From: Muribaculaceae bacterium | GTDB lineage: Bacteria; Bacteroidota; Bacteroidia; Bacteroidales; Muribaculaceae | Direction: 5' to 3' | DNA: 64,000 nt | Assembly: GCA_017427945.1 (NCBI GenBank) | Contig: JAFRRT010000013.1 | Coordinates: 62,001-126,000, forward strand | In this document: piece by piece, positions 1 to 64,000 of the stretch | Layout of the letters: each line of letters begins with the position of its first letter | Position numbering within the stretch: the stretch's first letter is position 1 | Notes under the pieces: model-generated | Told to the model about the DNA's origin: nothing | Database searches by the model: none | What the model saw: only the letters and a program-made list of their open reading frames with translations | Translations under genes and position numbers: made by a program

Positions 1-1
1 T

Positions 2-658
2 GGTGCCGAGGCTGTGGAGGCCGCCAAGCAACTGATCCGCAAGATGGGTCTGGAGAATCCCAGCGTGGTGTTCTACAAAGAACTGACGCCCGGTTTCACC
101 TTCTTCAACTGCTACGGCAGCTGTACCCACACGGTGGATTACAGCACCATCTACGTTCCCAAAGTGGAGAGCGACACGATGGACATGTATGAGACCGACG
201 AGTACATCAAGGAGAACATCGGCCGAAAGATTGTCATTGTGGGTGCCTCGACGGGTACCGACGCCCACACTGTGGGCATCGACGCCATCATGAACATGAA
301 GGGTTATGCCGGCCATTACGGCTTGGAGCGCTACGAGATGATCGAGGCCTATAACCTGGGTTCACAGGTGCCCAACGACGAGTTTATTGCCAAGGGTATC
401 GAACTCCATGCCGATGCACTGCTCGTCTCACAGACGGTAACCCAGAAGGACGTTCACATTAAGAACATGACCGAGTTCATCGAGCTGATGGAGGCCGAGG
501 GCCTGCGCGACAAGATGATTTGCTGCTGTGGCGGTGCCCGTGTGACCCACGAGTTGGCCAAGGAGCTGGGCTTTGATGCCGGTTTCGGCATGAACACCTA
601 TGCCGACGATGTGGCTTCGTTTGTGGTCCAGGAAATGGTCAAGAGAGGAATGAAATAA
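2..658 (+). CDS. kamE: Lysine 5,6-aminomutase beta subunit, 5'-truncated by window edge
   Basis: This is the cobalamin-binding subunit of the adenosylcobalamin/PLP enzyme that moves the terminal amino group of beta-lysine or D-lysine in anaerobic lysine fermentation. The frame is open to base 2 (G-A-E-A-V-E-A-A-K), so the true start lies upstream and the GTG at 14 is unlikely to be the start. The B12-binding DxHxxG motif is visible as DAHTVG at about 260-277, and a lysine lies 11 residues after the histidine (MNMKGY). That matches the family spacing between the cobalt-ligating His and the PLP-binding Lys. The C-terminal half is a Rossmann-like B12 domain ending with ADDVASFVVQEMV. The remaining pathway genes (alpha subunit, kdd, kce, kal, atoD) are not in the window and presumably precede it. 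The next gene starts 40 bases downstream. Confidence 0.93.
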   Translation, partial: GAEAVEAAKQLIRKMGLENPSVVFYKELTPGFTFFNCYGSCTHTVDYSTIYVPKVESDTMDMYETDEYIKENIGRKIVIVGASTGTDAHTVGIDAIMNMKGYAGHYGLERYEMIEAYNLGSQVPNDEFIAKGIELHADALLVSQTVTQKDVHIKNMTEFIELMEAEGLRDKMICCCGGARVTHELAKELGFDAGFGMNTYADDVASFVVQEMVKRGMK

Positions 659-698
659 TTTTTTAAACAACATAATTAATCTCAAAACACTTATTGTT

Positions 699-1358
699 AT
701 GGATAAATATCAAATGAGAGAAGTCATCGCAAAACGTGCTGCAAAAGAGCTGCACGACGGCGATGTTGTAAATCTGGGAATTGGTATTCCCACGTTGATT
801 CCTAACTATCTGCCCGAAGGCGTTTCTGTAACGCTGCAGACCGAGAACGGTGCCATGGGCATGGGTCCCTCTCCCGAAGAAGGCAAGGAGGACAAGAACC
901 TCATCAATGCCGGTGGTGGCGCCATCACGCTGAATCCCGGTGCCTGCACTTTCGACTCGGCAACCTCGTTCGCCATCATCCGCGGCGGCCACGTGAACGT
1001 GTCGTTCCTGGGCGCTTTGCAGGTTGACGAGAAGGGTAACCTTGCCAACTGGATTATCCCCGGCAAGATGGCTCCCGGTATGGGCGGTGCCATGGACCTC
1101 GTGGTAGGTGCCAAGCGCGTGATCCTCACGATGGAGCATACCCAGAAAGGCAACCCCAAGATTTTGAAAGAGTGCACGCTGCCTCTTACCGCTGCCGGCC
1201 AGGTGAACATGATTATCACCGAGATGGGTGTGATGGACATCACCCCCGAGGGCATCGTGCTGCGTGAGCTCCATCCCGAGTTCACTGTCGAGGATGTGCA
1301 GGCTGCTACCGAGGCCAAGCTCATCATCTCGCCCGACCTGAAACCTATGGATGTTTAA
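699..1358 (+). CDS. atoA: Butyryl-CoA:acetoacetate CoA-transferase, beta subunit
   Basis: This is subunit B of a class I (family I) 3-oxoacid CoA-transferase. In lysine fermenters it moves CoA between butyryl-CoA and acetoacetate. The 219-residue length is normal for the separate beta subunit. The catalytic glutamate is visible at about residue 49 in TENGAMGMGP, with the nucleotide-binding LGIGIP stretch before it and the GAKRVI and MTEMGV-like (ITEMGVMDI) family segments after it. The alpha subunit gene is absent here and should lie upstream of kamE. The position between kamE and crt supports a fermentation role rather than short-chain fatty-acid uptake. The acetoacetate specificity is inferred from this context, not read from the protein. 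Confidence 0.88.
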   Translation: MDKYQMREVIAKRAAKELHDGDVVNLGIGIPTLIPNYLPEGVSVTLQTENGAMGMGPSPEEGKEDKNLINAGGGAITLNPGACTFDSATSFAIIRGGHVNVSFLGALQVDEKGNLANWIIPGKMAPGMGGAMDLVVGAKRVILTMEHTQKGNPKILKECTLPLTAAGQVNMIITEMGVMDITPEGIVLRELHPEFTVEDVQAATEAKLIISPDLKPMDV

Positions 1359-1374
1359 TTCCTTGTCTGCTGTC

Positions 1375-2151
1375 ATGGAATATGATTTCTTGAAAATTGA
1401 GCGTAACGAGGGTGTTACCGTGATGAAAATCTCGGCGCCCAAGTCGCTGAACGCGCTCAATTCCACCATCCTGAAGGAGATTGACGCCTTTATCGGCTCG
1501 CTGGATGCCACAACGCGCGTGCTCATCATCACGGGCGATGGCGAGAAGTCCTTTGTCGCCGGTGCCGACATCTCCGAGATGGCTCACCTTAACGAGCCTC
1601 AGGGCACCGAATTCGGCCGTCTGGGCGCACAGGTGTTCCGCAAAATCGAGGTTTTGCCCATCCCCGTCATTGCTGCTGTCAATGGTTTTGCCCTGGGTGG
1701 CGGCTGTGAGCTGGCGATGGCTTGCGACATCCGCATCGCGTCGAGCAAGGCCAAATTCGGCCAGCCCGAGGTCGGTTTGGGTATCATCCCGGGCTTCTCG
1801 GGCACCTATCGTTTGCCCAAACTCATCGGCCAGGGCTATGCCAAGGAGATGATTTACACGGGCAAGGTCATCCGTGCCGACGAGGCTCTACGCATAGGCC
1901 TGGTCAATGCCGTTTATGAGCCTGAGGAACTGATGGACAAGGCCATGGAGATGGCTGCCATGATGCTCAAGAACGCTCCCGTGGCCATCAGCCTTGCCAA
2001 GCAGAGCATCAACGAGGGCTATGACCTCGATGCCGACGATGCCATCGGTTTGGAGAACAAACTCTTCGGCAAATGCTTCGCCACCAGCGACCAAAAGGAG
2101 GGCATGGATGCCTTCCTCAATAAGCGCAAGGCCGAATTTACCGGAGAATGA
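1375..2151 (+). CDS. crt: Crotonase, 3-hydroxybutyryl-CoA dehydratase
   Basis: An enoyl-CoA hydratase/isomerase family enzyme that would dehydrate 3-hydroxybutyryl-CoA to crotonyl-CoA. The ATG at 1375 (MEYDFLKIE) gives 258 residues, the usual crotonase length. An in-frame ATG at 1351 would overlap the previous gene and add eight atypical residues, so it was not chosen. The oxyanion-hole segment (AGADI), the first catalytic Glu region (GGGCELAMACD) and the second catalytic Glu (FGQPEVGLGIIPG) are all present. The C-terminal helix is intact. It sits directly between the CoA-transferase and hbd genes, the expected order for the butyrate branch. Confidence 0.92.
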   Translation: MEYDFLKIERNEGVTVMKISAPKSLNALNSTILKEIDAFIGSLDATTRVLIITGDGEKSFVAGADISEMAHLNEPQGTEFGRLGAQVFRKIEVLPIPVIAAVNGFALGGGCELAMACDIRIASSKAKFGQPEVGLGIIPGFSGTYRLPKLIGQGYAKEMIYTGKVIRADEALRIGLVNAVYEPEELMDKAMEMAAMMLKNAPVAISLAKQSINEGYDLDADDAIGLENKLFGKCFATSDQKEGMDAFLNKRKAEFTGE

Positions 2152-2195
2152 TATCAAGAATAATTAATCATTAACAATCTATAAATTACCAGATT

Positions 2196-3032
2196 ATGAA
2201 AATTTGTGTTATTGGAACAGGTACGATGGCCAAGGGTATCGTCAAGGCTTTTGCAGCCAAGATGCCGGTGGTCATGAAGAGCCGCACCCAGGAGAGCCTG
2301 GACAAAGCTATGGCTTCAATCTCCAAGGGCTATAACAAGCTCGTCGAGAAAGGTAAAATCACCGAGGATGCCATGAAGGCCATCCTGGCAAACATCACCA
2401 CAACCACTGACTATGCCGACTTCGCCGATGCCGACCTCGTTATCGAGGCTGCTGTCGAGGATATGCAGTTGAAGAAGGACGTGTTCATGGAGCTTGACAA
2501 GATTTGCAAGCCCGAGACCATCTTCGCCACCAACTCGTCGTCGCTGTCAATTACCGAGATTGCCGCTTGCACCAGCCGTCCCGCTCAGTTCATTGGCTGC
2601 CACTTCTTCAACCCCGCCGACCGCATGGCGCTCGTTGAGGTTATCAAGGGTCAGCTCACCAGCGACGAGACCGCCAAGTGCATCGTTGACCTGACGACCG
2701 AAATCGGCAAGACCCCCGTGCCCGTTAACGAGGCTCCCGGTTTTGTCGTTAACCGCATCCTTATCCCGATGATCAACGAGGCAGTGGGTATCTTGGCCGA
2801 CGGCATTGCCAGCGCCGAGGATATCGACAAGTGCATGATGCTGGGTGCCAACCATCCCATGGGACCCCTGGCCCTGGCCGACCTCATCGGTAACGATGTG
2901 AACCTCGCCATCATGGAGGTGCTCTACAACGAGTTTGGCGATCCCAAGTATCGTCCTCACCCGCTGCTGCGCAAGATGGTTCGTGCCGGACTCCTGGGCC
3001 GCAAGACCGGTGAAGGCTTCTATAAATATTAA
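2196..3032 (+). CDS. hbd: 3-hydroxybutyryl-CoA dehydrogenase
   Basis: This NAD(P)-dependent enzyme interconverts acetoacetyl-CoA and 3-hydroxybutyryl-CoA. The 278 residues are typical of the short bacterial Hbd. The N-terminal Rossmann loop reads GTGTMAKG, so the third glycine of the usual GxGxxG is alanine, a mild deviation. The catalytic histidine is in [11 protein letters not shown], and [11 protein letters not shown] and the C-terminal [12 protein letters not shown] dimerisation segment are conserved. The protein ends [13 protein letters not shown], the characteristic family terminus. It lies 44 bases after crt and 82 before bcd in one transcription unit. Confidence 0.92.
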
Positions 3033-3114
3033 TCATCATTCAGCCCCTGGCTTTTAGTCACCATCCCCTTCATGGGAAAAAACTAAGAACTAAGGACTAA
3101 AAACTAATATAAAA

Positions 3115-4254
3115 ATGGATTTTAGCTATTCAAAGACTGAACAACTGTTCCTGCAGATGGTTCGCTCTTTTGCAGAGAATGAGGTGAAGCCTCTCGCTGC
3201 CGAGGTCGATGAGCAGGAGCGCTTTCCTATCGAGACGGTCCAGAAGATGGGCAAGCTCGGTATGATGGGTATTCCTGTTCCCAAGGAGTATGGCGGGGCA
3301 GGCGGTACCGTCCAGATGTATATCATGGCTGTAGAGGAACTCTCGCGCGTTTGTGCCACGACAGGTGTTGTACTGTCGGCACACACCTCGCTGTGCGTAG
3401 CTCCCATCATGGAGAACGGCACCGAGGAGCAGAAGCAGAAGTACCTGCCCAAGCTCGCTTCGGGCGAGTGGATTGGCGCTTTCGGTCTCACCGAGCCCAA
3501 CGCCGGTACCGATGCCGCCATGCAGCAGACCACCGCTGTTGACGCCGGTGACCACTGGGTGCTCAACGGCTCCAAGATTTTCATCACCAACGCTTCCTAT
3601 GCCAACGTGTTCATCGTTATGGCGATGACCGACAAGTCGCTGGGAACCAAGGGTATCTCGGCCTTCATCGTCGAGCGCGACATGCCCGGTTTCTCCATTG
3701 GCAAGAAGGAGTTGAAGATGGGTATCCGTGGCAGCGCCACCTGTGAGTTGATTTTCGAAAACTGCATCGTGCCCAAGGAGAACCTCCTCGGCCCGCTCGG
3801 CAAGGGCTTCTCAATCGCTATGAAGACCCTCGACGGCGGTCGCATCGGTATCGCTTCCCAGGCCCTCGGCATCGCTCAGGGCGCTATGGACGAGACGGTG
3901 AAGTACACCAAGGAGCGCAAGCAGTTTGGCCGCGCTATCGCCAAGTTCCAGAACACCCAGTTCCAGATGGCCGACCTCAAGACCAAGGTCGAGGCTGCCC
4001 GCCTGCTCGTGCGCAGCGCCGCCTGGAAGAAAGACATGGGCCTGCCCTACAGCGCCGATGCCGCTATGGCAAAATTGTTTGCTGCCGAGACCGCTATGGA
4101 GGTGACTACCAAGGCTGTACAGTTCCATGGTGGCTATGGCTACACCCGTGAGTATCCTGTTGAGCGCATGATGCGTGACGCCAAGATTACCGAGATTTAC
4201 GAAGGTACATCCGAGGTACAGCGCATGGTCATTGCCGGTCATTTGTTTAAATAA
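3115..4254 (+). CDS. bcd: Butyryl-CoA dehydrogenase (acyl-CoA dehydrogenase)
   Basis: This FAD enzyme reduces crotonyl-CoA to butyryl-CoA. Its 379 residues match short-chain acyl-CoA dehydrogenases. Visible signatures are the FAD-binding FGLTEPNAGTDA, the IFITNA segment, and QFGRAIAKFQ. Near the C-terminus is IYEGTSEVQR, whose first Glu (about residue 363) is the expected catalytic base. The two electron-transfer flavoprotein genes follow immediately, with an 18-base gap to etfB. This Bcd-EtfBA order is the one used by electron-bifurcating butyryl-CoA dehydrogenase complexes. Bifurcation here is inferred from neighbours and subunit type, not shown. Confidence 0.93.
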   Translation: MDFSYSKTEQLFLQMVRSFAENEVKPLAAEVDEQERFPIETVQKMGKLGMMGIPVPKEYGGAGGTVQMYIMAVEELSRVCATTGVVLSAHTSLCVAPIMENGTEEQKQKYLPKLASGEWIGAFGLTEPNAGTDAAMQQTTAVDAGDHWVLNGSKIFITNASYANVFIVMAMTDKSLGTKGISAFIVERDMPGFSIGKKELKMGIRGSATCELIFENCIVPKENLLGPLGKGFSIAMKTLDGGRIGIASQALGIAQGAMDETVKYTKERKQFGRAIAKFQNTQFQMADLKTKVEAARLLVRSAAWKKDMGLPYSADAAMAKLFAAETAMEVTTKAVQFHGGYGYTREYPVERMMRDAKITEIYEGTSEVQRMVIAGHLFK

Positions 4255-4257
4255 TTC

Positions 4258-4264
4258 AAGGAGG
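4258..4264 (+). promoter_or_regulatory. Strong Shine-Dalgarno sequence before etfB
   Basis: AAGGAGG lies 8 bases before the etfB ATG at 4273. Bacteroidota genes usually lack such a site, so this one is unusual and fixes the etfB start. Confidence 0.7.
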
Positions 4265-4272
4265 ACTGCAAT

Positions 4273-5055
4273 ATGAATATTATAGTTTGTGTAAAACAAG
4301 TTCCCGATACCACGGTTGTCAAGATTGACCCCGTTAAGGGTACCTTGATTCGTGAAGGCGTGCCCAGCATCATGAACCCCGACGATAAGGGTGGTCTGGA
4401 GCTCGCTCTGAGAATGAAAGATCAGTTCGGTGCCAATGTCACCGTCATCTCGATGGGTCCTCCCCAAGCCGATGTTATGCTGCGTGAGGCGTTGGCTATG
4501 GGTGCCGACCGTGCCATCCTGCTCAGCGACCGCAAGTTTGCCGGTGCCGATACCTTGGCAACATCCTACGCCCTCTCGGGCCTGTGCCGCGTGCTGGACT
4601 ATGACCTTATCATCGCCGGCCGTCAGGCCATCGACGGTGATACCGCTCAGGTGGGTCCCGAGCTCGCCGAGCACCTCGAACTGCCGCAAATTACCTACGT
4701 CGCCGATGCCAAGCTGCTGGAGAACGGCAACCTGCAGGTCGATAAGGAGAATGAGGACGGTGTTCAGGTTCTCGAGGTCGAGGGCAAGTGCCTCTTGACC
4801 GTGCTCGCCTCGGCATTCGAACCGCGTTACATGAGCGTCACCGGCATCATGGAGGCCTATGACAAGGAAGTCGAGGTATGGAGTGCCGACAAGATTGACG
4901 TCGAGGAAGGCAAGCTCGGTCTTGCCGGCTCACCCACCAAGGTGTTCAAGTCCTTCCCCAAGGCCATGAAGGCTCCGGGCGAGGTACACGAGGTAACCCC
5001 CGAAGAGGCTGTTGAGCTCATTGTTAATCAACTCAAAGTTAAACACATCATCTAA
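4273..5055 (+). CDS. etfB: Electron transfer flavoprotein beta subunit
   Basis: Small subunit of the flavoprotein that feeds electrons to Bcd. The 260-residue protein begins MNIIVCVKQVPDTT and carries the MNPDDKGGLE and GRQAIDGDTAQVGPEL motifs. These are characteristic of the EtfB type found with clostridial-style bifurcating Bcd-Etf, where this subunit holds the bifurcating FAD (family knowledge). Translation is supported by a clear AAGGAGG eight bases upstream. The next gene, etfA, follows 11 bases later. No truncation is seen. Confidence 0.92.
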   Translation: MNIIVCVKQVPDTTVVKIDPVKGTLIREGVPSIMNPDDKGGLELALRMKDQFGANVTVISMGPPQADVMLREALAMGADRAILLSDRKFAGADTLATSYALSGLCRVLDYDLIIAGRQAIDGDTAQVGPELAEHLELPQITYVADAKLLENGNLQVDKENEDGVQVLEVEGKCLLTVLASAFEPRYMSVTGIMEAYDKEVEVWSADKIDVEEGKLGLAGSPTKVFKSFPKAMKAPGEVHEVTPEEAVELIVNQLKVKHII

Positions 5056-5066
5056 AAGTTGGCGCT

Positions 5067-6083
5067 ATGGATAAGAAAGATTATAAGAACGTATTCGTTT
5101 TTGCTGAGCAACGCGAAGGTGTTATCCAGTCGGTTGCGTTTGAACTTTTAGGTAAGGCGCGCGACCTGGCCGATGCCCTCGGCGAGAAGGTTGTCGCCAT
5201 GTTGCTGGGATGCGGCATCAAGGACCAGGCACAATCGCTCATCGAGTATGGTGCCGACGAGGTTATCGTTGTTGACGCTCCCGAGTTGAAGGACTTCCTG
5301 AGCGAGCAGTATTCGCAGGCAGTAGGTCAGATTATCACCGAGCGCAAGCCCAATATCGTGCTCTATGGTGCTACCACCATCGGCCGCGACCTGGCTCCCC
5401 GCATCGCTTCCCGCCTCAAGACGGGTCTGACTGCCGACTGCACCAAGCTCGACATCGAGCCCGACAAGGACGAGCAGCCCGAATTCCGCATGACGCGTCC
5501 CGCCTTTGGCGGTAACCTCATGGCCACCATCATCTGCCCCAACAACCGTCCGCAGATGTCAACCGTGCGCCCCGGTGTGATGCAGAAGATGCAGCGCCAG
5601 CCTGGCCGCGAGGGTGTAATCACCGAGTTCGTGCCCAAGTTCGACGAGAGCAAGTTCAAGGTAAAACTCGTCAAGACCATCAAGGCCGACAAGCAGATGG
5701 CCGACATCGCCGATGCCAAAATCCTCATCAGCGGTGGACGCGGTGTGCATGACAAGGAAGGCTTTGACAAGCTGCAGGCCCTCGCCGACGTCCTCGGCGG
5801 TCAGGTGGCTTCGTCACGTGCCATGGTCGATAACGGCGTGATGCCTCACGAGTGCCAGGTAGGTCAGACGGGTAAGACCGTACGTCCCAACCTCTACATG
5901 GCTTGCGGTATCAGCGGTGCCATCCAGCACCTTGCCGGTATGGAGGAGAGCGACTTTATTGTTGCCATCAACAAGGACAAGTTTGCTCCCATCTTCAGCG
6001 TTGCCGACCTGGGTATCGTGGGCGACCTCCACAAGATCGTTCCCATGCTCACCGAGCGCATCAAGAAAGAACTCGAGAAGTAA
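5067..6083 (+). CDS. etfA: Electron transfer flavoprotein alpha subunit
   Basis: Large subunit of the Bcd partner flavoprotein, 338 residues. The C-terminal FAD domain is intact: ISGGRGV, then SRAMVDNG, then the QVGQTGKTV loop, then ACGISGAIQHLAG, IVAINKD and DLGIVGDL. The usual SR(P/A)xVD position is SRAMVD. It is the last gene of the operon. Two plausible rho-independent terminators lie about 400 and 470 bases downstream, beyond a repeat element. Confidence 0.92.
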   Translation: MDKKDYKNVFVFAEQREGVIQSVAFELLGKARDLADALGEKVVAMLLGCGIKDQAQSLIEYGADEVIVVDAPELKDFLSEQYSQAVGQIITERKPNIVLYGATTIGRDLAPRIASRLKTGLTADCTKLDIEPDKDEQPEFRMTRPAFGGNLMATIICPNNRPQMSTVRPGVMQKMQRQPGREGVITEFVPKFDESKFKVKLVKTIKADKQMADIADAKILISGGRGVHDKEGFDKLQALADVLGGQVASSRAMVDNGVMPHECQVGQTGKTVRPNLYMACGISGAIQHLAGMEESDFIVAINKDKFAPIFSVADLGIVGDLHKIVPMLTERIKKELEK

Positions 6084-6120
6084 TTCCCAACTCCTCCTGA
6101 GTTGTGTCATAATTCATGTG

Positions 6121-6156
6121 CTGAAACATAAATCGTGCTTCGCACGAGAAATTAAA
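6121..6156 (+). repeat. REP-like arm, left of MITE copy 1
   Basis: A CGTGC-TTC-GCACG hairpin followed by GAGAAATTAAACAG. The same layout occurs at 41167-41207 (CGTGC-TAT-GCACG, then GGGAAATTGAAACA). An inverted version follows each MITE. It is probably a BIME/REP-type extragenic palindrome family. Confidence 0.6.
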
Positions 6157-6194
6157 CAGAATTTGTGTAAAAATTTAACAAGTAAATTTTATTT

Positions 6195-6395
6195 AATGTG
6201 AGTTCGATGAAATTATTAATTGTCAATCAGTGCGTTAGCAACTCCCCCTCTAAGATTAGAGGGGGCAGGGGGGCGTTGATACCCCAAGAGAAAGTGCTTT
6301 GATGGCAAATCATACTCCTCCGGCGCTACGCGCCACCTCCCCTATCTTAGGGGAGGAATTGAGTATCAGTAACTTATTGTCGTCGAACTCACGTT
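6195..6395. mobile_element. MITE-like element, copy 1 (201 bp)
   Basis: This non-coding element is bounded by inverted repeats AATGTGAGTTCGATGA (left) and AACGTGAGTTCGACGA (right end, reverse complement). It is 199/201 identical to the copy at 41227-41427. Inside are two perfect hairpins: a CCCCCTCTAA/TTAGAGGGGG stem and a CCTCCCCTA/TAGGGGAGG stem. A GGCGC-TAC-GCGCC stem is also perfect in this copy. No perfect target duplication is seen around this copy (left AATTTTATTT, right ATTTATAATT). The family is not recognised. Confidence 0.8.
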
Positions 6396-6401
6396 ATTTA
6401 T

Positions 6402-6440
6402 AATTTTGCTTAATTTCCCGCCCGTAGGGCGGTAATAATT
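6402..6440 (-). repeat. REP-like arm, right of MITE copy 1
   Basis: AATTTTGCTTAATTTC is followed by a CCGCCC-GTA-GGGCGG hairpin. Its reverse complement (GAAATTAAGCAAAATT) matches the left arm motif, so the two arms form an inverted pair around the MITE. Confidence 0.55.
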
Positions 6441-6479
6441 CAGACAATTGCATTAGAACACACTCAACAAGTAAATCAA

Positions 6480-6517
6480 GGGCGGGTGCCACAACACGGC
6501 ATCCGCCCTCGTTTTCT
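6480..6517 (+). terminator. Rho-independent terminator, butyrate operon
   Basis: GGGCGGGTGCC and GGCATCCGCCC form an 11-bp stem with one G/A mismatch, followed by TCGTTTTCTC. It is the first strong plus-strand stop after etfA. Confidence 0.65.
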
Positions 6518-6552
6518 CAAACAACAATTAACACGAATACCCACAAATTCCC

Positions 6553-6609
6553 ACAAATGGCCATGAATAAATAATTCATGACTATTCATGGCTATTTGTT
6601 GTTTTTTAT
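6553..6609 (+). terminator. Long hairpin with T tract between convergent genes
   Basis: ACAAATGGCCATGAATA pairs with TATTCATGGCTATTTGT (17 bp, one mismatch). TGTTTTTTATT follows on the plus strand. It lies just past the stop of the minus-strand restriction gene and could act in both directions. Confidence 0.5.
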
Positions 6610-6618
6610 TGTTTTCGT

Positions 6619-9387
6619 TTATTGTGTCAGTTTGGAGTAGAGAGTAAACAAGTGGGCGACGATTTCGGGCTCGGTCATCGTGGCGGGGAAGCCGTAGGCG
6701 GCCATGACTGCGTGGTCGTTGTCGCGGTGGGCCTTTCGCAGTTCGGGTGGCATGGTCAGTTCGTCATATAGGTCAGCCAATGACGAGTCGGGGTACAATG
6801 CCCTTGCGTCAAGGATGGCCTGTGCGGTTTGTGCAATCCGTTCACGCTGCTCCTCGTTCACCTCGGGCCACGGGAAATTATTGTAAACAACATCCTTACT
6901 ATAACGGTAACGCATTTCTAATCGGCCACAAACAACCCTCATCCAAGCCATGTGAACAATCGATTCCAACACGCCAAAATGATACAATGAAGCATTAGGA
7001 ATAAATAAAACGGCATTAGTGACAACGATACTATCATCAATGAAACTCATTGGTATGTAATTCCTATTCTCAGAAGAATGACATGGGACAACAATTGCGA
7101 GTTCGGGATTATTTGTTTCTCTAAAAAGATGAGGAGTGTCTGCCAATTTTCTTGCTCCAGCGTCAGTACTTGACAATCTCAACTCTTTACAACGTGCAAC
7201 TCGCTCTAAAACACTTGGCATTTTACGTAATTCATATGGAGATACGTCCTTGAGCCATAAGCAATAACGCTTTGTGTTATTCATTTGCTCTTTCGCTCCC
7301 AATAGTTGTTTAATAAAGGGTAAAGCATTCGGCTCTTGTTTAATGAAATCTTCATAGTCTTTTGCTTCTATAATGAGGTTGCCTCCATCAACTGGCTTAT
7401 TGCCATAGACCATTTCTGGAACATCAAACAATGATTTATTTCTACTCTCAATGTAAATATCGGGTGCATCAATCAGGTAGCCATTGATGTTTTTTGTCTT
7501 AATAACCGTGTCATTGTCATACAAGATTTTGTCTTTCTTGTCTTCACAACTGAAGCCTACGATAACGCAGTGAACATGTGCCTTGATACTTGCCTCGCTA
7601 TCCCAACGGAATGTCCTATAAGCAAAGTCAATCTTGATATTAAACAAGTTCCTAAGTGGTTTCCAAATAGCCGCCACTTGCTCGCCTTGTGTGATGCTGT
7701 TGGTAGAAACGAGCGCAGTATGAATGTTGGTGCCTTGCATAAGTTGGGCTGCCTTATAATACCAGCCAGCCACATAATCGATTTTTCCCGCGGTTTTAAA
7801 AGGCTTTCCCTTGGCATCAACAAAGACGCTCAAAATATCTTCCTTTTGCGCCTTGTTTTGCAACGAGTAACCAATAAACGGTGGGTTGCCCATGATATAG
7901 TTAAGCTTGTCTTTGGGGACAACGGTTTCCCAATCCATGCGCAGGGCGTTGCCCTCGGCGATATTGGTATAGGTCTTTAGGGGCAGGAAATCAATATCGT
8001 GACGAATGATTCGCTCGGTTTCGGCCATCATTTGCGCCTCGCTAATCCACAGGGCGGTGGAAGCGACAGTGACGGCAAAATCGTTGATTTCGATGCCATA
8101 GAACTGGTTAATGCTCACCTTGATGGGGTTGAACTCCTCAAAGCCCAGGAACGATTGGCCGTGGTAGCGTTCACGTATCGCCTCGTTCTCCAGCCGTCGC
8201 AGCGACAGATAGGTCTCGGTAAGGAAGTTGCCGCTACCGCAGGCGGGGTCAAGGAACGTCAAACCTGCCAGCTTCTCGCGATAAGCATCCAGGCGTTTCA
8301 CGCGCTGCTTCTCGATTTTCTCCTCCAGAATCGTATCGAGCTCGTGGCGCAGGTCGTTCAGGAAGAGCGGGTCGATGACCTTGTGGATGTTTTGGATGCT
8401 GGTATAATGCATGCCACCGCTACGGCGCGTCTCGGGGTTAAGGGTACTCTCGAAAACGGCACCGAAGATGGTGGGCGATATCTCGCTCCAGTCAAAATCG
8501 AGTGATGCATGTTGCAATAGCGTCTGCCGCAACTGGTCGGTAAACTGCGGAATCTCAATGGGTTCGGCAAACAGGCCGCCATTGGTGTAGGGGAAGGCCT
8601 TGAGGTCATCCTTGAGGTAGCGGCTGCGTTGTTCCTCGGGCGTGTTCAACACGTCAAACAGACGGATGAGCGCATTGCGCAAATCTTGGGCCTCATATCT
8701 TACGAGATAGTCATGAAACTGGTCTCGGGTAAACACCTTGGCATCCTCGGCATAAAGGCAGAACACGATGCGTACGCACAGGATATTCAGCCACCTGAGA
8801 GCCTCGGGAGAATTGTCGTCATATTGCGTGAGCAGCGCGTCATATAGGTGTCCCACAATCTCTCCGGCCTGCATCGATACCTGCATCTCGCGGGAGATGT
8901 GCTCTTTATTGCTATCAACCAGAAACATCAGCCTGTTGTACTCCTTACCTAGGTTCTTGAGCAGGACTTCTTCGGGCTCGCCATTGGGCTGCTCCATGTC
9001 ATAGATTAGAAACGTCGAGAAATTGCAGGTCACAATCCAGCGAGGATGATCAGATACAGGCATGTTGGCCACATAGCGCTTAGCTTGCTCGAATGGGTTT
9101 AGCTTGGTGCCGTCGCTTTGCTTGATAGCGGCCCTGAGGTCCTTGCCCAGTGACTTCTGCTCAATCAACACCCGCGTGCTGGGGATGTGGCCATCGATGA
9201 AATTGGTGGAATCGACTTTCACCTGTTCTTCAAAACGGATAAATGCCGATGGGTTTTCCACACCATAGACCTGTGTGAGCAGTTCGGTCCAGAACAGTTG
9301 GCTCTCGCCCTTCTCATAGCCCTTGTCCTCCCAGCGCTTGGCAAACTGGTCGGCAGCCTGTGCAATCTGTTTCTCGGTCTTGTTCAT
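6619..9387 (-). CDS. MmeI-like type IIL restriction-modification protein
   Basis: A single-chain restriction enzyme and adenine methyltransferase of the MmeI class. At 922 residues it is close to MmeI itself. The N-terminal nuclease domain has a D-x10-E-x-K pattern (D65, then IEQK with E76 and K78), so the PD-ExK site looks intact. The methyltransferase domain shows motif I DPACGSGNF at 380-388 and motif IV NPPF at 501-504, the D/N-PP-Y/F form of N6-adenine enzymes. The C-terminal third should hold the target-recognition domain, so the recognition sequence cannot be read off. There is no separate partner gene, as expected for this class. It is convergent with the butyrate operon and divergent from the VanX-like gene. 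Confidence 0.85.
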   Translation of the reverse strand: MNKTEKQIAQAADQFAKRWEDKGYEKGESQLFWTELLTQVYGVENPSAFIRFEEQVKVDSTNFIDGHIPSTRVLIEQKSLGKDLRAAIKQSDGTKLNPFEQAKRYVANMPVSDHPRWIVTCNFSTFLIYDMEQPNGEPEEVLLKNLGKEYNRLMFLVDSNKEHISREMQVSMQAGEIVGHLYDALLTQYDDNSPEALRWLNILCVRIVFCLYAEDAKVFTRDQFHDYLVRYEAQDLRNALIRLFDVLNTPEEQRSRYLKDDLKAFPYTNGGLFAEPIEIPQFTDQLRQTLLQHASLDFDWSEISPTIFGAVFESTLNPETRRSGGMHYTSIQNIHKVIDPLFLNDLRHELDTILEEKIEKQRVKRLDAYREKLAGLTFLDPACGSGNFLTETYLSLRRLENEAIRERYHGQSFLGFEEFNPIKVSINQFYGIEINDFAVTVASTALWISEAQMMAETERIIRHDIDFLPLKTYTNIAEGNALRMDWETVVPKDKLNYIMGNPPFIGYSLQNKAQKEDILSVFVDAKGKPFKTAGKIDYVAGWYYKAAQLMQGTNIHTALVSTNSITQGEQVAAIWKPLRNLFNIKIDFAYRTFRWDSEASIKAHVHCVIVGFSCEDKKDKILYDNDTVIKTKNINGYLIDAPDIYIESRNKSLFDVPEMVYGNKPVDGGNLIIEAKDYEDFIKQEPNALPFIKQLLGAKEQMNNTKRYCLWLKDVSPYELRKMPSVLERVARCKELRLSSTDAGARKLADTPHLFRETNNPELAIVVPCHSSENRNYIPMSFIDDSIVVTNAVLFIPNASLYHFGVLESIVHMAWMRVVCGRLEMRYRYSKDVVYNNFPWPEVNEEQRERIAQTAQAILDARALYPDSSLADLYDELTMPPELRKAHRDNDHAVMAAYGFPATMTEPEIVAHLFTLYSKLTQ

Positions 9388-9490
9388 AATGTCAAACCAT
9401 AATGATTAAAAGGCAAAGGTAATCAAAAACCGCAAGATTTCACAGCCTTAGTTGTTTTTATTGTATTTATTGTTTTCGTTTTGGCAGTTG

Positions 9491-9523
9491 TTGCTGTAGT
9501 TTTCAAAAAATGCTTACTTTTGC
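9491..9523 (+). promoter_or_regulatory. Bacteroidota-type promoter of the VanX-like gene
   Basis: TTG at 9491-9493 and TACTTTTGC (-7 box) at 9515-9523 are separated by 21 bases. This places transcription start near 9530 and supports translation from the ATG at 9552 rather than one at 9510. Confidence 0.65.
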
Positions 9524-9551
9524 AGTAGCAAAACAATTAATATTGAGACCA

Positions 9552-10322
9552 ATGAATAAGTATAGGTTATTTCTTGCAGTGGGCATGCTGATGGCATGTG
9601 CCGTGCTCACTGGTTGCAAGAGTGTCCAGAGTGCGACACAAGTGAAGGATAAAACGATGGACTCGAGCCAGTTTGTGAACATCACCGATGTGGTGCCCGA
9701 TGTCATCCTGGAAATACGCTACTTCAGCACCTACAACTTTGTGGGCGCGAGAATCGACGGCTATGAGGAGCCGGTGGCGCTGATGACGCGCCAGGCGGCC
9801 GACAGCTTGCGTGCCGTGAGCGACGACCTGCGGTATCATGGCTATTGCCTGAAGATTTATGATGCCTACCGCCCGCAGCGTGCCGTGGACCATTTCCTGC
9901 GCTGGGCGCTCGACGAGACCGACACCATTACCAAGGCTTATTTCTATCCCCGCCTGACCAAGAAGCAGGTCTTTGAAGGCGAGTACGTTGCCGAGAAGAG
10001 CGGACACTCGCGCGGCTCGACGGTGGACCTGACGCTGGTGGACATGCTCACGGGCAAGGAACTGGACATGGGCGGCACCTTTGACTGGTTCGGCATCGAG
10101 AGCCATCCCGACTATGGCGGCGGCAATCCCGAGACGCTTGAGTTCCAGCAGGTGGACCCCAACTTCAATTCGGTGCAGTTCTACAACCGCATGGTGCTGC
10201 GCTCGGCAATGATGCGTCATGGCTTCCTGCCGCTGGATAACGAGTGGTGGCACTTCCGCCTCGATAACGAGCCGTTCCCCGACACCTACTTCAATTTCCC
10301 CGTCAGGACGCTCGTCCGCTAA
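9552..10322 (+). CDS. D-alanyl-D-alanine dipeptidase lipoprotein (VanX/DdpX family)
   Basis: A zinc dipeptidase that hydrolyses D-Ala-D-Ala, probably in peptidoglycan dipeptide recycling. The ATG at 9552 gives 256 residues. The N-terminus MNKYRLFLAVGMLMACAV ends in a lipobox (LTGC), so the protein should be a periplasmic lipoprotein. The VanX-type zinc motif is visible as SGHSRGSTVDL (His and Asp ligands). The later EWWHF supplies the catalytic Glu and third His ligand. DAYRPQ contains the conserved active-site Arg. Nothing nearby resembles vanRS, vanH or a D-Ala-D-Lac ligase, so a vancomycin-resistance role is not supported. Confidence 0.85.
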   Translation: MNKYRLFLAVGMLMACAVLTGCKSVQSATQVKDKTMDSSQFVNITDVVPDVILEIRYFSTYNFVGARIDGYEEPVALMTRQAADSLRAVSDDLRYHGYCLKIYDAYRPQRAVDHFLRWALDETDTITKAYFYPRLTKKQVFEGEYVAEKSGHSRGSTVDLTLVDMLTGKELDMGGTFDWFGIESHPDYGGGNPETLEFQQVDPNFNSVQFYNRMVLRSAMMRHGFLPLDNEWWHFRLDNEPFPDTYFNFPVRTLVR

Positions 10323-10377
10323 GGGCAAAAAATGTTGCACGATTACCGGTTGATGGGTTCTTTTTCCTGTCAATCGG

Positions 10378-10409
10378 TTTGTTTATTTTGCGAAAAGCAG
10401 TATTTTTGC
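10378..10409 (+). promoter_or_regulatory. Bacteroidota-type promoter
   Basis: TTTG at 10378-10381, a 19-base spacer and TATTTTTGC at 10401-10409 form a near-consensus promoter about 80 bases before the exported protein gene at 10489. Confidence 0.7.
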
Positions 10410-10488
10410 ATTTAAGAATATGTTTCAGGAGCGCAATAATATGCGCGATAGTGTATAAAATCAATATTAACCCTTAACATTCAACAAG

Positions 10489-11343
10489 ATGAAGAAATTT
10501 TACATGATTCTCGCAGCTGTTGCTGCAATGACAATGAGCGCACAGGCTCAGACCGTAAACTTAGGTGCCGTAGAAGTGGGCGATTTTGATAATCCCACCG
10601 AGATTTACAACGGCTCCTATTTTGACATGGCTCCCACCAACTTCTACCTGGCCCACACCGGCGCACAGATGCTCTACACTGCTGATGAGCTGGCCGAGAT
10701 GAAGGATCGTGATGGCGTGAAGATCAACAAGCTGACCTTCAAGTTCAACAATGCCGGCACTTGGGAAGACATCGTTCGTGACGTGAAGCTGTATCTGCAA
10801 GAGACCGATGCCACCGAGTTTGCTGTAGTGGATGGCGTTAAGCAGTTCTTTGAGTTCGGCGAACCAGTGATGGAGACTGAGGTTACCTATGAGCTCCTGT
10901 ACACCATGGGCGATGATGAGGAGCTTGCTCTGGAACTGACAGAGCCCTTTGCCCTCACCTCAGGCAAGAACCTGCTGGTGACTGTGGTATGTGATGCTCA
11001 GGAAGATGACAACTGCACGATGGGCAGCGACTATGCTCCCTTCTACACATCGGGCATCCGTGGCAAGGCCATGGTTTACACCGACAACACCGTCAGCTTT
11101 GTGGACTATGCACTGGGCGAGGACTTCCCCGATGCTACCGCCTCGCTGGGTTGCGGCACCAACGTTGAGTTGCCCGTCACCAAGATTGAGTATTCTTACA
11201 GCCCATCGACCGGCATCGAGGAAGTGGAGGTTGTAAAGACCGGTGACGATGTTTACTACAACCTCATGGGCCACAAGTTCAGCGCCGGCAACCTGCCCGC
11301 TGGCATCTACATCCACAATGGCCAGAAGGTGCTTATCAAGTAA
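10489..11343 (+). CDS. Exported protein with C-terminal GIYIHNG tail
   Basis: The function is not recognised. The 284-residue protein starts with a clear signal peptide (MKKFYMILAAVAAMTMSAQA). The middle is a beta-rich region with no catalytic motif that I recognise. The end, YYNLMGHKFSAGNLPAGIYI followed by HNGQKVLIK, resembles the C-terminal sorting or anchoring tails common on secreted Bacteroidales proteins. The same GIYIHNGxK tail closes the protein at 41642-43450. It has its own promoter and appears monocistronic. Confidence 0.75.
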   Translation: MKKFYMILAAVAAMTMSAQAQTVNLGAVEVGDFDNPTEIYNGSYFDMAPTNFYLAHTGAQMLYTADELAEMKDRDGVKINKLTFKFNNAGTWEDIVRDVKLYLQETDATEFAVVDGVKQFFEFGEPVMETEVTYELLYTMGDDEELALELTEPFALTSGKNLLVTVVCDAQEDDNCTMGSDYAPFYTSGIRGKAMVYTDNTVSFVDYALGEDFPDATASLGCGTNVELPVTKIEYSYSPSTGIEEVEVVKTGDDVYYNLMGHKFSAGNLPAGIYIHNGQKVLIK

Positions 11344-11504
11344 CACCCGATACTTGACCTGAACTGGAAAACCGGGGGCGCATCTACCATGATGTGCCTT
11401 CGTTGTTATAGGCCACGCTGAAGAGGGGTGGGGCAGACGGGGGTTGACCTTGCAGCCTTTTTCACATTCTGGGCCTGAAATGGCTTCATCTCGCAATTAT
11501 TTAT

Positions 11505-11513
11505 TACTTTTGC
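11505..11513 (+). promoter_or_regulatory. -7 promoter box
   Basis: TACTTTTGC precedes the start at 11537 by 24 bases. The upstream -33 element is weak. Confidence 0.5.
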
Positions 11514-11536
11514 AGTAATAGACATGTAAAGGAAAA

Positions 11537-12262
11537 ATGGATAAAAGGAGAAAAAAGGAAAACGCTGGATTGAAATCGCGCATGTTGCTGGCTTTTGCCC
11601 TCATGGCGATGATAGCAGCGGGACAGCAGGCGGCCAACCCATTGGCGGTGCCTGCAGTGGGCGTGGACGGCAACGGCTTGTTTACGGTAGCCGATTGTCC
11701 CACGACGCATGATGTGCTCGAAGTGCAACTGCAGGAAGGCGAGTATTGCTATAACGAAGTACGGATTTATGCCGACGGCATGTTGATGCAGAGCGTCAAC
11801 ATTGGCGATGACAGTGGCGTTACGCGCGACATGGTGCACTTTCTTGATGCCAACTACGACGGCAATGTCGATATCCTGATAGGACCGGGCACCAACCGCG
11901 AGTACAGCGCTTTGCTGCTGTGGGACAATGAGGAGAACCGCTTTGTGCGTGCCACCAACGACGGTTTTGGCATTTTTAACGGCGACTTCTTCTACGAGCC
12001 CGAGCGCATGGTGATTTATCGCCGGACGTCAAGTTCCTGCCCCGAGACCACCTACACGATGATGGTGTGGCAGGGCAGTGACCTGCAGAGCGAGGAGACG
12101 CTCCTGATTATCTCAGATAAGTCTGAATACGAGAAGTATCGAGTGTCGCATCGCTATACCTTGCGCAGCTATTACAGTGACGAGGACGTCATCAGTACCG
12201 ACGACCGAGCCCCCTTTGAGGACTCGTGGTGTGAATGGGCCATCGCCAAAATTGAAGACTGA
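11537..12262 (+). CDS. Hypothetical exported protein, XAC2610/VCBS-like
   Basis: A 241-residue protein of unknown function. The N-terminus is basic (MDKRRKKENAGLKSR) and followed by a hydrophobic stretch (MLLAFALMAMIAAG), so it is probably exported or membrane-anchored. A segment FLDANYDGNVDILIGPG resembles the Asp-rich calcium-binding loop of FG-GAP/VCBS or XAC2610-type proteins. No enzymatic motif is visible. It lies 30 bases before the GntP permease and may be co-transcribed with it, but no functional link is evident. Confidence 0.65.
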   Translation: MDKRRKKENAGLKSRMLLAFALMAMIAAGQQAANPLAVPAVGVDGNGLFTVADCPTTHDVLEVQLQEGEYCYNEVRIYADGMLMQSVNIGDDSGVTRDMVHFLDANYDGNVDILIGPGTNREYSALLLWDNEENRFVRATNDGFGIFNGDFFYEPERMVIYRRTSSSCPETTYTMMVWQGSDLQSEETLLIISDKSEYEKYRVSHRYTLRSYYSDEDVISTDDRAPFEDSWCEWAIAKIED

Positions 12263-12292
12263 TAGCATAGTAACGATTAAACAGTTCCCGAT

Positions 12293-13663
12293 ATGAGTGC
12301 TCTGGCAATGATCATCATTTTCCTGGTGGCCATCGTGGCGATGGTGGTGGCGATAGCGCGATTTGGCGTTCATCCGTTTATCTCGATTCTTGTCACGGCC
12401 CTGGTGCTGGCCTTTGCGCTGGGCATCCCGGTGCAGACGTTGCCTGACACGGTGGGACGCGGCTTCTCGAGCATCTTCACGGGCATAGGACTCGTGATTA
12501 TCTTTGGCACGATTATCGGCAGCATACTCGACAAGACAGGGGCTGCAGTCGCCATGGCCCGCGCTGTGGAGCGCACGGTGGGTCGCCGTTTCCCGCGCTT
12601 GGCGATGCTCATTATCGGCTGGATTGTGTCAATACCTGTCTTTTGCGACAGCGGATTTGTGCTGGTGAGTCCTGTGGGACGCTCGCTGGCGGCACGTTCG
12701 GGACAGTCGCCGGTGGCTTTGTCGCTGGCCTTAGCGGCAGGTCTGTTTGCCTCTCACGTCTTCATCCCGCCCACGCCGGGACCGGTTGCTGCCGCTGGCA
12801 TCATGGGGCTTGAAAACAACCTGTTGCTGATAATCGCCCTGGGAGCGGTGATTTCGCTTGTTGCGCTTATCCCTGCCTATTTCTTTGCGGGTTACATGGG
12901 CAAGAAGGTGACCCCTGTAATAAAGAGTACCCAGGACGAAGTGCCGCAGCAACAGGCCGCAACCGCTGATGCTCGTGGCGTCTCGGCCTTCGCGGCTTTC
13001 ATGCCCATCGTGGTGCCGGTGCTGCTGATGGCGATAGGAAGCCTGGCGCCGCTGCTCGGCCTTCCTGACGGCTTGCTGCAGGTGCTGGTGTTCCTGGGCA
13101 AACCTTTCATCGCGCTGATGATTGCCGCCGCTTGCTGCCTGCCGCTACTGGCACGACGCGGCATCATGTCGAAGGCTTATTCCATCACGCAGGAATCGCT
13201 CATGACGGCGGGCCCCATCATCTTTATCACGGCTGCAGGCAGTGTGCTTGGGGCGGTGATTGTTGACAGCGGCTTTGTTGACATCATCAAGGAGCATTGC
13301 GGCGCCCTGTCGGCCCTGGGGATGGCGTTCCCCTTCCTCATCGCTGCCATTCTCAAATCGGCGCAGGGTTCTTCTACGGTCGCCATCACAACGGCGGCAA
13401 GCATCATGGGCATGTTCAACGATTCCAGCTCGATGATGACGGCACTCGGCTACACGTCGCCCTTGTCGGCAGCCCTGGTGGTAATGGCAATAGGAGCAGG
13501 CGCCATGACCGTGTCGCATGCCAACGACAGCTACTTCTGGGTAGTGACGGGCTTTGGCGGCATCAAGGCGGGCGATGGCTACCGCACCATGACGCTCATG
13601 ACCTTGCTGATGGGCCTGGCTGCCCTGGTGGCCATACTGCTTGCCGCAGCCATCCTCATTTAA
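12293..13663 (+). CDS. GntP-family gluconate:H+ symporter
   Basis: An inner-membrane permease of the gluconate permease family for sugar acids such as gluconate. The 456-residue protein has about a dozen hydrophobic helices. Family signatures are PVFCDSGFVLVSPV, HVFIPPTPGPVAAA, and, near the C-terminus, AQGSSTVAITTAA and SHANDSYFWVV. No gluconate kinase or dehydratase gene is adjacent, so the exact substrate cannot be inferred. Length and both signature halves look complete. Confidence 0.9.
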   Translation: MSALAMIIIFLVAIVAMVVAIARFGVHPFISILVTALVLAFALGIPVQTLPDTVGRGFSSIFTGIGLVIIFGTIIGSILDKTGAAVAMARAVERTVGRRFPRLAMLIIGWIVSIPVFCDSGFVLVSPVGRSLAARSGQSPVALSLALAAGLFASHVFIPPTPGPVAAAGIMGLENNLLLIIALGAVISLVALIPAYFFAGYMGKKVTPVIKSTQDEVPQQQAATADARGVSAFAAFMPIVVPVLLMAIGSLAPLLGLPDGLLQVLVFLGKPFIALMIAAACCLPLLARRGIMSKAYSITQESLMTAGPIIFITAAGSVLGAVIVDSGFVDIIKEHCGALSALGMAFPFLIAAILKSAQGSSTVAITTAASIMGMFNDSSSMMTALGYTSPLSAALVVMAIGAGAMTVSHANDSYFWVVTGFGGIKAGDGYRTMTLMTLLMGLAALVAILLAAAILI

Positions 13664-13752
13664 GATGGGACGCTGGCGGCCATTGTTTTCATCAAAAGTA
13701 AAAATGTCAATAATATCCCCTGTGGACTGGCTGTAAAGTCAGGAATTTTTTG

Positions 13753-13761
13753 TATATTTGC
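13753..13761 (+). promoter_or_regulatory. -7 promoter box for the DUF2130 gene
   Basis: TATATTTGC lies 67 bases before the ATG at 13828. The -33 element is not clear. Confidence 0.45.
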
Positions 13762-13827
13762 ACTCCGCAACAAGAAATTGTCTTGTTGACCATATAAACG
13801 ATAGCGAACAGTAAAAATAGTAGAAAA

Positions 13828-15165
13828 ATGAGAGAATTGAAATGCCCCAATTGCGGTAGCGTATTTAGTGTGGATGAGGCCGACTATGCAGCAATCGTCG
13901 GCCAAGTGAAAAACGCCGAGTTCGAGCAGGAACTGGACCGCCGCGTAAAGGAATTACATGAGAAACAAAAAGCCGAACAGGAGAATCAAAAACTCAAGGC
14001 CAAGCAGGACTATGAACGCCAGCTGGGTGCCAAACAGATTGAGCTCAGTCAAAAGGACGCCGAGATTGCCCGCTTGAACGAGCAGGTGAAAAGTGCTGTC
14101 CAGAACGAGCAACTGAAGTTCAACCAGGAGCTGGCCAAGCGTGATGCCAAAATCTCCCAACTCAAGGCTCAAACCGAGAAGCAGGAGCAAATGGTGCAGG
14201 TCGCTGTCTTGCAAGAACAGACCAAGGCTATGGAGACCGCCCAGGCCAAGGATGCCGAGATTGCCAAACTCAGGAGCGAAATTGCCAACGAGAAGAATGC
14301 CGCCATCCAGCGTGAGCAGAGCCAAAAAGAACACTATGAACTGGAACTGCGCCAAAAGCAGGAACTGGTGGACTACTATAAGGATATGAAGACGCGTCTC
14401 TCTACCAAGATGGTCGGCGAAACCCTCGAGGCCCATTGCAACACCGAGTTCAACCGTTTGAGACCCATGTTCCCCAACGCCTACTTCGAGAAAGATAACG
14501 ACGCTTCAGGCGGCAGCAAGGGCGACTTCATCTTCCGTGACTCTGAGGACGGTTTTGAATATGTCTCCATCATGTTCGAGATGAAGAACGAGATGGACAC
14601 CACGACCACCAAGCACAAGAACGAAGACTTCCTGAAAAAACTCGATGCCGACCGTAATGCAAAAGGCTGCGAGTATGCCGTGCTGGTCTCGTTGCTCGAG
14701 CCTGATAGCGAACTCTATAACACTGGCATCGTGGACGTGTCACACCGCTATCCCAAGATGTACGTCATCCGTCCCCAGTTCTTCATCCCGCTGATAACCC
14801 TTCTGGTGCAGACCTCCAAGAAGAGCGTGCAGCTGCAACACGAGCTGGCACTGGCCAAGCAGCAGTCAGTCGATGTGACCAACTTCGAGTCACGCCTTGA
14901 AGAATTCAAGGATAAATTCGGACGGAATTATCGTCTGGCAAGCGAGAAATTCGCCAAGGCAATCGAGGAGATTGACAAGAGCATCGACCACCTCCAGAAA
15001 ATCAAAGCCAACCTGATTGGCTCGGAGAACAACCTGCGACTGGCCAATAAGAACGCCGAGGACCTGACAATCAAAAAACTCACCCGTAACAACCCCACGA
15101 TGAAGGCCAAATTCGACGCCGCCCGCCAAGCCACCCCCGACGATCCATCCCCGAATAAACCCTAA
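13828..15165 (+). CDS. DUF2130 domain protein (coiled coil plus nuclease-like domain)
   Basis: A 445-residue protein of the DUF2130 family. It opens with one zinc-ribbon half (ELKCPNCGSVF), followed by about 150 residues of charged, Gln/Glu/Lys-rich coiled coil (about 30-185). The globular C-terminal domain contains GGSKGDFIFRD, FEMKNEM and KNEDFLKKLDADR. The D...E-x-K-like arrangement (DFIF then FEMK) fits the suggested PD-(D/E)XK nuclease fold of this family, but the activity is not established. A terminator hairpin follows. No phage or defence genes adjoin it. Confidence 0.82.
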   Translation: MRELKCPNCGSVFSVDEADYAAIVGQVKNAEFEQELDRRVKELHEKQKAEQENQKLKAKQDYERQLGAKQIELSQKDAEIARLNEQVKSAVQNEQLKFNQELAKRDAKISQLKAQTEKQEQMVQVAVLQEQTKAMETAQAKDAEIAKLRSEIANEKNAAIQREQSQKEHYELELRQKQELVDYYKDMKTRLSTKMVGETLEAHCNTEFNRLRPMFPNAYFEKDNDASGGSKGDFIFRDSEDGFEYVSIMFEMKNEMDTTTTKHKNEDFLKKLDADRNAKGCEYAVLVSLLEPDSELYNTGIVDVSHRYPKMYVIRPQFFIPLITLLVQTSKKSVQLQHELALAKQQSVDVTNFESRLEEFKDKFGRNYRLASEKFAKAIEEIDKSIDHLQKIKANLIGSENNLRLANKNAEDLTIKKLTRNNPTMKAKFDAARQATPDDPSPNKP

Positions 15166-15198
15166 CCTCATTCATAAAGCAATATACCCCCAATAAAC

Positions 15199-15233
15199 GA
15201 ATGCAAGGCGCTACCACTTAGCACCTTGCATTC
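15199..15233 (+). terminator. Hairpin terminator after the DUF2130 gene
   Basis: GAATGCAAGG and CCTTGCATTC form a perfect 10-bp outer stem, with GCT/AGC continuing inside, followed by TTTCCC. Confidence 0.6.
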
Positions 15234-15261
15234 TTTCCCATATTGCAGTAAAACGCTTTAG

Positions 15262-15304
15262 GATGATATTACTTTTTTATACTTGATTTTATAGGTTAAT
15301 GATT
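15262..15304. repeat. Two-part repeat, segment A (copy 1)
   Basis: About 42 bases beginning ATGATAT and ending TTAATGATT, roughly 88% identical to 28509-28550. Here it stands alone before the M28 peptidase gene. The partner segment B follows that gene at 17043. Confidence 0.6.
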
Positions 15305-15350
15305 AACTAATTAACATTTGCTTTTGTGTTCGACTTGCACTAATATTTTG

Positions 15351-15359
15351 TATCTTTGC
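15351..15359 (+). promoter_or_regulatory. -7 promoter box of the M28 peptidase gene
   Basis: TATCTTTGC at this position puts transcription start near 15366. This rules out an in-frame ATG at 15318 and supports the one at 15375. Confidence 0.6.
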
Positions 15360-15374
15360 AGAAACATAATATTT

Positions 15375-16970
15375 ATGAAAATGCTGATGATGAGAATGAC
15401 TGCAAAAAAGTTGGTGATGGTAATCGCTTTTGTCGCCATGGGATTGGCAACTGCCAGTGCACAGATTACACAGGAGCAGTTGCAAACCGGAAGTGATGAA
15501 CAGCTGCTGAGGGAATGGACAAAGGTGCTTTCCGGTGATGAGTTTGGCGGAAGAAAGCCCATGACACCCTATGAGGACAAGACGGTGGGCTATCTTGCCA
15601 AACAGTTGGAGGAAATAGGTTTGGAGCCTGCCTTCAACGGCAGTTGGTTCCAGCCCTTTGAAATGATTGCAGTCACAGCCAAGCCCGTGGGTAGCAGGCT
15701 CTCGGTGAGCGGGAAGAAGAAATCGGTGCTTCGCTATCCCGATGATTTAATCATTTGGACGACTCGCGCCACTGAGAAAATTGATCTGAAGAAGGCGGAG
15801 TATGTGTTTTGCGGTTTTGGCATTAACGCGCCTGAATACGGCTGGAACGACTACGAGGGCATCGATGTGAAAGGCAAGATAGTGGTGGTAATGGTCAACG
15901 ACCCCGGCTTTTATGACAGTCAGCTCTTCAGAGGGCACAATATGACCTACTACGGTCGTTGGTTATATAAGTTTGAAGAGGCACAGCGTCAGGGTGCTGC
16001 CGGTTGTCTGGTGCTCCACAATACCGAAGCCGCCAGTTACGCGTGGCATGTCTGTGTGAATGGCCACCTGAGTGACAATCTCGGCATCTATCATCCAGAT
16101 ACGCGCAATGCCGACGAATTGGCCGTCAGAGGATGGCTGCATGAGGACGGTTGCAAAAAACTGTTTCTTGCGGCCGGCATGGATATGGACAAGGCACTGG
16201 CTGATGCGAAGAAGCCGGGCTTCAAGAGCTTTTCACTGAATGTGAGAGGTGATGTGAAGATGAATGTGACTTACGACATTCAAAAGACGCGCAATGTGGG
16301 CGGCATGCTTCGAGGGAGCTGTCAGGACGGTGAGGCCGTGGTGTTCTGTGCCCACTGGGATCATCTGGGTATCGGGAAACCCGATGAGCACGGCGATACG
16401 ATTTATAACGGTGCTGCCGACAATGCATCTGGCATGGCTGGAGCTTTGCTCGTCGCCAAGAAGTTCAAGGAGATGCCCCAGACGCGTCGAGACCTGCTGT
16501 TCATCTTCCCTTCGTCTGAGGAGAGCGGACTTTTCGGTTCTGCATATTACTGCGATTACCCTGCCGTGCCGATGGAGAAAACCGTGGCCTGCCTTAATTT
16601 TGAGAGCATAGGCCCTGCCGAGCTGACGCACGATGTCGTGATTTTGGGTGGTGGCGAAAGCGACTTAGACCATTATTATGTGGCTGCCGCTGCTGCTCAG
16701 GGAAGGTATATCTATTTCGACGATGACAACTCCGACGGCTGGTTTTACCGTTCCGACCATTATAATTTCGTGAAAAAGGGTGTGCGTGCTGTGGTGTTGG
16801 AGAACGGTCTTCATCCTGTGGATGTGAGCAAGCCCAATAAATATCCTATGCCTGTGTGGTATCACAAACCGTCTGACGAGTATCGTGAGGATTGGGATCT
16901 TAGTGGCACATTGTCCAACGTGAACCTGATCTTTAGCATAGGTCTGTCTTTGTCAAACAATTCCCGATAA
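15375..16970 (+). CDS. Exported M28-family metallopeptidase with PA domain
   Basis: A secreted zinc aminopeptidase-type enzyme. The ATG at 15375 gives 531 residues beginning MKMLMMRMTAKKLVMVIAFV, with a signal peptide ending around ATASAQ. A protease-associated (PA) insert runs from about EYGWNDYEGIDVKGKIVVV to the LHNTEAASYAW region. The M28 catalytic core shows zinc-ligand motifs AHWDHLG (His), NGAADNASG (Asp), SSEESGLFGS (Glu pair), LNFES and finally SDHYNF (His). The fourth ligand position reads NFE rather than the common NxD. It is flanked by the two halves of a repeat that is contiguous at 28.5 kb, which suggests the gene arrived as an insertion. Confidence 0.85.
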   Translation: MKMLMMRMTAKKLVMVIAFVAMGLATASAQITQEQLQTGSDEQLLREWTKVLSGDEFGGRKPMTPYEDKTVGYLAKQLEEIGLEPAFNGSWFQPFEMIAVTAKPVGSRLSVSGKKKSVLRYPDDLIIWTTRATEKIDLKKAEYVFCGFGINAPEYGWNDYEGIDVKGKIVVVMVNDPGFYDSQLFRGHNMTYYGRWLYKFEEAQRQGAAGCLVLHNTEAASYAWHVCVNGHLSDNLGIYHPDTRNADELAVRGWLHEDGCKKLFLAAGMDMDKALADAKKPGFKSFSLNVRGDVKMNVTYDIQKTRNVGGMLRGSCQDGEAVVFCAHWDHLGIGKPDEHGDTIYNGAADNASGMAGALLVAKKFKEMPQTRRDLLFIFPSSEESGLFGSAYYCDYPAVPMEKTVACLNFESIGPAELTHDVVILGGGESDLDHYYVAAAAAQGRYIYFDDDNSDGWFYRSDHYNFVKKGVRAVVLENGLHPVDVSKPNKYPMPVWYHKPSDEYREDWDLSGTLSNVNLIFSIGLSLSNNSR

Positions 16971-17042
16971 GGCTTTATTTTCAACAGATAATTGAAAGGA
17001 ATTGAGGAATCACGACATAATATCGTGCTTCATTAACTGTCC

Positions 17043-17143
17043 TGATTAAAACGTAATATCAGCAGATATACTTAATTATATAACAAAAAGGGGGAATACA
17101 AATAAGGCCGTATTCCCCCCTTTTTTACTGCCCAGAGAATCAC
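17043..17143. repeat. Two-part repeat, segment B (copy 1), with terminator hairpin
   Basis: About 100 bases starting TGATTAAAA, around 80% identical to 28571-28668. It contains AAAAAGGGGGAATAC and GTATTCCCCCCTTTTTT (17085-17126), a perfect long stem followed by T's. That hairpin can terminate the M28 transcript. Confidence 0.65.
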
Positions 17144-17247
17144 TAACCCAAAATGAATTCTGTTTAGTGTTCGATTTGTACAATTTTTACTTAACTTTGT
17201 CGTCGCAAGTGAAGAAATTGTGCCACATATCGCTACGGCCTGGAAAG

Positions 17248-19242
17248 ATGTTGCGAAGCCTTGTCTTGGGTCTCGCCATGCTTGTCGGGTTGGCTGCTAA
17301 CGCGCAGACCACTCCCGACACCATAAAATCTCAGGAACTGGACGAAGTGACGGTGACGACACGTCGGCCCGGCATGAGCCGTGTTGCGGGTGCCGAGAAC
17401 GGAATGCGCATCAATCGCGCGGAACTGTTCAAGGCGGCCTGCTGCAATCTGGGCGAGAGTTTCACTACGAATCCGTCGGTCGATGTGAACTACAGCGATG
17501 CCGCTACGGGGGCTAAGCAGATTCGTCTGCTTGGCTTGAGCGGCACCTACGTCCAGATGCTCACCGAGAATCTGCCCAACTTCCGTGGCGCAGCCAGCCC
17601 TTACGCGCTGGACTATGTGCCGGGGCCATGGATGAACAGCATCCAGGTCTCCAAAGGCGCATCATCGGTGCGCAACGGCTACGAGAGCATCACGGGGCAG
17701 ATTGACATTGAATATCTCAAGCCCGACAACGATCCGGGCTTGACCATCAACCTCTACGGCAGTTCGCTGGGCCGTTTCGAGGCCAACGCCGACGGTAATC
17801 TTCACCTCACAGAGCGCCTTAGCACCGAGTTGCTGGCGCATTATCAGGACGAATGGGCGCATCATGACATGAACCATGACGGTTTCATGGATCAGCCCAA
17901 TGTGCGCCAGGTGAACCTGCAGAACCGCTGGAAATGGCGCGGTGACCGCTATCTGTTCCATGCCGGCATGGGGCTCATCAACGAGAAACGTGACGGCGGG
18001 CAAACGCATCACACTGCTCCCGAGTTGCACCATCTCTATGGCATCAACATCGAGACCGAACGCTATGAGGGCTACATGAAGCATGCCTTCATCCTCAATC
18101 CCGACCACGGCACCAACATTGCGCTAATGGGCAACCTGTCATCGCACAGTATGGATGCCGCCTGGGGCCATAAGGGCTATCACGTCAACCAGACGAACGC
18201 CTATGCCCAGTTGCTTTTCGAGACCAATTTCACCGAGAGGCACAATCTGTCGGCCGGTCTTTCGCTGGCCCGTGACTACCTGAAGCAAGACCTGCTCAAT
18301 TGCGGATTCGATGCCGCCAATGAGCGCGAGACGACCACGGGCATCTATGCCCAATATACCTATACGCTCACCGACAAACTGGTGGCCATGGCAGGGTTGC
18401 GGGCAGACCACAGTAGCCTCTACGGCACTTTTCTCACGCCCCGTTTCCACCTCAAGGTGACCCCTCACCAGGTAGTGAGCTTGCGTCTGTCGGCAGGCAA
18501 GGGCTACCGCACGGTGCATGCCTTGGCCGAGAACAACTATCTGCTGGCGAGCGGTCGCAGACTCGTTATAGACGAATTGGGCCAGGAAAGCGCGTGGAAC
18601 TATGGCGTGAGCAGTGCGTTGCAGATTCCTGTGGGAGGCAAATTGCTCAAAATTAATCTGGAATACTATCACACCCGCTTTGGCAACCAGGCAGTCGTGG
18701 ACTATGACACCGATGTCACGCTCATTCACATCGCAGACCTCGATGGCAAGTCCTATTCCAACACGTTCCAGATAGATGCTTCCTATCCTATTGTCAGCGG
18801 GCTGGAATTGACCGCCGCTTACCGTTGGAATGACGTGAAGACGACCTATGGAGGGCGGTTGCTGGAGAAACCGCTCACCAACCGTTACAAGGGTCTGCTC
18901 ACAGCAAGTTACAAGACACCACTGGGTTTGTGGCAATTTGACGTCACTCTGCAATTGAATGGTGGAGGGCGTATGCCCACCCCTTATACCTTGCCCGACG
19001 GAACACAGTCATGGCCGAGCCGATTCCACGCCTTTGAGCAGCTGTCGGCACAAGTGACGCGGTGGTTCCGCCATTTCTCGGTTTACATCGGTGGCGAAAA
19101 CCTGACTGGAGTACGCCAGCAACAGACCATCATCAACGCCGCCGATCCCTGGAGCGAGACGTTTGACCCGACGATGGTGTGGGGCCCGGTTCACGGAGCT
19201 ATGGCCTATGCTGGAATACGCATCAATATTGGAAGATTATAA
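17248..19242 (+). CDS. TonB-dependent outer-membrane receptor, probably copper/metal
   Basis: An outer-membrane beta-barrel importer. The ATG at 17248 gives 664 residues with signal peptide MLRSLVLGLAMLVGLAANA. A GTG at 17209 would add MKKLCHISLRPGK and is possible, but the ATG at 17167 lies upstream of the likely promoter. The TonB box-like DEVTVTT, the plug (IRLLGLSGTYVQMLTENLP, then GASSVRNGYESITGQI) and a barrel ending in GAMAYAGIRINIGRL are visible. There is no N-terminal carboxypeptidase-like domain and no SusD partner, so glycan uptake is unlikely. An HMA metal-binding protein follows 22 bases later, suggesting copper or a similar metal as the ligand. Confidence 0.85.
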   Translation: MLRSLVLGLAMLVGLAANAQTTPDTIKSQELDEVTVTTRRPGMSRVAGAENGMRINRAELFKAACCNLGESFTTNPSVDVNYSDAATGAKQIRLLGLSGTYVQMLTENLPNFRGAASPYALDYVPGPWMNSIQVSKGASSVRNGYESITGQIDIEYLKPDNDPGLTINLYGSSLGRFEANADGNLHLTERLSTELLAHYQDEWAHHDMNHDGFMDQPNVRQVNLQNRWKWRGDRYLFHAGMGLINEKRDGGQTHHTAPELHHLYGINIETERYEGYMKHAFILNPDHGTNIALMGNLSSHSMDAAWGHKGYHVNQTNAYAQLLFETNFTERHNLSAGLSLARDYLKQDLLNCGFDAANERETTTGIYAQYTYTLTDKLVAMAGLRADHSSLYGTFLTPRFHLKVTPHQVVSLRLSAGKGYRTVHALAENNYLLASGRRLVIDELGQESAWNYGVSSALQIPVGGKLLKINLEYYHTRFGNQAVVDYDTDVTLIHIADLDGKSYSNTFQIDASYPIVSGLELTAAYRWNDVKTTYGGRLLEKPLTNRYKGLLTASYKTPLGLWQFDVTLQLNGGGRMPTPYTLPDGTQSWPSRFHAFEQLSAQVTRWFRHFSVYIGGENLTGVRQQQTIINAADPWSETFDPTMVWGPVHGAMAYAGIRINIGRL

Positions 19243-19264
19243 TCAACCTAAAACGCAATAAAAA

Positions 19265-19612
19265 ATGAAGAAACTGATTCTATTGACCGCAATGTTGCTG
19301 ACCATGACTGTCGGCTTTGCGAAGGACATCAAGACCCTCGTGGTGACGACCACGCCGCCGATGCACTGCGAGAGCTGCGAGAACAAAATCAAGGGCAACC
19401 TCCGTTTCGAGAAAGGGGTGAAGAAAATCGAGACCAGCATCCCCGACCAGACGGTTACCATCGAGTATGATGCCGAGAAGACCAATACCGAGAAACTGAT
19501 TGAGGCTTTCACGAAATTCGGCTACGAAGCTCAGGAAATCACGCCCCAAAACGAACCCAAGTGCGAATGCTGCGAGTCAGAAACCTGCGAGTGCTGTAAA
19601 CACGACAACTAG
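19265..19612 (+). CDS. Periplasmic heavy-metal-associated (HMA) domain protein
   Basis: A small (115-residue) metal-binding protein. After a signal-like N-terminus (MKKLILLTAMLLTMTVGFAK) comes one HMA domain with the PMHCESCENK loop (MxCxxC), the classic Cu+ site. The C-terminus is unusually Cys-rich: CECCESETCECCKHDN adds seven cysteines in clustered pairs. That tail is not part of a standard HMA domain and could be a second metal site. It is translated right after the TonB receptor and ends at a terminator. A role handing metal over from, or buffering behind, the receptor is inferred. Confidence 0.85.
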   Translation: MKKLILLTAMLLTMTVGFAKDIKTLVVTTTPPMHCESCENKIKGNLRFEKGVKKIETSIPDQTVTIEYDAEKTNTEKLIEAFTKFGYEAQEITPQNEPKCECCESETCECCKHDN

Positions 19613-19649
19613 TGAATACGAGTTCTAAACAGTATTCGTAATAAGAATC

Positions 19650-19701
19650 AAGGAACCGCACCCCTTTAGCAGGACAAACTACTACTGGGATGCGGTTCCT
19701 T
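19650..19701. terminator. Bidirectional hairpin between convergent genes
   Basis: AAGGAACCGCA and TGCGGTTCCTT form a perfect 11-bp stem with a 30-base loop, between the HMA gene (+) and the CMD-cupin gene (-). Confidence 0.6.
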
Positions 19702-19723
19702 GTTGATTGGTGGCTGTCAGTTA

Positions 19724-20767
19724 TCAGGGCAGGCTGTTGTAGGTCTCGTCATTGACAGGCTCCAACCACTCGTTAGATTCCTCGCCGCTGGTCTTGACGT
19801 GGGTGGTGAGGTGCTGGAACCATGAGTCCTTAGCGGCGCCATGCCAGTGTTTCACGCCCTCGGGGATGTCGATGATCATGCCAGGCTCCAAAGCGATTGC
19901 TTCATTACCCCATTCCTGGTACCATCCTCGGCCCGAAACGCAAATCAGAATCTGGCGACATCCGCGATGCACGTGCCAGTTGTTGCGGCAACCAGGCTCG
20001 AAGGTGACGTTCACTGTGGGCATCACGGTTGCTTCACCCTCACCCAAGTTGGCTGGCGCGATGGGAGCGAGGTAGCTGTCACCGATGAAGAATTGGGCAT
20101 AGCCCGTGTTGGGCACGCCCTTTGGGAAACCGTTGCGCAGGGTGTAACCCTCGTGGTCGAGCCAAGCGCATAGTTCATCGACCAGTTCCTGGCTGTTGCC
20201 CATGTTCACGGCTCCACGCTTGTGAGCAGCCAACTGCGGATCCACGCCGTCCAGACCGCTCAACGCTGCCACAGTGACGATTTCCCGATCGGCGGCCGAG
20301 AGCTGATCGCCGGCGAAGATGTCGCCGAAGAGGTGCGCCTTCAGATAGTAATCATCTTGCGGACAGAAATCGTAGTCAAAGGCTCTGCCTGAGAGTTGCG
20401 TCTGCACCTCGGTGCCCTGTTTCAAGGCCTTTTCAGCATCGTCCCATAGAGCAGGGCGCGTCCAGGGCTTGCCCTGTTGCCAGGCTGTATTGGGCTTGTC
20501 CTGCAATACATTATTCAATACGCCCAGAGCATTCAGTGAGCGCGGAAAGCCCGTGTAGGCATAGAGTTGCGAGAAAGCCTCCTTCAGTTCGTTGATGGTC
20601 ACGCCGTTGTCGAGTGCCGAGCGTACGGCTGGCTCCAAGCGTTCCAAGTCACCCTGTGCCATCAGGCAGGCACACGCCGCTAATCCCTTTTGACGCTCTG
20701 TCAGCGCCTGTCCATTTGCTGTCGCCATCACCAATATCGCTATTAATAATGTTACAAATCGTCTCAT
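19724..20767 (-). CDS. Exported carboxymuconolactone decarboxylase-cupin fusion
   Basis: A fusion of AhpD/CMD-like helical domains with a C-terminal cupin. The 347 residues begin with a signal peptide (MRRFVTLLIAILVMATANGQ). The first CMD domain covers LAACACLMAQGD to about residue 90. A second CMD repeat contains DREIVTVAALSGLDG and AAHKRGAVNMG. The cupin has NVTFEPGCRNNWHVHRG and later PEGVKHWHG, giving the His ligands of a metal site. Family members are linked to peroxide or quinone chemistry, but the substrate here is unknown. It is the last gene of the minus-strand redox cluster. Confidence 0.85.
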   Translation of the reverse strand: MRRFVTLLIAILVMATANGQALTERQKGLAACACLMAQGDLERLEPAVRSALDNGVTINELKEAFSQLYAYTGFPRSLNALGVLNNVLQDKPNTAWQQGKPWTRPALWDDAEKALKQGTEVQTQLSGRAFDYDFCPQDDYYLKAHLFGDIFAGDQLSAADREIVTVAALSGLDGVDPQLAAHKRGAVNMGNSQELVDELCAWLDHEGYTLRNGFPKGVPNTGYAQFFIGDSYLAPIAPANLGEGEATVMPTVNVTFEPGCRNNWHVHRGCRQILICVSGRGWYQEWGNEAIALEPGMIIDIPEGVKHWHGAAKDSWFQHLTTHVKTSGEESNEWLEPVNDETYNSLP

Positions 20768-20776
20768 TGATTTCTG

Positions 20777-21400
20777 TTATCTAATAAAGTGCATCGGTTG
20801 CCACTGCTCACGTTCAGGATAGCCGGGATTGCCGTCGGCATGGATTTTCCTGAGCAGCCAGGCCATATTGTTCGCCATTGTGCGCATGGTCTGCATACCT
20901 TCGGCATCGAGCGACGCCTCTCCCTCTTCACGGCCATACACGATGTTCCAGTATTGTGAGGTGACTACAGGCATGTTCATCATCTCAAAGGGCATGTTCA
21001 TCGTCTGATAGGCAGCGGTGGCCCCACCACGACGACACACGCAGACAGCGGCTGCGGGCTTGTTCTGCACTTTATCCCCTGCCGAGAAGAACATGCGTTG
21101 AATGAGTGAGATTACCGTGCCGTTAGGCTGGCCGTAATAGACCGGAGAGCCAACAATCAGTGCATCTACATCATCCAGTTTCTCTGAAATACGGTTGCAG
21201 ATGTCATCATCAAACACGCAGTGACCGAGTTGCTTCATCATACACTGTCCACAAGCAATGCAGCCGCGGACGGGTTTTGTACCAATATGCACGATTTCAG
21301 TCTCAACACCCTGCTGTTCCAAGGTCTTAGCCGCCTCACTCAGCGCTAGAAATGTGTTGCCTTTTACATGCGGACTGCCATTAATCAATAGAACTTTCAT
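20777..21400 (-). CDS. NAD(P)H-dependent FMN reductase / flavodoxin-fold protein
   Basis: A 207-residue flavodoxin-fold oxidoreductase starting MKVLLINGSPHVKGNT, the FMN phosphate-binding loop of this family. IVGSPVYYGQPNG forms the second flavin-contact loop. Between them is a ferredoxin-like Cys cluster (GCIACGQCMMKQLGHC), often seen in iron-sulfur flavoprotein-like reductases. No signal peptide is visible, so it should be cytosolic. It lies between DUF362 (13 bases) and CMD-cupin (9 bases) in one operon. Confidence 0.82.
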   Translation of the reverse strand: MKVLLINGSPHVKGNTFLALSEAAKTLEQQGVETEIVHIGTKPVRGCIACGQCMMKQLGHCVFDDDICNRISEKLDDVDALIVGSPVYYGQPNGTVISLIQRMFFSAGDKVQNKPAAAVCVCRRGGATAAYQTMNMPFEMMNMPVVTSQYWNIVYGREEGEASLDAEGMQTMRTMANNMAWLLRKIHADGNPGYPEREQWQPMHFIR

Positions 21401-21413
21401 ATCGGTATTTGTT

Positions 21414-22397
21414 TTATTGGTCGATGTTTACCAGCGTGTAGTTGCGGCTGCCCAGGCCGATGAGTTCAGCCCATTCGATGGTGTGCATGCCATGCTGCTT
21501 GTCGATGCGGTTCAGCAGGTCGGTGGGGTCGTTCGTGGCGGTCACCTTCTGCTGGTTGATAATATCCACACAGGCCTGATCCAGGGCCACAGGGTCGGTC
21601 GAGGCCAGGATGCCGTAGTCTTCCAGTTTCACCGGTGCGGGATGGTCCACGCAGTCGCAATCGATGCTCATGTTGTTCATCACGCTGATGAAGATGATGC
21701 CCTGCTGCCTGTTGAAGTAGTCCACCACAGCCTGCGCGGCGGCAGCCATCGACTTGAGGAATCCGTCCTGGTTGCCGATGTATTCAGGGGTCCAGAGTTT
21801 ACCCATATCCAGTTTCTCCATCTTGCCTGCCGAGTGGATATAGGCTTTGCCGTTACTGCTGGCGCAGCCGATGGACAGGTTCTTGAGTGCACCACCATAT
21901 CCGCCCATGGGATGCCCTTTGAAATGGCTCAATAGTACCATGAAATCATAGTTGGCTATATGGCCTCCCACGATGTCATACTTGATGTTCGACTGGTCCT
22001 TCACAGGAATGCGTATCTCGTCGTACTCGTCCATGATGTCCACGGGAAAGTACTTCAGGAAACCGTGACGCTCGATGACCTTCCAATGGTTGGCCGACGT
22101 GTTGCGCTCGTCCTGCTCATTGCCCGGTCCGCTGCCATAGGCGGTATTACACTCAACAATGGTGCCGTCCACCTCGAGTACCAGGTCCTTGATAAGTTCG
22201 GGCTTCAGGTAATTGGGGTTACTGCCCTCGCCTGTCGAGATTTTCACTGCCACGCGGCCCTTGGCTTCAACACCAAGCGCCTTGTAGATTTTCACCAACG
22301 ACTCGGGCGTGATCTCTCGGGTAAGATACACCGTGCTCTGCCCGTGTGATGCTATGGCCACCAGGCTCACCAGCATCAATGATAATAACTTCTTCAT
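21414..22397 (-). CDS. Exported DUF362 domain protein
   Basis: A 327-residue protein with an N-terminal signal peptide (MKKLLSLMLVSLVAIASHG), followed by a DUF362 domain. Recognisable family segments are VAVKISTGEGSNPNYL, ECNTAYGSGPGNEQDER and HFKGHPMGGYGGALKN. DUF362 proteins often accompany ferredoxin-type domains, but no CxxCxxC cluster is present here. The reaction is unknown. A signal peptide on such a protein is notable and is shared by two other members of this cluster. Confidence 0.8.
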   Translation of the reverse strand: MKKLLSLMLVSLVAIASHGQSTVYLTREITPESLVKIYKALGVEAKGRVAVKISTGEGSNPNYLKPELIKDLVLEVDGTIVECNTAYGSGPGNEQDERNTSANHWKVIERHGFLKYFPVDIMDEYDEIRIPVKDQSNIKYDIVGGHIANYDFMVLLSHFKGHPMGGYGGALKNLSIGCASSNGKAYIHSAGKMEKLDMGKLWTPEYIGNQDGFLKSMAAAAQAVVDYFNRQQGIIFISVMNNMSIDCDCVDHPAPVKLEDYGILASTDPVALDQACVDIINQQKVTATNDPTDLLNRIDKQHGMHTIEWAELIGLGSRNYTLVNIDQ

Positions 22398-22449
22398 ATC
22401 GCAATTAATTTTATCCGCAAGTTTGACTTTGTCGGACTTACTTTTGCTT

Positions 22450-22480
22450 GGCAGAGTTCAAGCAAGCTTGGCTCTGCTCT
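22450..22480. repeat. Small imperfect palindrome, intergenic copy
   Basis: A 31-base element (GGCAGAGTTCAAGCAAGC, then TTGGCTCTGCTCT) with GCAGAG/CTCTGC ends. It is 28/31 identical to the element at 25266-25296, which lies inside a coding sequence. Confidence 0.6.
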
Positions 22481-22482
22481 AC

Positions 22483-23328
22483 TTAACCGTAAGTCTCGAT
22501 TAAATATTTCACGAAATTCATGTCGCTGAAATTCACGGTGCCTGTGTCGTGCTGGTTCATCGTGGCAATCTGTGCCATATCATCATCGGTCAACGCGAAG
22601 TCCAGGATGTCGAGGTTCTGCGCCATGCGATCCTTGTGGGTGCTCTTGGGGATGGCAATGATTCCACGCTGTGTCAACCAACGCAGGGCCACCTGCGAGG
22701 CCGTCTTGCCGTATTTGGCGCCGATGCTGGCCAACAGTTCGCTCTTGATGATGCCGTCCACGCCTTGTCCGCCCAGCGGGCCCCAAGCCATCATGTTACA
22801 GCCCGTTTCGGCAAGCAGCGGCTCGATACCTCGCTGCTGAATCAATGCGTTGCACTGCAACTGGTTCACCATGGGCTTGATGTCCACATAGTGGTGGAAA
22901 TCGAAGTAGCGCGCCTCCTGGAAGTTCGACACGCCGATGGCACGCACCTTGCCGTCACTATAAGCTTTCTCCATTGCCCGCCACGTCCCGAACACGTCAC
23001 CATAGGCTTGATGGATGAGCAGCAGGTCAATATAGTCTGTCTGCAACTTGTGCAGGCTCTCGTCAATCGATTTGGCAGCCCTCTCTTCGCCGGCATTGCT
23101 GATCCACACCTTTGTTACTAGGAAAATGTCCTCGCGCGGGATGCCGCTCTTGCGCACGGCAAGACCCACGCCTTCCTCATTGGCATAGGCTTGAGCTGTA
23201 TCAATCAGGCGATAACCCACGCTCAATGCATCACTGACGCAACGTTCACACTCCTCAGGACTTACCTGAAACACACCGTAGCCTATAATCGGTATACGAA
23301 TACCGTTGTTCAAAATCACTTCTTTCAT
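22483..23328 (-). CDS. Aldo/keto reductase
   Basis: A cytosolic NADPH-dependent carbonyl reductase of the AKR superfamily (281 residues). The catalytic tetrad is visible: Asp and Tyr in RLIDTAQAYANE, Lys in LVTKVW and His in LLLIHQAYGD. GVSNFQEARY and the NADP-binding IPKSTHKDRM near the C-terminus are conserved. It sits 85 bases before the DUF362 gene and 10 bases after the flavodoxin gene, so it is probably co-transcribed. The substrate is not deducible. Electrophilic aldehyde or quinone detoxification fits the neighbours. Confidence 0.88.
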   Translation of the reverse strand: MKEVILNNGIRIPIIGYGVFQVSPEECERCVSDALSVGYRLIDTAQAYANEEGVGLAVRKSGIPREDIFLVTKVWISNAGEERAAKSIDESLHKLQTDYIDLLLIHQAYGDVFGTWRAMEKAYSDGKVRAIGVSNFQEARYFDFHHYVDIKPMVNQLQCNALIQQRGIEPLLAETGCNMMAWGPLGGQGVDGIIKSELLASIGAKYGKTASQVALRWLTQRGIIAIPKSTHKDRMAQNLDILDFALTDDDMAQIATMNQHDTGTVNFSDMNFVKYLIETYG

Positions 23329-23338
23329 TGCTCAAGAC

Positions 23339-23947
23339 TTATTTTAATCCATTGATCCATTTTTCAACTTTTGCCCTGCCGGTACGCACTTCATGGCCGT
23401 AAATGGAGAACTGGCCCTTGACGGTGGCACCAGGGAACGCGGCTTTCACGTCGCTGACACAGTTGGCCAGACCACTGCCTTCGTGGGTAGTGAACGGGAT
23501 GACCGTCTTGCCATCTAGGTTGATGTCACGGAACAGCGTGAACATCACCTGCGGATAGGTGCCCCACCACACGGGGCCGCCGATGAAGACGGTGTCATAC
23601 TGCGAGAGGTCGGGAGCTTCGCCCTCATAGGGCGGCAACTCACCGTTGTTAGCCTCCTCCTGTGCCAGATGGATGAGTGGTGTGTAGGCCATGCCGTCAT
23701 ACTTGTGGGTGACGATTTCAAACTGGTCGGCACCCGTGATTTCGCTGATGTAGTCAGCCACGATTTTAGTGTTGCCCACTTCGATATTGCCCACGGCGTA
23801 GTTGTCACCGGCGTGGGAAAAGAAAATGACGATTGTTTTACTCATAGTTGTATGATTTGATTGTTTAACTTCCTGTTTGTTCTGCCCGTTGCAGCCTGTT
23901 GCTGTCAGCAAGGCCAAAAAGGCGATGATAATTGATTTGATGTTCAT
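23339..23947 (-). CDS. Flavodoxin with putative lipoprotein signal
   Basis: A 202-residue flavodoxin-family protein. The C-terminal 165 residues contain the FMN fold: IVIFFSHAGDNYAVG, then FIGGPVWWGTYPQ, then FTTHEGSGL. The N-terminus as annotated (MNIKSIIIAFLALLTATGCN) is a lipoprotein signal with a TGC lipobox, unusual for a cytosolic electron carrier. An in-frame ATG at about 23845 (MSKTIVIFF) would give a normal cytosolic flavodoxin, so both products are possible. It is the first gene of the minus-strand operon, and its -7 box lies about 30 bases upstream. Confidence 0.8.
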   Translation of the reverse strand: MNIKSIIIAFLALLTATGCNGQNKQEVKQSNHTTMSKTIVIFFSHAGDNYAVGNIEVGNTKIVADYISEITGADQFEIVTHKYDGMAYTPLIHLAQEEANNGELPPYEGEAPDLSQYDTVFIGGPVWWGTYPQVMFTLFRDINLDGKTVIPFTTHEGSGLANCVSDVKAAFPGATVKGQFSIYGHEVRTGRAKVEKWINGLK

Positions 23948-23975
23948 GTTTCTTGCGCTTAATCAGTTTGATAGT

Positions 23976-23984
23976 GCAAAATTA
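23976..23984 (-). promoter_or_regulatory. Promoter -7 box of the redox operon
   Basis: On the minus strand the box reads TAATTTTGC, with TTG 22 bases upstream (24007-24009). It drives the five-gene flavodoxin-to-CMD-cupin operon and lies in the short divergent region shared with the AraC regulator. Confidence 0.6.
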
Positions 23985-24072
23985 TGGCGAAATTTTGTAA
24001 TGAATACAACCTAATTTGTGGCAAAACTTTCACTTTTTGCGGTTTTTGCTTGAAAACTACCAGAAATCGTGT

Positions 24073-24081
24073 TATCTTCGC
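24073..24081 (+). promoter_or_regulatory. -7 promoter box overlapping the AraC start region
   Basis: TATCTTCGC ends four bases before the ATG at 24085. If it is used, the regulator mRNA would be leaderless or nearly so. Confidence 0.4.
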
Positions 24082-24084
24082 GCC

Positions 24085-24915
24085 ATGCAAAAGCAGGAGA
24101 TAAACCAAAACGACTTCGTTTTCACCAACGACTTCAACGAATGTTGCCGTGCTGAGTATGCCGACTACTGCCTGCACATCCTGTGCCTGAGCGGGGCGGC
24201 ACGGTTTGCCGTTGGCGACACCTTATTTAATGTCATCGGCGGCGATGCCATCATCAAGTCATCGGGCAAGCCGATTACCCATGTTCACTGCTCCGAGGAT
24301 TTCCGCATTAAGGCATTGCTCATCTCGTGGCGGTTTCTTAATGCCAACACGCCGCAGAGCAGTTACAACGTGATTGGCGCGCTCTCGACCACACAGAACC
24401 CAGTGATGTCGATGCAGCAGGCCGACCTTGAGCGCTGCCTGTTGAACTTCGAGGAAATCCGTCGCCGTCTGGAACAACCCTACCATAATTTCTTTGCCGA
24501 CGTGATGCGTCGTGCGGTAGAGACGATGATTCTGGACTTCTACGATATCCATGCCCGTATGACCCATCAGAACATCGAGGGCGTCAGCCAAGCATCACGC
24601 ATCCTCCAGCGGTTTGTGACATTGCTGCAGGAGGGCTTATATAAGAAGGAACGAAGTGTTGAATACTATGCCTCGCGGCTCTTTATCACGCCCAAATACC
24701 TGAGCGAAGCCTGCGTTGCCGTCAGCGGCCATAACGCATCCTATTGGATTGAATACCACTTCTCACAAGAGTTGGCCCGTCAGTTGAACGACCGCTCAAA
24801 ACCCCTCGTTGAGATAGCCCACGAACTCAACTTCTCGTCGCCCTCTTACCTCAGCCGCTACATCAAGCGCGTCTTCGACTGCTCGCCCAGCGAGTACCGC
24901 AAGCGCCTGAAGTAG
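24085..24915 (+). CDS. AraC-family transcriptional regulator
   Basis: A 276-residue regulator starting at ATG 24085 (MQKQEINQNDFVF). An earlier in-frame ATG at 24016 would start upstream of the likely promoter. The N-terminal half resembles a cupin-like sensor domain (LCLSGAARFAVGDTLFNV). The C-terminal hundred residues are the AraC double helix-turn-helix: SVEYYASRLFITPKYLSEAC, then PLVEIAHELNFSSPSYLSRY and FDCSPSEYRKRLK. It is transcribed away from the five-gene redox operon, sharing a gap of about 137 bases. It is therefore the likely controller of that operon. The inducer is unknown. Confidence 0.87.
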   Translation: MQKQEINQNDFVFTNDFNECCRAEYADYCLHILCLSGAARFAVGDTLFNVIGGDAIIKSSGKPITHVHCSEDFRIKALLISWRFLNANTPQSSYNVIGALSTTQNPVMSMQQADLERCLLNFEEIRRRLEQPYHNFFADVMRRAVETMILDFYDIHARMTHQNIEGVSQASRILQRFVTLLQEGLYKKERSVEYYASRLFITPKYLSEACVAVSGHNASYWIEYHFSQELARQLNDRSKPLVEIAHELNFSSPSYLSRYIKRVFDCSPSEYRKRLK

Positions 24916-24971
24916 CATGACAACCCGGAGAATGTTTTGCCATGAAGCCGATGAGGAATCGGCAGGTTTGT

Positions 24972-25595
24972 CTATTTCATTCGTTTCTCGAACTTGAACA
25001 GGCCGTCTTCCTGGTCAAATTGACTTGCCATATGCGGGTCGGGGTGATGCTCGTTGAAGAACTCGACGGCATGGAAGCCGCAGCGGTTGATGTAGAAGTG
25101 GATGTTTCGGCGGTCGAAATACGGGGTGCAGGTCTCCCACAGTTCAACCTCGGGATGCCTCGTCTCAATGGCTTTCCAGATTGCCTGACCGATGCCCCTG
25201 CTCTGTACACCCACCTTCACATAAAGGAACGCCAGTTGGCCTACGGTCTTCTTCTGTCGCGACTCGGCAGAACTCATGCAAGCTTGGCTCTGCTCTCGCT
25301 GCTCCATCAGTTCACCTTCATGCATCGAGCTATCGATGGTAATGATGGCACCGCCCACACGCTGGCCGTCGGCATCGACAGCCTCGTAGGCTTCGGCGCC
25401 CTCAGCCCTCAATGACCTGTAAAAGTCCTCATCAGGCAGCACCTGCCACTGGTTGGGGTCTTTTCCATCGTCTTTATTATATGCCTGGAAACCATGCTGG
25501 AACGCTTCCTGCATCTCTTCCTTGAAAGCAACAGTGTGCTCCTCAACGAGCCGAATCAATTGTATTCTCTTTTCCATTGGATATAGAGGTTTCAT
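24972..25595 (-). CDS. GNAT-family N-acetyltransferase with in-frame palindrome insert
   Basis: A 207-residue acetyltransferase of the GNAT superfamily. The acetyl-CoA binding core is visible as LAFLYVKVGVQSRGIGQAIW (the RGIG loop), followed by LWETCTPYFDRRNIHFYINRCGF. Before the core, residues about 101-111 (EQSQACMSSAE) are encoded by a 31-base palindromic repeat that is also found in intergenic DNA at 22450. The insertion keeps the frame and falls in the loop before beta strand 4. The ATG overlaps the crcB stop as ATGA, so the two genes are translationally coupled. The substrate is unknown. Confidence 0.82.
   Translation of the reverse strand: MKPLYPMEKRIQLIRLVEEHTVAFKEEMQEAFQHGFQAYNKDDGKDPNQWQVLPDEDFYRSLRAEGAEAYEAVDADGQRVGGAIITIDSSMHEGELMEQREQSQACMSSAESRQKKTVGQLAFLYVKVGVQSRGIGQAIWKAIETRHPEVELWETCTPYFDRRNIHFYINRCGFHAVEFFNEHHPDPHMASQFDQEDGLFKFEKRMK
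25266..25296. repeat. Small imperfect palindrome, coding copy
   Basis: GGCAGAACTCATGCAAGC followed by TTGGCTCTGCTCT, with GCAGA/TCTGC ends. It is the relative of 22450-22480 (three differences in 31) and is translated inside the GNAT gene. Confidence 0.6.
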
Positions 25596-25957
25596 TTAGC
25601 TAGCCAGTAACCTAGGGCAACACAAGAGACACCAAGGACAACACTTCCTATCGCATACAGACAAAAGGCGGTAATATTGCCATTCTGTAGAAGGGTCAGT
25701 GCTTCTTTAGAGAAGGTTGAGAATGTGGTGAAACCGCCACAAAGTCCAACGGTCAAGAACAAATTGACACTTGGCGAGAAGTTGGGATGCCTGCCGGCAA
25801 AACCGCAGATTAACCCTATGATTAGACAACCAACAAGATTCACCGTGAACGTGCCCCACGGAAACACGTTATGTGACCTCATAGCTATAGCAATCAGGTA
25901 ACGCAACACGCTACCAAGAAAGCCTCCAGCCCCGATATAAAGAAGATCTTTTATCAT
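25592..25957 (-). CDS. crcB: Fluoride channel CrcB/Fluc
   Basis: A small inner-membrane fluoride exporter channel that works as an antiparallel dimer. The 121 residues contain four hydrophobic helices. Family motifs present are GGFLGSVLRYL, FPWGTFTVNLVGC and GLCGGFTTFSTFSKEA, which includes the central sodium-binding and Phe-box region. No fluoride riboswitch is possible upstream, because the likely -7 box is only about 10 bases from the ATG. It is the first gene of a pair with the GNAT gene. Confidence 0.93.
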   Translation of the reverse strand: MIKDLLYIGAGGFLGSVLRYLIAIAMRSHNVFPWGTFTVNLVGCLIIGLICGFAGRHPNFSPSVNLFLTVGLCGGFTTFSTFSKEALTLLQNGNITAFCLYAIGSVVLGVSCVALGYWLAK

Positions 25958-25966
25958 AATGCAGGT

Positions 25967-25975
25967 GCAAAGATA
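25967..25975 (-). promoter_or_regulatory. -7 promoter box of crcB
   Basis: The minus strand reads TATCTTTGC ten bases before the crcB ATG, implying a very short leader. The -33 element is weak. Confidence 0.5.
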
Positions 25976-26065
25976 CAGCTTTTTCCGAGATTTCTATGGG
26001 CTCTTCGCATAGTATTTACGCCGATTTTGGTCATGATTGAGACCAAAAATCCCCTGTTTTAGGTA

Positions 26066-26098
26066 TTGCCGCGCGTGTTATTCTCGCTGTACATTTGC
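26066..26098 (+). promoter_or_regulatory. Bacteroidota-type promoter
   Basis: TTG at 26066-26068, a 21-base spacer and TACATTTGC at 26090-26098, 24 bases before the methyltransferase ATG. Confidence 0.6.
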
Positions 26099-26122
26099 AG
26101 CCTAATATAAATCATTAAAGTT

Positions 26123-26734
26123 ATGGGATTATTAAAATCTTTTTTTACTAATTGCGCCAATCCTAAAGGACGGATGGGGCGACTGATGCTATGTTTTATG
26201 AATTTCGGTCACGCGCCGCTCACCAACTGGGGGCTGGATATTGTCGATTTTCAGGACGAATGGACCATGCTTGACATCGGCTGCGGTGGTGGTGCTACAC
26301 TGAAGAGGCTGCTCAAGAGAAGCAACGGCAGCCGGGTATATGGTATCGATATCTCGGAGGAGAGCGTAGCAAAGGCACGCAAGGTGAATGACGCACTGCT
26401 CGGCAAACGGGTGTTTGTGACACAAGGTTCTGCCGAGAAACTGCCTTACGACGATGGCCTGTTCGACCTCGTGACTGCGGTCGAGACGGTCTATTTCTGG
26501 CCCAGCCTGCCCGACTGCCTACAAGAGGTGCACAGGGTGCTGAAGCCGGGCGGTAGTTTTGCCATCATGGTGGAAGTGCTGGAGGCGGACTCTAAGTGGA
26601 CAGACCTTTGTGAGGGCATGACCGCCTATACACCAGAGCAGTTGAAAGACTTGCTCGACGAAGCGGGATTCATCCAGACGGGAATCCACCGAAAGAAACC
26701 GTCATACGCCACTATCCTCGGCGTAAAGCCATAA
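26123..26734 (+). CDS. Class I SAM-dependent methyltransferase
   Basis: A 203-residue Rossmann-fold methyltransferase of the UbiE/type 11 kind. Motif I is MLDIGCGGGATLK, the acidic end of strand 2 is YGIDISEE, and the motif IV/post-I region is FDLVTAVETVYFWPSL, with the family marker EVHRVLKPGG. No signal peptide is present. The substrate is not deducible. It heads a plus-strand group with an ECF S-component-like membrane protein and a second methyltransferase. Confidence 0.85.
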   Translation: MGLLKSFFTNCANPKGRMGRLMLCFMNFGHAPLTNWGLDIVDFQDEWTMLDIGCGGGATLKRLLKRSNGSRVYGIDISEESVAKARKVNDALLGKRVFVTQGSAEKLPYDDGLFDLVTAVETVYFWPSLPDCLQEVHRVLKPGGSFAIMVEVLEADSKWTDLCEGMTAYTPEQLKDLLDEAGFIQTGIHRKKPSYATILGVKP

Positions 26735-26755
26735 CTATGCACACAATTAAAAACT

Positions 26756-27310
26756 ATGAGCAAAATCAGCTATTTACGGACTTTGGGCTTTGCGGCCCTT
26801 TATGTAGTGACCATCTTCATGACCGCTTTTCTGGGATTTCTTGCCCCCTGGGCTTGGGTTTTCTTTCCTGTTGTTACAGCCCTGATAGGGGCCTTATCCT
26901 ATTATTGCACAGCTATTAGATGGCAAAAGTTTGGAGTAGGCACATTACTCGCTGTTGCCCTTGCTGCCTTCCTGCTGGCAGTTGGCGAGTGCGACCTGTC
27001 AAAAGCCCTACTGATGCTGTTGTCTGGCGTGTTGTCTGATGTTGTCCGACATCTCATCGGTTATGCCACATTGAAAGGACAGTCGTTAGCTTATCCCGTA
27101 TTATCAATAGGTGTCATTGCCTGGATTCTGCCGCTGTGGACTCGCACGGAATGGTATTACCAGGGTGCCACCGAAGAAATTGGGGTTGACTACGCAAACG
27201 GATTAATGACGTTTGCCAGTCCTTGGTGGCTTCTGGCTGTTGTACTGACGACAGCCGTGGCTGGATTTTTGGGCATCAGGTTTGCTTCAAAGGTTATCAA
27301 GTCAAAATAA
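26756..27310 (+). CDS. Integral membrane protein, MptD/Trep_Strep-type ECF S-component-like
   Basis: A 184-residue protein with about five to six hydrophobic segments (for example ALYVVTIFMTAFLGFLAPWA and WWLLAVVLTTAVAGFLGIRF). Overall length, topology and the GVLSDVVRHLIGY segment resemble the Trep_Strep/MptD family of substrate-binding membrane subunits of ECF transporters. No ECF ATPase or T-component gene is nearby, so it would have to share a general energising module encoded elsewhere. The ligand is unknown. It begins 21 bases after the methyltransferase stop. Confidence 0.55.
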   Translation: MSKISYLRTLGFAALYVVTIFMTAFLGFLAPWAWVFFPVVTALIGALSYYCTAIRWQKFGVGTLLAVALAAFLLAVGECDLSKALLMLLSGVLSDVVRHLIGYATLKGQSLAYPVLSIGVIAWILPLWTRTEWYYQGATEEIGVDYANGLMTFASPWWLLAVVLTTAVAGFLGIRFASKVIKSK

Positions 27311-27374
27311 CCTTGCAACCTGGTTGCGCTCAGTCTGGTGTGCCTTTGCACACACAAACGAAAGCAAAACGATT

Positions 27375-28037
27375 ATGGCAGACAGAATCAAGAAATCATA
27401 CAAGTTTAGTAAACGTTTCTATGACGATGCGCTTACGCAGAGCAAATGGTGGAGCCGCTTGTATTTCAAGTGGCTGTGGGGCGGAGTCGATGACAACCGG
27501 ATTGCCGACGCAGTCTTGGGTTACATCCCTGATGACTTCTCGGGACGGCTGCTTGACGTCCCCGTCGGCACGGCTGTGTTCACGGCCGAAAAGTATGGCC
27601 GCCTTACTCAAGCCGACATCACTTGTGTGGACTATAGCCGAGACATGTTGGAACAAGCCGAAAGACGGTTCCGTGAAGCCAACATCAGCAATATCAAGAC
27701 TATGCAAGGCGATGTGGGCGCACTGCCGTTCAATGACGGTACGTTCGACATTGTGCTTTGCATGAACGGGCTTCATGTGTTCCCCGACAAGTACAAGGCA
27801 TACGACGAAATCCTCCGCACCTTGAAGACGGGCGGCAAGCTGCTGGCCTGCTTCTACATTGCAGGCGAGAAAAAGACCGCCGATTGGCTTGCCAAAACCG
27901 TCATGACGCGCATGAGCTGGTTCACGCCGCCTTTCGACACCGTCGATGATGTGCGGCGCCGACTGGAACCAAACTATGAGATTCTTGATTTCCAAGTGGA
28001 GGGTGCTATGCTTTATTTCAGGGCAAAAAAGAAGTGA
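27375..28037 (+). CDS. Class I SAM-dependent methyltransferase
   Basis: A second methyltransferase of 220 residues from ATG 27375 (MADRIKKSYKFSKRFYDD). An upstream in-frame ATG at 27282 lies inside the previous gene and is unlikely. SAM-binding motif I reads RLLDVPVGTAVFT, which lacks the usual GxGxG glycines (PVGTA). ITCVDYSRDML and FDIVLCMNGLHVFPD follow, and then EILRTLKTGGKLLACFYI. It is not a close copy of the methyltransferase at 26123. The substrate is unknown. A degraded trxB fragment begins directly after its stop. Confidence 0.82.
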   Translation: MADRIKKSYKFSKRFYDDALTQSKWWSRLYFKWLWGGVDDNRIADAVLGYIPDDFSGRLLDVPVGTAVFTAEKYGRLTQADITCVDYSRDMLEQAERRFREANISNIKTMQGDVGALPFNDGTFDIVLCMNGLHVFPDKYKAYDEILRTLKTGGKLLACFYIAGEKKTADWLAKTVMTRMSWFTPPFDTVDDVRRRLEPNYEILDFQVEGAMLYFRAKKK

Positions 28038-28041
28038 TGTG

Positions 28042-28293
28042 GATACGATACTGATTGGATTGTTTGTACCGATGCTTGGCATCGTGCTCGGCTCGACAAT
28101 GGTGTTCCTGAACGGCCAGATTTACCTTGATGAGTAAGGCTACATCAAGTTGACAAGTCATAACACCGCTACCAATGTCGAGGGCATCTTTGCCGCTGGC
28201 GACGTCGCCGACCTGCACTACCGTCAGGCCATCATAGCAGCCGCAGCAGGCTACCGAGCCGCCATCGATGTGAAACACTACATATCACAATAA
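28042..28293 (+). pseudogene. trxB: Remnant of thioredoxin reductase (C-terminal third)
   Basis: The translation in this frame matches only the C-terminal part of TrxB: FLNGQIYLDE, a stop (TAA at 28135-28137) where Asn is expected, then GYIKLTSHNTATNVEGIFAA and GDVADLHYRQAIIAAAAGYR to a normal end. The FAD-binding GDVAD motif survives, but the N-terminal FAD domain and CxxC active site are missing. The piece before FLNGQ has drifted beyond a readable GHxPNT motif. It begins within a few bases of the methyltransferase stop. This is a 5'-deleted, nonsense-mutated relic next to the island boundary. Confidence 0.8.
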
Positions 28294-28450
28294 TTTTGTC
28301 CTCATTCTTATAAAGAACGACGCAAAGGCTCTGAATATCTTTGAAATAGACATTATTTTCCAATATAAAATCTATCAATCCCCAAATTTGACTAAAATCA
28401 ATTACCCTATGCCGAAAACAGTGGGTTCAAGAGCAGGGTCTTAAAAAGAA
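28294..28450. other. AT-rich spacer without a recognised feature
   Basis: Between the trxB remnant and the duplicated tmRNA end I see no gene, promoter or hairpin that can be supported. Confidence 0.5.
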
Positions 28451-28506
28451 TAAAAATAAGTCGCTGATATTCAGCGACTTAAGTCGGTGGAGCTGGAGGG
28501 GCTTGA
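28451..28506 (-). repeat. Duplicate of tmRNA 3' end and terminator (att-like)
   Basis: About 56 bases match 35389-35444 with four differences. They include the tmRNA acceptor/T-arm end (GGTGGAGCTGGAGGGG on the plus strand) and its terminator hairpin (AAGTCGCTGA/TCAGCGACTT, loop TAT instead of ATA). It is in the same orientation as the real tmRNA end and lies 6.94 kb from it. A direct repeat of a tmRNA 3' end is the usual footprint of site-specific integration. Confidence 0.75.
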
Positions 28507-28508
28507 GA

Positions 28509-28550
28509 ATGATATGACTTTTTAATACTTGATGTTATATTTTAATGATT
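28509..28550. repeat. Two-part repeat, segment A (copy 2)
   Basis: Relative of 15262-15304. Here it is followed after only 20 bases by segment B. Confidence 0.6.
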
Positions 28551-28570
28551 TTCAGCGGGTTATGAGATTT

Positions 28571-28668
28571 TGATTAAAATGTCACATCAGCAACTATGCT
28601 TATTATATCACAAAAGGGGGGAATACAAAACGGCCTTTATTCCCCCTTTTGTGTCCGTAGAAAATCAT
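28571..28668. repeat. Two-part repeat, segment B (copy 2), with hairpin
   Basis: Relative of 17043-17143. It contains a stem of CACAAAAGGGGG with CCCCCTTTTGTG (28609-28653), with AATA/TATT continuing inside past a one-base G bulge. The hairpin could stop the minus-strand operon ending at 28799. Confidence 0.65.
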
Positions 28669-28798
28669 TTACTGGTTGCCCATGAAAATCTAAAGGCGGA
28701 TTACTATTACAGGAAATCTGCACTTTACTAACTTTTTAGACATGAATCTAATTATTTGGCTCTAACAGAGCCCTCATTAAGGGTCTTTTTTTATTACG

Positions 28799-31009
28799 TT
28801 ATGCGTAGCTGTGCATGCCTCCGAGGATGAAATTGACGCCGAAGTAGGTGATGAGAACGCTAAGGAAGGCGATGATGCAGTAGCCGTGGAAAAACATGGG
28901 TTTGCTGAACAACTTCAGTGATTGGTTGTGCAGGGGCAAAGCATAGACAATGAGCGTGATCAGTGCCCATGTTTCTTTGGGATCCCAACTCCAGTAAGTT
29001 CCCCATGAAACATTGGCCCATACAGCACCGATGAACACACCTGCAGTCAAAAGAAAAACGGCAGGATAGAGAATGACCTGCCCCACAACGTGCAGACGCT
29101 CAACCATGGCTTGGTCACGACGAACCGTGAACGCCAGCACTCCTCCCAACATAAGGAAGGCCAGCAGGGCATAAGCGACCATAATGACCGCGACATGGAT
29201 GCTCAGCAGCGGTGAGGCAAGCACGGGCATCAACTGGGTAATCTGCGGGTTGCTCTCGCCGAAGGATGCCACCATCAATGCCAGTCCTGCTGTGAGAATA
29301 CCGAACGGCAGAATCAGCATCAGTTTTCTGTGGGATAACAGGGTCAGCGCCATCGTCGCCCATGCCATGAACTGCATGGTTTCAAATCCGTTGCTCATGG
29401 GCACATGGCCACTGATAATCCAGCGCAGGATGAGTGCGGTAGTGAGGTAAGCCAGCGAGAGGGCAAGAATGACAATGGCTGCAATCCTTACCCCTCGCGG
29501 CAACCGCTGCGAACGTGCCACACAGCGGCATGTGATGATGAACAGGATGATGCCTAGGGTGGCTAGTGCCATCGACAACGGGCGATCCCATTCCATGCTG
29601 TTGTACAGTTTTTCAGCCCTGAATGCGGTGTCGCTGGGCAGCATGTCACCGCATTCTTTGGTCTGATACTTCTTGAGTTTGGTTATGAATTGGTTTGCTC
29701 CGTTCCAGTCTTGTGCGCTGACCATCTCATAGAGATAGTCCATGCCGTTGCGCAGGAATAGCCATTTGCCGTCGTCAATGTCGTGTGGTACTTCTAGCGA
29801 GCCGTGGCTGTACCATTCGAGTTTGCCGCCATGATTGAGAGGGAACAGTTTTATCATAGTGCCTGCTGCGACCATGTTGGCTATCTGGTAACGCTCGTCG
29901 GATTCGCCCAAGGCGCGTATGGTGGCCTGGTCATCGACGGCCTGCAGGCTGTCGATGGCTTGCTGAATCTTTCCGGTTGAAACCGTACGGTAGAAGTCCT
30001 CGAGCGAGGCATACTTGCCATCTATACCCAAAAGGCGTCGCACGTTGCCGTTTTTCACCTTAATCATCGGCTCGTCTTTCCAGTCATCATAGTAGAATAT
30101 CCATCCTGATGCCACCTGCTCGGCAGTGAGACCTTTATAGGTTGTTTTACCGCAGAGTTTTGCCGTGAACTGGCGGGCAAACGTCTGGAACGGGCAGATG
30201 CGATTGTTGTGAAGTATGTACAGGTTACCCATATTGTCAGCGACATCGCGTGGCAGTGTGCGGGGTTGGGCACTTGCCGTGAAAGTGGCTGTAAGGAACA
30301 GAATCACAGCCAAAGTGCCACGTTTGAGTAGGGGGTGGCGTAGCAGTGCCCTGAAAGCCGTCCTGCGGTCAATAAGCACGGCAATCATGCCCGCGAGTAG
30401 CAGACCATAGCCCACGTAAGTCACACCGATGCCCCACGGGTCATGCGCCACGGTGAAGACAGCCCCGCGTCCCTCAGCGTCATAGCCTGACTGGTAGAAG
30501 CGGTAACCGCGATGGGAGAAAACCTTGTTCATAGAGACTGTTCCCGTTACGGTCGTGCCGTCGGCATCATTGATTTGGATACGGCTCACAAAGTCCATCG
30601 GTGACGGCGTGCCGGGATAGGTCTGGATATCGAAGGACTCGAGTGTGACCGTGAACGGCAGCGTGTGGCGGGTGCCGTCGGTTGTGGTGAAAACATCGAT
30701 GGCTTGATCATTCATCACCTGCATCTTACCATGCAGGGCCGTGAACCAAGTGATGCCCGCACCACACAGGATGATCAGCAGTGCAAGGTGGAGCAACATT
30801 ACCGCAGGCCGTTTCCATATCCTGCGCAACAGCATGTAGCACAGCCCAGAAACCGCAATGGCTGTCCATAACGCCACAAAGGCGATGTTGTCATAAAACC
30901 AGGCTCTTGCCGCTGGCGTTCCATTGGTTTTCTCTACCACAGTGGCTGTTGCCAATACTGCAAGCATGACGATAAGGCACCCAAAGGATATGCGTTTCAA
31001 TGTTTTCAT
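28799..31009 (-). CDS. Cytochrome c biogenesis protein, fused CcsB/ResB-CcsA (System II)
   Basis: This 736-residue inner-membrane haem-ligation enzyme attaches haem to CxxCH motifs of exported cytochromes. The N-terminal part has ResB-like helices and a periplasmic domain (about residues 1-480). The C-terminal part is CcsA-like, with the haem-handling WWD-type motif WGTYWSWDPKETW. Helix histidines lie in HVAVIMVAYALL and in the final helix region (YALPLHNQSLKLF). It is the last gene of the porin-imelysin-DHOR operon, 78 bases after the di-haem protein, which is its obvious client. Fused CcsBA is known in Bacteroidota and epsilonproteobacteria. Confidence 0.88.
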   Translation of the reverse strand: MKTLKRISFGCLIVMLAVLATATVVEKTNGTPAARAWFYDNIAFVALWTAIAVSGLCYMLLRRIWKRPAVMLLHLALLIILCGAGITWFTALHGKMQVMNDQAIDVFTTTDGTRHTLPFTVTLESFDIQTYPGTPSPMDFVSRIQINDADGTTVTGTVSMNKVFSHRGYRFYQSGYDAEGRGAVFTVAHDPWGIGVTYVGYGLLLAGMIAVLIDRRTAFRALLRHPLLKRGTLAVILFLTATFTASAQPRTLPRDVADNMGNLYILHNNRICPFQTFARQFTAKLCGKTTYKGLTAEQVASGWIFYYDDWKDEPMIKVKNGNVRRLLGIDGKYASLEDFYRTVSTGKIQQAIDSLQAVDDQATIRALGESDERYQIANMVAAGTMIKLFPLNHGGKLEWYSHGSLEVPHDIDDGKWLFLRNGMDYLYEMVSAQDWNGANQFITKLKKYQTKECGDMLPSDTAFRAEKLYNSMEWDRPLSMALATLGIILFIITCRCVARSQRLPRGVRIAAIVILALSLAYLTTALILRWIISGHVPMSNGFETMQFMAWATMALTLLSHRKLMLILPFGILTAGLALMVASFGESNPQITQLMPVLASPLLSIHVAVIMVAYALLAFLMLGGVLAFTVRRDQAMVERLHVVGQVILYPAVFLLTAGVFIGAVWANVSWGTYWSWDPKETWALITLIVYALPLHNQSLKLFSKPMFFHGYCIIAFLSVLITYFGVNFILGGMHSYA

Positions 31010-31087
31010 CTGGAAAGACTGAAAGGTGGAGAGCGGTTAAACCGACCCTCCACCCGAATTATACTATATGAAGAGTTGTTATAGCCA

Positions 31088-32680
31088 TTAAATGGACTCG
31101 ATAAAGGTCACCATCGCATCACGGTCAGCCTTACTGAGTTGGCGGAACTTCTCGACGCTGCGGCGGGCATCACTCTGGGCGTTGCCGTGCCACATGATGG
31201 CCTCGATGACATTGCGGGCGCGGCAGTCGTGCAGACGGTCGTCGGCACCGGTGCATTTCTTGCTCAGGCCACGTCCCCACAGCGGTGTGGTACGGCACCA
31301 GCCCGTGCGGATGTCATTGACCATGTACATGCGGTGCTGAATCAGGTCGGTATAGGGCCAGATGGTCTGATGCGGATAGCGGGGCAGCATGTCGGCATAG
31401 GCTCCGACAAAGAAGTTGTTCGGGTCGCGGATGACGTCATCGCCCGTAGTCCAGCTGGGACGGTGGCAATAGGCGCAGCCAATCTCGGTGAACAGTTCCT
31501 TGCCCCGCAGGAAGTCGGCATCATTGACGTTTCGGGCTGCAGGAACAGCAAGGCCACGGTGCCATGCCATAAGGTCGATGTACTCCTGGTCGGTCATCTC
31601 CACGTCGAGCGTCTTGCTCATCAGGTAGTTGTAGATGTCGGTCTCGGGGTCGCCGGTCACATTCTGCTTGGGGAAGTACTTGTAGAAGTCGGCCTGCACC
31701 TCAGGATCCTTACTGGCGATGGTGGCGTAGGCAGCGGTCATGTAGTGATAGCGGCGGTCGCTGCGGGTGACGTTGGTGATGTTCCAGATGGCGTTAGCAC
31801 CAGCGCCGTCCTGCAGGTTGGCACGTGACAGGGCATAGGTGTAGCGGCGCACGTACTTGGTGCCGTCGCCTTGTGCAGTGTTGGAATAGTAGTTGAAGTC
31901 GCTGCCATTCCAGATGGCGGGGTTGAGCGTCACACCTGCGGCCTGTTCAGCCTCGTACTGGGCACGGATGTCCTTCTCATCAATGGCGTCGAGCAGACCT
32001 GTTCCATAGAGACCGATGGTGCTCTCCAGGCGCACGCGCAACTGGCTGTAGTCGATGTCCTTGCCTCCTACCTGCAACGGCACATAGAATGCGCTCAGCG
32101 GGATGGTGACTTCGGGATAGATGAGGCTGTAGGTCTCGCCGTCAGGGAAGCGGTTGCCCCACTCATCGGTGTATTCGCGCCAGTCGATGACGATCTGGCT
32201 CTCGTCGATGGGTGCCTTGAAAGGTTTTTGAGCCTGGGTCTGCGGCATACCCGTAAGCGACGACAGGTAAGTGTCATTCTCATCGGTGAGCACAAGCAGG
32301 TAGCCGTTGCCCTGCACGTTGGAATTATAATTCAACTGTCGGGCGCCATGACCGTAGCTAGGATGGCAGGTGATGCAGGCATCGCGCACCCACAACGGTC
32401 CCAATCCGCGCATAGGCGTTGACATGCTCGTATCGGAGTCAAACGGTGATTCAAAGATGCGCTCACCACGTTTGAATGATGCCAGCAGTCCCTGCTTATT
32501 GATGGCTTCGGTTTCTTGTTCGTAAGCCGAAGCGGTTACATTGCTGGTTGTGCCCAATCGGCCACCTGTGTAATAGTAGTCGGGCAATTCGGGCGTCACT
32601 TCATTGCCACCGCCCTTCTCATCGCTGCACGATGCCAGGGCTAGAAATGTCAGCGCCAATAATATCCAATGCTTTTTCAT
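31088..32680 (-). CDS. Di-haem oxidoreductase-family lipoprotein (DHOR/thiol oxidoreductase type)
   Basis: A 530-residue c-type cytochrome with two haem-attachment motifs: CITCH (in WVRDACITCHPSYGHG) and CAYCH (in TEIGCAYCHRPSW). The N-terminus MKKHWILLALTFLALAS ends in a lipobox Cys followed by SDEKGGG. Acidic residues right after the Cys resemble the Bacteroidota signal for surface-exposed lipoproteins. Proteins of this DUF1111/DHOR group are widely linked to imelysins in iron-regulated operons, as here. The physiological reaction is unsettled; redox handling of iron is inferred. Confidence 0.87.
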   Translation of the reverse strand: MKKHWILLALTFLALASCSDEKGGGNEVTPELPDYYYTGGRLGTTSNVTASAYEQETEAINKQGLLASFKRGERIFESPFDSDTSMSTPMRGLGPLWVRDACITCHPSYGHGARQLNYNSNVQGNGYLLVLTDENDTYLSSLTGMPQTQAQKPFKAPIDESQIVIDWREYTDEWGNRFPDGETYSLIYPEVTIPLSAFYVPLQVGGKDIDYSQLRVRLESTIGLYGTGLLDAIDEKDIRAQYEAEQAAGVTLNPAIWNGSDFNYYSNTAQGDGTKYVRRYTYALSRANLQDGAGANAIWNITNVTRSDRRYHYMTAAYATIASKDPEVQADFYKYFPKQNVTGDPETDIYNYLMSKTLDVEMTDQEYIDLMAWHRGLAVPAARNVNDADFLRGKELFTEIGCAYCHRPSWTTGDDVIRDPNNFFVGAYADMLPRYPHQTIWPYTDLIQHRMYMVNDIRTGWCRTTPLWGRGLSKKCTGADDRLHDCRARNVIEAIMWHGNAQSDARRSVEKFRQLSKADRDAMVTFIESI

Positions 32681-32701
32681 GTTTCTCGTGTTTTAAGATT
32701 T

Positions 32702-33856
32702 TTATTTAAGTCCTTCGATGGCTGCATCCAGGGCATCAAGCAACTGGTTGCAGGCGTCAACGGCCTTCTGTGTCTCGCTTTTGCTCAGGTGGTTGCGGAA
32801 AGGAGCGGGCATGCACGATACTTCCTTGATGGCGTTATCGATGGCACTGCGCACGTTGCTGTCGAGTGATGCGTTTACCTTATTCATATAGGCTGCCAAC
32901 GAGTTGTTGTTGACTGTGCCGTCAAGTGAGCCGTAATAGGCGTTGCGCACGCTGCGGATGTTGTCGGTGAAGTCGGCGATGGAATTCCAGCTGTACCAGG
33001 ACTCCACGTCAAGAACGTTGCCCGAGTTCACGGGGTCGGTGATTTTGGTATTGCCCACCTCGTCACTGATGTCGCTGGCACCGGTCAGGATCTGTTCCAT
33101 GGCTGCAAGTTGAGTCTTGTAAAGACTGTTTCCAGCCTTTCCGGCATCAATCATGTTCTCACCGTAGTTGAAAGAAGGCTCCAGTTCATGTTCCTCAAGG
33201 ATAGCACGTTTGGCGCTGCTGATGTTGTTCATGCCCGCCCATGAGGCTTCAAGACGCACGGTCTGGTTGGCGAGGTCTTGGGCAACGGCAGCGTTGTAGA
33301 TGAGTTCGCGCTCGGTGATGTCGCCCACGTTGCGGGCGGCACCGTCACGGAAGAGCACGTACTCCACAGCATGGAAACCCAGCAGACCATAGCCCAACGT
33401 TGCAAAAGCGTCGGCTCCCGCGCCATCCTCGTCGAGGGCTGCGATGAGCGAACTGTTGTTCAGGATGTTGTCTAGTTGGGACTTCTGCAGGGGCCATGAG
33501 TCAATGTGCGGATCAATGTTGTAGTCGGCGGCGGCACCGAACAGGAAGGCCTCGCTCAGTTCCCAATATTTGCGGGCACTGATCCACTTGTCGCAGCACT
33601 CCTGGACTTTGCCCTGTGTTGGATTCTCGCGCAACTGCTGGCACAATGCGGCCAGTTCATTGGCTTCATCGGCCAGAGATTTGTAGGTGGGAACGACAAC
33701 GCCGTTCACATACTGGGTGATGATGGCCGTTTTCTTGCTGTCAAGCTGGTTGGGATCAGGGTCATCGTTACTGTCGCTGCAAGCGGCAAACCCCAGCGTC
33801 ATGCCCGCAAGTGTGACGAGCATGAGCGCGTTCTTGAAAAGTTCAATTGCTTTCAT
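32702..33856 (-). CDS. Imelysin-family lipoprotein (IrpA/M75-like)
   Basis: A 384-residue imelysin. The signal peptide MKAIELFKNALMLVTLAG is followed by a lipobox Cys and SDSNDDPDPN, an acidic stretch that fits surface export. The imelysin GxHxxE-type motif appears as GFHAVEYVLF. IDPHIDSWP and SYNG-type helical-bundle segments are also present. Imelysins are iron-regulated and implicated in iron or haem uptake, and no peptidase activity is established. It lies 21 bases upstream of the DHOR gene and 46 bases downstream of the porin gene. Confidence 0.9.
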   Translation of the reverse strand: MKAIELFKNALMLVTLAGMTLGFAACSDSNDDPDPNQLDSKKTAIITQYVNGVVVPTYKSLADEANELAALCQQLRENPTQGKVQECCDKWISARKYWELSEAFLFGAAADYNIDPHIDSWPLQKSQLDNILNNSSLIAALDEDGAGADAFATLGYGLLGFHAVEYVLFRDGAARNVGDITERELIYNAAVAQDLANQTVRLEASWAGMNNISSAKRAILEEHELEPSFNYGENMIDAGKAGNSLYKTQLAAMEQILTGASDISDEVGNTKITDPVNSGNVLDVESWYSWNSIADFTDNIRSVRNAYYGSLDGTVNNNSLAAYMNKVNASLDSNVRSAIDNAIKEVSCMPAPFRNHLSKSETQKAVDACNQLLDALDAAIEGLK

Positions 33857-33902
33857 TTGTTCTATCTTTTTATGGTTAACGTGTTTGTGTCATAGTGGTG
33901 TC

Positions 33903-35225
33903 TCAGATATGGAAAAGGCCACTGTAGCAGATGCCCAGGCTCACTGTCGGTTCGTTGTTGTACTGCGATGAAAGGATGCGGTAGCTGTATTCGCCCTTGA
34001 TGACGATCTGCGGTATGGGATAGTAGTTGACGCCCGCAGTGACCTTCTGGCGCTGCCACATCTTCTCGTCGGTCATGTTCTTGACCGTCTTGTACATCGA
34101 GTCATAGTAGTCATAACGTCCGAACAGATACAGCCGTTGCCCGTCGGCATGCAGGCGGGCAACTTGTGAAAAGATGTCATAACCTGCCTCGATGCCCAAT
34201 GCGATAGCGGCCTCACCGATGTTGGTCTTGGGGAAGGGAGAGTCAGCACGGGTGGACATGTTGGCGGTAGTGATTTCGAGCGAGTTGCTCAGGTGGCCGT
34301 AGTCAAAGTTGCCGCGAGCCACGATGTTGTGGTCATTGTACAGGAAGTCCACCGCACCGATGGCTACGGTGCCGTGCAGACCATTGTACTTGCCCGTGGC
34401 GTTGAGCGTGTTATTGGCGCTGTTGCCCAGATAGCCACTAACACTCAGGCGCAGACCTTTGATGGAACGGTTGTCGATGCGCAGCGCACCGGCATAGGAG
34501 GTTGCCATCTTGAACTCGTAGGGGCTGCCTGCGCCATCGTGGATCCATCCCTTGTTGCCGAATCGGTCAGCGTCCAGGCCTGCGATAAACATCGCCTCGT
34601 AGCGCCACTTGCCCACGTTTCCCCACAGGCTCACGCCTGTCTCATGCCATGTGCAGGGCATGATTGTGTTCTCGCCCTCGGGACGATAGACAGTGAAGAA
34701 TTCGGTGGGCATGTGCGCGTTATTCGTTCCACCCACAGGCACAACCATGTGGCCCATGCGCAAGTTCACAGCGTGCGAGAAAGATTTCTGCAGCCAGAAC
34801 TGCTCGAGGGCGACTTCGCCTCCACGTTCCACTTCAGATTCATATTCGCCGGTCTCTTCTTCCTCGATTTCGACAGCGCTCTCGGTGCCGCCGTGCTCAA
34901 ACTCAATCTCGGTTCCCAGCGACCACCCTTTGCCGAAGTCGTAGCCCAGATAAAGGACCACATGGGGCAGGTCAAACTGACCGAAGCCCTTGTCACCCTT
35001 GTAGAGTTCGGCATTGGTGTAACGCTTGTAGTTGTTGCTATAGAACATGCGACTGGCCACAGCCTCGCCATAGCCGCCGATGGTCAGCCGGTGGGTAGGC
35101 GTCTCGGTGGGTGTCTCAGACACTTCGGCCTGGGGCTTCTCCAGCAGATTGTCAGCGTGAATTGCTGCCGTGCCTATCGTCATACATGCCAGCAGTGTTG
35201 TCAGTAATCTCGTTGCCATTTTCAT
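33903..35225 (-). CDS. Outer-membrane porin-like protein
   Basis: A 440-residue outer-membrane beta-barrel with a signal peptide (MKMATRLLTTLLACMTIGTA AIHA region) and a C-terminal strand ending CYSGLFHI. Alternating amphipathic strands run throughout (for example LTIGGYGEAVASRMFYSNNY and VVLYLGYDFGKGWSLGTEIE). An acidic loop VEIEEEETGEYESEVERGGE stands out near residues 115-135. It resembles phosphate-selective or general porins of Bacteroidota. It is the first gene of the operon that continues with imelysin, DHOR and CcsBA. Diffusion of an iron or haem ligand is an inference from that context. Confidence 0.82.
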   Translation of the reverse strand: MKMATRLLTTLLACMTIGTAAIHADNLLEKPQAEVSETPTETPTHRLTIGGYGEAVASRMFYSNNYKRYTNAELYKGDKGFGQFDLPHVVLYLGYDFGKGWSLGTEIEFEHGGTESAVEIEEEETGEYESEVERGGEVALEQFWLQKSFSHAVNLRMGHMVVPVGGTNNAHMPTEFFTVYRPEGENTIMPCTWHETGVSLWGNVGKWRYEAMFIAGLDADRFGNKGWIHDGAGSPYEFKMATSYAGALRIDNRSIKGLRLSVSGYLGNSANNTLNATGKYNGLHGTVAIGAVDFLYNDHNIVARGNFDYGHLSNSLEITTANMSTRADSPFPKTNIGEAAIALGIEAGYDIFSQVARLHADGQRLYLFGRYDYYDSMYKTVKNMTDEKMWQRQKVTAGVNYYPIPQIVIKGEYSYRILSSQYNNEPTVSLGICYSGLFHI

Positions 35226-35246
35226 ATTTTATATAGTTTATCGGCT

Positions 35247-35278
35247 GCAAAATTACCCAGACGGTGACCGCTATACAA
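35247..35278 (-). promoter_or_regulatory. Promoter of the porin-imelysin operon
   Basis: The minus strand reads TTG, a 20-base spacer, then TAATTTTGC (35255-35247), 22 bases before the porin ATG. No obvious Fur-type palindrome was found by eye. Confidence 0.65.
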
Positions 35279-35293
35279 TCCCAAAATCAAATG

Positions 35294-35330
35294 AAAAAAA
35301 ACGCTCCCCCTCACTATTTTTGGGGAGAGC
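35294..35330 (-). terminator. Rho-independent terminator between tmRNA and the porin operon
   Basis: On the minus strand GCTCTCCCC pairs with GGGGGAGC and is followed by GTTTTTTTT. It insulates the porin operon from tmRNA read-through. Confidence 0.65.
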
Positions 35331-35395
35331 CTGCATTTGTCGCAACTATTTTTAACCAACCAATATTACTAAATAAAAATACAGGGGGTAAAAAT

Positions 35396-35418
35396 AAGTC
35401 GCTGAATATCAGCGACTT
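35396..35418 (-). terminator. ssrA: tmRNA terminator hairpin
   Basis: AAGTCGCTGA and TCAGCGACTT form a perfect 10-bp stem directly after the tmRNA 3' end, followed on the minus strand by TATTTTTA. Confidence 0.7.
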
Positions 35419-35422
35419 AAGT

Positions 35423-35822
35423 CGGTGGAGCTGGAGGGGTTTGAACCCTCGTCCAAACGTGGAACTAATAAGGTTTCTACATGCTTAGTCCTGACTTGGT
35501 TTTCGATTGACGGCAGGCTCTGGACCACCAACCGCCAACTTATCCTCTAAATTTCAGACGCGGCCCGAGGCTTGCCTTGTCCTATCGCCGATATTCCTGC
35601 ACCACCGTTTCAACCCGCCTCGGCGCGAGGGCAGTTGGGTGATGTCTCGTCACAACCCCTTGGGCTGTGATAAAGCCGAACTTACTGTGCTTCGGTTAGG
35701 CAGCGAGAGCGTAGTTGTTTTCGCCATTTAAAAATGTCAATGACTGATATTATAGAGCATAGCCATTATCGCTCTGCATGCTTGCTTACCACTTCTACAC
35801 GCTGTCAAAGCCAGTCAGCCCC
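35423..35822 (-). ncRNA. ssrA: tmRNA (trans-translation RNA)
   Basis: The minus strand begins GGGGCTGACTGGCTTTGACA, the standard tmRNA 5' end. It finishes with the T-arm and acceptor GGGTTCAAACCCCTCCAGCT followed by CCACC. The 5' GGGGCTG pairs with CAGCTCC. The mRNA-like part encodes GENNYALAA and a TAA stop (35725-35696), the tag type seen in Bacteroidales. The RNA is about 400 nt and rescues stalled ribosomes by adding this degradation tag. The encoded end reads ACC then G, so the final A of CCA is not in the DNA and must be added or trimmed and repaired. The 3' end is duplicated at 28.45 kb. Confidence 0.95.
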
Positions 35823-35849
35823 AATTGCATGTGTCCGCATAAACGGCCT

Positions 35850-35880
35850 GCAAAATTACAACAAATTTCGTGCCAGACAA
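35850..35880 (-). promoter_or_regulatory. tmRNA promoter
   Basis: The minus strand shows TTG (35880-35878), a 19-base spacer and TAATTTTGC (35858-35850), about 28 bases before the mature 5' end. Confidence 0.7.
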
Positions 35881-35922
35881 GCGTTTTGCCGGGGATTTTT
35901 TGAAAAAATATTGAAAAACGGG

Positions 35923-36546
35923 CTATTTTTCTTCTATGAGTTCGTGCCAGTAGGGTGATTCCTCAGGAATGAAGGCGCCGGACTGCAGGAATTGGTAGAT
36001 TTTCAGACATGCCCATGCGTCGATGGCAGCATAGGATTGCTGGCCCTCGGTGAGGTATTGCGCCTCCCAGTTGGTGAGCTGCTGCCCCTTGCTGATTTTT
36101 TGCTCAAAGAGGATGGCATAAATCTTTTGCAGACTCATGTCGCTGATCTGGAATTGCTTGACGAGCTGTTGCAGCTCAACAAAGCCTGCCGGATGGATGT
36201 CGCAGACGCGTGTCAGTTGGTTGAAGTCGTCGGTGGTGGACAGGCCGACCTTGATGATGGAATCATCCTCGATAAGCTCCTTGAGGGGAGCGGGGATGCC
36301 GGTCATGTTAAGCCTGAAGAGGAAGGCGTCGTCATCGGTCGACAGCTGTAGCAGTGCAACGGTATGGCGGTCGCCACGCTTGAAAGTAGGTCTCGTCTCG
36401 GTGTCAAAACCAATGACAGGCGCTGTGCGCAGGGCGTTAACGGCGCTCTTGACTTGAGAAATGGCATCGACGATGTGAATATGACCGGGGAAGGTCACCC
36501 TGGTCATCTGGTTCACGGCCTGTTTTTCGATTGATACTACATGCAT
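35923..36546 (-). CDS. DEDDy 3'-5' exonuclease (RNase D-like)
   Basis: A 207-residue exonuclease of the DnaQ/RNase D superfamily. Exo I is visible as GFDTETRPTF (Asp-x-Glu), Exo II as LSTTDDFNQL (Asp), and Exo III as YAAIDAWACLKIY (the Y-x3-D signature of the DEDDy subgroup). There is no HRDC domain, so it is shorter than RNase D itself. It follows the tmRNA gene on the same strand and lies downstream of relA with a gap of 93 bases. RNA or DNA as substrate cannot be decided. Confidence 0.88.
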   Translation of the reverse strand: MHVVSIEKQAVNQMTRVTFPGHIHIVDAISQVKSAVNALRTAPVIGFDTETRPTFKRGDRHTVALLQLSTDDDAFLFRLNMTGIPAPLKELIEDDSIIKVGLSTTDDFNQLTRVCDIHPAGFVELQQLVKQFQISDMSLQKIYAILFEQKISKGQQLTNWEAQYLTEGQQSYAAIDAWACLKIYQFLQSGAFIPEESPYWHELIEEK

Positions 36547-36639
36547 GTCGACTGCAAAGGTAGTGATTTTTGGTGAATAGTCGATAGTTAATGGAGAATA
36601 GTTTTGTTTTTCACGCCTAATATCTTGCCCTTGATATGT

Positions 36640-38865
36640 TTACAGGCGGTTGACTTGCTTGACCCCCTTGATGTTAAGGATTTTCCTGATAAGCTCGTCG
36701 AGCAATGAGATGTTGCTGATATTGACGGTCAGCATGCCCTCAAAGAATCCGCCCTCGGCCTGTACCGAGATGCTTCGCAGCAGGCAATCGTCGGTCTTAT
36801 TGATGACCGAGGTGATGGATGAGACAATGCCTATGTCGTCACGGCCCAGGACTTTGAGCGTGGCGATAAACTGGCTCCCTGCTTTGCCTGCCCAGCGCGT
36901 GCGGATGAGGCGATAGGGGTAACGCTCCTTGAGGTGCTTCAGATTCTTGCAGTCGGTGCGGTGAATTTTGATGGCACCGTCGCTGGCGACAAACCCCTCG
37001 ATGGGGTCGCCGAAGATGGGGTTGCAGCAACGTGCCAGCTTATAATTGATGCCCTTGATGTCGTTGCCGATGGTCAGGATGTCGTCGCTGAAGCGGTGGT
37101 GGCTCTCGCCCTCGGTGGGCTGTTGCAGGACAAACTCCTCGGCCGTGCCCCTTGCTGTGCTGGTATCAGCCGGTTTGGCAGCGAATGCCATGTATTGCTC
37201 AACCACGGTGTTCACGTCGATGATGTCTTCCTGTATGGCGGCATAGAACTCGGTCGTCGTTTTATAGCCCATCTTCTTGATGACGCGTGCCAGAGTGGCA
37301 TCGTCGGCCTCGATTTTGCGGTTCTTGAAACGCCGTTGCAGTGTTTCCCTTGCCAACTGTGCCTGATGTGCGCGCCGCTCGTTGATGGCGTTTTTGATCT
37401 TGTTACGCGCCTTACTGGTGACAGCGATGTTGAGCCAGTCAAGGCGCGGCGTCTGCGTTGCCGACGTGATGACCTCGACGGTGTCACCGCTCTTGAGGCG
37501 GTAATTGATTTTTTGGTTCTTGCCATCGACCTTGCCACCCATGCAGGTGCTGCCCACGCGCGTGTGGATGTGGAAGGCGAAGTCGAGTAGCGTGGCGCCT
37601 TGCGGCAGGCGGAAGAGGTCCCCCTTGGGCGTGAACACAAACACCTCGTTGTTATACAGGTTCGTGTCCATGTTGCGCATCAGATTCATCTGTCCCTCCT
37701 GTCCGCTCGCTTCAAGCATTTCGCGCACATCGTTCATCCACTTGTCGGCGCTGCCGTCGCTCTTGATACCCTTGTAGCGCCAATGGGCCGCCACGCCTCT
37801 CTCGGCCGTCTCGTCCATGCGGCGGGAGCGTATCTGTACCTCTACCCACTTGTCTTCGGGACCATAGACGGTGATGTGCAGTGACTCATAGCCGTTGCTC
37901 TTGGGAATGGTAATCCAGTCCTTGAAGCGCGATGGGTTGGCTTTGTAGATATCGGTAACGATGGAGTAGGCGAGCCAGCAGGCGCGTTTCTCGTCCTTCT
38001 CCTGGGTGTCGAGAATGATGCGAATGGCAAACAGGTCATAGATGCCGCCCAGGTCCACGCCCTGCTTCTGCATCTTTTGCCAAATCGAGTTGATGGACTT
38101 GGTACGCCCCTTGAGCTCATATTTCAGACCCTCGGCTTTGAGCCTCTCGTCGATGGGTTTGATGAAGTCCTCCACGTATTTGTCGCGCTCTTCCTTGGTG
38201 ACCATCAGGCGGTTGGCAATCTGTGTGAACACCTTGCGGTTAAGGTACTTCAGGGAAGTGTCTTCCAGCTCGGTCTTGATGGCATAGAGTCCCAGTTTGT
38301 GGGCCAGCGGAGCATACAGGTAGCGGGACTCACTGGCAATCTCGTGCACGAATTTCTCGTTGGGGTGATGGTTGATGGCACGCATGAGCGCCAGGCGGTC
38401 GGCGGTCATGATAAGGATGACGCGCACGTCCTCGGCAAAGGTGAGCAGCAGTTTGTGGAAGTTCTCGTCCTCAACGGCAGCCTGTTTCTTGTACAATGGC
38501 GCAACATTCAGTAGTCCGTGAACCACACGGGCGATGTCCTCGTCAAACAGCGCTTTCACTCGCTCCGGGTTCAAGTAATTGTCACGGCACAAGTTGTAAA
38601 TCATTGTGGCGATGACCATCGTGCGGTCAGGAACGATGTTGTCGCACAAGGTGAGAGCGGTGCGCAGATGCCTAATGACCGGGTTGAGACCGTACTGGTC
38701 ACGGCGGAAGATGCCCGCCTCGGTGATGCCTCGCTTGATGAGGCCGTGCACCGTGTTGATGTCCTGGCATGACAACTGACTGCCAAGGCGTTCGTTGATG
38801 TCCTTGACAAGCTGCAGCAATAGCGCTCGCTCCTCTGCGGTGAAATAATCCTGTGTCGTTGCCAT
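36640..38865 (-). CDS. relA: RelA-type (p)ppGpp synthetase with degenerate HD hydrolase
   Basis: A long RelA/SpoT homologue. The start at 38865 (MATTQDYFTAEERALL) gives 741 residues. An ATG at 38943 would add a Lys-rich leader and reach almost into the divergent promoter. The HD domain is recognisable, but its metal site is broken: the HD pair is Tyr90-Asn91 (TMIYNLCRDN), the following Glu-Asp is Arg-Asp, and ADRLALMRA lacks the usual Asn. The synthetase core (GRTKSINSIWQKM, IYDLFAIRII, RFKDWI, NGYESLH) looks intact. TGS and ACT domains follow, including VFVFTPKGDLFRLPQG and a C-terminal ACT. It should therefore make alarmone but not hydrolyse it. Confidence 0.9.
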   Translation of the reverse strand: MATTQDYFTAEERALLLQLVKDINERLGSQLSCQDINTVHGLIKRGITEAGIFRRDQYGLNPVIRHLRTALTLCDNIVPDRTMVIATMIYNLCRDNYLNPERVKALFDEDIARVVHGLLNVAPLYKKQAAVEDENFHKLLLTFAEDVRVILIMTADRLALMRAINHHPNEKFVHEIASESRYLYAPLAHKLGLYAIKTELEDTSLKYLNRKVFTQIANRLMVTKEERDKYVEDFIKPIDERLKAEGLKYELKGRTKSINSIWQKMQKQGVDLGGIYDLFAIRIILDTQEKDEKRACWLAYSIVTDIYKANPSRFKDWITIPKSNGYESLHITVYGPEDKWVEVQIRSRRMDETAERGVAAHWRYKGIKSDGSADKWMNDVREMLEASGQEGQMNLMRNMDTNLYNNEVFVFTPKGDLFRLPQGATLLDFAFHIHTRVGSTCMGGKVDGKNQKINYRLKSGDTVEVITSATQTPRLDWLNIAVTSKARNKIKNAINERRAHQAQLARETLQRRFKNRKIEADDATLARVIKKMGYKTTTEFYAAIQEDIIDVNTVVEQYMAFAAKPADTSTARGTAEEFVLQQPTEGESHHRFSDDILTIGNDIKGINYKLARCCNPIFGDPIEGFVASDGAIKIHRTDCKNLKHLKERYPYRLIRTRWAGKAGSQFIATLKVLGRDDIGIVSSITSVINKTDDCLLRSISVQAEGGFFEGMLTVNISNISLLDELIRKILNIKGVKQVNRL

Positions 38866-38963
38866 GCGGTAATTTTTGGCAAATTTAGTCTTTTTGTGGC
38901 TATTTTTTTGCAAGAACGTGTTTAAAAATGTAATTTTGGGCAAAATTTAAAAAACCAAGTGAT

Positions 38964-40487
38964 ATGTGGAACGAAAAAGATCAACGACTGATGTCTGACA
39001 AGGGCATTACCGAGTCAGTCATCGAGGCTCAACTCAAGAGGTTTGAAACAGGTTTCCCGTGGCTCAAGCTTGCTGCTGTGGCAACCGTGGGCAACGGTAT
39101 CATCCGTCTTGACCCCAAAAAGGAAACTCAATGCATAAAGAGCTGGAAAGAGTTTCAGGGCGGTGGCACAACGATAGAAAAATTCCAGCCCGCATCGGGC
39201 GCAGCCAGCCGCATGTTCAAGAACCTGTTCGCATTTGTCAACGAGGGCAAAGCGGCACCCGATACCGATTTCGAACGTCAGTTCTTTGAGGGCATCACGC
39301 AGTTCGCCTTTTATCCTCAGCTGAACAAGACCTGCGTGAGCCTGTACCAGAACAATGTGGGCGAACTCATGGAGGCAGGACGCTATGTTGACATACTCAA
39401 GGCGCTGCTCCTGCCCGAGGGCATGAATTACGGCGCTCTGCCCAAAGCGTTGCTTCGTTTCCACCGTGCTGCAGCAGGCACTGTCCATACGCCTCTCGAG
39501 GAGCATCTTGAAGAGGGCGCACAGTATGCTGCCGACAGCCGTCGCCGTGTGAGCATCCACTTCACTGTATCTCCCGAACACCGTGCAGGCTTTGAAAAAC
39601 TCATCAAGGCCAAGGTGCCCTTGATGGAGAAGGTGTGGGGCGTGACTTATGACATCACCTTGAGCGAACAAAAAGCCTCGACCGACACGATTGCCGTGAA
39701 GATGGACAACACTCCATACCGCGACAACGATGGCAATCTGTTGTTCCGTCCTGCAGGTCATGGAGCCTTGCTCGAAAACCTCAACGAGCGTGATGCCGAT
39801 GTGGTATTCATCAAGAACGTTGACAATGTGGTGCCTCTGCGCTTACGCAGCGTGACCACGCGTTACAAGAAGGTACTTGGTGGCTATCTCGTACAGGTTC
39901 AGCGACAACTGAAGAAATACCTTGAAACCCTCGATAAGCCCAATCCCAAGAGCAGCGACCTCAAGGCGATGCTGCGCTATGCACGCCAGACGCTGTTTAT
40001 CGTTGACGAGGCTACCGACAGCATGGACGATGCTGCCCTTGCCGAATGGCTGCGCGACAAGTTCAACAGGCCCATCCGCGTGTGTGGCGTTGTGCCCAAC
40101 GAGGGAGAACCCGGTGGTGGACCATATCTGGCATACAATCCCGACGGCTCCTATTCGCCTCAGATTCTTGAGTCGGCCCAGATTAATCCCGATGCCCCCG
40201 AAGCTGTCGAGATGATGCGCAGCGGCACCCACTTCAACCCTGTTGACCTGGTGTGCTACATCAAGGACTACAAAGGCATCAAGTTCGACCTCCGCAAGTT
40301 TGTCGATCCTGACACTGGCTTTATCAGCATTAAGAGCAAGGACGGTGTGGACATTAAAGCCCTTGAGTTGCCCGGATTGTGGAATGGCTCAATGAGTAAT
40401 TGGAATACCGTGTTTGTCGAAGTGCCTATCGACACCTTCAACCCTGTCAAAACCGTCAATGACCTGTTGCGTCGAGCACATCAGTAA
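38964..40487 (+). CDS. DUF4301 family protein
   Basis: A 507-residue cytosolic protein of the DUF4301 family, found mostly in Bacteroidota. Recognisable family stretches are KFQPASGAASRMFKNLF, LPKALLRFHRA and HFTVSPEHRAGFEK. FRPAGHGALLENLNERDADV and FIKNVDNVVPL resemble nucleotidyltransferase or sugar-phosphate-uridylyl-like folds, but no biochemical function is established. It is divergent from relA and is followed after 12 bases by a thioredoxin-like gene. Confidence 0.87.
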   Translation: MWNEKDQRLMSDKGITESVIEAQLKRFETGFPWLKLAAVATVGNGIIRLDPKKETQCIKSWKEFQGGGTTIEKFQPASGAASRMFKNLFAFVNEGKAAPDTDFERQFFEGITQFAFYPQLNKTCVSLYQNNVGELMEAGRYVDILKALLLPEGMNYGALPKALLRFHRAAAGTVHTPLEEHLEEGAQYAADSRRRVSIHFTVSPEHRAGFEKLIKAKVPLMEKVWGVTYDITLSEQKASTDTIAVKMDNTPYRDNDGNLLFRPAGHGALLENLNERDADVVFIKNVDNVVPLRLRSVTTRYKKVLGGYLVQVQRQLKKYLETLDKPNPKSSDLKAMLRYARQTLFIVDEATDSMDDAALAEWLRDKFNRPIRVCGVVPNEGEPGGGPYLAYNPDGSYSPQILESAQINPDAPEAVEMMRSGTHFNPVDLVCYIKDYKGIKFDLRKFVDPDTGFISIKSKDGVDIKALELPGLWNGSMSNWNTVFVEVPIDTFNPVKTVNDLLRRAHQ

Positions 40488-40499
40488 TTAGATGCAGAA

Positions 40500-40955
40500 A
40501 TGAAAAAAGTGATTTTGCTGATGCTGGCACTGGTGGCAATGAATGTCAGTGCCCAGAATAGAGTGGGGAACTATTATGACGACGAAGATGTTGATACGGT
40601 TTATACCGTACACTCCATCAATCAGGAGACATTCAGGGAAATAATTGCCGATTGGAACGCCGAAGACTGGGTGATGCTCAACGAGCGCCCTGTTGTGGTG
40701 GACTTCTATGCCGATTGGTGCCAGCCCTGCAAGCGCCTGTATCCCATCCTTCGTCAAATTGCCCAGTATTACAATGGCACGGTCGATTTCTATCGCATCA
40801 ATGTGGACGAGAACAGCAGCATTGCCGATGTGTTCCAGATTCGCAGCATCCCCTTCTTGCTCATTTGCCCGCTCAAGGGCGAACCCAAAAGCGTTGTCGG
40901 CCTTTATCCACAACGCGAGTACATTCGAGTCATCAATCAGGCATTAGGAATCTGA
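40500..40955 (+). CDS. Exported thioredoxin-family protein
   Basis: A 151-residue periplasmic thioredoxin-like protein. It has a signal peptide (MKKVILLMLALVAMNVSAQ) and a thioredoxin fold with active site ADWCQPCKRLYP (CQPC instead of CGPC) and the cis-Pro segment IRSIPFLLI. An acidic stretch YYDDEDVDTV precedes the fold. CQPC should shift its redox potential relative to thioredoxin, but the direction of use is unknown. It is co-transcribed with the DUF4301 gene and followed by a strong terminator. Confidence 0.87.
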   Translation: MKKVILLMLALVAMNVSAQNRVGNYYDDEDVDTVYTVHSINQETFREIIADWNAEDWVMLNERPVVVDFYADWCQPCKRLYPILRQIAQYYNGTVDFYRINVDENSSIADVFQIRSIPFLLICPLKGEPKSVVGLYPQREYIRVINQALGI

Positions 40956-40975
40956 TAAGTCGAGACATACTAATA

Positions 40976-41005
40976 AAAGGGTGGGGGCATAGGCTCCCAC
41001 CCTTT
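40976..41005 (+). terminator. Rho-independent terminator after the thioredoxin gene
   Basis: AAAGGGTGGG pairs perfectly with CCCACCCTTT, with a GGGCATAGGCT loop and TTTA following. Confidence 0.7.
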
Positions 41006-41166
41006 ATTGATGACAACACAAATAATAATAGGTACAATTGCCCATTGTTATGTTCGCTGTTCCGCATTTCTTACGCTAAGCCGCTATGATTGTTTGGGCT
41101 GTCGCACACGCTTTTATGGTAGGCGGATTCAGATCATTTTTCTTGGGGTTGCATCACATGTCGCCT

Positions 41167-41207
41167 GAAACATCAAACCGTGCTATGCACGGGAAATTGA
41201 AACAAAT
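41167..41207 (+). repeat. REP-like arm, left of MITE copy 2
   Basis: A CGTGC-TAT-GCACG hairpin followed by GGGAAATTGAAACAAATTAA. It parallels 6121-6156 upstream of MITE copy 1, including the CTGAAACAT just before the hairpin. Confidence 0.6.
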
Positions 41208-41216
41208 TAATAATAG

Positions 41217-41437
41217 AATATAATATAACGTGAGTTCGATGAAATTATTAATTGTCAATCAGTGCGTTAGCAACTCCCCCTCTAAGATTAGAGGGGGCAG
41301 GGGGGCGTTGATACCCCAAGAGAAAGTGCTTTGATGGCAAATCATACTCCTCCGGCGCTACACGCCACCTCCCCTATCTTAGGGGAGGAATTGAGTATCA
41401 GTAACTTATTGTCGTCGAACTCACGTTAATATAATAT
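41217..41437. repeat. 10-bp target-site duplication around MITE copy 2
   Basis: AATATAATAT occurs at 41217-41226 and again at 41428-41437, immediately outside the 201-bp element. The AT-rich sequence makes the exact length uncertain. Confidence 0.65.
41227..41427. mobile_element. MITE-like element, copy 2 (201 bp)
   Basis: It has inverted ends AACGTGAGTTCGATGA and, as reverse complement, AACGTGAGTTCGACGA (15/16). It differs from the copy at 6195-6395 at only two positions, one in the left end and one that breaks the GGCGC/GCGCC stem (ACGCC here). It has no coding capacity. It is flanked by a perfect 10-bp direct repeat, so this insertion is recent or well preserved. Confidence 0.82.
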
Positions 41438-41446
41438 ATATATCTA

Positions 41447-41482
41447 ATGTTGCTTAATTTCTTGCGAGCCGATGCGAGCAAT
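41447..41482 (-). repeat. REP-like arm, right of MITE copy 2
   Basis: ATGTTGCTTAATTTC is followed by TTGCGAGCCGATGCGAGCAA. The reverse complement carries GAAATTAAGCAACAT, matching the arm motif at 6402-6440 and the left arms in inverted orientation. Confidence 0.5.
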
Positions 41483-41578
41483 TTATAACACTTAGTGCCT
41501 TGGCTTGGGGACCTTGAGCAGTTGCGCCTTGTTTATTTCTGTAATTCGTAGTTTGTTATATAGTTGCTCTGTTTCATT
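41483..41578. other. Spacer without a recognised feature
   Basis: No gene or convincing structure is seen between the right REP-like arm and the terminator of the minus-strand gene. Confidence 0.5.
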
Positions 41579-41615
41579 GAAAAACTGATGCGGCCTGGCA
41601 GAACCGGGCCGCATC
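41579..41615 (-). terminator. Rho-independent terminator of the secreted protein gene
   Basis: On the minus strand GATGCGGCCC pairs with GGCCGCATC and is followed by AGTTTTTC. Confidence 0.7.
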
Positions 41616-41641
41616 AAGTTTAAAGGTTTGTTACGCCGTGA

Positions 41642-43450
41642 TTACTTCACGATGTACTTCTTACCGTTGTGGATGTAGATGCCACGCTCGGTGGGAGCAG
41701 CAACACGGCGACCATCGATGGTGTACCATGCGCCATTGTCATTGGTGCCAACGGTGAGCTCATTTACCGAAACTTCGGGTGAATAAATCTCGAACGTGCC
41801 TACGTAGGTCTCGGGAATACCATAGTAGTACTCACCCTCAGTGATGATGATATATACATCATATACGCCAACCTCGGTGGGAGCCTCGGTGGTCCTTTCA
41901 CCAACTGCGTTCTCATAGATGATGGTAACGGCACCGCTGCCTTCGGGAACGGTTACGGTAGCAGCATGAGCCTCGCCGTCATACTCAATCCTCGGGAAGG
42001 GCAGTTCAACGTCATATACGCACGGAGCCTTGTCGATGGTAACGATGATGGGCTTGATGCCGATGGTGTTCAAGTCAAAGTCGCCCTCGTAGGTGCCGAC
42101 GGTGTATTCACCGGGAACAACCAAGTCGGTGTTGAAGGTAAGGGTCTCACCGTTGATGCTTACAACGAAGGTCTGAGGCTCGCCATTGTAAACGGCGTCG
42201 GTGCCAGTGGCCTCAAAGGAACGAACGTCGATCCAGCTAAGACCGTCGAGGTTGGTGTAGTTGTCCAGACCGTCGTTGAAGCGCACTGCGATCAAGTGGT
42301 CGGTGTCACGGTTCTCATTGAAGGAGATGTTGAAGTTGAACTCATAATCCTCGCCAGAGGTGAGCTCGCCCAAGGAGTGCCAGCCGTTCTCATCATCAAC
42401 CTGATACTCAAGGTAACCAGCCTGTCCGTAGGGATGCTCATAGTGACCCCAGATGTGGATGGGATGATCTGCGCTCAGGTCATTCCATGCGTCACAGTCA
42501 AAGGCTTCGATGTTATAGGTGAAGATGTCCTCACCGGGCTCGGGATCGGGATCGGGAATGATGGGTTCCTCGAAGTCAATCTCACCAACGCTGATGAGGT
42601 ATGACAGCTCGATGCTCTCGCCGGCCTCGATGGTGCGATCACTCCAGCAGAAGCCCAAACCACTGTCATAGCTACCGTTCTCAATCATGTAATACTGTGC
42701 ATAGGACTGGCCCCAGTTGGTGTTGGTGTTATAGATATAGCTTGAGTATTCACCGCAGATTTCGTTAGCATGCCAGTTGGAGCTGAAGAAACCGAACCAG
42801 AAGCTATCGATAGGAGTTACACCGGTGAGGTGCTCGCCAAAGAGGACACACAGCAGGGGAGGATTCTCACTGTTGTTGTCGTGTTTCATCTTGATGCCAT
42901 AGGCTTCACCTGTTGACATGTTCAGACGCTCGAGGGGAGCCTCATCATTGTCACCAATCATGATGTCGGCCCACACACCGGCATCCACGCTTACAGCCTG
43001 ATTGTTGTTGTTGGTCAGGGTATAAACGATGCGTGCGCAAACCTCACCTTGAGGCTCGATTCTTGCTTTCATGTTCACGCCGTTAACGGTATTACCGGTA
43101 GCAGCGTTGAGGTAGGTGGCGGTGCCATCGTTTACGCGGAATGCGGCAATGAAACCAGCACCTTCATGATTCTCGGTCCAGAAAAGGTGATCCTCGTTGG
43201 CCTCGTAGGTGGACGAGTAATAATAGTTGCCAATCTTACCGAGAAGGCTGAAACCGGTCTGGGCACCGGGACCTGCAGCATTGCGTTCCGAAACGTTGTA
43301 GTAGATTGAAGTGTTACCCAACTGCTGGAAACCAGAGGGGAGGGAACTGAAGATAGCCGAGCGCATGGGAGCTTTACCCGGCGCAGCATTCATCTGCATA
43401 GCGAAAGCGCCAGCAATCAATGCGATTAAAAGAACTGTAATTTTCTTCAT
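41642..43450 (-). CDS. Large secreted protein with GIYIHNG tail
   Basis: The function is not recognised. The 602 residues open with a signal peptide (MKKITVLLIALIAGAFAMQM) and a large N-terminal domain of about 290 residues. A proline linker (EEPIIPDPDPEPGED) separates it from a C-terminal half made of beta-sandwich-like repeats. Those include VYNGEPQTFVVSINGETLTF, and IEYDGEAHAATVTVPEGSGA followed by VTIIYENAVG, resembling MBG-type adhesion repeats. It ends with WYTIDGRRVAAPTERGIYIH and NGKKYIVK, the same tail type as the protein at 10489. It is probably cell-surface or secreted. It stands alone with its own terminator. Confidence 0.75.
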   Translation of the reverse strand: MKKITVLLIALIAGAFAMQMNAAPGKAPMRSAIFSSLPSGFQQLGNTSIYYNVSERNAAGPGAQTGFSLLGKIGNYYYSSTYEANEDHLFWTENHEGAGFIAAFRVNDGTATYLNAATGNTVNGVNMKARIEPQGEVCARIVYTLTNNNNQAVSVDAGVWADIMIGDNDEAPLERLNMSTGEAYGIKMKHDNNSENPPLLCVLFGEHLTGVTPIDSFWFGFFSSNWHANEICGEYSSYIYNTNTNWGQSYAQYYMIENGSYDSGLGFCWSDRTIEAGESIELSYLISVGEIDFEEPIIPDPDPEPGEDIFTYNIEAFDCDAWNDLSADHPIHIWGHYEHPYGQAGYLEYQVDDENGWHSLGELTSGEDYEFNFNISFNENRDTDHLIAVRFNDGLDNYTNLDGLSWIDVRSFEATGTDAVYNGEPQTFVVSINGETLTFNTDLVVPGEYTVGTYEGDFDLNTIGIKPIIVTIDKAPCVYDVELPFPRIEYDGEAHAATVTVPEGSGAVTIIYENAVGERTTEAPTEVGVYDVYIIITEGEYYYGIPETYVGTFEIYSPEVSVNELTVGTNDNGAWYTIDGRRVAAPTERGIYIHNGKKYIVK

Positions 43451-43709
43451 TGTAAAATGATTTAAAAAGTTAATAATTATACTAATAGTATTGGATTCAG
43501 TTATTTATGGAATCAATGTTATAGCAAAACTCCAAACCATTCCTATCATAATGGGGATTTTCAACCACAAAAATACAATTATTTTAGTGATAGGGACAAA
43601 TCTAAGTGTTAAATAAACATAATGTTTTATTTAGCCTTATGTGTTTGGTGATATGCGACGGATTTTGAATCGTTTTAAGGATTTGTCTCGCTATGTGTCA
43701 TAAGCTGCT
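43451..43709. other. AT-rich spacer upstream of the secreted protein gene
   Basis: It probably holds the minus-strand promoter of the secreted protein. A TTTTGC sequence near 43522-43527 on the minus strand is the only candidate box, and it is a poor match. Nothing else is supported. Confidence 0.35.
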
Positions 43710-45023
43710 TTACTTGTTGAGCGTCAGCTCTAAAATGGTGTCAACGCCGGTGGGCACTGCCGGTAACTGAACGGTGATGCCGTCGCCCGTAGCGGTGTAG
43801 CGCAAGCGGCTTTTGTCGCTGAACAGACGAGCCTGTTTCACCCGCTTGCCGCTCAATGGCAGATATAGGGCGTTGTCCTTGAGATTCAGGATGTGCACAT
43901 AGAGGGTGTTCCCTTTTTGGGTGGTAACTCCCCAGTCATGTGGTGCGATGATGCCGCCGCGTGTGCTGTAGATGCTCTCACCGTTCTGGCGCATCCATTC
44001 ACCCAGCTGATGCAGACGCTCGATGGCCTCGGTGGGCAGACAGCCGTCGGGGCGCGGTCCCACGTTGATGAGCAGATTGCCGTTACGACCGGCGGCACGT
44101 ACGAGGGTGCGGATGATTTCTTCGCCGCTCTTGTAGTTCTTGTCGGTGATGCGGTAGCCCCATGTGCGGTTCATCGTCATGCAGGTCTCGAGGGGTAGTA
44201 GGCTGATACCATTTTCGCCAGAATAACCCGCGGTGTTCTCGCCAGGTACATCCTGCTCAAAAATCTGGATGTCCTCGCCAGGGAACGGCACCTCATGGTG
44301 ATTATTGCCAATAAGGCAGGAGGGTTGCAGGCGGTGGATAAGGGCATATTGCTCGTCGAGCTGCCAGTCAAATGGGGTAGGGTCGGTATCGTGTTCCCAC
44401 TTGCCGTCGAACCAAATGGCGCCCACAGGGCCGTAGTTGGTCAGCAGTTCGGTCAACTGGTCATTCATGAACTTGTAGTAGGCGGGCCAGTTGGTGGTCT
44501 CGGGGTCGTGAGGCAAATCCTTCTGGTGGCGACCCAACGGATAGTCCAAACGGTGCCAATCCAGGTGGGAATAGTAGAAATGCAACTTGATGCCATGACG
44601 TTGACAGGCGTCGGCGAGTTCCTTGAGCACGTCGCGCTTGAAGGGGGTGGCATCGACGATGTTGTAGTCGCTTGCCGCGCTCTTGAACATCGAGAAACCG
44701 TCGTGATGGCGCGATGTGATGGTGATGTAGCGGGCGCCTGCATCCTTGATGGCACGCACCCATTCGTCGGCATCAAATCGCGAGGGGTAGAAACCCGCAG
44801 GCAGCTGGGCATACTCGTCACGGTCGATTTTCTTGTTGAGCATCACCCATTCGCCGTCAGCCAGCATGGAATAGACACCCCAGTGGATGAAGACTCCGAG
44901 CTTGTTGTCCTGGAACTCTTCACGGGCGCGCAGGTTTTCCTCGGTAGGTGTGTAAACGGTCTGTTGGGCATTAACACTCAGCCATGCAGCAGCAAGCAGG
45001 ATTGTGATTGCAATAGTTCTCAT
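43710..45023 (-). CDS. Exported alpha-L-fucosidase, GH29
   Basis: A glycoside hydrolase that removes alpha-L-fucose from host or dietary glycans, 437 residues. It has a signal peptide (MRTIAITILLAAAWLSVNAQ). Family motifs are GVFIHWGVYSMLADGEW, YITITSRHHDGFSMF and FYYSHLDWHR. AIWFDGKWE contains the nucleophile Asp of GH29. No carbohydrate-binding module follows the catalytic and small beta-sandwich domains. It lies 8 bases after the carboxylesterase gene on the same strand and is probably co-transcribed with it. No SusCD pair is nearby. Confidence 0.92.
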   Translation of the reverse strand: MRTIAITILLAAAWLSVNAQQTVYTPTEENLRAREEFQDNKLGVFIHWGVYSMLADGEWVMLNKKIDRDEYAQLPAGFYPSRFDADEWVRAIKDAGARYITITSRHHDGFSMFKSAASDYNIVDATPFKRDVLKELADACQRHGIKLHFYYSHLDWHRLDYPLGRHQKDLPHDPETTNWPAYYKFMNDQLTELLTNYGPVGAIWFDGKWEHDTDPTPFDWQLDEQYALIHRLQPSCLIGNNHHEVPFPGEDIQIFEQDVPGENTAGYSGENGISLLPLETCMTMNRTWGYRITDKNYKSGEEIIRTLVRAAGRNGNLLINVGPRPDGCLPTEAIERLHQLGEWMRQNGESIYSTRGGIIAPHDWGVTTQKGNTLYVHILNLKDNALYLPLSGKRVKQARLFSDKSRLRYTATGDGITVQLPAVPTGVDTILELTLNK

Positions 45024-45031
45024 ATTATCGT

Positions 45032-46828
45032 TTATTGGTTTGATTTTTTCTTAAACAGTCGGCGAATGCGCACGATGAGCCAGATGAGCAGCAGCACGAG
45101 GGCTACTGATGTACCGATGGCAATGCCGGCATACCACGGCGCCTTGTCGAGCAGGTCACTGAAGATGGGCGAGATATACTCCTTCATGAGCGGCGCTATC
45201 AACTTGCGTTGCTCGGGCAACGGGTCATTCAACAGCATGACGTTGTCGCCCAACATCATCGTAGCCCGCTGAGTGGACTCATAGGCGGGCCAGTAATGGG
45301 TTGTGCTGCTGGGATTGCCTGTTGAGGCAAAGTTTACCCACATTTGCTGCACTTCGGCGGCAAGAAAAGGATTATGGCGATCTCCGTTTTTGATTTGGCG
45401 TCCCGTGTTGAGTATATAAGACACCTCGGTACCATGGCATGCACCATAAATGGGGTCGCTCAATCCCTTGGTCCAGTAGTACATGTAGGTCTTGCCGCCC
45501 GATGCCGCATGCCGCTGCGCCATCTCAATGGCGGGGCCGCGGAACATCAGGTCATTCAACAACTCGGCGGCAGGCCAAGGTTTGTCCTTGGTAACGACAT
45601 CCAGGAAACGGCTGGCGTTGTCGTTCTGAGCGCTGTCGAGGGACATGGAGATGTAACGATACCATAACTGCACGGCGAGTTCAAATTTCTCTTCACCTCC
45701 CATGGCGTCAATCCAGAAGTTTGACTCGTCGCTGTTCGAACCAATGAGCATATCGATGCCGGCGTTGAAACCATCAAAGCGGCTGTAAGGATCCTCGGGA
45801 ATGAGGTTGCCGTCACGCTCGGGGAAACGGTAAAATTCACCCACCTTGTCGTTGAGGGCGATGATTTCATCCTGGGAAAGTGCCTGCAAGTCAGCGACCG
45901 TTTTGGCGCCCGTGGCATCGAGCACACGCTTAGTGAGGCTTTGGCAGTCTTCGCGGCTGCTGGTGAAAGCGACGCTACCGCTTTGGGCAATGGCACGACG
46001 GAACAAACCCTGTGCCTCATCGATGCTTGACAGCAGCATCACGCTGCCAGCACCCGCCGAGTGGCCGAATATGGTCACGTTGTCGGGGTTACCACCGAAG
46101 GCCGCAATGTTGCGTTTTACCCATCTCAGCGCCTCCACTTGGTCCAGAATGCCCAAGTTGCCGCTACGGGAAAAGGCCTTTCCGTCGGGTAGCGACGAGA
46201 GGTCCAAAAAGCCCAACAGTCCCAAACGGTAGTTGATGGACACAAACACCACCTCGGGGTGGGCCTTGACAAACTTGTCGCCCCAGTTGCGGGGATTTAC
46301 CGTGCCGTTGCTCACATAGGAACCGCCGTGTATCCACACTATCACGGGACGACGAGCCTGGCGCATGCCGTCGGCAGCAGTCCACACGTTCAGCGTCAAG
46401 CAATCCTCTCCTTGAGGATAGAGTGACGCGGCATTGCCCTCGGAGCGATGTTGGATAGCGGAATGCCCGAAGTATTTCGCCTCGCGCACAAGACGGCTGT
46501 CGGGTTCGGGCTTGGGTTCACGCCATCTGAGGTCTCCGGTGGGTTGCACGGCATAAGGGATGCCCTTGAAACTGAGCAGACCATCATCCCGTTGTCCCAC
46601 AAATATGCCATTGGAGGCCTGTACAGCCAATTCGTTGTCATAGTCCCCTTCAATGATCTTGTTTTCGCCATAAAGGGCCGTCATTTCTTGCTCCAGTGCT
46701 GAAGGCTCTTCGTCGGCAGTCTGCTGGTCGGAATTGCAGGACACCAGCATCAGAGACAGCAAGAGCGGGAGGGACAAGGCGAGCAGGCGCTTTAACGTTA
46801 TGAGGTTGATTCTTTGTAACACAGTCAT
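45032..46828 (-). CDS. Type-B carboxylesterase/lipase, membrane-anchored lipoprotein
   Basis: A 598-residue alpha/beta hydrolase of the carboxylesterase type-B family. It has a lipoprotein-like N-terminus (LLLSLMLVSCNSDQQ) and a C-terminal transmembrane segment (IAIGTSVALVLLLIWLIVRI) followed by basic residues, so two membrane anchors are possible. The catalytic triad is visible: Ser in GHSAGAGSV, Glu in SNSDESNF and His in GACHGTEVSY. PVIVWIHGGSYVSNG forms the oxyanion hole. In an operon with a fucosidase it may deacylate esterified glycans, though this is only inferred. Confidence 0.87.
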   Translation of the reverse strand: MTVLQRINLITLKRLLALSLPLLLSLMLVSCNSDQQTADEEPSALEQEMTALYGENKIIEGDYDNELAVQASNGIFVGQRDDGLLSFKGIPYAVQPTGDLRWREPKPEPDSRLVREAKYFGHSAIQHRSEGNAASLYPQGEDCLTLNVWTAADGMRQARRPVIVWIHGGSYVSNGTVNPRNWGDKFVKAHPEVVFVSINYRLGLLGFLDLSSLPDGKAFSRSGNLGILDQVEALRWVKRNIAAFGGNPDNVTIFGHSAGAGSVMLLSSIDEAQGLFRRAIAQSGSVAFTSSREDCQSLTKRVLDATGAKTVADLQALSQDEIIALNDKVGEFYRFPERDGNLIPEDPYSRFDGFNAGIDMLIGSNSDESNFWIDAMGGEEKFELAVQLWYRYISMSLDSAQNDNASRFLDVVTKDKPWPAAELLNDLMFRGPAIEMAQRHAASGGKTYMYYWTKGLSDPIYGACHGTEVSYILNTGRQIKNGDRHNPFLAAEVQQMWVNFASTGNPSSTTHYWPAYESTQRATMMLGDNVMLLNDPLPEQRKLIAPLMKEYISPIFSDLLDKAPWYAGIAIGTSVALVLLLIWLIVRIRRLFKKKSNQ

Positions 46829-46965
46829 ATTTCTAATCTAAATAATTACTGCCCTAAAGTGGCAGATGGTCAGTTTATTGTTTACAAAATTACAAAAAAT
46901 CCGCAATTCAACAGCCTCTGGCTGGGAATAATGAGAACATAATTAAATAAAAATTGATGAAAGTG

Positions 46966-46997
46966 TTTGCTGTTAAAGAAATTATGTGTAACTTTGC
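46966..46997 (+). promoter_or_regulatory. rpsF operon promoter
   Basis: TTTG at 46966-46969, a 19-base spacer and TAACTTTGC at 46989-46997. A GCGCAA/TTGCGC hairpin (47011-47025) follows in the leader and could be a regulatory target of the ribosomal proteins. Confidence 0.7.
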
Positions 46998-47057
46998 CCC
47001 GCTTTTTGGCGCAAATTTTGCGCAAACATTTATTAATTAACTTATTTTTAACGATTT

Positions 47058-47555
47058 ATGAACAAGTACGAAACCGTTTTCATTTTGACTCCCGTTTTGT
47101 CTGATGATCAGATGAAGGAAACGGTAGAGAAGTTCAAGAAGGTGCTCACCGATGAGGGCTGCACCATCGAGAACGAAGAAAACTGGGGATTGCGCAAGCT
47201 CGCATATCCCATCGAGAACAAGAACACTGGTTTTTACACCTTGATTGAGTTTGAGGGTGAGCCCACTATCGTTGGCAAGCTGGAAACCGCTTTCCGTCGT
47301 GATGAGAAAGTCATCCGATTCCTCACCTTCCGCTTGGACAAGTATGCTGCCGAGTATGCTGTAAAGCGTCGCGCCGTGCGCAAGGCCAAGCTCGAGGAGC
47401 GTGCCGCACAGGAAGCTGCCGCTAAGGAGGCTGAAGCACGTATCGCCGAAGAGGCTCCCGCAGTAGTGGAGGAAGCTCCTGTAGCACCTGCCGTCGAGGA
47501 GGCTCCCGCTGTTGAAGCGCCCGCTTCCGAGGCAAATGAAGAAACCAAAGAGTAA
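47058..47555 (+). CDS. rpsF: 30S ribosomal protein S6, with long acidic tail
   Basis: S6 binds the central domain of 16S rRNA together with S18. The first about 110 residues are canonical ([59 protein letters not shown]). The protein then continues to 165 residues with an Ala/Glu/Pro-rich tail ([20 protein letters not shown] and similar), which is not part of the S6 fold. rpsR follows 24 bases later. The L9 gene in this operon carries a comparable tail. Confidence 0.95.
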
Positions 47556-47563
47556 AACTTAAT

Positions 47564-47570
47564 GAAGGAG
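47564..47570 (+). promoter_or_regulatory. Shine-Dalgarno deciding the rpsR start
   Basis: GAAGGAG lies nine bases before the ATG at 47580, favouring that start over the in-frame ATG at 47562. Confidence 0.65.
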
Positions 47571-47579
47571 AAAAAAACT

Positions 47580-47867
47580 ATGGCACAAGAACAACAAAGG
47601 CCCTACAATCAGGGTGAAATCCGTTATCTCACTCCCCTGTCGGTTGACACGCGCAAGAAGAAATATTGTCGTTTCAAACGCAGTGGTATCAAGTACATCG
47701 ACTACAAGGATCCCGATTTCTTGAAGAAGTTCCTCAACGAGCAAGGCAAAATTTTGCCCCGCCGCATCACTGGCACATCGCTCAAGTTCCAGCGCCGCGT
47801 GGCTAAGGCCGTTAAGCGCGCCCGCCATCTGGCTTTGCTGCCCTATGTGACCGACTTGATGAATTAA
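47580..47867 (+). CDS. rpsR: 30S ribosomal protein S18
   Basis: S18 pairs with S6 on the platform of the 30S subunit. The 95 residues contain [40 protein letters not shown] and [20 protein letters not shown], all typical. The ATG at 47580 is preferred because a Shine-Dalgarno sequence precedes it. Its neighbours are rpsF upstream and rplI 27 bases downstream. Confidence 0.96.
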
Positions 47868-47878
47868 TTAACACATTT

Positions 47879-47885
47879 AAGGAGG
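47879..47885 (+). promoter_or_regulatory. Strong Shine-Dalgarno before rplI
   Basis: AAGGAGG nine bases before the ATG at 47895. Confidence 0.65.
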
Positions 47886-47894
47886 AATACAATT

Positions 47895-48497
47895 ATGAAG
47901 ATTATATTGAAAGAAGATATCGTCAATCTTGGTTACAAGAATGACGTGGTGGAAGTGAAGAACGGCTATGGCCGCAACTATCTCATCCCGACCGGCAAGG
48001 CCGTCCTGGCTACGCCCAGCGCATTGAAGGTGCACGCCGAGAACCTGCGTCAGCAGGCTCACAAGCTGGCCAAGGTGAAGGCTGATGCCGAAGAGGCCGC
48101 CAAGGCTTTCGAAGGCGTATCGCTGACCATTCCCGTTAAGGTTAGCCCCACGGGAACCATCTACGGTTCGGTCGGTGCTCAGCAGGTTCATGAGGCATTG
48201 CTCGCAGCAGGTCACAATGTTGACCGCAAGCTCGTGAGCGTTCATGAGACTGTTAAGGTTCCTGGCAAGTACGTGGGTATCGTACGTCTGCACAAGGAAG
48301 TGGCTGTTGAGATCCCCTTTGAGGTGATCGCCGAGAATGCTGAGGAACTCGCTGCCGAGCGTGCTGCACGCAAGGCTGAGGAGGCCGCACATCAGGCTGC
48401 TCTCGCTGCCGCTAAGGCTGCCGAGGAAGGCGCTGAGGAGGCTGCCGAGGAAGCTCCCGTTGAGGATGCTGCTCCTGAGGCTCCTGCCGCCGAGTAA
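47895..48497 (+). CDS. rplI: 50S ribosomal protein L9, with long acidic tail
   Basis: L9 is the elongated protein at the base of the L1 stalk. The N-terminal domain (MKIILKEDIVNLGYKNDVVE, GYGRNYLIPTGKAVLAT), connecting helix and C-terminal domain (SPTGTIYGSVGAQQVHEALL, PFEVIAENAEEL) are complete by about residue 150. A further 50 residues form an Ala/Glu-rich tail (AAEEGAEEAAEEAPVEDAAP), making the protein 200 residues instead of the usual about 148. A strong terminator ends the operon. Confidence 0.95.
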   Translation: MKIILKEDIVNLGYKNDVVEVKNGYGRNYLIPTGKAVLATPSALKVHAENLRQQAHKLAKVKADAEEAAKAFEGVSLTIPVKVSPTGTIYGSVGAQQVHEALLAAGHNVDRKLVSVHETVKVPGKYVGIVRLHKEVAVEIPFEVIAENAEELAAERAARKAEEAAHQAALAAAKAAEEGAEEAAEEAPVEDAAPEAPAAE

Positions 48498-48518
48498 TAA
48501 AACAACAAGATAATGTTG

Positions 48519-48556
48519 AAGGCACCGGTCTCCTCCACATGACCGGTGCCTTTTTT
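48519..48556 (+). terminator. Rho-independent terminator of the rpsF-rpsR-rplI operon
   Basis: GGCACCGGTC and GACCGGTGCC form a perfect stem followed by TTTTTT. Confidence 0.85.
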
Positions 48557-48608
48557 ATTGGGGATGCGAAATCCTCCAAATATAACCCATAAATTCTAAA
48601 CTATCAAT

Positions 48609-48905
48609 ATGATGACCAAGCACATTGTAATGTTTAAATTGCGGGGCAGTGATGAACTGCGCCGAGAGACCGCCATGCGGTTCAAGGCTGCACTCGAAGC
48701 CCTGCCTGCTCAGATTGACGTGCTGCAAAGCATCGAGGTGGCCCTGAATGAGAATCCCGCCGAGGACTGGGATATCGTTCTCACGGCCATTGTTCCCACG
48801 ATGGAAGACGTCGCGGTTTATGCCAAACATCCTGCACACGTCGCTGCCGCCGCCATCATCAAGGATGTAAAGCAGTCGCGTGCATGCGTGGACTACAATC
48901 TGTAG
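48609..48905 (+). CDS. Dabb (stress-responsive A/B barrel) domain protein
   Basis: A 98-residue single-domain dimeric alpha/beta barrel protein. It begins MMTKHIVMFKLRG, with the His and Phe typical of Dabb proteins, and ends with YAKHPAHVAAAAIIKDVKQS RACVDY-type residues; the YxxHPxH region is the family signature. The function is unknown in most bacteria. An alternative start at the next Met (48612) is equally possible. It stands alone and shares a terminator hairpin with the convergent gene. Confidence 0.88.
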   Translation: MMTKHIVMFKLRGSDELRRETAMRFKAALEALPAQIDVLQSIEVALNENPAEDWDIVLTAIVPTMEDVAVYAKHPAHVAAAAIIKDVKQSRACVDYNL

Positions 48906-48951
48906 TTCCCTCTCTCAGCGCTTTCTGGGAAACGCTTACCAAGAAGCTTAA

Positions 48952-48988
48952 AAAAGGACAGGATCCCAATTCGGAATCCTGTCCTTTT
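48952..48988. terminator. Bidirectional terminator
   Basis: AAAAGGACAGGAT and ATCCTGTCCTTTT form a long stem between the Dabb gene (+) and the dockerin-bearing gene (-). A-run and T-run on the two sides suit both directions. Confidence 0.75.
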
Positions 48989-49020
48989 ATTAGTTTATGA
49001 ACTATGTTCCTAAAAAGGAA

Positions 49021-50742
49021 TTAGTTCCAGGTGTGGCTCAACAGATAGTCGATCAGTGCAGTAACGTCAGCGATGCTGATATTCTGATCCTGGTTGCAGT
49101 CAGCGTTGTCCAGATTGACGTTGGTTGCATCGTGTGAGAGCAGGTAGTCAATCAGTGCGGTAACGTCGGCAATGCTTACGTTCTCATCACCGTTCACGTC
49201 ACCACGCAGGCCTACAGGCTGAGCGACTGCCGCGATAACGAGGGTCATCTCGTCAACACTCAAGGTCAAATCCCAGGTACCGGCGGGAATCTTGAAGGCG
49301 TTGGCCGCATTGGCCAGACCAAGCTCTTCACCGAGCAGGGCCTCGGTAATCTCGAAGTCATTTACTGTGGCGCCGAAGCGATCACCTGCGATTTCGTCCC
49401 AACCACCATTCTCGTTATCATTCACGGAGAGTTTCTTGGTGAAGCTGAAGTAGCTGTAACCATCGTTCTCACCAGCGGTAGTGATGGTTGCAGTGTAAAC
49501 CTTGTTCTCGGCATCACGGACCATCTTAGTACCAACATTGGGGAACCAGCCGCCGTTCTCGTTCACCTCACCCAGGATGTAAACATCGCCCTCATAGGGC
49601 TCGGGACCGGGAACATCACCCTTCTTGACCAACTTCACATAGTTGCTGCTCAAGCCAACCTCAACATCATAGATACCGGGGAGCACCTTGAAGGCATTGT
49701 CGCCAGAACCCCAGTCAGCGAGAACAGCGCTCTCACCGTCAACAACCTCAGTGCCGTCAACCTCTGCACCGCGACGATAAGCACCGAAGCTCCAGTCATT
49801 CTCGTCAACACCGATCTTAGAGGTGAAGCTGAAGTAAGCATAGCCGTCACCGCCGTCAGTGAAGGTAGCGTCGGCAAGGGTGTAAACATCCTCATCGGCG
49901 GTCTCCATCTCAATGCCAGTGGAAGGATTCCAGTTGTTGCTGTTTACCTGACCAAGGATGAAGAGGTCACCAGTGATGGGATCAATCACGGGACCAACGG
50001 GACCGTCCTCAATCTTGGTGGCTTCGAGTGATACAGTCTCATTCTCCAAGTCGAAGAGGAACACAATGTTGTAAGTACCGCCTTCGTTGAAGGTGTAGGT
50101 CTGATTGTCTCCATTGGGGGTTGCGCCCCAGTTGGTGCCCCAGCCATGGTTTTTGCAGACTTTGTATTCCAAGGTGTAGCCACCTTCAATCTCAATGCTA
50201 TCCTTTGCTAGTTTGTACAGGCCGTCGGCAGGATCCAGGGTCATGTCGTTGGCAGCCTCACCGGGAGCCCATGCGGTGCCGAAGATGGCAGCATTGCCAC
50301 CGGCAACGGTATAGGTGTCCTCGGTGATGGGTTCTACATAGCCGTCAATTTTGAACTGCAAGGCTTTCAAGCTAAAGGTAACAGTGTACTTGTCGCCTGA
50401 GCCACGGAAATAGTAAGAACCACTACCATTGCCTTGTTTTTGGGTCGTGATCCATTCGCCAGCGGTGACCGTCTGGTTGGTACCGCCAGTGGGGCCATAA
50501 CGATACTGGCCATTGAAAACATCCCAGTTGTTAGCTAATGCTTCTGCAAAGCAGAACCATACTTCACCGTTAATGATAACATCATAGGTATACGTGCTAT
50601 CACCATTGTCGGTCATTTCAATACCTTTGCTGGGATCCCAACCCTCTCCGAGGGGCTCATTTCCCACAAGGTACATTGCTGCGTTAGCATTGAAGCCAAC
50701 GAGAGCAAGCATCATAATGAGAGTTAACGTTAATTTTTTCAT
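49021..50742 (-). CDS. Secreted SusE/SusF-like starch-binding protein with dockerin repeats
   Basis: A 573-residue secreted protein with signal peptide MKKLTLTLIMMLALVGFNAN. It contains several SusE/F-type carbohydrate-binding modules: YLVGNEPLGEGWDPSKGIEM, YTVAGGNAAIFGTAWAPGEA, FILGQVNSNNWNPSTGIEME and YILGEVNENGGWFPNVGTKM. The last 65 residues are two dockerin-type calcium loops, DVNGDENVSIADVTALIDYL and DCNQDQNISIADVTALIDYL. There is no lipobox, unlike SusE/F themselves. Starch or alpha-glucan binding is inferred from the modules. No cohesin, amylase or SusCD gene is visible nearby, so the partner of the dockerin is unknown. Confidence 0.8.
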   Translation of the reverse strand: MKKLTLTLIMMLALVGFNANAAMYLVGNEPLGEGWDPSKGIEMTDNGDSTYTYDVIINGEVWFCFAEALANNWDVFNGQYRYGPTGGTNQTVTAGEWITTQKQGNGSGSYYFRGSGDKYTVTFSLKALQFKIDGYVEPITEDTYTVAGGNAAIFGTAWAPGEAANDMTLDPADGLYKLAKDSIEIEGGYTLEYKVCKNHGWGTNWGATPNGDNQTYTFNEGGTYNIVFLFDLENETVSLEATKIEDGPVGPVIDPITGDLFILGQVNSNNWNPSTGIEMETADEDVYTLADATFTDGGDGYAYFSFTSKIGVDENDWSFGAYRRGAEVDGTEVVDGESAVLADWGSGDNAFKVLPGIYDVEVGLSSNYVKLVKKGDVPGPEPYEGDVYILGEVNENGGWFPNVGTKMVRDAENKVYTATITTAGENDGYSYFSFTKKLSVNDNENGGWDEIAGDRFGATVNDFEITEALLGEELGLANAANAFKIPAGTWDLTLSVDEMTLVIAAVAQPVGLRGDVNGDENVSIADVTALIDYLLSHDATNVNLDNADCNQDQNISIADVTALIDYLLSHTWN

Positions 50743-50969
50743 GCTTGTAAAAATTGGTTAATAATTAAACATATAAATGAGTTGGTTTGTTCTTGTAACC
50801 TGAAACTTTTTTAAAGTTGCTCAAAATTACTACTAATTTTGCAAATACATTATATATTATAAGAAAATTTCAGAAAAATGAGTGCAATCGTTTGCGCTGT
50901 TATGGCTTTGTTGATGGGCTGAAATAGAGCGGTTTATAAGCAGGAATTTGTGTGCACGAAATCACATCA

Positions 50970-52265
50970 TCAGCATACATCGGCAATGAGTTCAAATGGC
51001 ATGGCCTGCGTGATGCGTACTTGGGCAAAATCGCCAATAGTGAGGGGTGTATTCTTGGTGATGAGCACTTCGGGGTCCACCTCGGGGCTGTCCCATTGTG
51101 TGCGCCCAATGTAGTAGTCTTCTTCCTCGCGGTCCACAATGACGCGCAAGGTATGGCCCACCTTCTGTTCCTGAATTTCGAGAGAAATATCTTCTTGCAG
51201 TGCCATGAGTTGCTGTAGGCGTTCCTGCTTTACCTTTTCAGGAATGTCGTCGTTCAGGTGCTCCGCTGCCCAGGTCCCTGCCTCCTCGCTATATGCAAAG
51301 GCGCCCATGCGCTCAAATCTCGCCTCGCGTGTGAAGTCCATCAGTTCCTCAAACTCTTTCTCGCCTTCGCCCGGAAAGCCCACCATAAGCGTTGTGCGGA
51401 TGTGAATGCCCGGCACCTCACGGCGCAGGCGAGCCAGCAGGTCGAGTGTCTCCTGGCTGGTGAAATGGCGGCGCATGTTGCTGAGCACTTTGTCGCTGAT
51501 GTGCTGCAGGGCGATATCCAGGTAGCTGCACACGTTGTCGCGGCTTGCCATCACTGGCAGGATGTCATAGGGGAACTGGGTGGGGTAGGCGTAATGCAGG
51601 CGTATCCACTCCACGCCTTCGATATCTGCCATGCGGTCGATGAGCTCGGGCAGCATCATGCGTCCATTCAGGTCGGTGCCGTAGGATGATAAATCCTGTG
51701 CAATGACATTGAACTCCTTGACACCTTTTTCTGCAAGAATGCGCACTTCATCAAGCAGTTGCTCCATGGGCACCGACGTGTGACGGCCCGTGATGAGCGG
51801 AATGGCGCAGAAGGCACAAAAACGGTTGCATCCTTCAGAAATCTTCAGGTAACAATAATGCGGTGGGGTCGTAAGACATCGTTCTCGAGCCAGGTCATCG
51901 CGATAGGCGTGCCCCAAATCGGTTAGCATGCCTTTCCAGTCAAACTTCCCATAAAGGCGATCCACCTCGGGCAATGCTTCCATCAGGTCGGCACGGAATC
52001 GTTCCGACAGGCAACCCATGACGATGAGTTGGCGGATTTTGCCTTGCCGCTTTGCCTCACCCAGTTGCAGGATGGTATCGATGGATTCTTGTTGGGCATC
52101 GGCAATAAAGCCGCAGGTGTTCACCACAACGGTCTCTCCGTTGATGCGGCTGGGGTTGTGTTCTACACGGAAACCGGCCGCTTGGAATTGGCGCATAAGT
52201 TGCTCGCTGTCCACAAGGTTCTTGGAACAGCCCAGCGACACGATGTCTATCTTGTTTTTCCTCAT
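50970..52265 (-). CDS. rimO: Ribosomal protein S12 methylthiotransferase RimO
   Basis: A radical-SAM enzyme that adds a methylthio group to an aspartate of ribosomal protein S12. The 431 residues have the UPF0004 domain (VSLGCSKNLVDSE, VVNTCGFIADAQQES), the radical-SAM cluster motif CNRFCAFC in EGCNRFCAFCAIPLITG, and a C-terminal TRAM domain. The first and second iron-sulfur clusters are both supported by conserved cysteines. It lies 36 bases after ftsY on the same strand and is probably co-transcribed with it. Confidence 0.95.
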   Translation of the reverse strand: MRKNKIDIVSLGCSKNLVDSEQLMRQFQAAGFRVEHNPSRINGETVVVNTCGFIADAQQESIDTILQLGEAKRQGKIRQLIVMGCLSERFRADLMEALPEVDRLYGKFDWKGMLTDLGHAYRDDLARERCLTTPPHYCYLKISEGCNRFCAFCAIPLITGRHTSVPMEQLLDEVRILAEKGVKEFNVIAQDLSSYGTDLNGRMMLPELIDRMADIEGVEWIRLHYAYPTQFPYDILPVMASRDNVCSYLDIALQHISDKVLSNMRRHFTSQETLDLLARLRREVPGIHIRTTLMVGFPGEGEKEFEELMDFTREARFERMGAFAYSEEAGTWAAEHLNDDIPEKVKQERLQQLMALQEDISLEIQEQKVGHTLRVIVDREEEDYYIGRTQWDSPEVDPEVLITKNTPLTIGDFAQVRITQAMPFELIADVC

Positions 52266-52301
52266 AACAGTAGAGACGCAAAATCTTGCGTCTCAATCTG
52301 T

Positions 52302-53270
52302 TTATTGTTCTTCTGTTACTCCGAACAGCGATTTCACAAACTCTCGTTTGTTGAAAATCTGCAGGTCGGTCATCTGCTCACCCAGACCGATGTATTTCAC
52401 GGGTATCTGGAACTGGTCGCTCACGCCGATGACTACACCACCCTTGGCGGTACCGTCAAGTTTGGTAATGGCAAGAGCATTGACCTCGGTGGCAGCCGAG
52501 AATTGTTTTGCCTGCTCAAAGGCATTCTGTCCGGTTGAGCCGTCAAGAACGAGCAGCACCTCCTGCGGTGCATCGGGCAGCACCTTGCGCATGGTGTTCT
52601 TAATCTTGGTCAACTGGTTCATCAGGCTCACATTGTTGTGCAGGCGACCGGCGGTGTCGATGATAACCACATCGGCATTCTGGGCCTTGGCGCTCTGAAC
52701 GGCATCGTAAGCGACTGCAGCAGGGTCGGTGCCCATCTTGTGCTTGATAACGGGAACGCCCACACGGGTACCCCAAATCTCGAGCTGCTCATCGGCGGCG
52801 GCGCGATAGGTGTCAGCGGCACCAAGCACCACTTTGTTACCGGCTTGCTTGAACTGGTAGGCGAGTTTACCGATGGTGGTGGTCTTGCCTACACCGTTCA
52901 CACCCACGACCATGATGACATAGGGCTTGCTGTCCTCTGGAACCGTGAAGTCCTCGAGTTCGGCGTTATTGTTGTCGGCGAGCATCTGCGAAATTTCATC
53001 ACACAGCAGCTCGTTAAGTTCTTCGGTGCCTACATACTTGTCGCGGGCCACACGTTCTTGCAGCCGTTCGATAATTTTAACTGTGGTATCTACTCCCACG
53101 TCGCTGGTGACGAACACCTCCTCCAGATTGTCCAGCACATCGTCATCGACAGTGGATTTTCCGGCCACGGCATGCTTGATTTTCTCAAAAACTCCTTGTT
53201 TGGTCTTTTCCAAACCTTTGTCAAGCGTCTCTTTTTTCTCGTGCGAGAAAAACTTTTTGAACAGTCCCAT
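52302..53270 (-). CDS. ftsY: Signal recognition particle receptor FtsY
   Basis: The SRP-receptor GTPase that docks ribosome-SRP complexes at the inner membrane. The 322 residues include an N domain and a G domain with G1 GVNGVGKTTTIGKLA, DTYRAAADEQL, G3 DTAGRLHNN and G4 TKLDGTAKGG. There is no long acidic A domain, so it is the short form common outside proteobacteria. The promoter box on the minus strand (TAACTTTGC, 53306-53298) is 28 bases upstream. Confidence 0.96.
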   Translation of the reverse strand: MGLFKKFFSHEKKETLDKGLEKTKQGVFEKIKHAVAGKSTVDDDVLDNLEEVFVTSDVGVDTTVKIIERLQERVARDKYVGTEELNELLCDEISQMLADNNNAELEDFTVPEDSKPYVIMVVGVNGVGKTTTIGKLAYQFKQAGNKVVLGAADTYRAAADEQLEIWGTRVGVPVIKHKMGTDPAAVAYDAVQSAKAQNADVVIIDTAGRLHNNVSLMNQLTKIKNTMRKVLPDAPQEVLLVLDGSTGQNAFEQAKQFSAATEVNALAITKLDGTAKGGVVIGVSDQFQIPVKYIGLGEQMTDLQIFNKREFVKSLFGVTEEQ

Positions 53271-53297
53271 AATTGGTTGCTTTTAATTATTTTGAGT

Positions 53298-53306
53298 GCA
53301 AAGTTA
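53298..53306 (-). promoter_or_regulatory. -7 promoter box of ftsY-rimO
   Basis: The minus strand reads TAACTTTGC 28 bases before the ftsY start. Confidence 0.55.
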
Positions 53307-53369
53307 CACATTTTATTGCGCTTAAAGGGAGTGATGGGTGTTTTTTTTGTTTTCCTGTTGTGCGATGGA

Positions 53370-53399
53370 TTGAATTTGAAAACTTTTCACTACTTTTGT
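53370..53399 (+). promoter_or_regulatory. Promoter of the Ntn-hydrolase gene
   Basis: TTG at 53370-53372, an 18-base spacer and TACTTTTGT at 53391-53399, 35 bases before the ATG at 53434. Confidence 0.5.
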
Positions 53400-53433
53400 A
53401 CCCAACGATTTAGACATTATTAAAAACGATAAT

Positions 53434-54567
53434 ATGAAAAGAAGATTGATTCTCGTATTGTTGGCAATCGTGGGCATTGCAATCGTCTCCGATGCTTGTA
53501 CATCAGCTATTGTGAGCGGTAAATTGACTGCCAATGGACGTCCGTTGTTGTGGAAAAACCGTGATACGAACGACTTGAATAACCGTGTGGAGCGCATAAA
53601 GGCCCATGATGGTTTGTATGAGTTTGTCGCTTTGTTTGATGCCCGCGACTTACGTGACACAGCCGCTTGGATGGGTTTCAATGAAGTGGGCTTTGCTGTC
53701 ATGAATACCGCATCATACAACCTGAATGGCAACGATGGAGTCAAGAATATGGATCGCGAAGGTGAGCTGATGCGCTATGCGCTTGAGCGTTGCAAAACGG
53801 TAGATGATTTTGAGGATTTGCTCAAGAACTTGCCCAAACCCCTTGGTGTCGAGGCAAACTTTGGTGTTATCGATGCCCAGGGTAATGGCGCCTATTTTGA
53901 GACAGGCAATTATAAGTATGTGAAGTATGACCTTGCCGATGCCCAGGATGGCATTCTCATGCGCACGAACTATTCTTATAGCGGCGTTGCCGACAAGGGC
54001 TATGGTTACGTGAGGGAAAAGAACGAAAAAGCATTGCTCGCTCCCCACATTGCTGCTCAGGATATCACTCCCGCTGTATTTACCGAGGAACTGTCCCGTA
54101 CGTTCTACAATTCACTGTTAGGAAAGGATTTCACCCGCAGCGGTGACACATGGATAGTTGATCAGGACTTTATTCCGCGGCGCATTTCCACTGCAAGCGT
54201 GGTCATTGAAGGCATTATCCCCGGTGAGAATCCTCGCTTGACGACCATGTGGATTGCGTTGGGTTATCCCCCTTGTGCCGAGGTGTTCCCGGTATGGGTA
54301 GGAGAGGATGGTGTCGCACCAGAGCTTACTGGTACCACAAAAGACAATCATTCGGTGCAATGTGACCTTGTGAACAAGCGCAAAGCCGAGGTGTTCCCTG
54401 TAGAGCGCGGCAACGGCAAGCAGTACCTGAAGTTGTCCAAACTTTATAACAACGAGGGAACGGGTTACTGCCAGGTGCTCACGTTGAAAAACCGTCAGAC
54501 TTACAAGCGAGGATACGAGGAAATTGCTCGTCGTCGCAGCATGTACAATAAACACAAAAAGCATTAG
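53434..54567 (+). CDS. Exported Ntn-hydrolase, C45/acyl-transferase-like
   Basis: A 377-residue N-terminal-nucleophile amidohydrolase-fold protein. A short hydrophobic signal (MKRRLILVLLAIVGIAIVSD) is followed immediately by ACTSAIVSGKLTANGRPLLW. The Cys at residue 22 is in the position of the autocatalytically exposed nucleophile of C45/C69-type enzymes. KNRDTN and the later FGVIDAQGNGAYFETGN segment are also family features. Signal cleavage before this Cys could itself create the active N-terminus. The substrate (an acyl-amide, penicillin-like or peptide) is unknown. Its 3' end is followed by a small membrane-protein gene. Confidence 0.78.
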   Translation: MKRRLILVLLAIVGIAIVSDACTSAIVSGKLTANGRPLLWKNRDTNDLNNRVERIKAHDGLYEFVALFDARDLRDTAAWMGFNEVGFAVMNTASYNLNGNDGVKNMDREGELMRYALERCKTVDDFEDLLKNLPKPLGVEANFGVIDAQGNGAYFETGNYKYVKYDLADAQDGILMRTNYSYSGVADKGYGYVREKNEKALLAPHIAAQDITPAVFTEELSRTFYNSLLGKDFTRSGDTWIVDQDFIPRRISTASVVIEGIIPGENPRLTTMWIALGYPPCAEVFPVWVGEDGVAPELTGTTKDNHSVQCDLVNKRKAEVFPVERGNGKQYLKLSKLYNNEGTGYCQVLTLKNRQTYKRGYEEIARRRSMYNKHKKH

Positions 54568-54595
54568 CCTGCGTTTGCTCGAGGAGAACAAGACA

Positions 54596-55066
54596 ATGAC
54601 CATCGACAATTGTAGTGTGTCGGCCGGTTTTTATATGCGTCACCTGGGTGCGCTGTTTCTTGCCGACAACTGGTTTTACATGGTAGCGCCACTTGCCTTG
54701 TGCGCAGTGCTTGCCGTCTGGATTGACGTGCGTTTTGTTATTGTTGCCATGATGGTGTTGTTTATGGTGATTCCTTTATTATTGGCAATGCTCTATTTCT
54801 ATTATGGTTTGTCGCCTGAAGCTCGTTGGTCAATAATGGAAAAGGAGATATCAATCGATAACCAATGCTTAACATTGTCATTTGTTGACGAGCGCATGAA
54901 AAAACACGTCATCCGGTGGGATGACGTGCGTCATATCATTGAAAAGGATGGTGCGTTTTTGTTTATGCTTCGTGGCAAGCGCTATACATGCTTGATGTTG
55001 CCTGCCTCAGCTGTAAATCCAGATGTCGCGCAGGCGCTGAGGCAATTTGCCTCTCAAACTCATTAA
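54596..55066 (+). CDS. Small membrane protein, YcxB-like
   Basis: A 156-residue protein from ATG 54596 (MTIDNCSVSAGFYMRHLGAL). Two adjacent hydrophobic helices (APLALCAVLAVWIDVRFVIV AMMVLFMVIPLLLAMLYFYY region) are followed by a soluble beta-rich domain (EISIDNQCLTLSF, IRWDDVRHIIEKDGAFLFML). The layout matches YcxB-type proteins of unknown function. Its last 60 bases overlap the convergent HU-SPOR gene, so the two stop regions are read on both strands. Confidence 0.7.
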   Translation: MTIDNCSVSAGFYMRHLGALFLADNWFYMVAPLALCAVLAVWIDVRFVIVAMMVLFMVIPLLLAMLYFYYGLSPEARWSIMEKEISIDNQCLTLSFVDERMKKHVIRWDDVRHIIEKDGAFLFMLRGKRYTCLMLPASAVNPDVAQALRQFASQTH

Positions 55067-55936
55067 CTGGTTGTAATCGTCGCTGCGGGCAATGTAAACG
55101 CAAGTCAATCCTTTATAGCTCAACAATTTCATATAAGGCACGAGGTCGCTGTATTTCTTCTTGAAAGCATCGAGCTCATGCTGGTTGCGCAAGGTTGCGA
55201 TGACCATGTAATACTTTCCTGACGTATTACCAACGCCACCGAATGCAGGGTTGGATTCCACCACTTCAATCTCTTGCGGGGCAATGCCTTCTTGAACTGT
55301 CATGCCCAGCTGCTGGGGCTGAGGTGCCGTTACTGTTGGAGTCATGCTCGCCATGTTGTGACCTTCACGGTCGGCAATTATGGGTGTCGTGAGCATGATG
55401 CCTAAGCCTATCAGTACAGCGATTGAAGCAGCGATGCGTGCGGCTTTGCGTGAGAAGAGGTTCTTACCTTGCAACACGTTAGGTGTTGATGCAACGTTCT
55501 CTTCCTTTTGCTCTAGCGCTTGAAGTGTCTGGATTTCCAAATTGGTCAAACCGAAGAAGTAGTTGCATGCATTGCACTGCATGGACGGCGCAAACTCAAC
55601 GTTTTTTCCCGAAGGACGAAAATGGCCTAATTTCCCCATGGATACTTCAGTGCCTTTGGCCAATTGCTGACGGAAGGACGTCACGGCATCGTCAATGACG
55701 TGTAAGGCATCATCATAGCTAATTCCTTCACGTCTCATGATAGAATGGGCCAAAAGTCCATCGTTGTGAGAAAGGCTTGAATTAAAACCGATGGAACGCT
55801 GCGGGCACTGCATCGAAGAGCTCCCTTGTTGATAATGAGCAGGATTATCGTTGGCAATAAAAGCACCCCAACCAGGAACAGTCACGCAGTCATGGCACGT
55901 TATCAGGTATTCTATATGTTCAATGATTGAAAACAT
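55007..55936 (-). CDS. HU-domain and SPOR-domain membrane protein
   Basis: A 309-residue protein common in Bacteroidales. The N-terminal about 120 residues form a CCDC81-like prokaryotic HU domain (LITCHDCVTVPGWGAFIAND, LAKGTEVSMGKLGHF). A basic segment and one transmembrane helix follow (IAASIAVLIGLGIMLTTPII), then a low-complexity linker. The C-terminal SPOR peptidoglycan-binding domain reads KYYMVIATLRNQHELDAFKK to the end. It may link DNA-binding-like domains to the cell wall during division, but the function is not established. Its 3' end overlaps the convergent gene by 60 bases. Confidence 0.85.
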   Translation of the reverse strand: MFSIIEHIEYLITCHDCVTVPGWGAFIANDNPAHYQQGSSSMQCPQRSIGFNSSLSHNDGLLAHSIMRREGISYDDALHVIDDAVTSFRQQLAKGTEVSMGKLGHFRPSGKNVEFAPSMQCNACNYFFGLTNLEIQTLQALEQKEENVASTPNVLQGKNLFSRKAARIAASIAVLIGLGIMLTTPIIADREGHNMASMTPTVTAPQPQQLGMTVQEGIAPQEIEVVESNPAFGGVGNTSGKYYMVIATLRNQHELDAFKKKYSDLVPYMKLLSYKGLTCVYIARSDDYNQLMSLRGKLPQRLRDIWIYS

Positions 55937-56014
55937 CTCACAAAAGTACTCATTTTGGCTCCCTCGGCAAAATTTTTAAGTCAAAAAAGTTATTAACAGC
56001 GATGCTTTTACTCA

Positions 56015-56590
56015 TCATCTGAAAATTTGCCGATATGCTTCGGCTTTCTTTTCCAAAGCAAGAGGATAAGCCCTGGAAGTTGATGGCATGCGCCACAGTG
56101 TAAAGTCGTGAGTGCCAATTCTGCATGCAATAGGTTGACCGATAGGAGGAATACTGGTTGCAGTTTGCTCAGCGACTACACATGCCGCTTTTTCGCCAGT
56201 GGCTATAACATGTGAAATACTCGGGTTGTCATCAAGCAGAGTTCGCAAGTCGATGGGTTCTACAATCTCTAGGAACTTGTCACTTGCATTGCCCTTGAGT
56301 CTTCTCACAGCCATGGCGGTATCCCACAAAGCAATCTTTTCTTTTGCCAGAAGTCTCTTAATCTTTTCTAAATCAAACCGTTTAAGGTTTTCGTTCCATA
56401 ACGCATTGCGATCGTCATAGAAAATAATGCCCATCACACGCCAGAAGTCGTTTGTCCGATTCGGGTAAAAGAAATCCATTGACCAACGTTCTGGCTTAGG
56501 CGGGAAAGTACCAAGAAATAGAAACTTTGCGCCTTCTGAAATGAACGGAGGCCATGGGTGCCGCTCTATTTGTGGTTGCTGATTATTCAT
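56015..56590 (-). CDS. Uracil-DNA glycosylase superfamily protein
   Basis: A 191-residue protein from ATG 56590 (MNNQQPQIERHPWPPF). An upstream in-frame ATG at 56668 adds an Asn/Gln/Phe-rich stretch overlapping the divergent promoter and is unlikely. FLFLGTFPPKPERWSMDFFY and TNDFWRVMGII resemble the active-site loop and following helix of the UDG superfamily (the GxxPs/P and F-YP-N motifs). The usual C-terminal HPS loop is seen as RMPSTSRAYP, lacking the histidine. DNA base excision repair is the probable role. The lesion specificity is unknown. Confidence 0.72.
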   Translation of the reverse strand: MNNQQPQIERHPWPPFISEGAKFLFLGTFPPKPERWSMDFFYPNRTNDFWRVMGIIFYDDRNALWNENLKRFDLEKIKRLLAKEKIALWDTAMAVRRLKGNASDKFLEIVEPIDLRTLLDDNPSISHVIATGEKAACVVAEQTATSIPPIGQPIACRIGTHDFTLWRMPSTSRAYPLALEKKAEAYRQIFR

Positions 56591-56668
56591 AACTGCAAAG
56601 AAAACGAAAAAAATTGCTTTAGCAAGGTGTTTTTGCTGAAAAAAATAATGATTGTTTCGATTTTTCAT

Positions 56669-56677
56669 TAATTTTGC
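56669..56677 (+). promoter_or_regulatory. -7 promoter box of the export lipoprotein gene
   Basis: TAATTTTGC lies 35 bases before the ATG at 56713. It supports that start over the in-frame ATG at 56674. Confidence 0.55.
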
Positions 56678-56712
56678 ACATCAGAATACAAATCAATCAA
56701 AATATCAAAATT

Positions 56713-57522
56713 ATGAAATTACATCATCTTTTTTCAATTTGCATTGCGGCCTTGCTGCTTGTGGCATGTAAACCTGACAAGGACATTACCTACATGACCA
56801 ATATTGACAAAATCCCATCTGCAGCTCTTACGGCAGCAACAACTCAGGCTGGTGACTTTACCATCAAACCTGGCGACTTGCTACAAATTAATGTGGCATC
56901 AACCAATTCTGATGCAGTGAAGCCATTCAACAAAATCCAGTATGTGCCGACTTTGGGTACCAGTTCAACATATGGTTTGGGAGACCAATCGGTTGTTTAC
57001 TATCTTGTTGATGATGATGGTAATATTGATTTCCCTGTTATTGGAAGAATCCATGTTAAGAACATGACAAAGAGATCTATTCAAGAGTACATCGCATCAT
57101 TGATTTATCCGCGTTATTTGACCGAGAAACCTGAAGTAGAATGCCGTATCCAGAACTTCCGTGTGTTCTGTGTCGGTGAATTCAATCATCCAGGAGTTAT
57201 TTCTGCTGACAATGGACGTCTTAATCTGATTGAGGCCATTGCCCAATGTGGAGACTTGACGCTTCAAGGTGAACGTGATAACATTATGCTTATCAGAACA
57301 GATGCTACTGGCCAGCGTTACATGAAGCGCATTAATCTTAATGATGCGAACTTCATGACAATGCCTGAGTTTGAGCTTCAGCAGAATGATATCCTTTATG
57401 TTTCCCCTAACGTATACAAGAAACGCAGCGTATGGCAGGTATCTCCTATGTTCTCTTTTGGCGTCTCGATGTTAGGAACAGCAATGTCTCTCATTACTTT
57501 TGTAACAGTGTTGGCTAAATAA
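56713..57522 (+). CDS. Polysaccharide export lipoprotein (Wza-like)
   Basis: An outer-membrane polysaccharide export protein, 269 residues from ATG 56713 (MKLHHLFSICIAALLLVACK). The lipobox VAC anchors it to the membrane. A Poly_export domain (FTIKPGDLLQINVAS to GRIHVKNMTKRSIQ) precedes an SLBB domain (VFCVGEFNHPGVISADNGRL NLIEAIAQCG). A C-terminal hydrophobic segment (FSFGVSMLGTAMSLITFVTV) may be the membrane-spanning helix. No wzc/tyrosine kinase follows. The gene is alone and ends at a strong terminator, though surface-polysaccharide genes appear 3-7 kb downstream. Confidence 0.87.
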   Translation: MKLHHLFSICIAALLLVACKPDKDITYMTNIDKIPSAALTAATTQAGDFTIKPGDLLQINVASTNSDAVKPFNKIQYVPTLGTSSTYGLGDQSVVYYLVDDDGNIDFPVIGRIHVKNMTKRSIQEYIASLIYPRYLTEKPEVECRIQNFRVFCVGEFNHPGVISADNGRLNLIEAIAQCGDLTLQGERDNIMLIRTDATGQRYMKRINLNDANFMTMPEFELQQNDILYVSPNVYKKRSVWQVSPMFSFGVSMLGTAMSLITFVTVLAK

Positions 57523-57545
57523 CGTAGAAGAATAAATACAGAAAG

Positions 57546-57580
57546 AAGCGGCTCCCCGGACCCTGGGTGAGCCGCTTTTA
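57546..57580 (+). terminator. Rho-independent terminator after the export lipoprotein
   Basis: AAGCGGCTC pairs with GAGCCGCTT, with an inner CCC/GGG pairing, followed by TTATTA. Confidence 0.7.
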
Positions 57581-57681
57581 TTAGACTGACAAAATGGCAG
57601 TCTCAGCCCATTGGCATAAGTTATGATTGTAATTATGAGGACTATGTGTTACTACATTTTGAACGAAAGGAGAAACAATAT

Positions 57682-60270
57682 ATGAACTTTAACAATTTTA
57701 CAATCAAAGCACAAGAAGTTGTGCAAAAGGCAGTGGGTCTGACCCGGAGTGGTGGACACCAGGCAGTTGAGCCAGAGCACCTGCTGAAGGCTTTGTTGTC
57801 TGAGGCCGATTCGGTGATAAAATTCATTTTCCAGAAATTGGATGTGAATCTCGTCAATATTGAACGTCCTTTGGAGGCTGCCTTGCAGAAGCTGCCGCAT
57901 GTGAGTGGAGGCGAACCATATCTTAGCAATGACGCAAGTAAGGTCCTCGAGAAGGCCAATAGCATTGCGAGCAAGAACGGTGACCAGTATGTGACTGTTG
58001 AAGCCATACTGATGGCATTGTTTGAGGTGAAGTCTACGGTATCTACCATCCTGAAAGATGCCGGAATGACCGCTGACGATCTGAAAGCGGCCATCGACGA
58101 GTTGCGCAAGGGTAAAAGCGCCACTTCTCAGAGTGCCGAGGAACAGTACAACGCCTTGAACAAGTATGCTATCAATCTGAATGAGCGTGCTCGCCAAGGC
58201 AAACTTGACCCTGTCATCGGCAGGGATGATGAAATCAGGCGTGTGCTGCAGATTTTGAGTCGACGCACAAAGAACAACCCCATCCTTATTGGTGAGCCCG
58301 GTACAGGAAAAACGGCCATCGTAGAGGGTCTAGCCCAACGTATTGTGCGTGGAGATGTGCCCGAGAATCTCAAGATGAAGCAGGTTTATTCACTTGATAT
58401 GGGCTCTCTGATTGCCGGTGCCAAGTATCAGGGTGAATTTGAGGAACGTCTCAAGTCAGTCATCAATGAGATTACACAGGCTAACGGCGAAATCATCCTG
58501 TTCATTGATGAGATCCACACCCTCGTGGGTGCAGGAAAGAGCAGTGGTGCGATGGATGCTGCCAACATCCTTAAGCCCGCTCTTGCACGCGGTGACTTGC
58601 GCAGCATAGGTGCAACCACTCTCGATGAATATCAGAAGTATTTCGAGAAAGACAAGGCTTTAGAGCGCCGATTCCAGATTGTCATGGTTGATGAGCCCGA
58701 CGAAGAGAGTTCCATTGCCATCTTGAGAGGCTTGAAGGAAAAATATGAGAACCATCATAAGGTGCGTATCAAGGATGACGCAATTATTGCTGCCGTGCAG
58801 TTGAGCCAACGTTATATCAGTGACCGTTTCTTGCCTGATAAAGCTATCGACTTGATTGATGAGGCTGCGGCTAAGTTACGCATCGAGATGGACAGCGTGC
58901 CCCAAGGACTTGATGAGATTTCCCGTAAGATTTCGCAGTTAGAGATTGAGCGTGCCGCCATCAAGCGTGATGGAGATGCCGACCGCATTGCAGTGCTGGA
59001 CAAGCAGATCGCAGAGCTCAAAGACCGCGAGAGCGACTACAATGCCAAATGGAAGAGTGAAAAGGAGCTGATTAACAAAATCCAGCAAAACAAAATTGAT
59101 ATTGAGCATCTGAACTTTGAAGCCGAGCGTGCTGAACGCAATGGCGACTATGGCAGAGTGGCCGAAATACGCTATTCGCTGGTCAAACAGAAACAGGACG
59201 AGAATCTTCAGATTCAAGAAACCTTGCGACAGATGCAAGGAGATAAGGCGCTCATTAAAGAGGAGGTTGACAGCGATGACATTGCCGAAGTGGTATCCCG
59301 TTGGACGGGTATTCCCGTGACTAAGATGCTTCAAAGCGAAAAGGAAAAGCTGTTGCATCTTGAAGATGAGTTGCACAAGCGCGTTGTGGGTCAGGACGAT
59401 GCTATTAAGGCAATCAGCGATGCAGTACGCCGCAGCCGTGCAGGTTTGAATGATCCGCGCCGACCCATCGGGTCCTTCATTTTCCTTGGTACCACTGGAG
59501 TGGGTAAGACAGAGCTTGCCAAGGCACTCGCAGCCTATATGTTCAATGACGAGAACATGATGACGCGAATCGACATGAGCGAGTATCAAGAGAAATTCTC
59601 GGTGACTCGACTCATCGGTTCTCCTCCTGGATATGTGGGTTATGACGAGGGCGGACAGCTTACCGAGGCAGTAAGACGCAAACCCTACTCAGTTGTGCTG
59701 TTTGACGAAATCGAAAAGGCAAACCCCGATGTGTTCAACGTGTTGTTGCAAGTGCTCGATGATGGACGATTGACCGACAATAAGGGAAGAACGGTCAACT
59801 TCAAGAACACGATCATCATCATGACCAGCAACCTGGGTTCTAACCTTATCCGTGAACGTTTCGAACACCTGACTCCCGATAACAGGGAAGATGTGATCAA
59901 TCACACGCGCGATGAAGTGCTGGAAATGCTTAAGAAAGCTATCAGGCCCGAATTCCTCAACCGCATTGATGAGATCATCATGTTCGCTCCGCTTGATGAA
60001 GAGCAGATCCGTGAGATTGTCACCATGCAGATCAATGGTGTTAAGAAGATGCTTGCTAAAAACGGGATTACGCTTGAAGCGACCGATGCTGCAATTACGC
60101 TGTTGAGCAAGGCGGGCTACGACCCCGAATTCGGCGCTCGTCCTGTTAAGAGAGCAATTCAGAGCCTTGTGCTCAACCAGCTCAGCAAGGACATCATTGC
60201 CATGAAGGTCAACCGTGAGCGTCCCATCACGATCGATGCCATTGACGGCCAGCTGGTCTTCAATAATTGA
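57682..60270 (+). CDS. clpB: ATP-dependent disaggregase chaperone ClpB
   Basis: A Hsp100 chaperone that dissolves protein aggregates with DnaK. The start at 57682 ([20 protein letters not shown]) gives 862 residues, the normal ClpB length, and is preceded by a GAAAGGAG ribosome-binding site nine bases upstream. An ATG at 57646 is therefore rejected. The N-terminal Clp_N domain is followed by NBD1 with GEPGTGKT (about 204-211). The coiled-coil middle domain lies around 400-530. NBD2 has GTTGVGKT (about 602-609) and the substrate-pore loop GYVGYDEGG. It ends with the small D2 domain and a terminator. No ClpP-docking IGF loop is expected in this family. Confidence 0.97.
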
Positions 60271-60288
60271 CATTAACGCAAATTGATT

Positions 60289-60335
60289 CATGTGTGGTCA
60301 TCGCCCGTTGTGGGCCGTGGCCACACATGTTTTTT
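60289..60335 (+). terminator. Rho-independent terminator of clpB
   Basis: CATGTGTGG pairs with CCACACATG around an inner GCCC/GGGC stem, followed by TTTTTT. Confidence 0.8.
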
Positions 60336-60368
60336 GTTTGAAGTGATGGCTGATAGCGATTAAAGTAT

Positions 60369-60377
60369 TAATTTTGC
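60369..60377 (+). promoter_or_regulatory. -7 promoter box of the DUF6056 pair
   Basis: TAATTTTGC lies 77 bases before the ATG at 60455. The -33 element is unclear. Confidence 0.45.
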
Positions 60378-60454
60378 AGCAATGATTTATTGAGTTGATG
60401 TGGTGACTACAAACATAGATTGCAGTCATGACATCATAAAAGTTTATTGATGCA

Positions 60455-62062
60455 ATGAAAACGAATAAAATTCTGTGTACCATTCTTCTTGTCATTGTGG
60501 CGGTTGTGATGTATCTCATGAATTCTTTCACGCCCTTGTTTTGTGACGATTGGCACTATCGTTTTATTTATGGTACCCAGATACCTATCCGCAACATTGG
60601 CGATATCATAATCAGCCAGTGGCACCATTATTTTGAGTTCAACAATGGCCGTTTTGTTCCGCACTTCTTTGTGCAGCTGTTTGACGGCATTTTGGGCAAA
60701 CCGTTGTTCAATGTGTTCAATGCTTTGGTTTTTGCCCTCTTCTTATTTGCGTTGACCAAGATTGTGCCTGACCGCAAGGGCCAGACCTATAAAATTATGT
60801 CAGTAGGCTTTGTGCTTGTATTCCTGCTGATAACGGGTTTTAAGTATGTTTGTCTGTGGATGAGCGGTTCATGCAACTATCTGTGGATGGCAGTCCTTCT
60901 TGTATTCTTCATTCACTTGATTGAAAGGGATGATTTGCCTGCTAAGGCCAATGTGCCGTTGCTGCTTTATGGATTCATTTGCGGTTGGACTAACGAGGCT
61001 ATGGTGGTTGGGTTGGGTGCCGCTTACTTCCTTTATTTCGTACGTCACAGGGAACAATTGACAACCCATCGTAAGTTTATGCTGATAGGCTTTTATCTTG
61101 GAGCAGCGATATTGGTGTTGTGTCCTGCATCTATCAACCGTGCGTTTACGGCAACGGCTCAGAACTTCACTCCGATGGACCGGTTGGTGCATATGAATAA
61201 CCTGCGCATTTTCTACGTGATGTTACTCGTCGTGATAGGAAAGCTCGTTTTCGGGAGGATGAAATTCAAGCAGTGGGTTAAAAAAGAACAGGTCTTGGTC
61301 ACAGCAGTGTTGGTGTCCTTGGTTTTTATCCTGTTGACTGGCTATTATCTGGCACATTCACGCTTCGGCATTGAGTTCTTCTCTTTGCTGCTGCTGTTAA
61401 GGACTATTGAGTGGAAGAAAGTAGGTATCGGTGCTGTATCTGTTGCCAATATCGCGACCTTAGCAGTCGCAATATATGCTTTGCCAATCTGTGCCAACGC
61501 TTATAAGATTGGCCAGGAAGAACTCTCTCATGTGGCTAAGGGAGAGATGCTTGTTTATACTTCGAGCCCGGTCAAAACGACATCATTTTTCCGCCGTTAT
61601 GTGTTGTATTATTACGGTTACGGTGTCAAGGATGGACTGGACGAGGAGAAATACTATGGCGATGATGATTGGATCCCGGATTATTATGGATATCATCCCA
61701 CACTGCTGTACATGTATCCGCAGATTTTGATTGATGACATAGAGTCAAACCACGATTTGTATAATGATTTCCGCACTTTTGAGGGACTGCCTTTCTATGC
61801 GATTAGGTTGTCTCCCGATCAGGACATTTGGTATGCAGTACTTTCCTATGAACCGTCTAAATACAATAAACTTCCTTGGCCCTTCAATAGGATATGCATG
61901 AAATTCATGCAGGATACCGACTGGGACATCTCTGATATCAAGTTCATGGATTACAAAGGTGAGCGTTATGCCTTGATACGTCGTCCCCGTCCTTCACAGG
62001 ACTATCGCCTCAAAGAAATCAAGTTAATCGAACATGACCCCGTCAAGGAGGCCCAAAAATAG
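60455..62062 (+). CDS. Polytopic membrane protein, DUF6056 type (copy 1)
   Basis: A 535-residue membrane protein with about ten hydrophobic helices and a soluble C-terminal domain. It begins MKTNKILCTILLVIVAVVMY and has the luminal-type acidic motif PLFCDDWHYRFIYGTQIP after the first helix, reminiscent of the catalytic Asp region of GT-C glycosyltransferases. It belongs to the DUF6056/GtrII-like group of surface-polysaccharide proteins. It is followed 9 bases later by a clear paralogue. A role in modifying or building an O-antigen-like glycan is inferred from that and from rfbC. Confidence 0.75.
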   Translation: MKTNKILCTILLVIVAVVMYLMNSFTPLFCDDWHYRFIYGTQIPIRNIGDIIISQWHHYFEFNNGRFVPHFFVQLFDGILGKPLFNVFNALVFALFLFALTKIVPDRKGQTYKIMSVGFVLVFLLITGFKYVCLWMSGSCNYLWMAVLLVFFIHLIERDDLPAKANVPLLLYGFICGWTNEAMVVGLGAAYFLYFVRHREQLTTHRKFMLIGFYLGAAILVLCPASINRAFTATAQNFTPMDRLVHMNNLRIFYVMLLVVIGKLVFGRMKFKQWVKKEQVLVTAVLVSLVFILLTGYYLAHSRFGIEFFSLLLLLRTIEWKKVGIGAVSVANIATLAVAIYALPICANAYKIGQEELSHVAKGEMLVYTSSPVKTTSFFRRYVLYYYGYGVKDGLDEEKYYGDDDWIPDYYGYHPTLLYMYPQILIDDIESNHDLYNDFRTFEGLPFYAIRLSPDQDIWYAVLSYEPSKYNKLPWPFNRICMKFMQDTDWDISDIKFMDYKGERYALIRRPRPSQDYRLKEIKLIEHDPVKEAQK

Positions 62063-62071
62063 AGATAACAG

Positions 62072-63721
62072 ATGGCATTCAGATGGTCAAATAAGTTGCT
62101 TTGTGCCCTCTTCCTCATTATCGTGGGGATATTAATGTGGGCATTCAATTGTTTTACTCCGTTGTTTTGTGACGATTGGCACTATGTGTTCCGTTTTGGC
62201 ACCCAGGAACCTATTCGTTCCATCAGTGACATCATAGTCAGCCAGTATCATCATTATTTCGGCTTCAATGGGCGTGCCATTGTTCACTTTTTTGTTCAGG
62301 TGTTTGATGGCCTTTTGGGCAAGGGTGTGTTTAACGTGGCAAATGCATTGGTTTTTGTCCTTTTCCTTTACACACTGGCAATGAACACATCACATGATAA
62401 GAGTAGTTATTACAAGATCATGTCAGTGGCATTCATACTCATTTTCCTGTTAATGACAGGATTCAAGTACACAATACTATGGTTGAGTGGCGCGTTCAAT
62501 TACCTGTGGGTAGGAACGATTCTCCTTCTCTTTAATTATTTGATTGAAAAAGAGTCTCTACCATTTTGGGCACATCTGCCACTATTGCTGTTCGGCATCA
62601 TTTGTGGCTGGAGTAATGAGGCTTTGGCTATAGGTTTGGGCGGTGCCTATTTTCTGTATTTCGCTTTTCACAGGAAGCGCTTGACTCGTCCTCGTATTTT
62701 CATGCTGGCAGGATTCTACTTTGGGATGTTGTTCCTTGTATTCGCCCCGTCCGCAATCAACCGCGCAATGACTGCATCTGTTCGTGAATTCAGCCTAATA
62801 GACCGCTTGGTGAATATGCAGAATTTGAGGCTTTTCTTTATTCTTTTGCTGTTGTTGTGTGTGAAAATCGCTTTTGGAAAATTGAGTTTCAGGGAATGGC
62901 TAAGGAAAGAACAGGTATTTGTTATGGCGACTTTGATTTCGTTTGCCTTCATCATGTTCACCGGCTTTTTCTACAGTCATTCACGTTTCGGTATAGAGAT
63001 GTTTTCGCTGATATTGATTCTGCGTTTGATTGATTGGAATCGTGTCGGCATGATACCTGTCACAATTGCCAACGTTGCTGTGCTTGCATTTGCGGTTTAT
63101 GCTGCTACAGTAAGTTCCCGTTGTTATGCAGTTGCACAGGAAGAATTGGCGTGCGTGGCTTCCGGTGAAACCATCATTCCCACCACCGACTTGATTGCCC
63201 CGTCTTCTTATTTGAGGCGTTTTGTGCTTGATTATCAGGGCTTGGGTATCAAAGACGGCATAGATGAGATAAAATATTATGGGGAAGATGACTGGGTACC
63301 GAATTATTATGGGTTTAACAAGAAGTTTGTGTGCTTTTTACCCAAGGTTTTAATCGATGATGTGCAGAAAAACTATGATGCTTATCGAGAGTTCCACACG
63401 TTGGAAGACTTGCCTTTCTATGCCATGAGATTAAATCCGGGACAAACTGTCTGGCGGGCCGAGTTTGTTTATGAGCCCTCCAAGACAGATACTTGGCCTT
63501 GGCCGTTAAACCGTTTGCTGGCTAAAGTCAATGACGAAGTAGGCAACGAGGTGTTGCCTGTCCAGTTCGTGAAGATTAACGGTGAACGATATGTGCTGGT
63601 ACTCAAGAAAAGACCCTCTCAAGACAACCGCCTTAAGGAAATCAAGTTGATTGATTATCCTGAGTGGTCCAAGCCGGCTGTCACATCAGAACCCGAGGAA
63701 TTCTGGAGTCATTTCATGTAA
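62072..63721 (+). CDS. Polytopic membrane protein, DUF6056 type (copy 2)
   Basis: A 549-residue paralogue of the preceding gene. Matching landmarks include FTPLFCDDWHYVFRFGTQEP, LFNYLIEKESLPFWAHLPLL, SHSRFGIEMFSLILILRLID, GEDDWVPNYYG and KRPSQDNRLKEIKLID near the C-terminus. The two proteins are similar along their whole length, so this is a tandem duplication that has diverged. Its last 36 bases overlap the convergent rfbC gene. Its specificity may differ from copy 1, but the sequence does not say how. Confidence 0.75.
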   Translation: MAFRWSNKLLCALFLIIVGILMWAFNCFTPLFCDDWHYVFRFGTQEPIRSISDIIVSQYHHYFGFNGRAIVHFFVQVFDGLLGKGVFNVANALVFVLFLYTLAMNTSHDKSSYYKIMSVAFILIFLLMTGFKYTILWLSGAFNYLWVGTILLLFNYLIEKESLPFWAHLPLLLFGIICGWSNEALAIGLGGAYFLYFAFHRKRLTRPRIFMLAGFYFGMLFLVFAPSAINRAMTASVREFSLIDRLVNMQNLRLFFILLLLLCVKIAFGKLSFREWLRKEQVFVMATLISFAFIMFTGFFYSHSRFGIEMFSLILILRLIDWNRVGMIPVTIANVAVLAFAVYAATVSSRCYAVAQEELACVASGETIIPTTDLIAPSSYLRRFVLDYQGLGIKDGIDEIKYYGEDDWVPNYYGFNKKFVCFLPKVLIDDVQKNYDAYREFHTLEDLPFYAMRLNPGQTVWRAEFVYEPSKTDTWPWPLNRLLAKVNDEVGNEVLPVQFVKINGERYVLVLKKRPSQDNRLKEIKLIDYPEWSKPAVTSEPEEFWSHFM

Positions 63722-64000
63722 TGGGAGACCGTGCAGGTCTTTCTCGCTCAGAATCATCTCGGCAGGGGTTATCTGCCAGTCGATACCCAATGCGGGCTCA
63801 TCAAATCTCAGTGTCGCTTCACTTTGCGGAACATAGGGATTGTCCACCTTATATTGGAATTGCGCATAATCACTCAGTACGGCAAATCCGTGAGCAAAAC
63901 CTCTCGGGATAAACAATTGCCTGCCCGATTCGGCGTCAAGAATGACGGTGACATGTTTGCCCCAGGTGGGGCTTCCTTCCCTCAGGTCAACAGCGACATC
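63686..64000 (-). CDS. rfbC: dTDP-4-dehydrorhamnose 3,5-epimerase, partial (C-terminal part)
   Basis: The C-terminal 104 residues of an RmlC cupin epimerase in dTDP-L-rhamnose synthesis. The frame runs off the window edge: DVAVDLREGSPTWGKHVTVI, then LDAESGRQLFIPRGFAHGFA. IPRGFAHGF and the following YKVDNPYVPQSEATLRFDEP and GIDWQI are family signatures, with the substrate-binding loop YVPQSE intact. The N-terminus with the catalytic His lies outside the window. It suggests that a rhamnose/O-polysaccharide locus continues to the right. Confidence 0.92.
   Translation of the reverse strand, partial: DVAVDLREGSPTWGKHVTVILDAESGRQLFIPRGFAHGFAVLSDYAQFQYKVDNPYVPQSEATLRFDEPALGIDWQITPAEMILSEKDLHGLPLHEMTPEFLGF

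Follow-up and report, generated by a model that had tools for sequence, protein, structure and literature searches.

We tentatively propose, with slightly less than even confidence, that ssrA (tmRNA) in gut Bacteroidales is an integron-like entry site, where an ssrA-specific integrase provided in trans passes recombinase-free multi-gene cassettes from species to species, each starting with a terminator that would re-terminate ssrA and ending with a shared att of ~180 bp. Near-identical cassettes without a mobilising enzyme are present in different species. The proposal is based on the window, a stretch of 64,000 nucleotides from a Muribaculaceae genome, and on related genomes, and all inference is drawn from draft assemblies.

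The window carries ssrA at 35424..35822 (all window features with coordinates are on the minus strand). The direct repeat of the tmRNA 3′ end reported in the earlier note was confirmed: 28451-28506 and 35389-35444 are identical at 52 of 56 bases on the same strand (blastn E 4e-20 within a 19.9-kb stretch). When the far copy was searched against the window genome at E ≤ 0.001, the only other matches were the ssrA end and, on the opposite strand, its palindromic terminator. The shared part has two components. One is a 13-bp core, the last 13 bp of ssrA and the presumed site of recombination, at 35425-35437 in the near copy and at 28487-28499 in the far copy, a displaced ssrA end; it reads GTGGAGCTGGAGG as on the forward strand and CCTCCAGCTCCAC on the strand of ssrA. 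The other is a terminator hairpin. The hairpin at 35395..35419, now serving ssrA, is read as the left end of cassette 1, and that at 28457..28481 as the left end of cassette 2. The inverted terminator loop (ATA versus TAT) had been taken as a sign of an old event; since the two hairpins are read as left ends of different cassettes, this difference is not evidence of age. The feature is also wider than first delimited, as the far copy contains an att of ~180 bp extending to about 28657. This right-end att of cassette 1 (28500..28657) contains arm-like repeats (GGGGGAATA / TTGTATTCCCCC) as far as TATCATTC. The far copy is very probably the right att of a cassette that a tyrosine integrase inserted into the 3′ end of ssrA.

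Between the two copies lie four genes of substance, and the description of this DNA as only a porin-imelysin-DHOR-CcsBA operon holds. They encode an outer-membrane porin-like protein (33903..35225; an earlier label, with no Pfam or NCBIfam match), an imelysin (Peptidase_M75, 32702..33856), a di-haem oxidoreductase, DHOR (31088..32680), and a CcsBA-type cytochrome c assembly protein (28799..31009; Cytochrom_C_asm and ResB matches, below the NCBIfam CcsB cut-off). As had been stated, no integrase was found between the repeats by PF00589 profile search or ORF annotation. Cassette 1 retains both cores and the att arms. Like a CIME, it keeps both attachment sites and has no integrase, with no mobility match among its four genes. 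Beyond it lies cassette 2, a worn unit of about 11.4 kb (17132..28486), whose genes include a trxB fragment (read by eye), two methyltransferases, a Trep_Strep membrane protein, CrcB, GNAT, a flavodoxin, an aldo/keto reductase, DUF362, an FMN reductase, CMD/cupin and a TonB receptor. Its distal end is a decayed att at 17038..17131, which matches the first third of the att profile only (E 2e-20) and has lost its core. Neither a tyrosine nor a serine recombinase is among the annotated genes of the window cassettes; the profile search used PF00589, for tyrosine recombinases, and gave no match on the contig of the window. The tyrosine integrase int1, described below, was not found in the window genome (96% complete), and cassette 1 is therefore probably static until a helper arrives. 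Neither window cassette matched any other outlined cassette.

The earlier note had suggested a stripped integrative element. Integration specific to ssrA, with the operon as cargo, stands; what does not is the lone relic, since cassette 1 is the first unit of an array. That a single old stripped element delivered the haem/iron operon, and nothing more, would account for the repeat and the cargo as described, but we consider it very improbable given the second att and the fact that relatives carry att copies of this family with different cargo. As a complete description, the lone element was contradicted once att was found in other genomes. The operon itself speaks against it too: the operon, whole or in part, was present at 15 fetched loci of relatives, with all four genes at 10 of these, and neither ssrA nor att was seen at any of the 15 in the stretches examined (≤20 kb, several ending at contig ends). 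Thus what the earlier note had named as a refutation, relatives with the operon elsewhere and no duplicated end, was literally observed, and the operon does not depend on the window element. We also rejected the idea that the window cassette brought the operon to the genus, as relatives hold it in att-free stretches. These loci have few neighbours in common, among those listed, and in the sample examined the operon forms a cassette only in the window genome.

We found matches to the att in 22 of 101 congeneric genomes by blastn. The pattern TATCATTC-N7-CCTCCAGC occurs at 17 places in 13 of the 101, while a reversed-pattern control gave none. In the window and in three relatives, whose cargo is unrelated, the far copy contains the conserved att. 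It consists of about 180 conserved bp and the last 13 bp of ssrA, behind which the terminator of the next cassette follows. About 30 att copies sit before a core, some with an integrase beside them. This makes it extremely improbable that the ssrA end was duplicated by chance or by recombination, with no site-specific integration involved; the repeat itself, and nothing else, favours such a duplication. On the 12 contigs with both ssrA and att, all 17 full att copies lie downstream of ssrA on the same strand, as does the partial second att of the window; partial opposite-strand matches to the palindromic arms and matches to the ssrA end were set aside in this count. The arrays downstream of ssrA consist of one to four same-strand cassettes, most of them multi-gene and each about 1.8-25 kb long. 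We outlined 24 cassettes, with limits set by hand. Their cargo, annotated from a sample of ORFs, varies and includes a polysaccharide locus and a TOTE primase-helicase, among others. Of 12 ssrA ends, 11 have a hairpin with a stem of at least 8 behind the core, as do 19 of 24 att ends, compared with 0 of 12 and 2 of 24 in control stretches 400 bases further on; only cores with at most one mismatch were counted. The variable spacer before the core was considered as a free coupling sequence, but it goes with the att subtype, and the idea was abandoned. In the viral_contigs set, seven matches to the 16-base pattern and six relatives of int1 (29-37% identical) were found, and none of the 13 loci matched the att profile.

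These features suggest a mechanism. On this reading, a cassette consists of its own terminator hairpin, its cargo and an att of ~180 bp with CCTCCAGCTCCAC at its end. Recombination between the att core and the ssrA end would rebuild ssrA and give it the terminator of the newcomer, and each newcomer would push older cassettes outward, so that a tandem array would build up behind ssrA, its entry site. The newest unit would be the one adjoining ssrA.

The candidate catalyst of integration is int1, which lies beside an att in 2 of the 24 outlined cassettes. In the related genome G112 it is situated between ssrA and a core-bearing att (G112:C17). In G073 there are two tyrosine integrases, the first of which starts about 200 bp inside an att (G073:C30); the proximal limit of this cassette is arbitrary, with ssrA outside the stretch fetched. 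The recombinase beside the related att is a tyrosine recombinase, and the expectation of tyrosine-integrase islands at ssrA in relatives was borne out by G112:C17, at ssrA, and by G073:C30, beside the same att. A point against the mechanism is that the window att (type 1) and the integrase-adjoining G073 att (type 2) are only 65% identical over 124 aligned columns, the G073 copy being cut at the locus edge. In the genomes scanned, no integrase was found next to a type-1 att.

We also examined relatives of int1 (79 loci fetched, 28 inspected). In 12 of the 28, a core that is exact or has one mismatch is located 198-425 bp upstream of the gene, and none was seen upstream in the other 16; at least four relatives have a different core, GCGCTATGCTCCAC. 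Relatives of int1 adjoin a displaced ssrA end in other genomes, among them Phocaeicola vulgatus ATCC 8482 and Bacteroides cellulosilyticus DSM 14838, where the displaced core lies on the same strand as ssrA at a distance of 42.9 and 23.6 kb, respectively. Close relatives of int1 (≥58% identity, 16 genomes) showed no association with att (23 genomes, pattern and blastn finds combined), with an overlap of 6 genomes among the 101 (Fisher p 0.19). Relatives were found in 42 phage and 32 plasmid records, all under 60% identity, with the best eight of each at about 36%. Integrase-free cassettes may be moved by an integrase supplied in trans, or along with a neighbouring cassette that has one.

An indication of exchange is an integrase-free cassette present from end to end in G026 and G082, which are different species. 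It is 99.4% identical over 13,137 nt, compared with 78.6% for the DNA upstream of ssrA. The common stretch starts about 5 nt after one core and ends at the next, and the DNA behind it differs, with no match of the G026 far flank to the other stretches. Six pairs of TOTE cassettes for which both values were measured are 90.2-93.5% identical, versus 75.8-81.1% upstream of ssrA. The TOTE genes of the G006 cassette share only about 68% identity with their counterparts in other TOTE cassettes, which is below the flanks (77-82%), so no recent exchange is argued for the G006 pair. The ssrA-upstream DNA of G112 did not match that of the other ten compared. G106 and G112 have the same downstream flank behind different cassettes.

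Could each unit have arrived with an integrase and lost it later, leaving immobile remnants? Integrase-bearing forms do exist, and some units are worn or fused: the second att of the window is decayed, and unit 2 of G082 and one unit of G006 each join two cassettes. We nevertheless regard this as rather unlikely, as integrase-free cassettes are common to species from end to end at identities above those of their flanks, and in the 12 genomes scanned not one of 19 cassettes has a PF00589 match at E ≤ 0.001 (the G073 integrase cassette left aside; for the G113, G076 and G032 cassettes, absence was judged from ORFs and int1 searches). Alternatively, cassettes could have spread in blocks by homologous recombination over ssrA and att, for example by transformation, with no integrase. 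The flank and att homology between hosts would permit this, and the annotated cargo sample contains no transfer genes. Such spread is improbable, however, considering that the G026/G082 stretch is bounded by cores and that the DNA behind it differs.

A comparison with candidate empty sites adds the following. The ssrA of G019 has no att in 57 kb downstream, its flank is not one seen behind a cassette, and a partial att lies on another contig. G024 shares this flank directly behind its ssrA, which lacks the core, and has no att in 29 kb. The flank of G023, related to that of G019 and G024, has a weak 137-nt match to G006.

Several known systems resemble the proposed exchange at ssrA. Integrons have a fixed entry site beside which cassettes are added, and their integrase is usable in trans. 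The Bacteroidales cassettes differ in size (about 1.8-25 kb), in being mostly multi-gene, in the kind of att, and in that the integrase is not at the entry site; no intI is seen on the window contig, where the profile search gave no tyrosine recombinase. SCC composite islands of staphylococci (PMC3146451) are, as here, tandem cassettes at one site, some of them recombinase-free, but with serine recombinases. Their site is at another gene, rlmH/orfX. Islands at tRNA and tmRNA genes (Islander, PMC4383910) share the tyrosine integrase, the regenerated tmRNA end and the displaced fragment at the far boundary. The window has such a displaced ssrA 3′ end in the same orientation; a tyrosine integrase inside the unit is absent from the window cassettes and present in the related G073 and G112 units. 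Compared with these islands generally, most Bacteroidales units are without an integrase and many are in arrays. The site treated in PMC6764341 is at an Arg-tRNA gene and not at ssrA. Cis-mobilizable elements (CIMEs) and their accretion (PMC3146451, PMC5704250) likewise involve att-flanked integrase-free units in tandem at one site; for the Bacteroidales cassettes, cis-mobilisation is putative.

By this comparison, the closest known system is that of the Dehalococcoides ssrA islands. These are multiple tandem units downstream of ssrA (PMC3146451), bounded by its repeated 3′ end and with metabolic cargo; 16 of 31 have an integration module and the other 15 are proposed to be cis-mobilizable. 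They have DsiB, a CcrB-like serine recombinase, and a repeat of 20 bp, in contrast to the tyrosine recombinase and conserved att of ~180 bp in Bacteroidales. The Bacteroidales array further differs in its phylum, in the terminator at most left ends and in the closely matching integrase-free cassettes across species. Titles and abstract starts in the open-access literature yielded none describing tandem integrase-free cassettes at ssrA in Bacteroidales. The Bacteroidales arrays provide a second example of ssrA arrays of the Dehalococcoides type, probably based on the other class of recombinase.

Because the att profile does not depend on an integrase gene, it can detect further cassettes, and units overlooked by integrase-based island finders can be counted. 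The analysis identifies a site, an att family and a candidate integrase by which whole operons may pass between Bacteroidales of the gut and rumen. If the proposal is true, metabolic operons, polysaccharide loci and defence genes would circulate among these bacteria as interchangeable units.

The tmRNA gene (ssrA) of the window lies on the minus strand at 35424-35822, in a genome of 2.77 Mb in 39 contigs that is 96.3% complete. The same-orientation repeat of the tmRNA 3′ end and terminator described in the earlier note was confirmed: a 56-base stretch, comprising the last ~20 bases of tmRNA and the terminator, recurs at 28451-28506 on the same strand with 52 of 56 positions identical, and no further copy was found in the genome at E ≤ 0.001. 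Four genes lie between the copies, encoding a porin-like protein (no Pfam match), an imelysin (Peptidase_M75), a DHOR and a CcsBA-type protein. That note had also seen no integrase between the repeats, which holds for tyrosine recombinases, a profile search of the whole contig giving no match. The G+C content of this region (cassette 1) is 0.535 versus 0.512 for the window, no strong departure.

We compared the DNA downstream of ssrA across 30 congeneric genomes. A second ssrA end was also present in G018, G006 and G026 (G numbers denote genomes of a 101-genome congeneric collection, one per species), at 14, 4.6 and 13 kb, respectively, and the ~180 bp immediately inside it is conserved with the window. 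The far repeat copy is an attachment site (att), ending in a core, the last 13 bp of ssrA. Its layout is arm-like repeats GGGGGAATA and TTGTATTCCCCC, an A+T-rich middle, TATCATTC, seven bases and then CCTCCAGC. Despite the common att, the cargo between the two ends is unlike in these relatives: a BspA-like LRR protein with a 3262-residue ORF and an ATPase in G018, an ATPase and a TOTE primase-helicase in G006, and a GH97 polysaccharide locus in G026. The pattern TATCATTC-N7-CCTCCAGC was present in 13 of the 101 genomes of the genus and the reversed-pattern control in 0, while blastn detected att in 22. Using an att profile, four copies were found in G082 (13, 22, 35 and 60 kb from ssrA), two each in G018 and G025, one full and one worn copy (17038-17131) in the window, and a single att in each remaining array. 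On the 12 contigs with both ssrA and att, every one of the 17 full copies is downstream of the gene and shares its orientation, a count that sets aside partial opposite-strand matches from palindromic arms and matches to the ssrA end itself; additional contigs carry att with ssrA outside the stretch fetched.

A hairpin (stem of at least 8) follows the core at 11 of 12 ssrA ends and 19 of 24 att ends, compared with 0/12 and 2/24 in stretches 400 bases on; only cores with at most one mismatch were counted, and four cores of unclear class gave 2/4. Since a hairpin comes after most cores, a cassette opens with a terminator of its own and closes with att and the core. The two terminators whose loop difference had been taken as a sign of age would then be the left ends of two cassettes, cassette 1 and a worn cassette 2 (17132-28486). 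Because they belong to different cassettes, the difference is no clock, and that argument was not borne out. By eye, the left end of cassette 2 resembles DNA that precedes the ATPase gene in the cassette of G006; a trxB fragment follows.

A CcsBA match of some kind was found in 33 of 61 congeneric genomes, many being distant homologues. Fifteen operon loci were fetched from other congeners, 10 with all four genes, and neither ssrA nor att was found in the stretches around them; the operon is therefore a cassette only in the window genome in this sample. No match to either window cassette was found among the other cassettes outlined. Separately, five proteins of window positions 1-6080 are 82-95% identical (one 59%) to G003 proteins 10-16 kb downstream of ssrA (fetched stretch L050, 12014-18270), while tmRNA identity between the two is 83%. 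This likeness looks like a block transfer.

In G073, two tyrosine recombinases lie within ~200 bp after an att of the same family, followed by McrBC/nSTAND-type genes; the arm-binding domain exceeds the Pfam cut-off for the second recombinase and falls slightly short of it for the first. In G112, ssrA and a core-bearing att 8.4 kb away from it enclose a single recombinase (int1, 72% identical). The int1 motifs (arginine, HxxR, GH and tyrosine) are retained in all 12 aligned relatives. Relatives were fetched at 79 loci, nearly all from Bacteroidales records; among 28 inspected, the core lies 198-425 bp before the gene in 12 (including G073, G112, G105 and G002), and no ssrA core was found there in 16. 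The tmRNA gene is 23.6 kb from a displaced core beside an int1 relative, on the same strand, in B. cellulosilyticus DSM 14838, and 42.9 kb in P. vulgatus ATCC 8482. The 43-kb stretch of the latter (NC_009614.1, ~2.197-2.240 Mb), from ssrA to the displaced core adjoining the relative (50% identical), is an ssrA island of a sequenced strain. For neither G073 integrase was a relative detected in the window genome at 1e-20, and close int1 relatives (16 genomes) and att (23 genomes) overlap in 6 of 101, no more than chance (Fisher p 0.19).

In G017, G032, G107 and G068 (L200, L201, L202, L204), the gene for the int1 relative is preceded by similar arms and by a different core, GCGCTATGCTCCAC with a hairpin, so this integrase clade apparently has a second target besides ssrA. 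Relatives of the second G073 integrase occur as adjacent pairs in several congeners (contigs G105:C23, G111:C11, G082:C44), away from att contigs, and are another element family. The McrBC, nSTAND and EVE/HNH genes of the integrase-bearing cassette (G073:C30, 80228-96000; L166) are a defence-like set.

G019 and G024 share the flank directly behind ssrA, with no att downstream within 57 and 29 kb, respectively. Their ssrA is at most a candidate unoccupied site, because G024 ssrA has no core, G019 carries a partial att on another contig and, behind cassettes elsewhere, the flank is represented only by a weak match of 137 nt (related flank of G023 against G006). In G024:C17 ssrA (L062, 2280-2420) the T-arm runs straight into the terminator, the 13-bp core being missing through either deletion or assembly error; as read, this tmRNA would have no acceptor end.

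We also compared cassettes between species. The GH97 cassettes of G026 and G082 are 99.4% identical end to end over 13,137 nt, versus 78.6% for the 2 kb upstream of ssrA; that of G007 is 96-99% identical. The TOTE cassette (identities 90-94%) is first in G025, G061, G106 and G076 and second in G082, behind the GH97 cassette, an order consistent with entry beside ssrA. Among these five, flanks were compared for G025, G061, G106 and G082; across their six pairs the cassette is 90.2-93.5% identical versus 75.8-81.1% for flanks. The G006 TOTE cassette is ~68% identical to the others, below its flanks (77-82%), and therefore was not recently shared. A common flank (79%, 5.8 kb) lies behind two different cassettes, the TOTE one of G106 and the integrase-bearing one of G112; the G112 DNA upstream of ssrA matched none of ten other genomes compared. 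With the G073 integrase cassette set aside, 0 of 19 cassettes in 12 genomes scanned gave a tyrosine-recombinase match. These comparisons suggest an exchange among species of cassettes that lack an integrase and match at their ends; such cassettes may be moved in trans. An ORF of 162-171 residues lies near att in otherwise unlike cassettes (G082 units 1 and 2, G007, G026, G113, G006:C24); it is DUF3990 in G113, with sequences alike in G082 and G006, and is perhaps a stabilising or exchange module.

For Dehalococcoides, one report (PMC3146451) describes 31 ssrA islands. An integration module is present in 16 of them; the other 15 have none and were proposed to be cis-mobilizable. These islands have the same architecture as the Bacteroidales arrays, whereas their recombinase is a serine enzyme and that of the arrays a tyrosine integrase. 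The Bacteroidales arrays add this tyrosine integrase, a long conserved att and a portable terminator, together with sequence evidence for the passage of integrase-free cassettes between species with matching ends.
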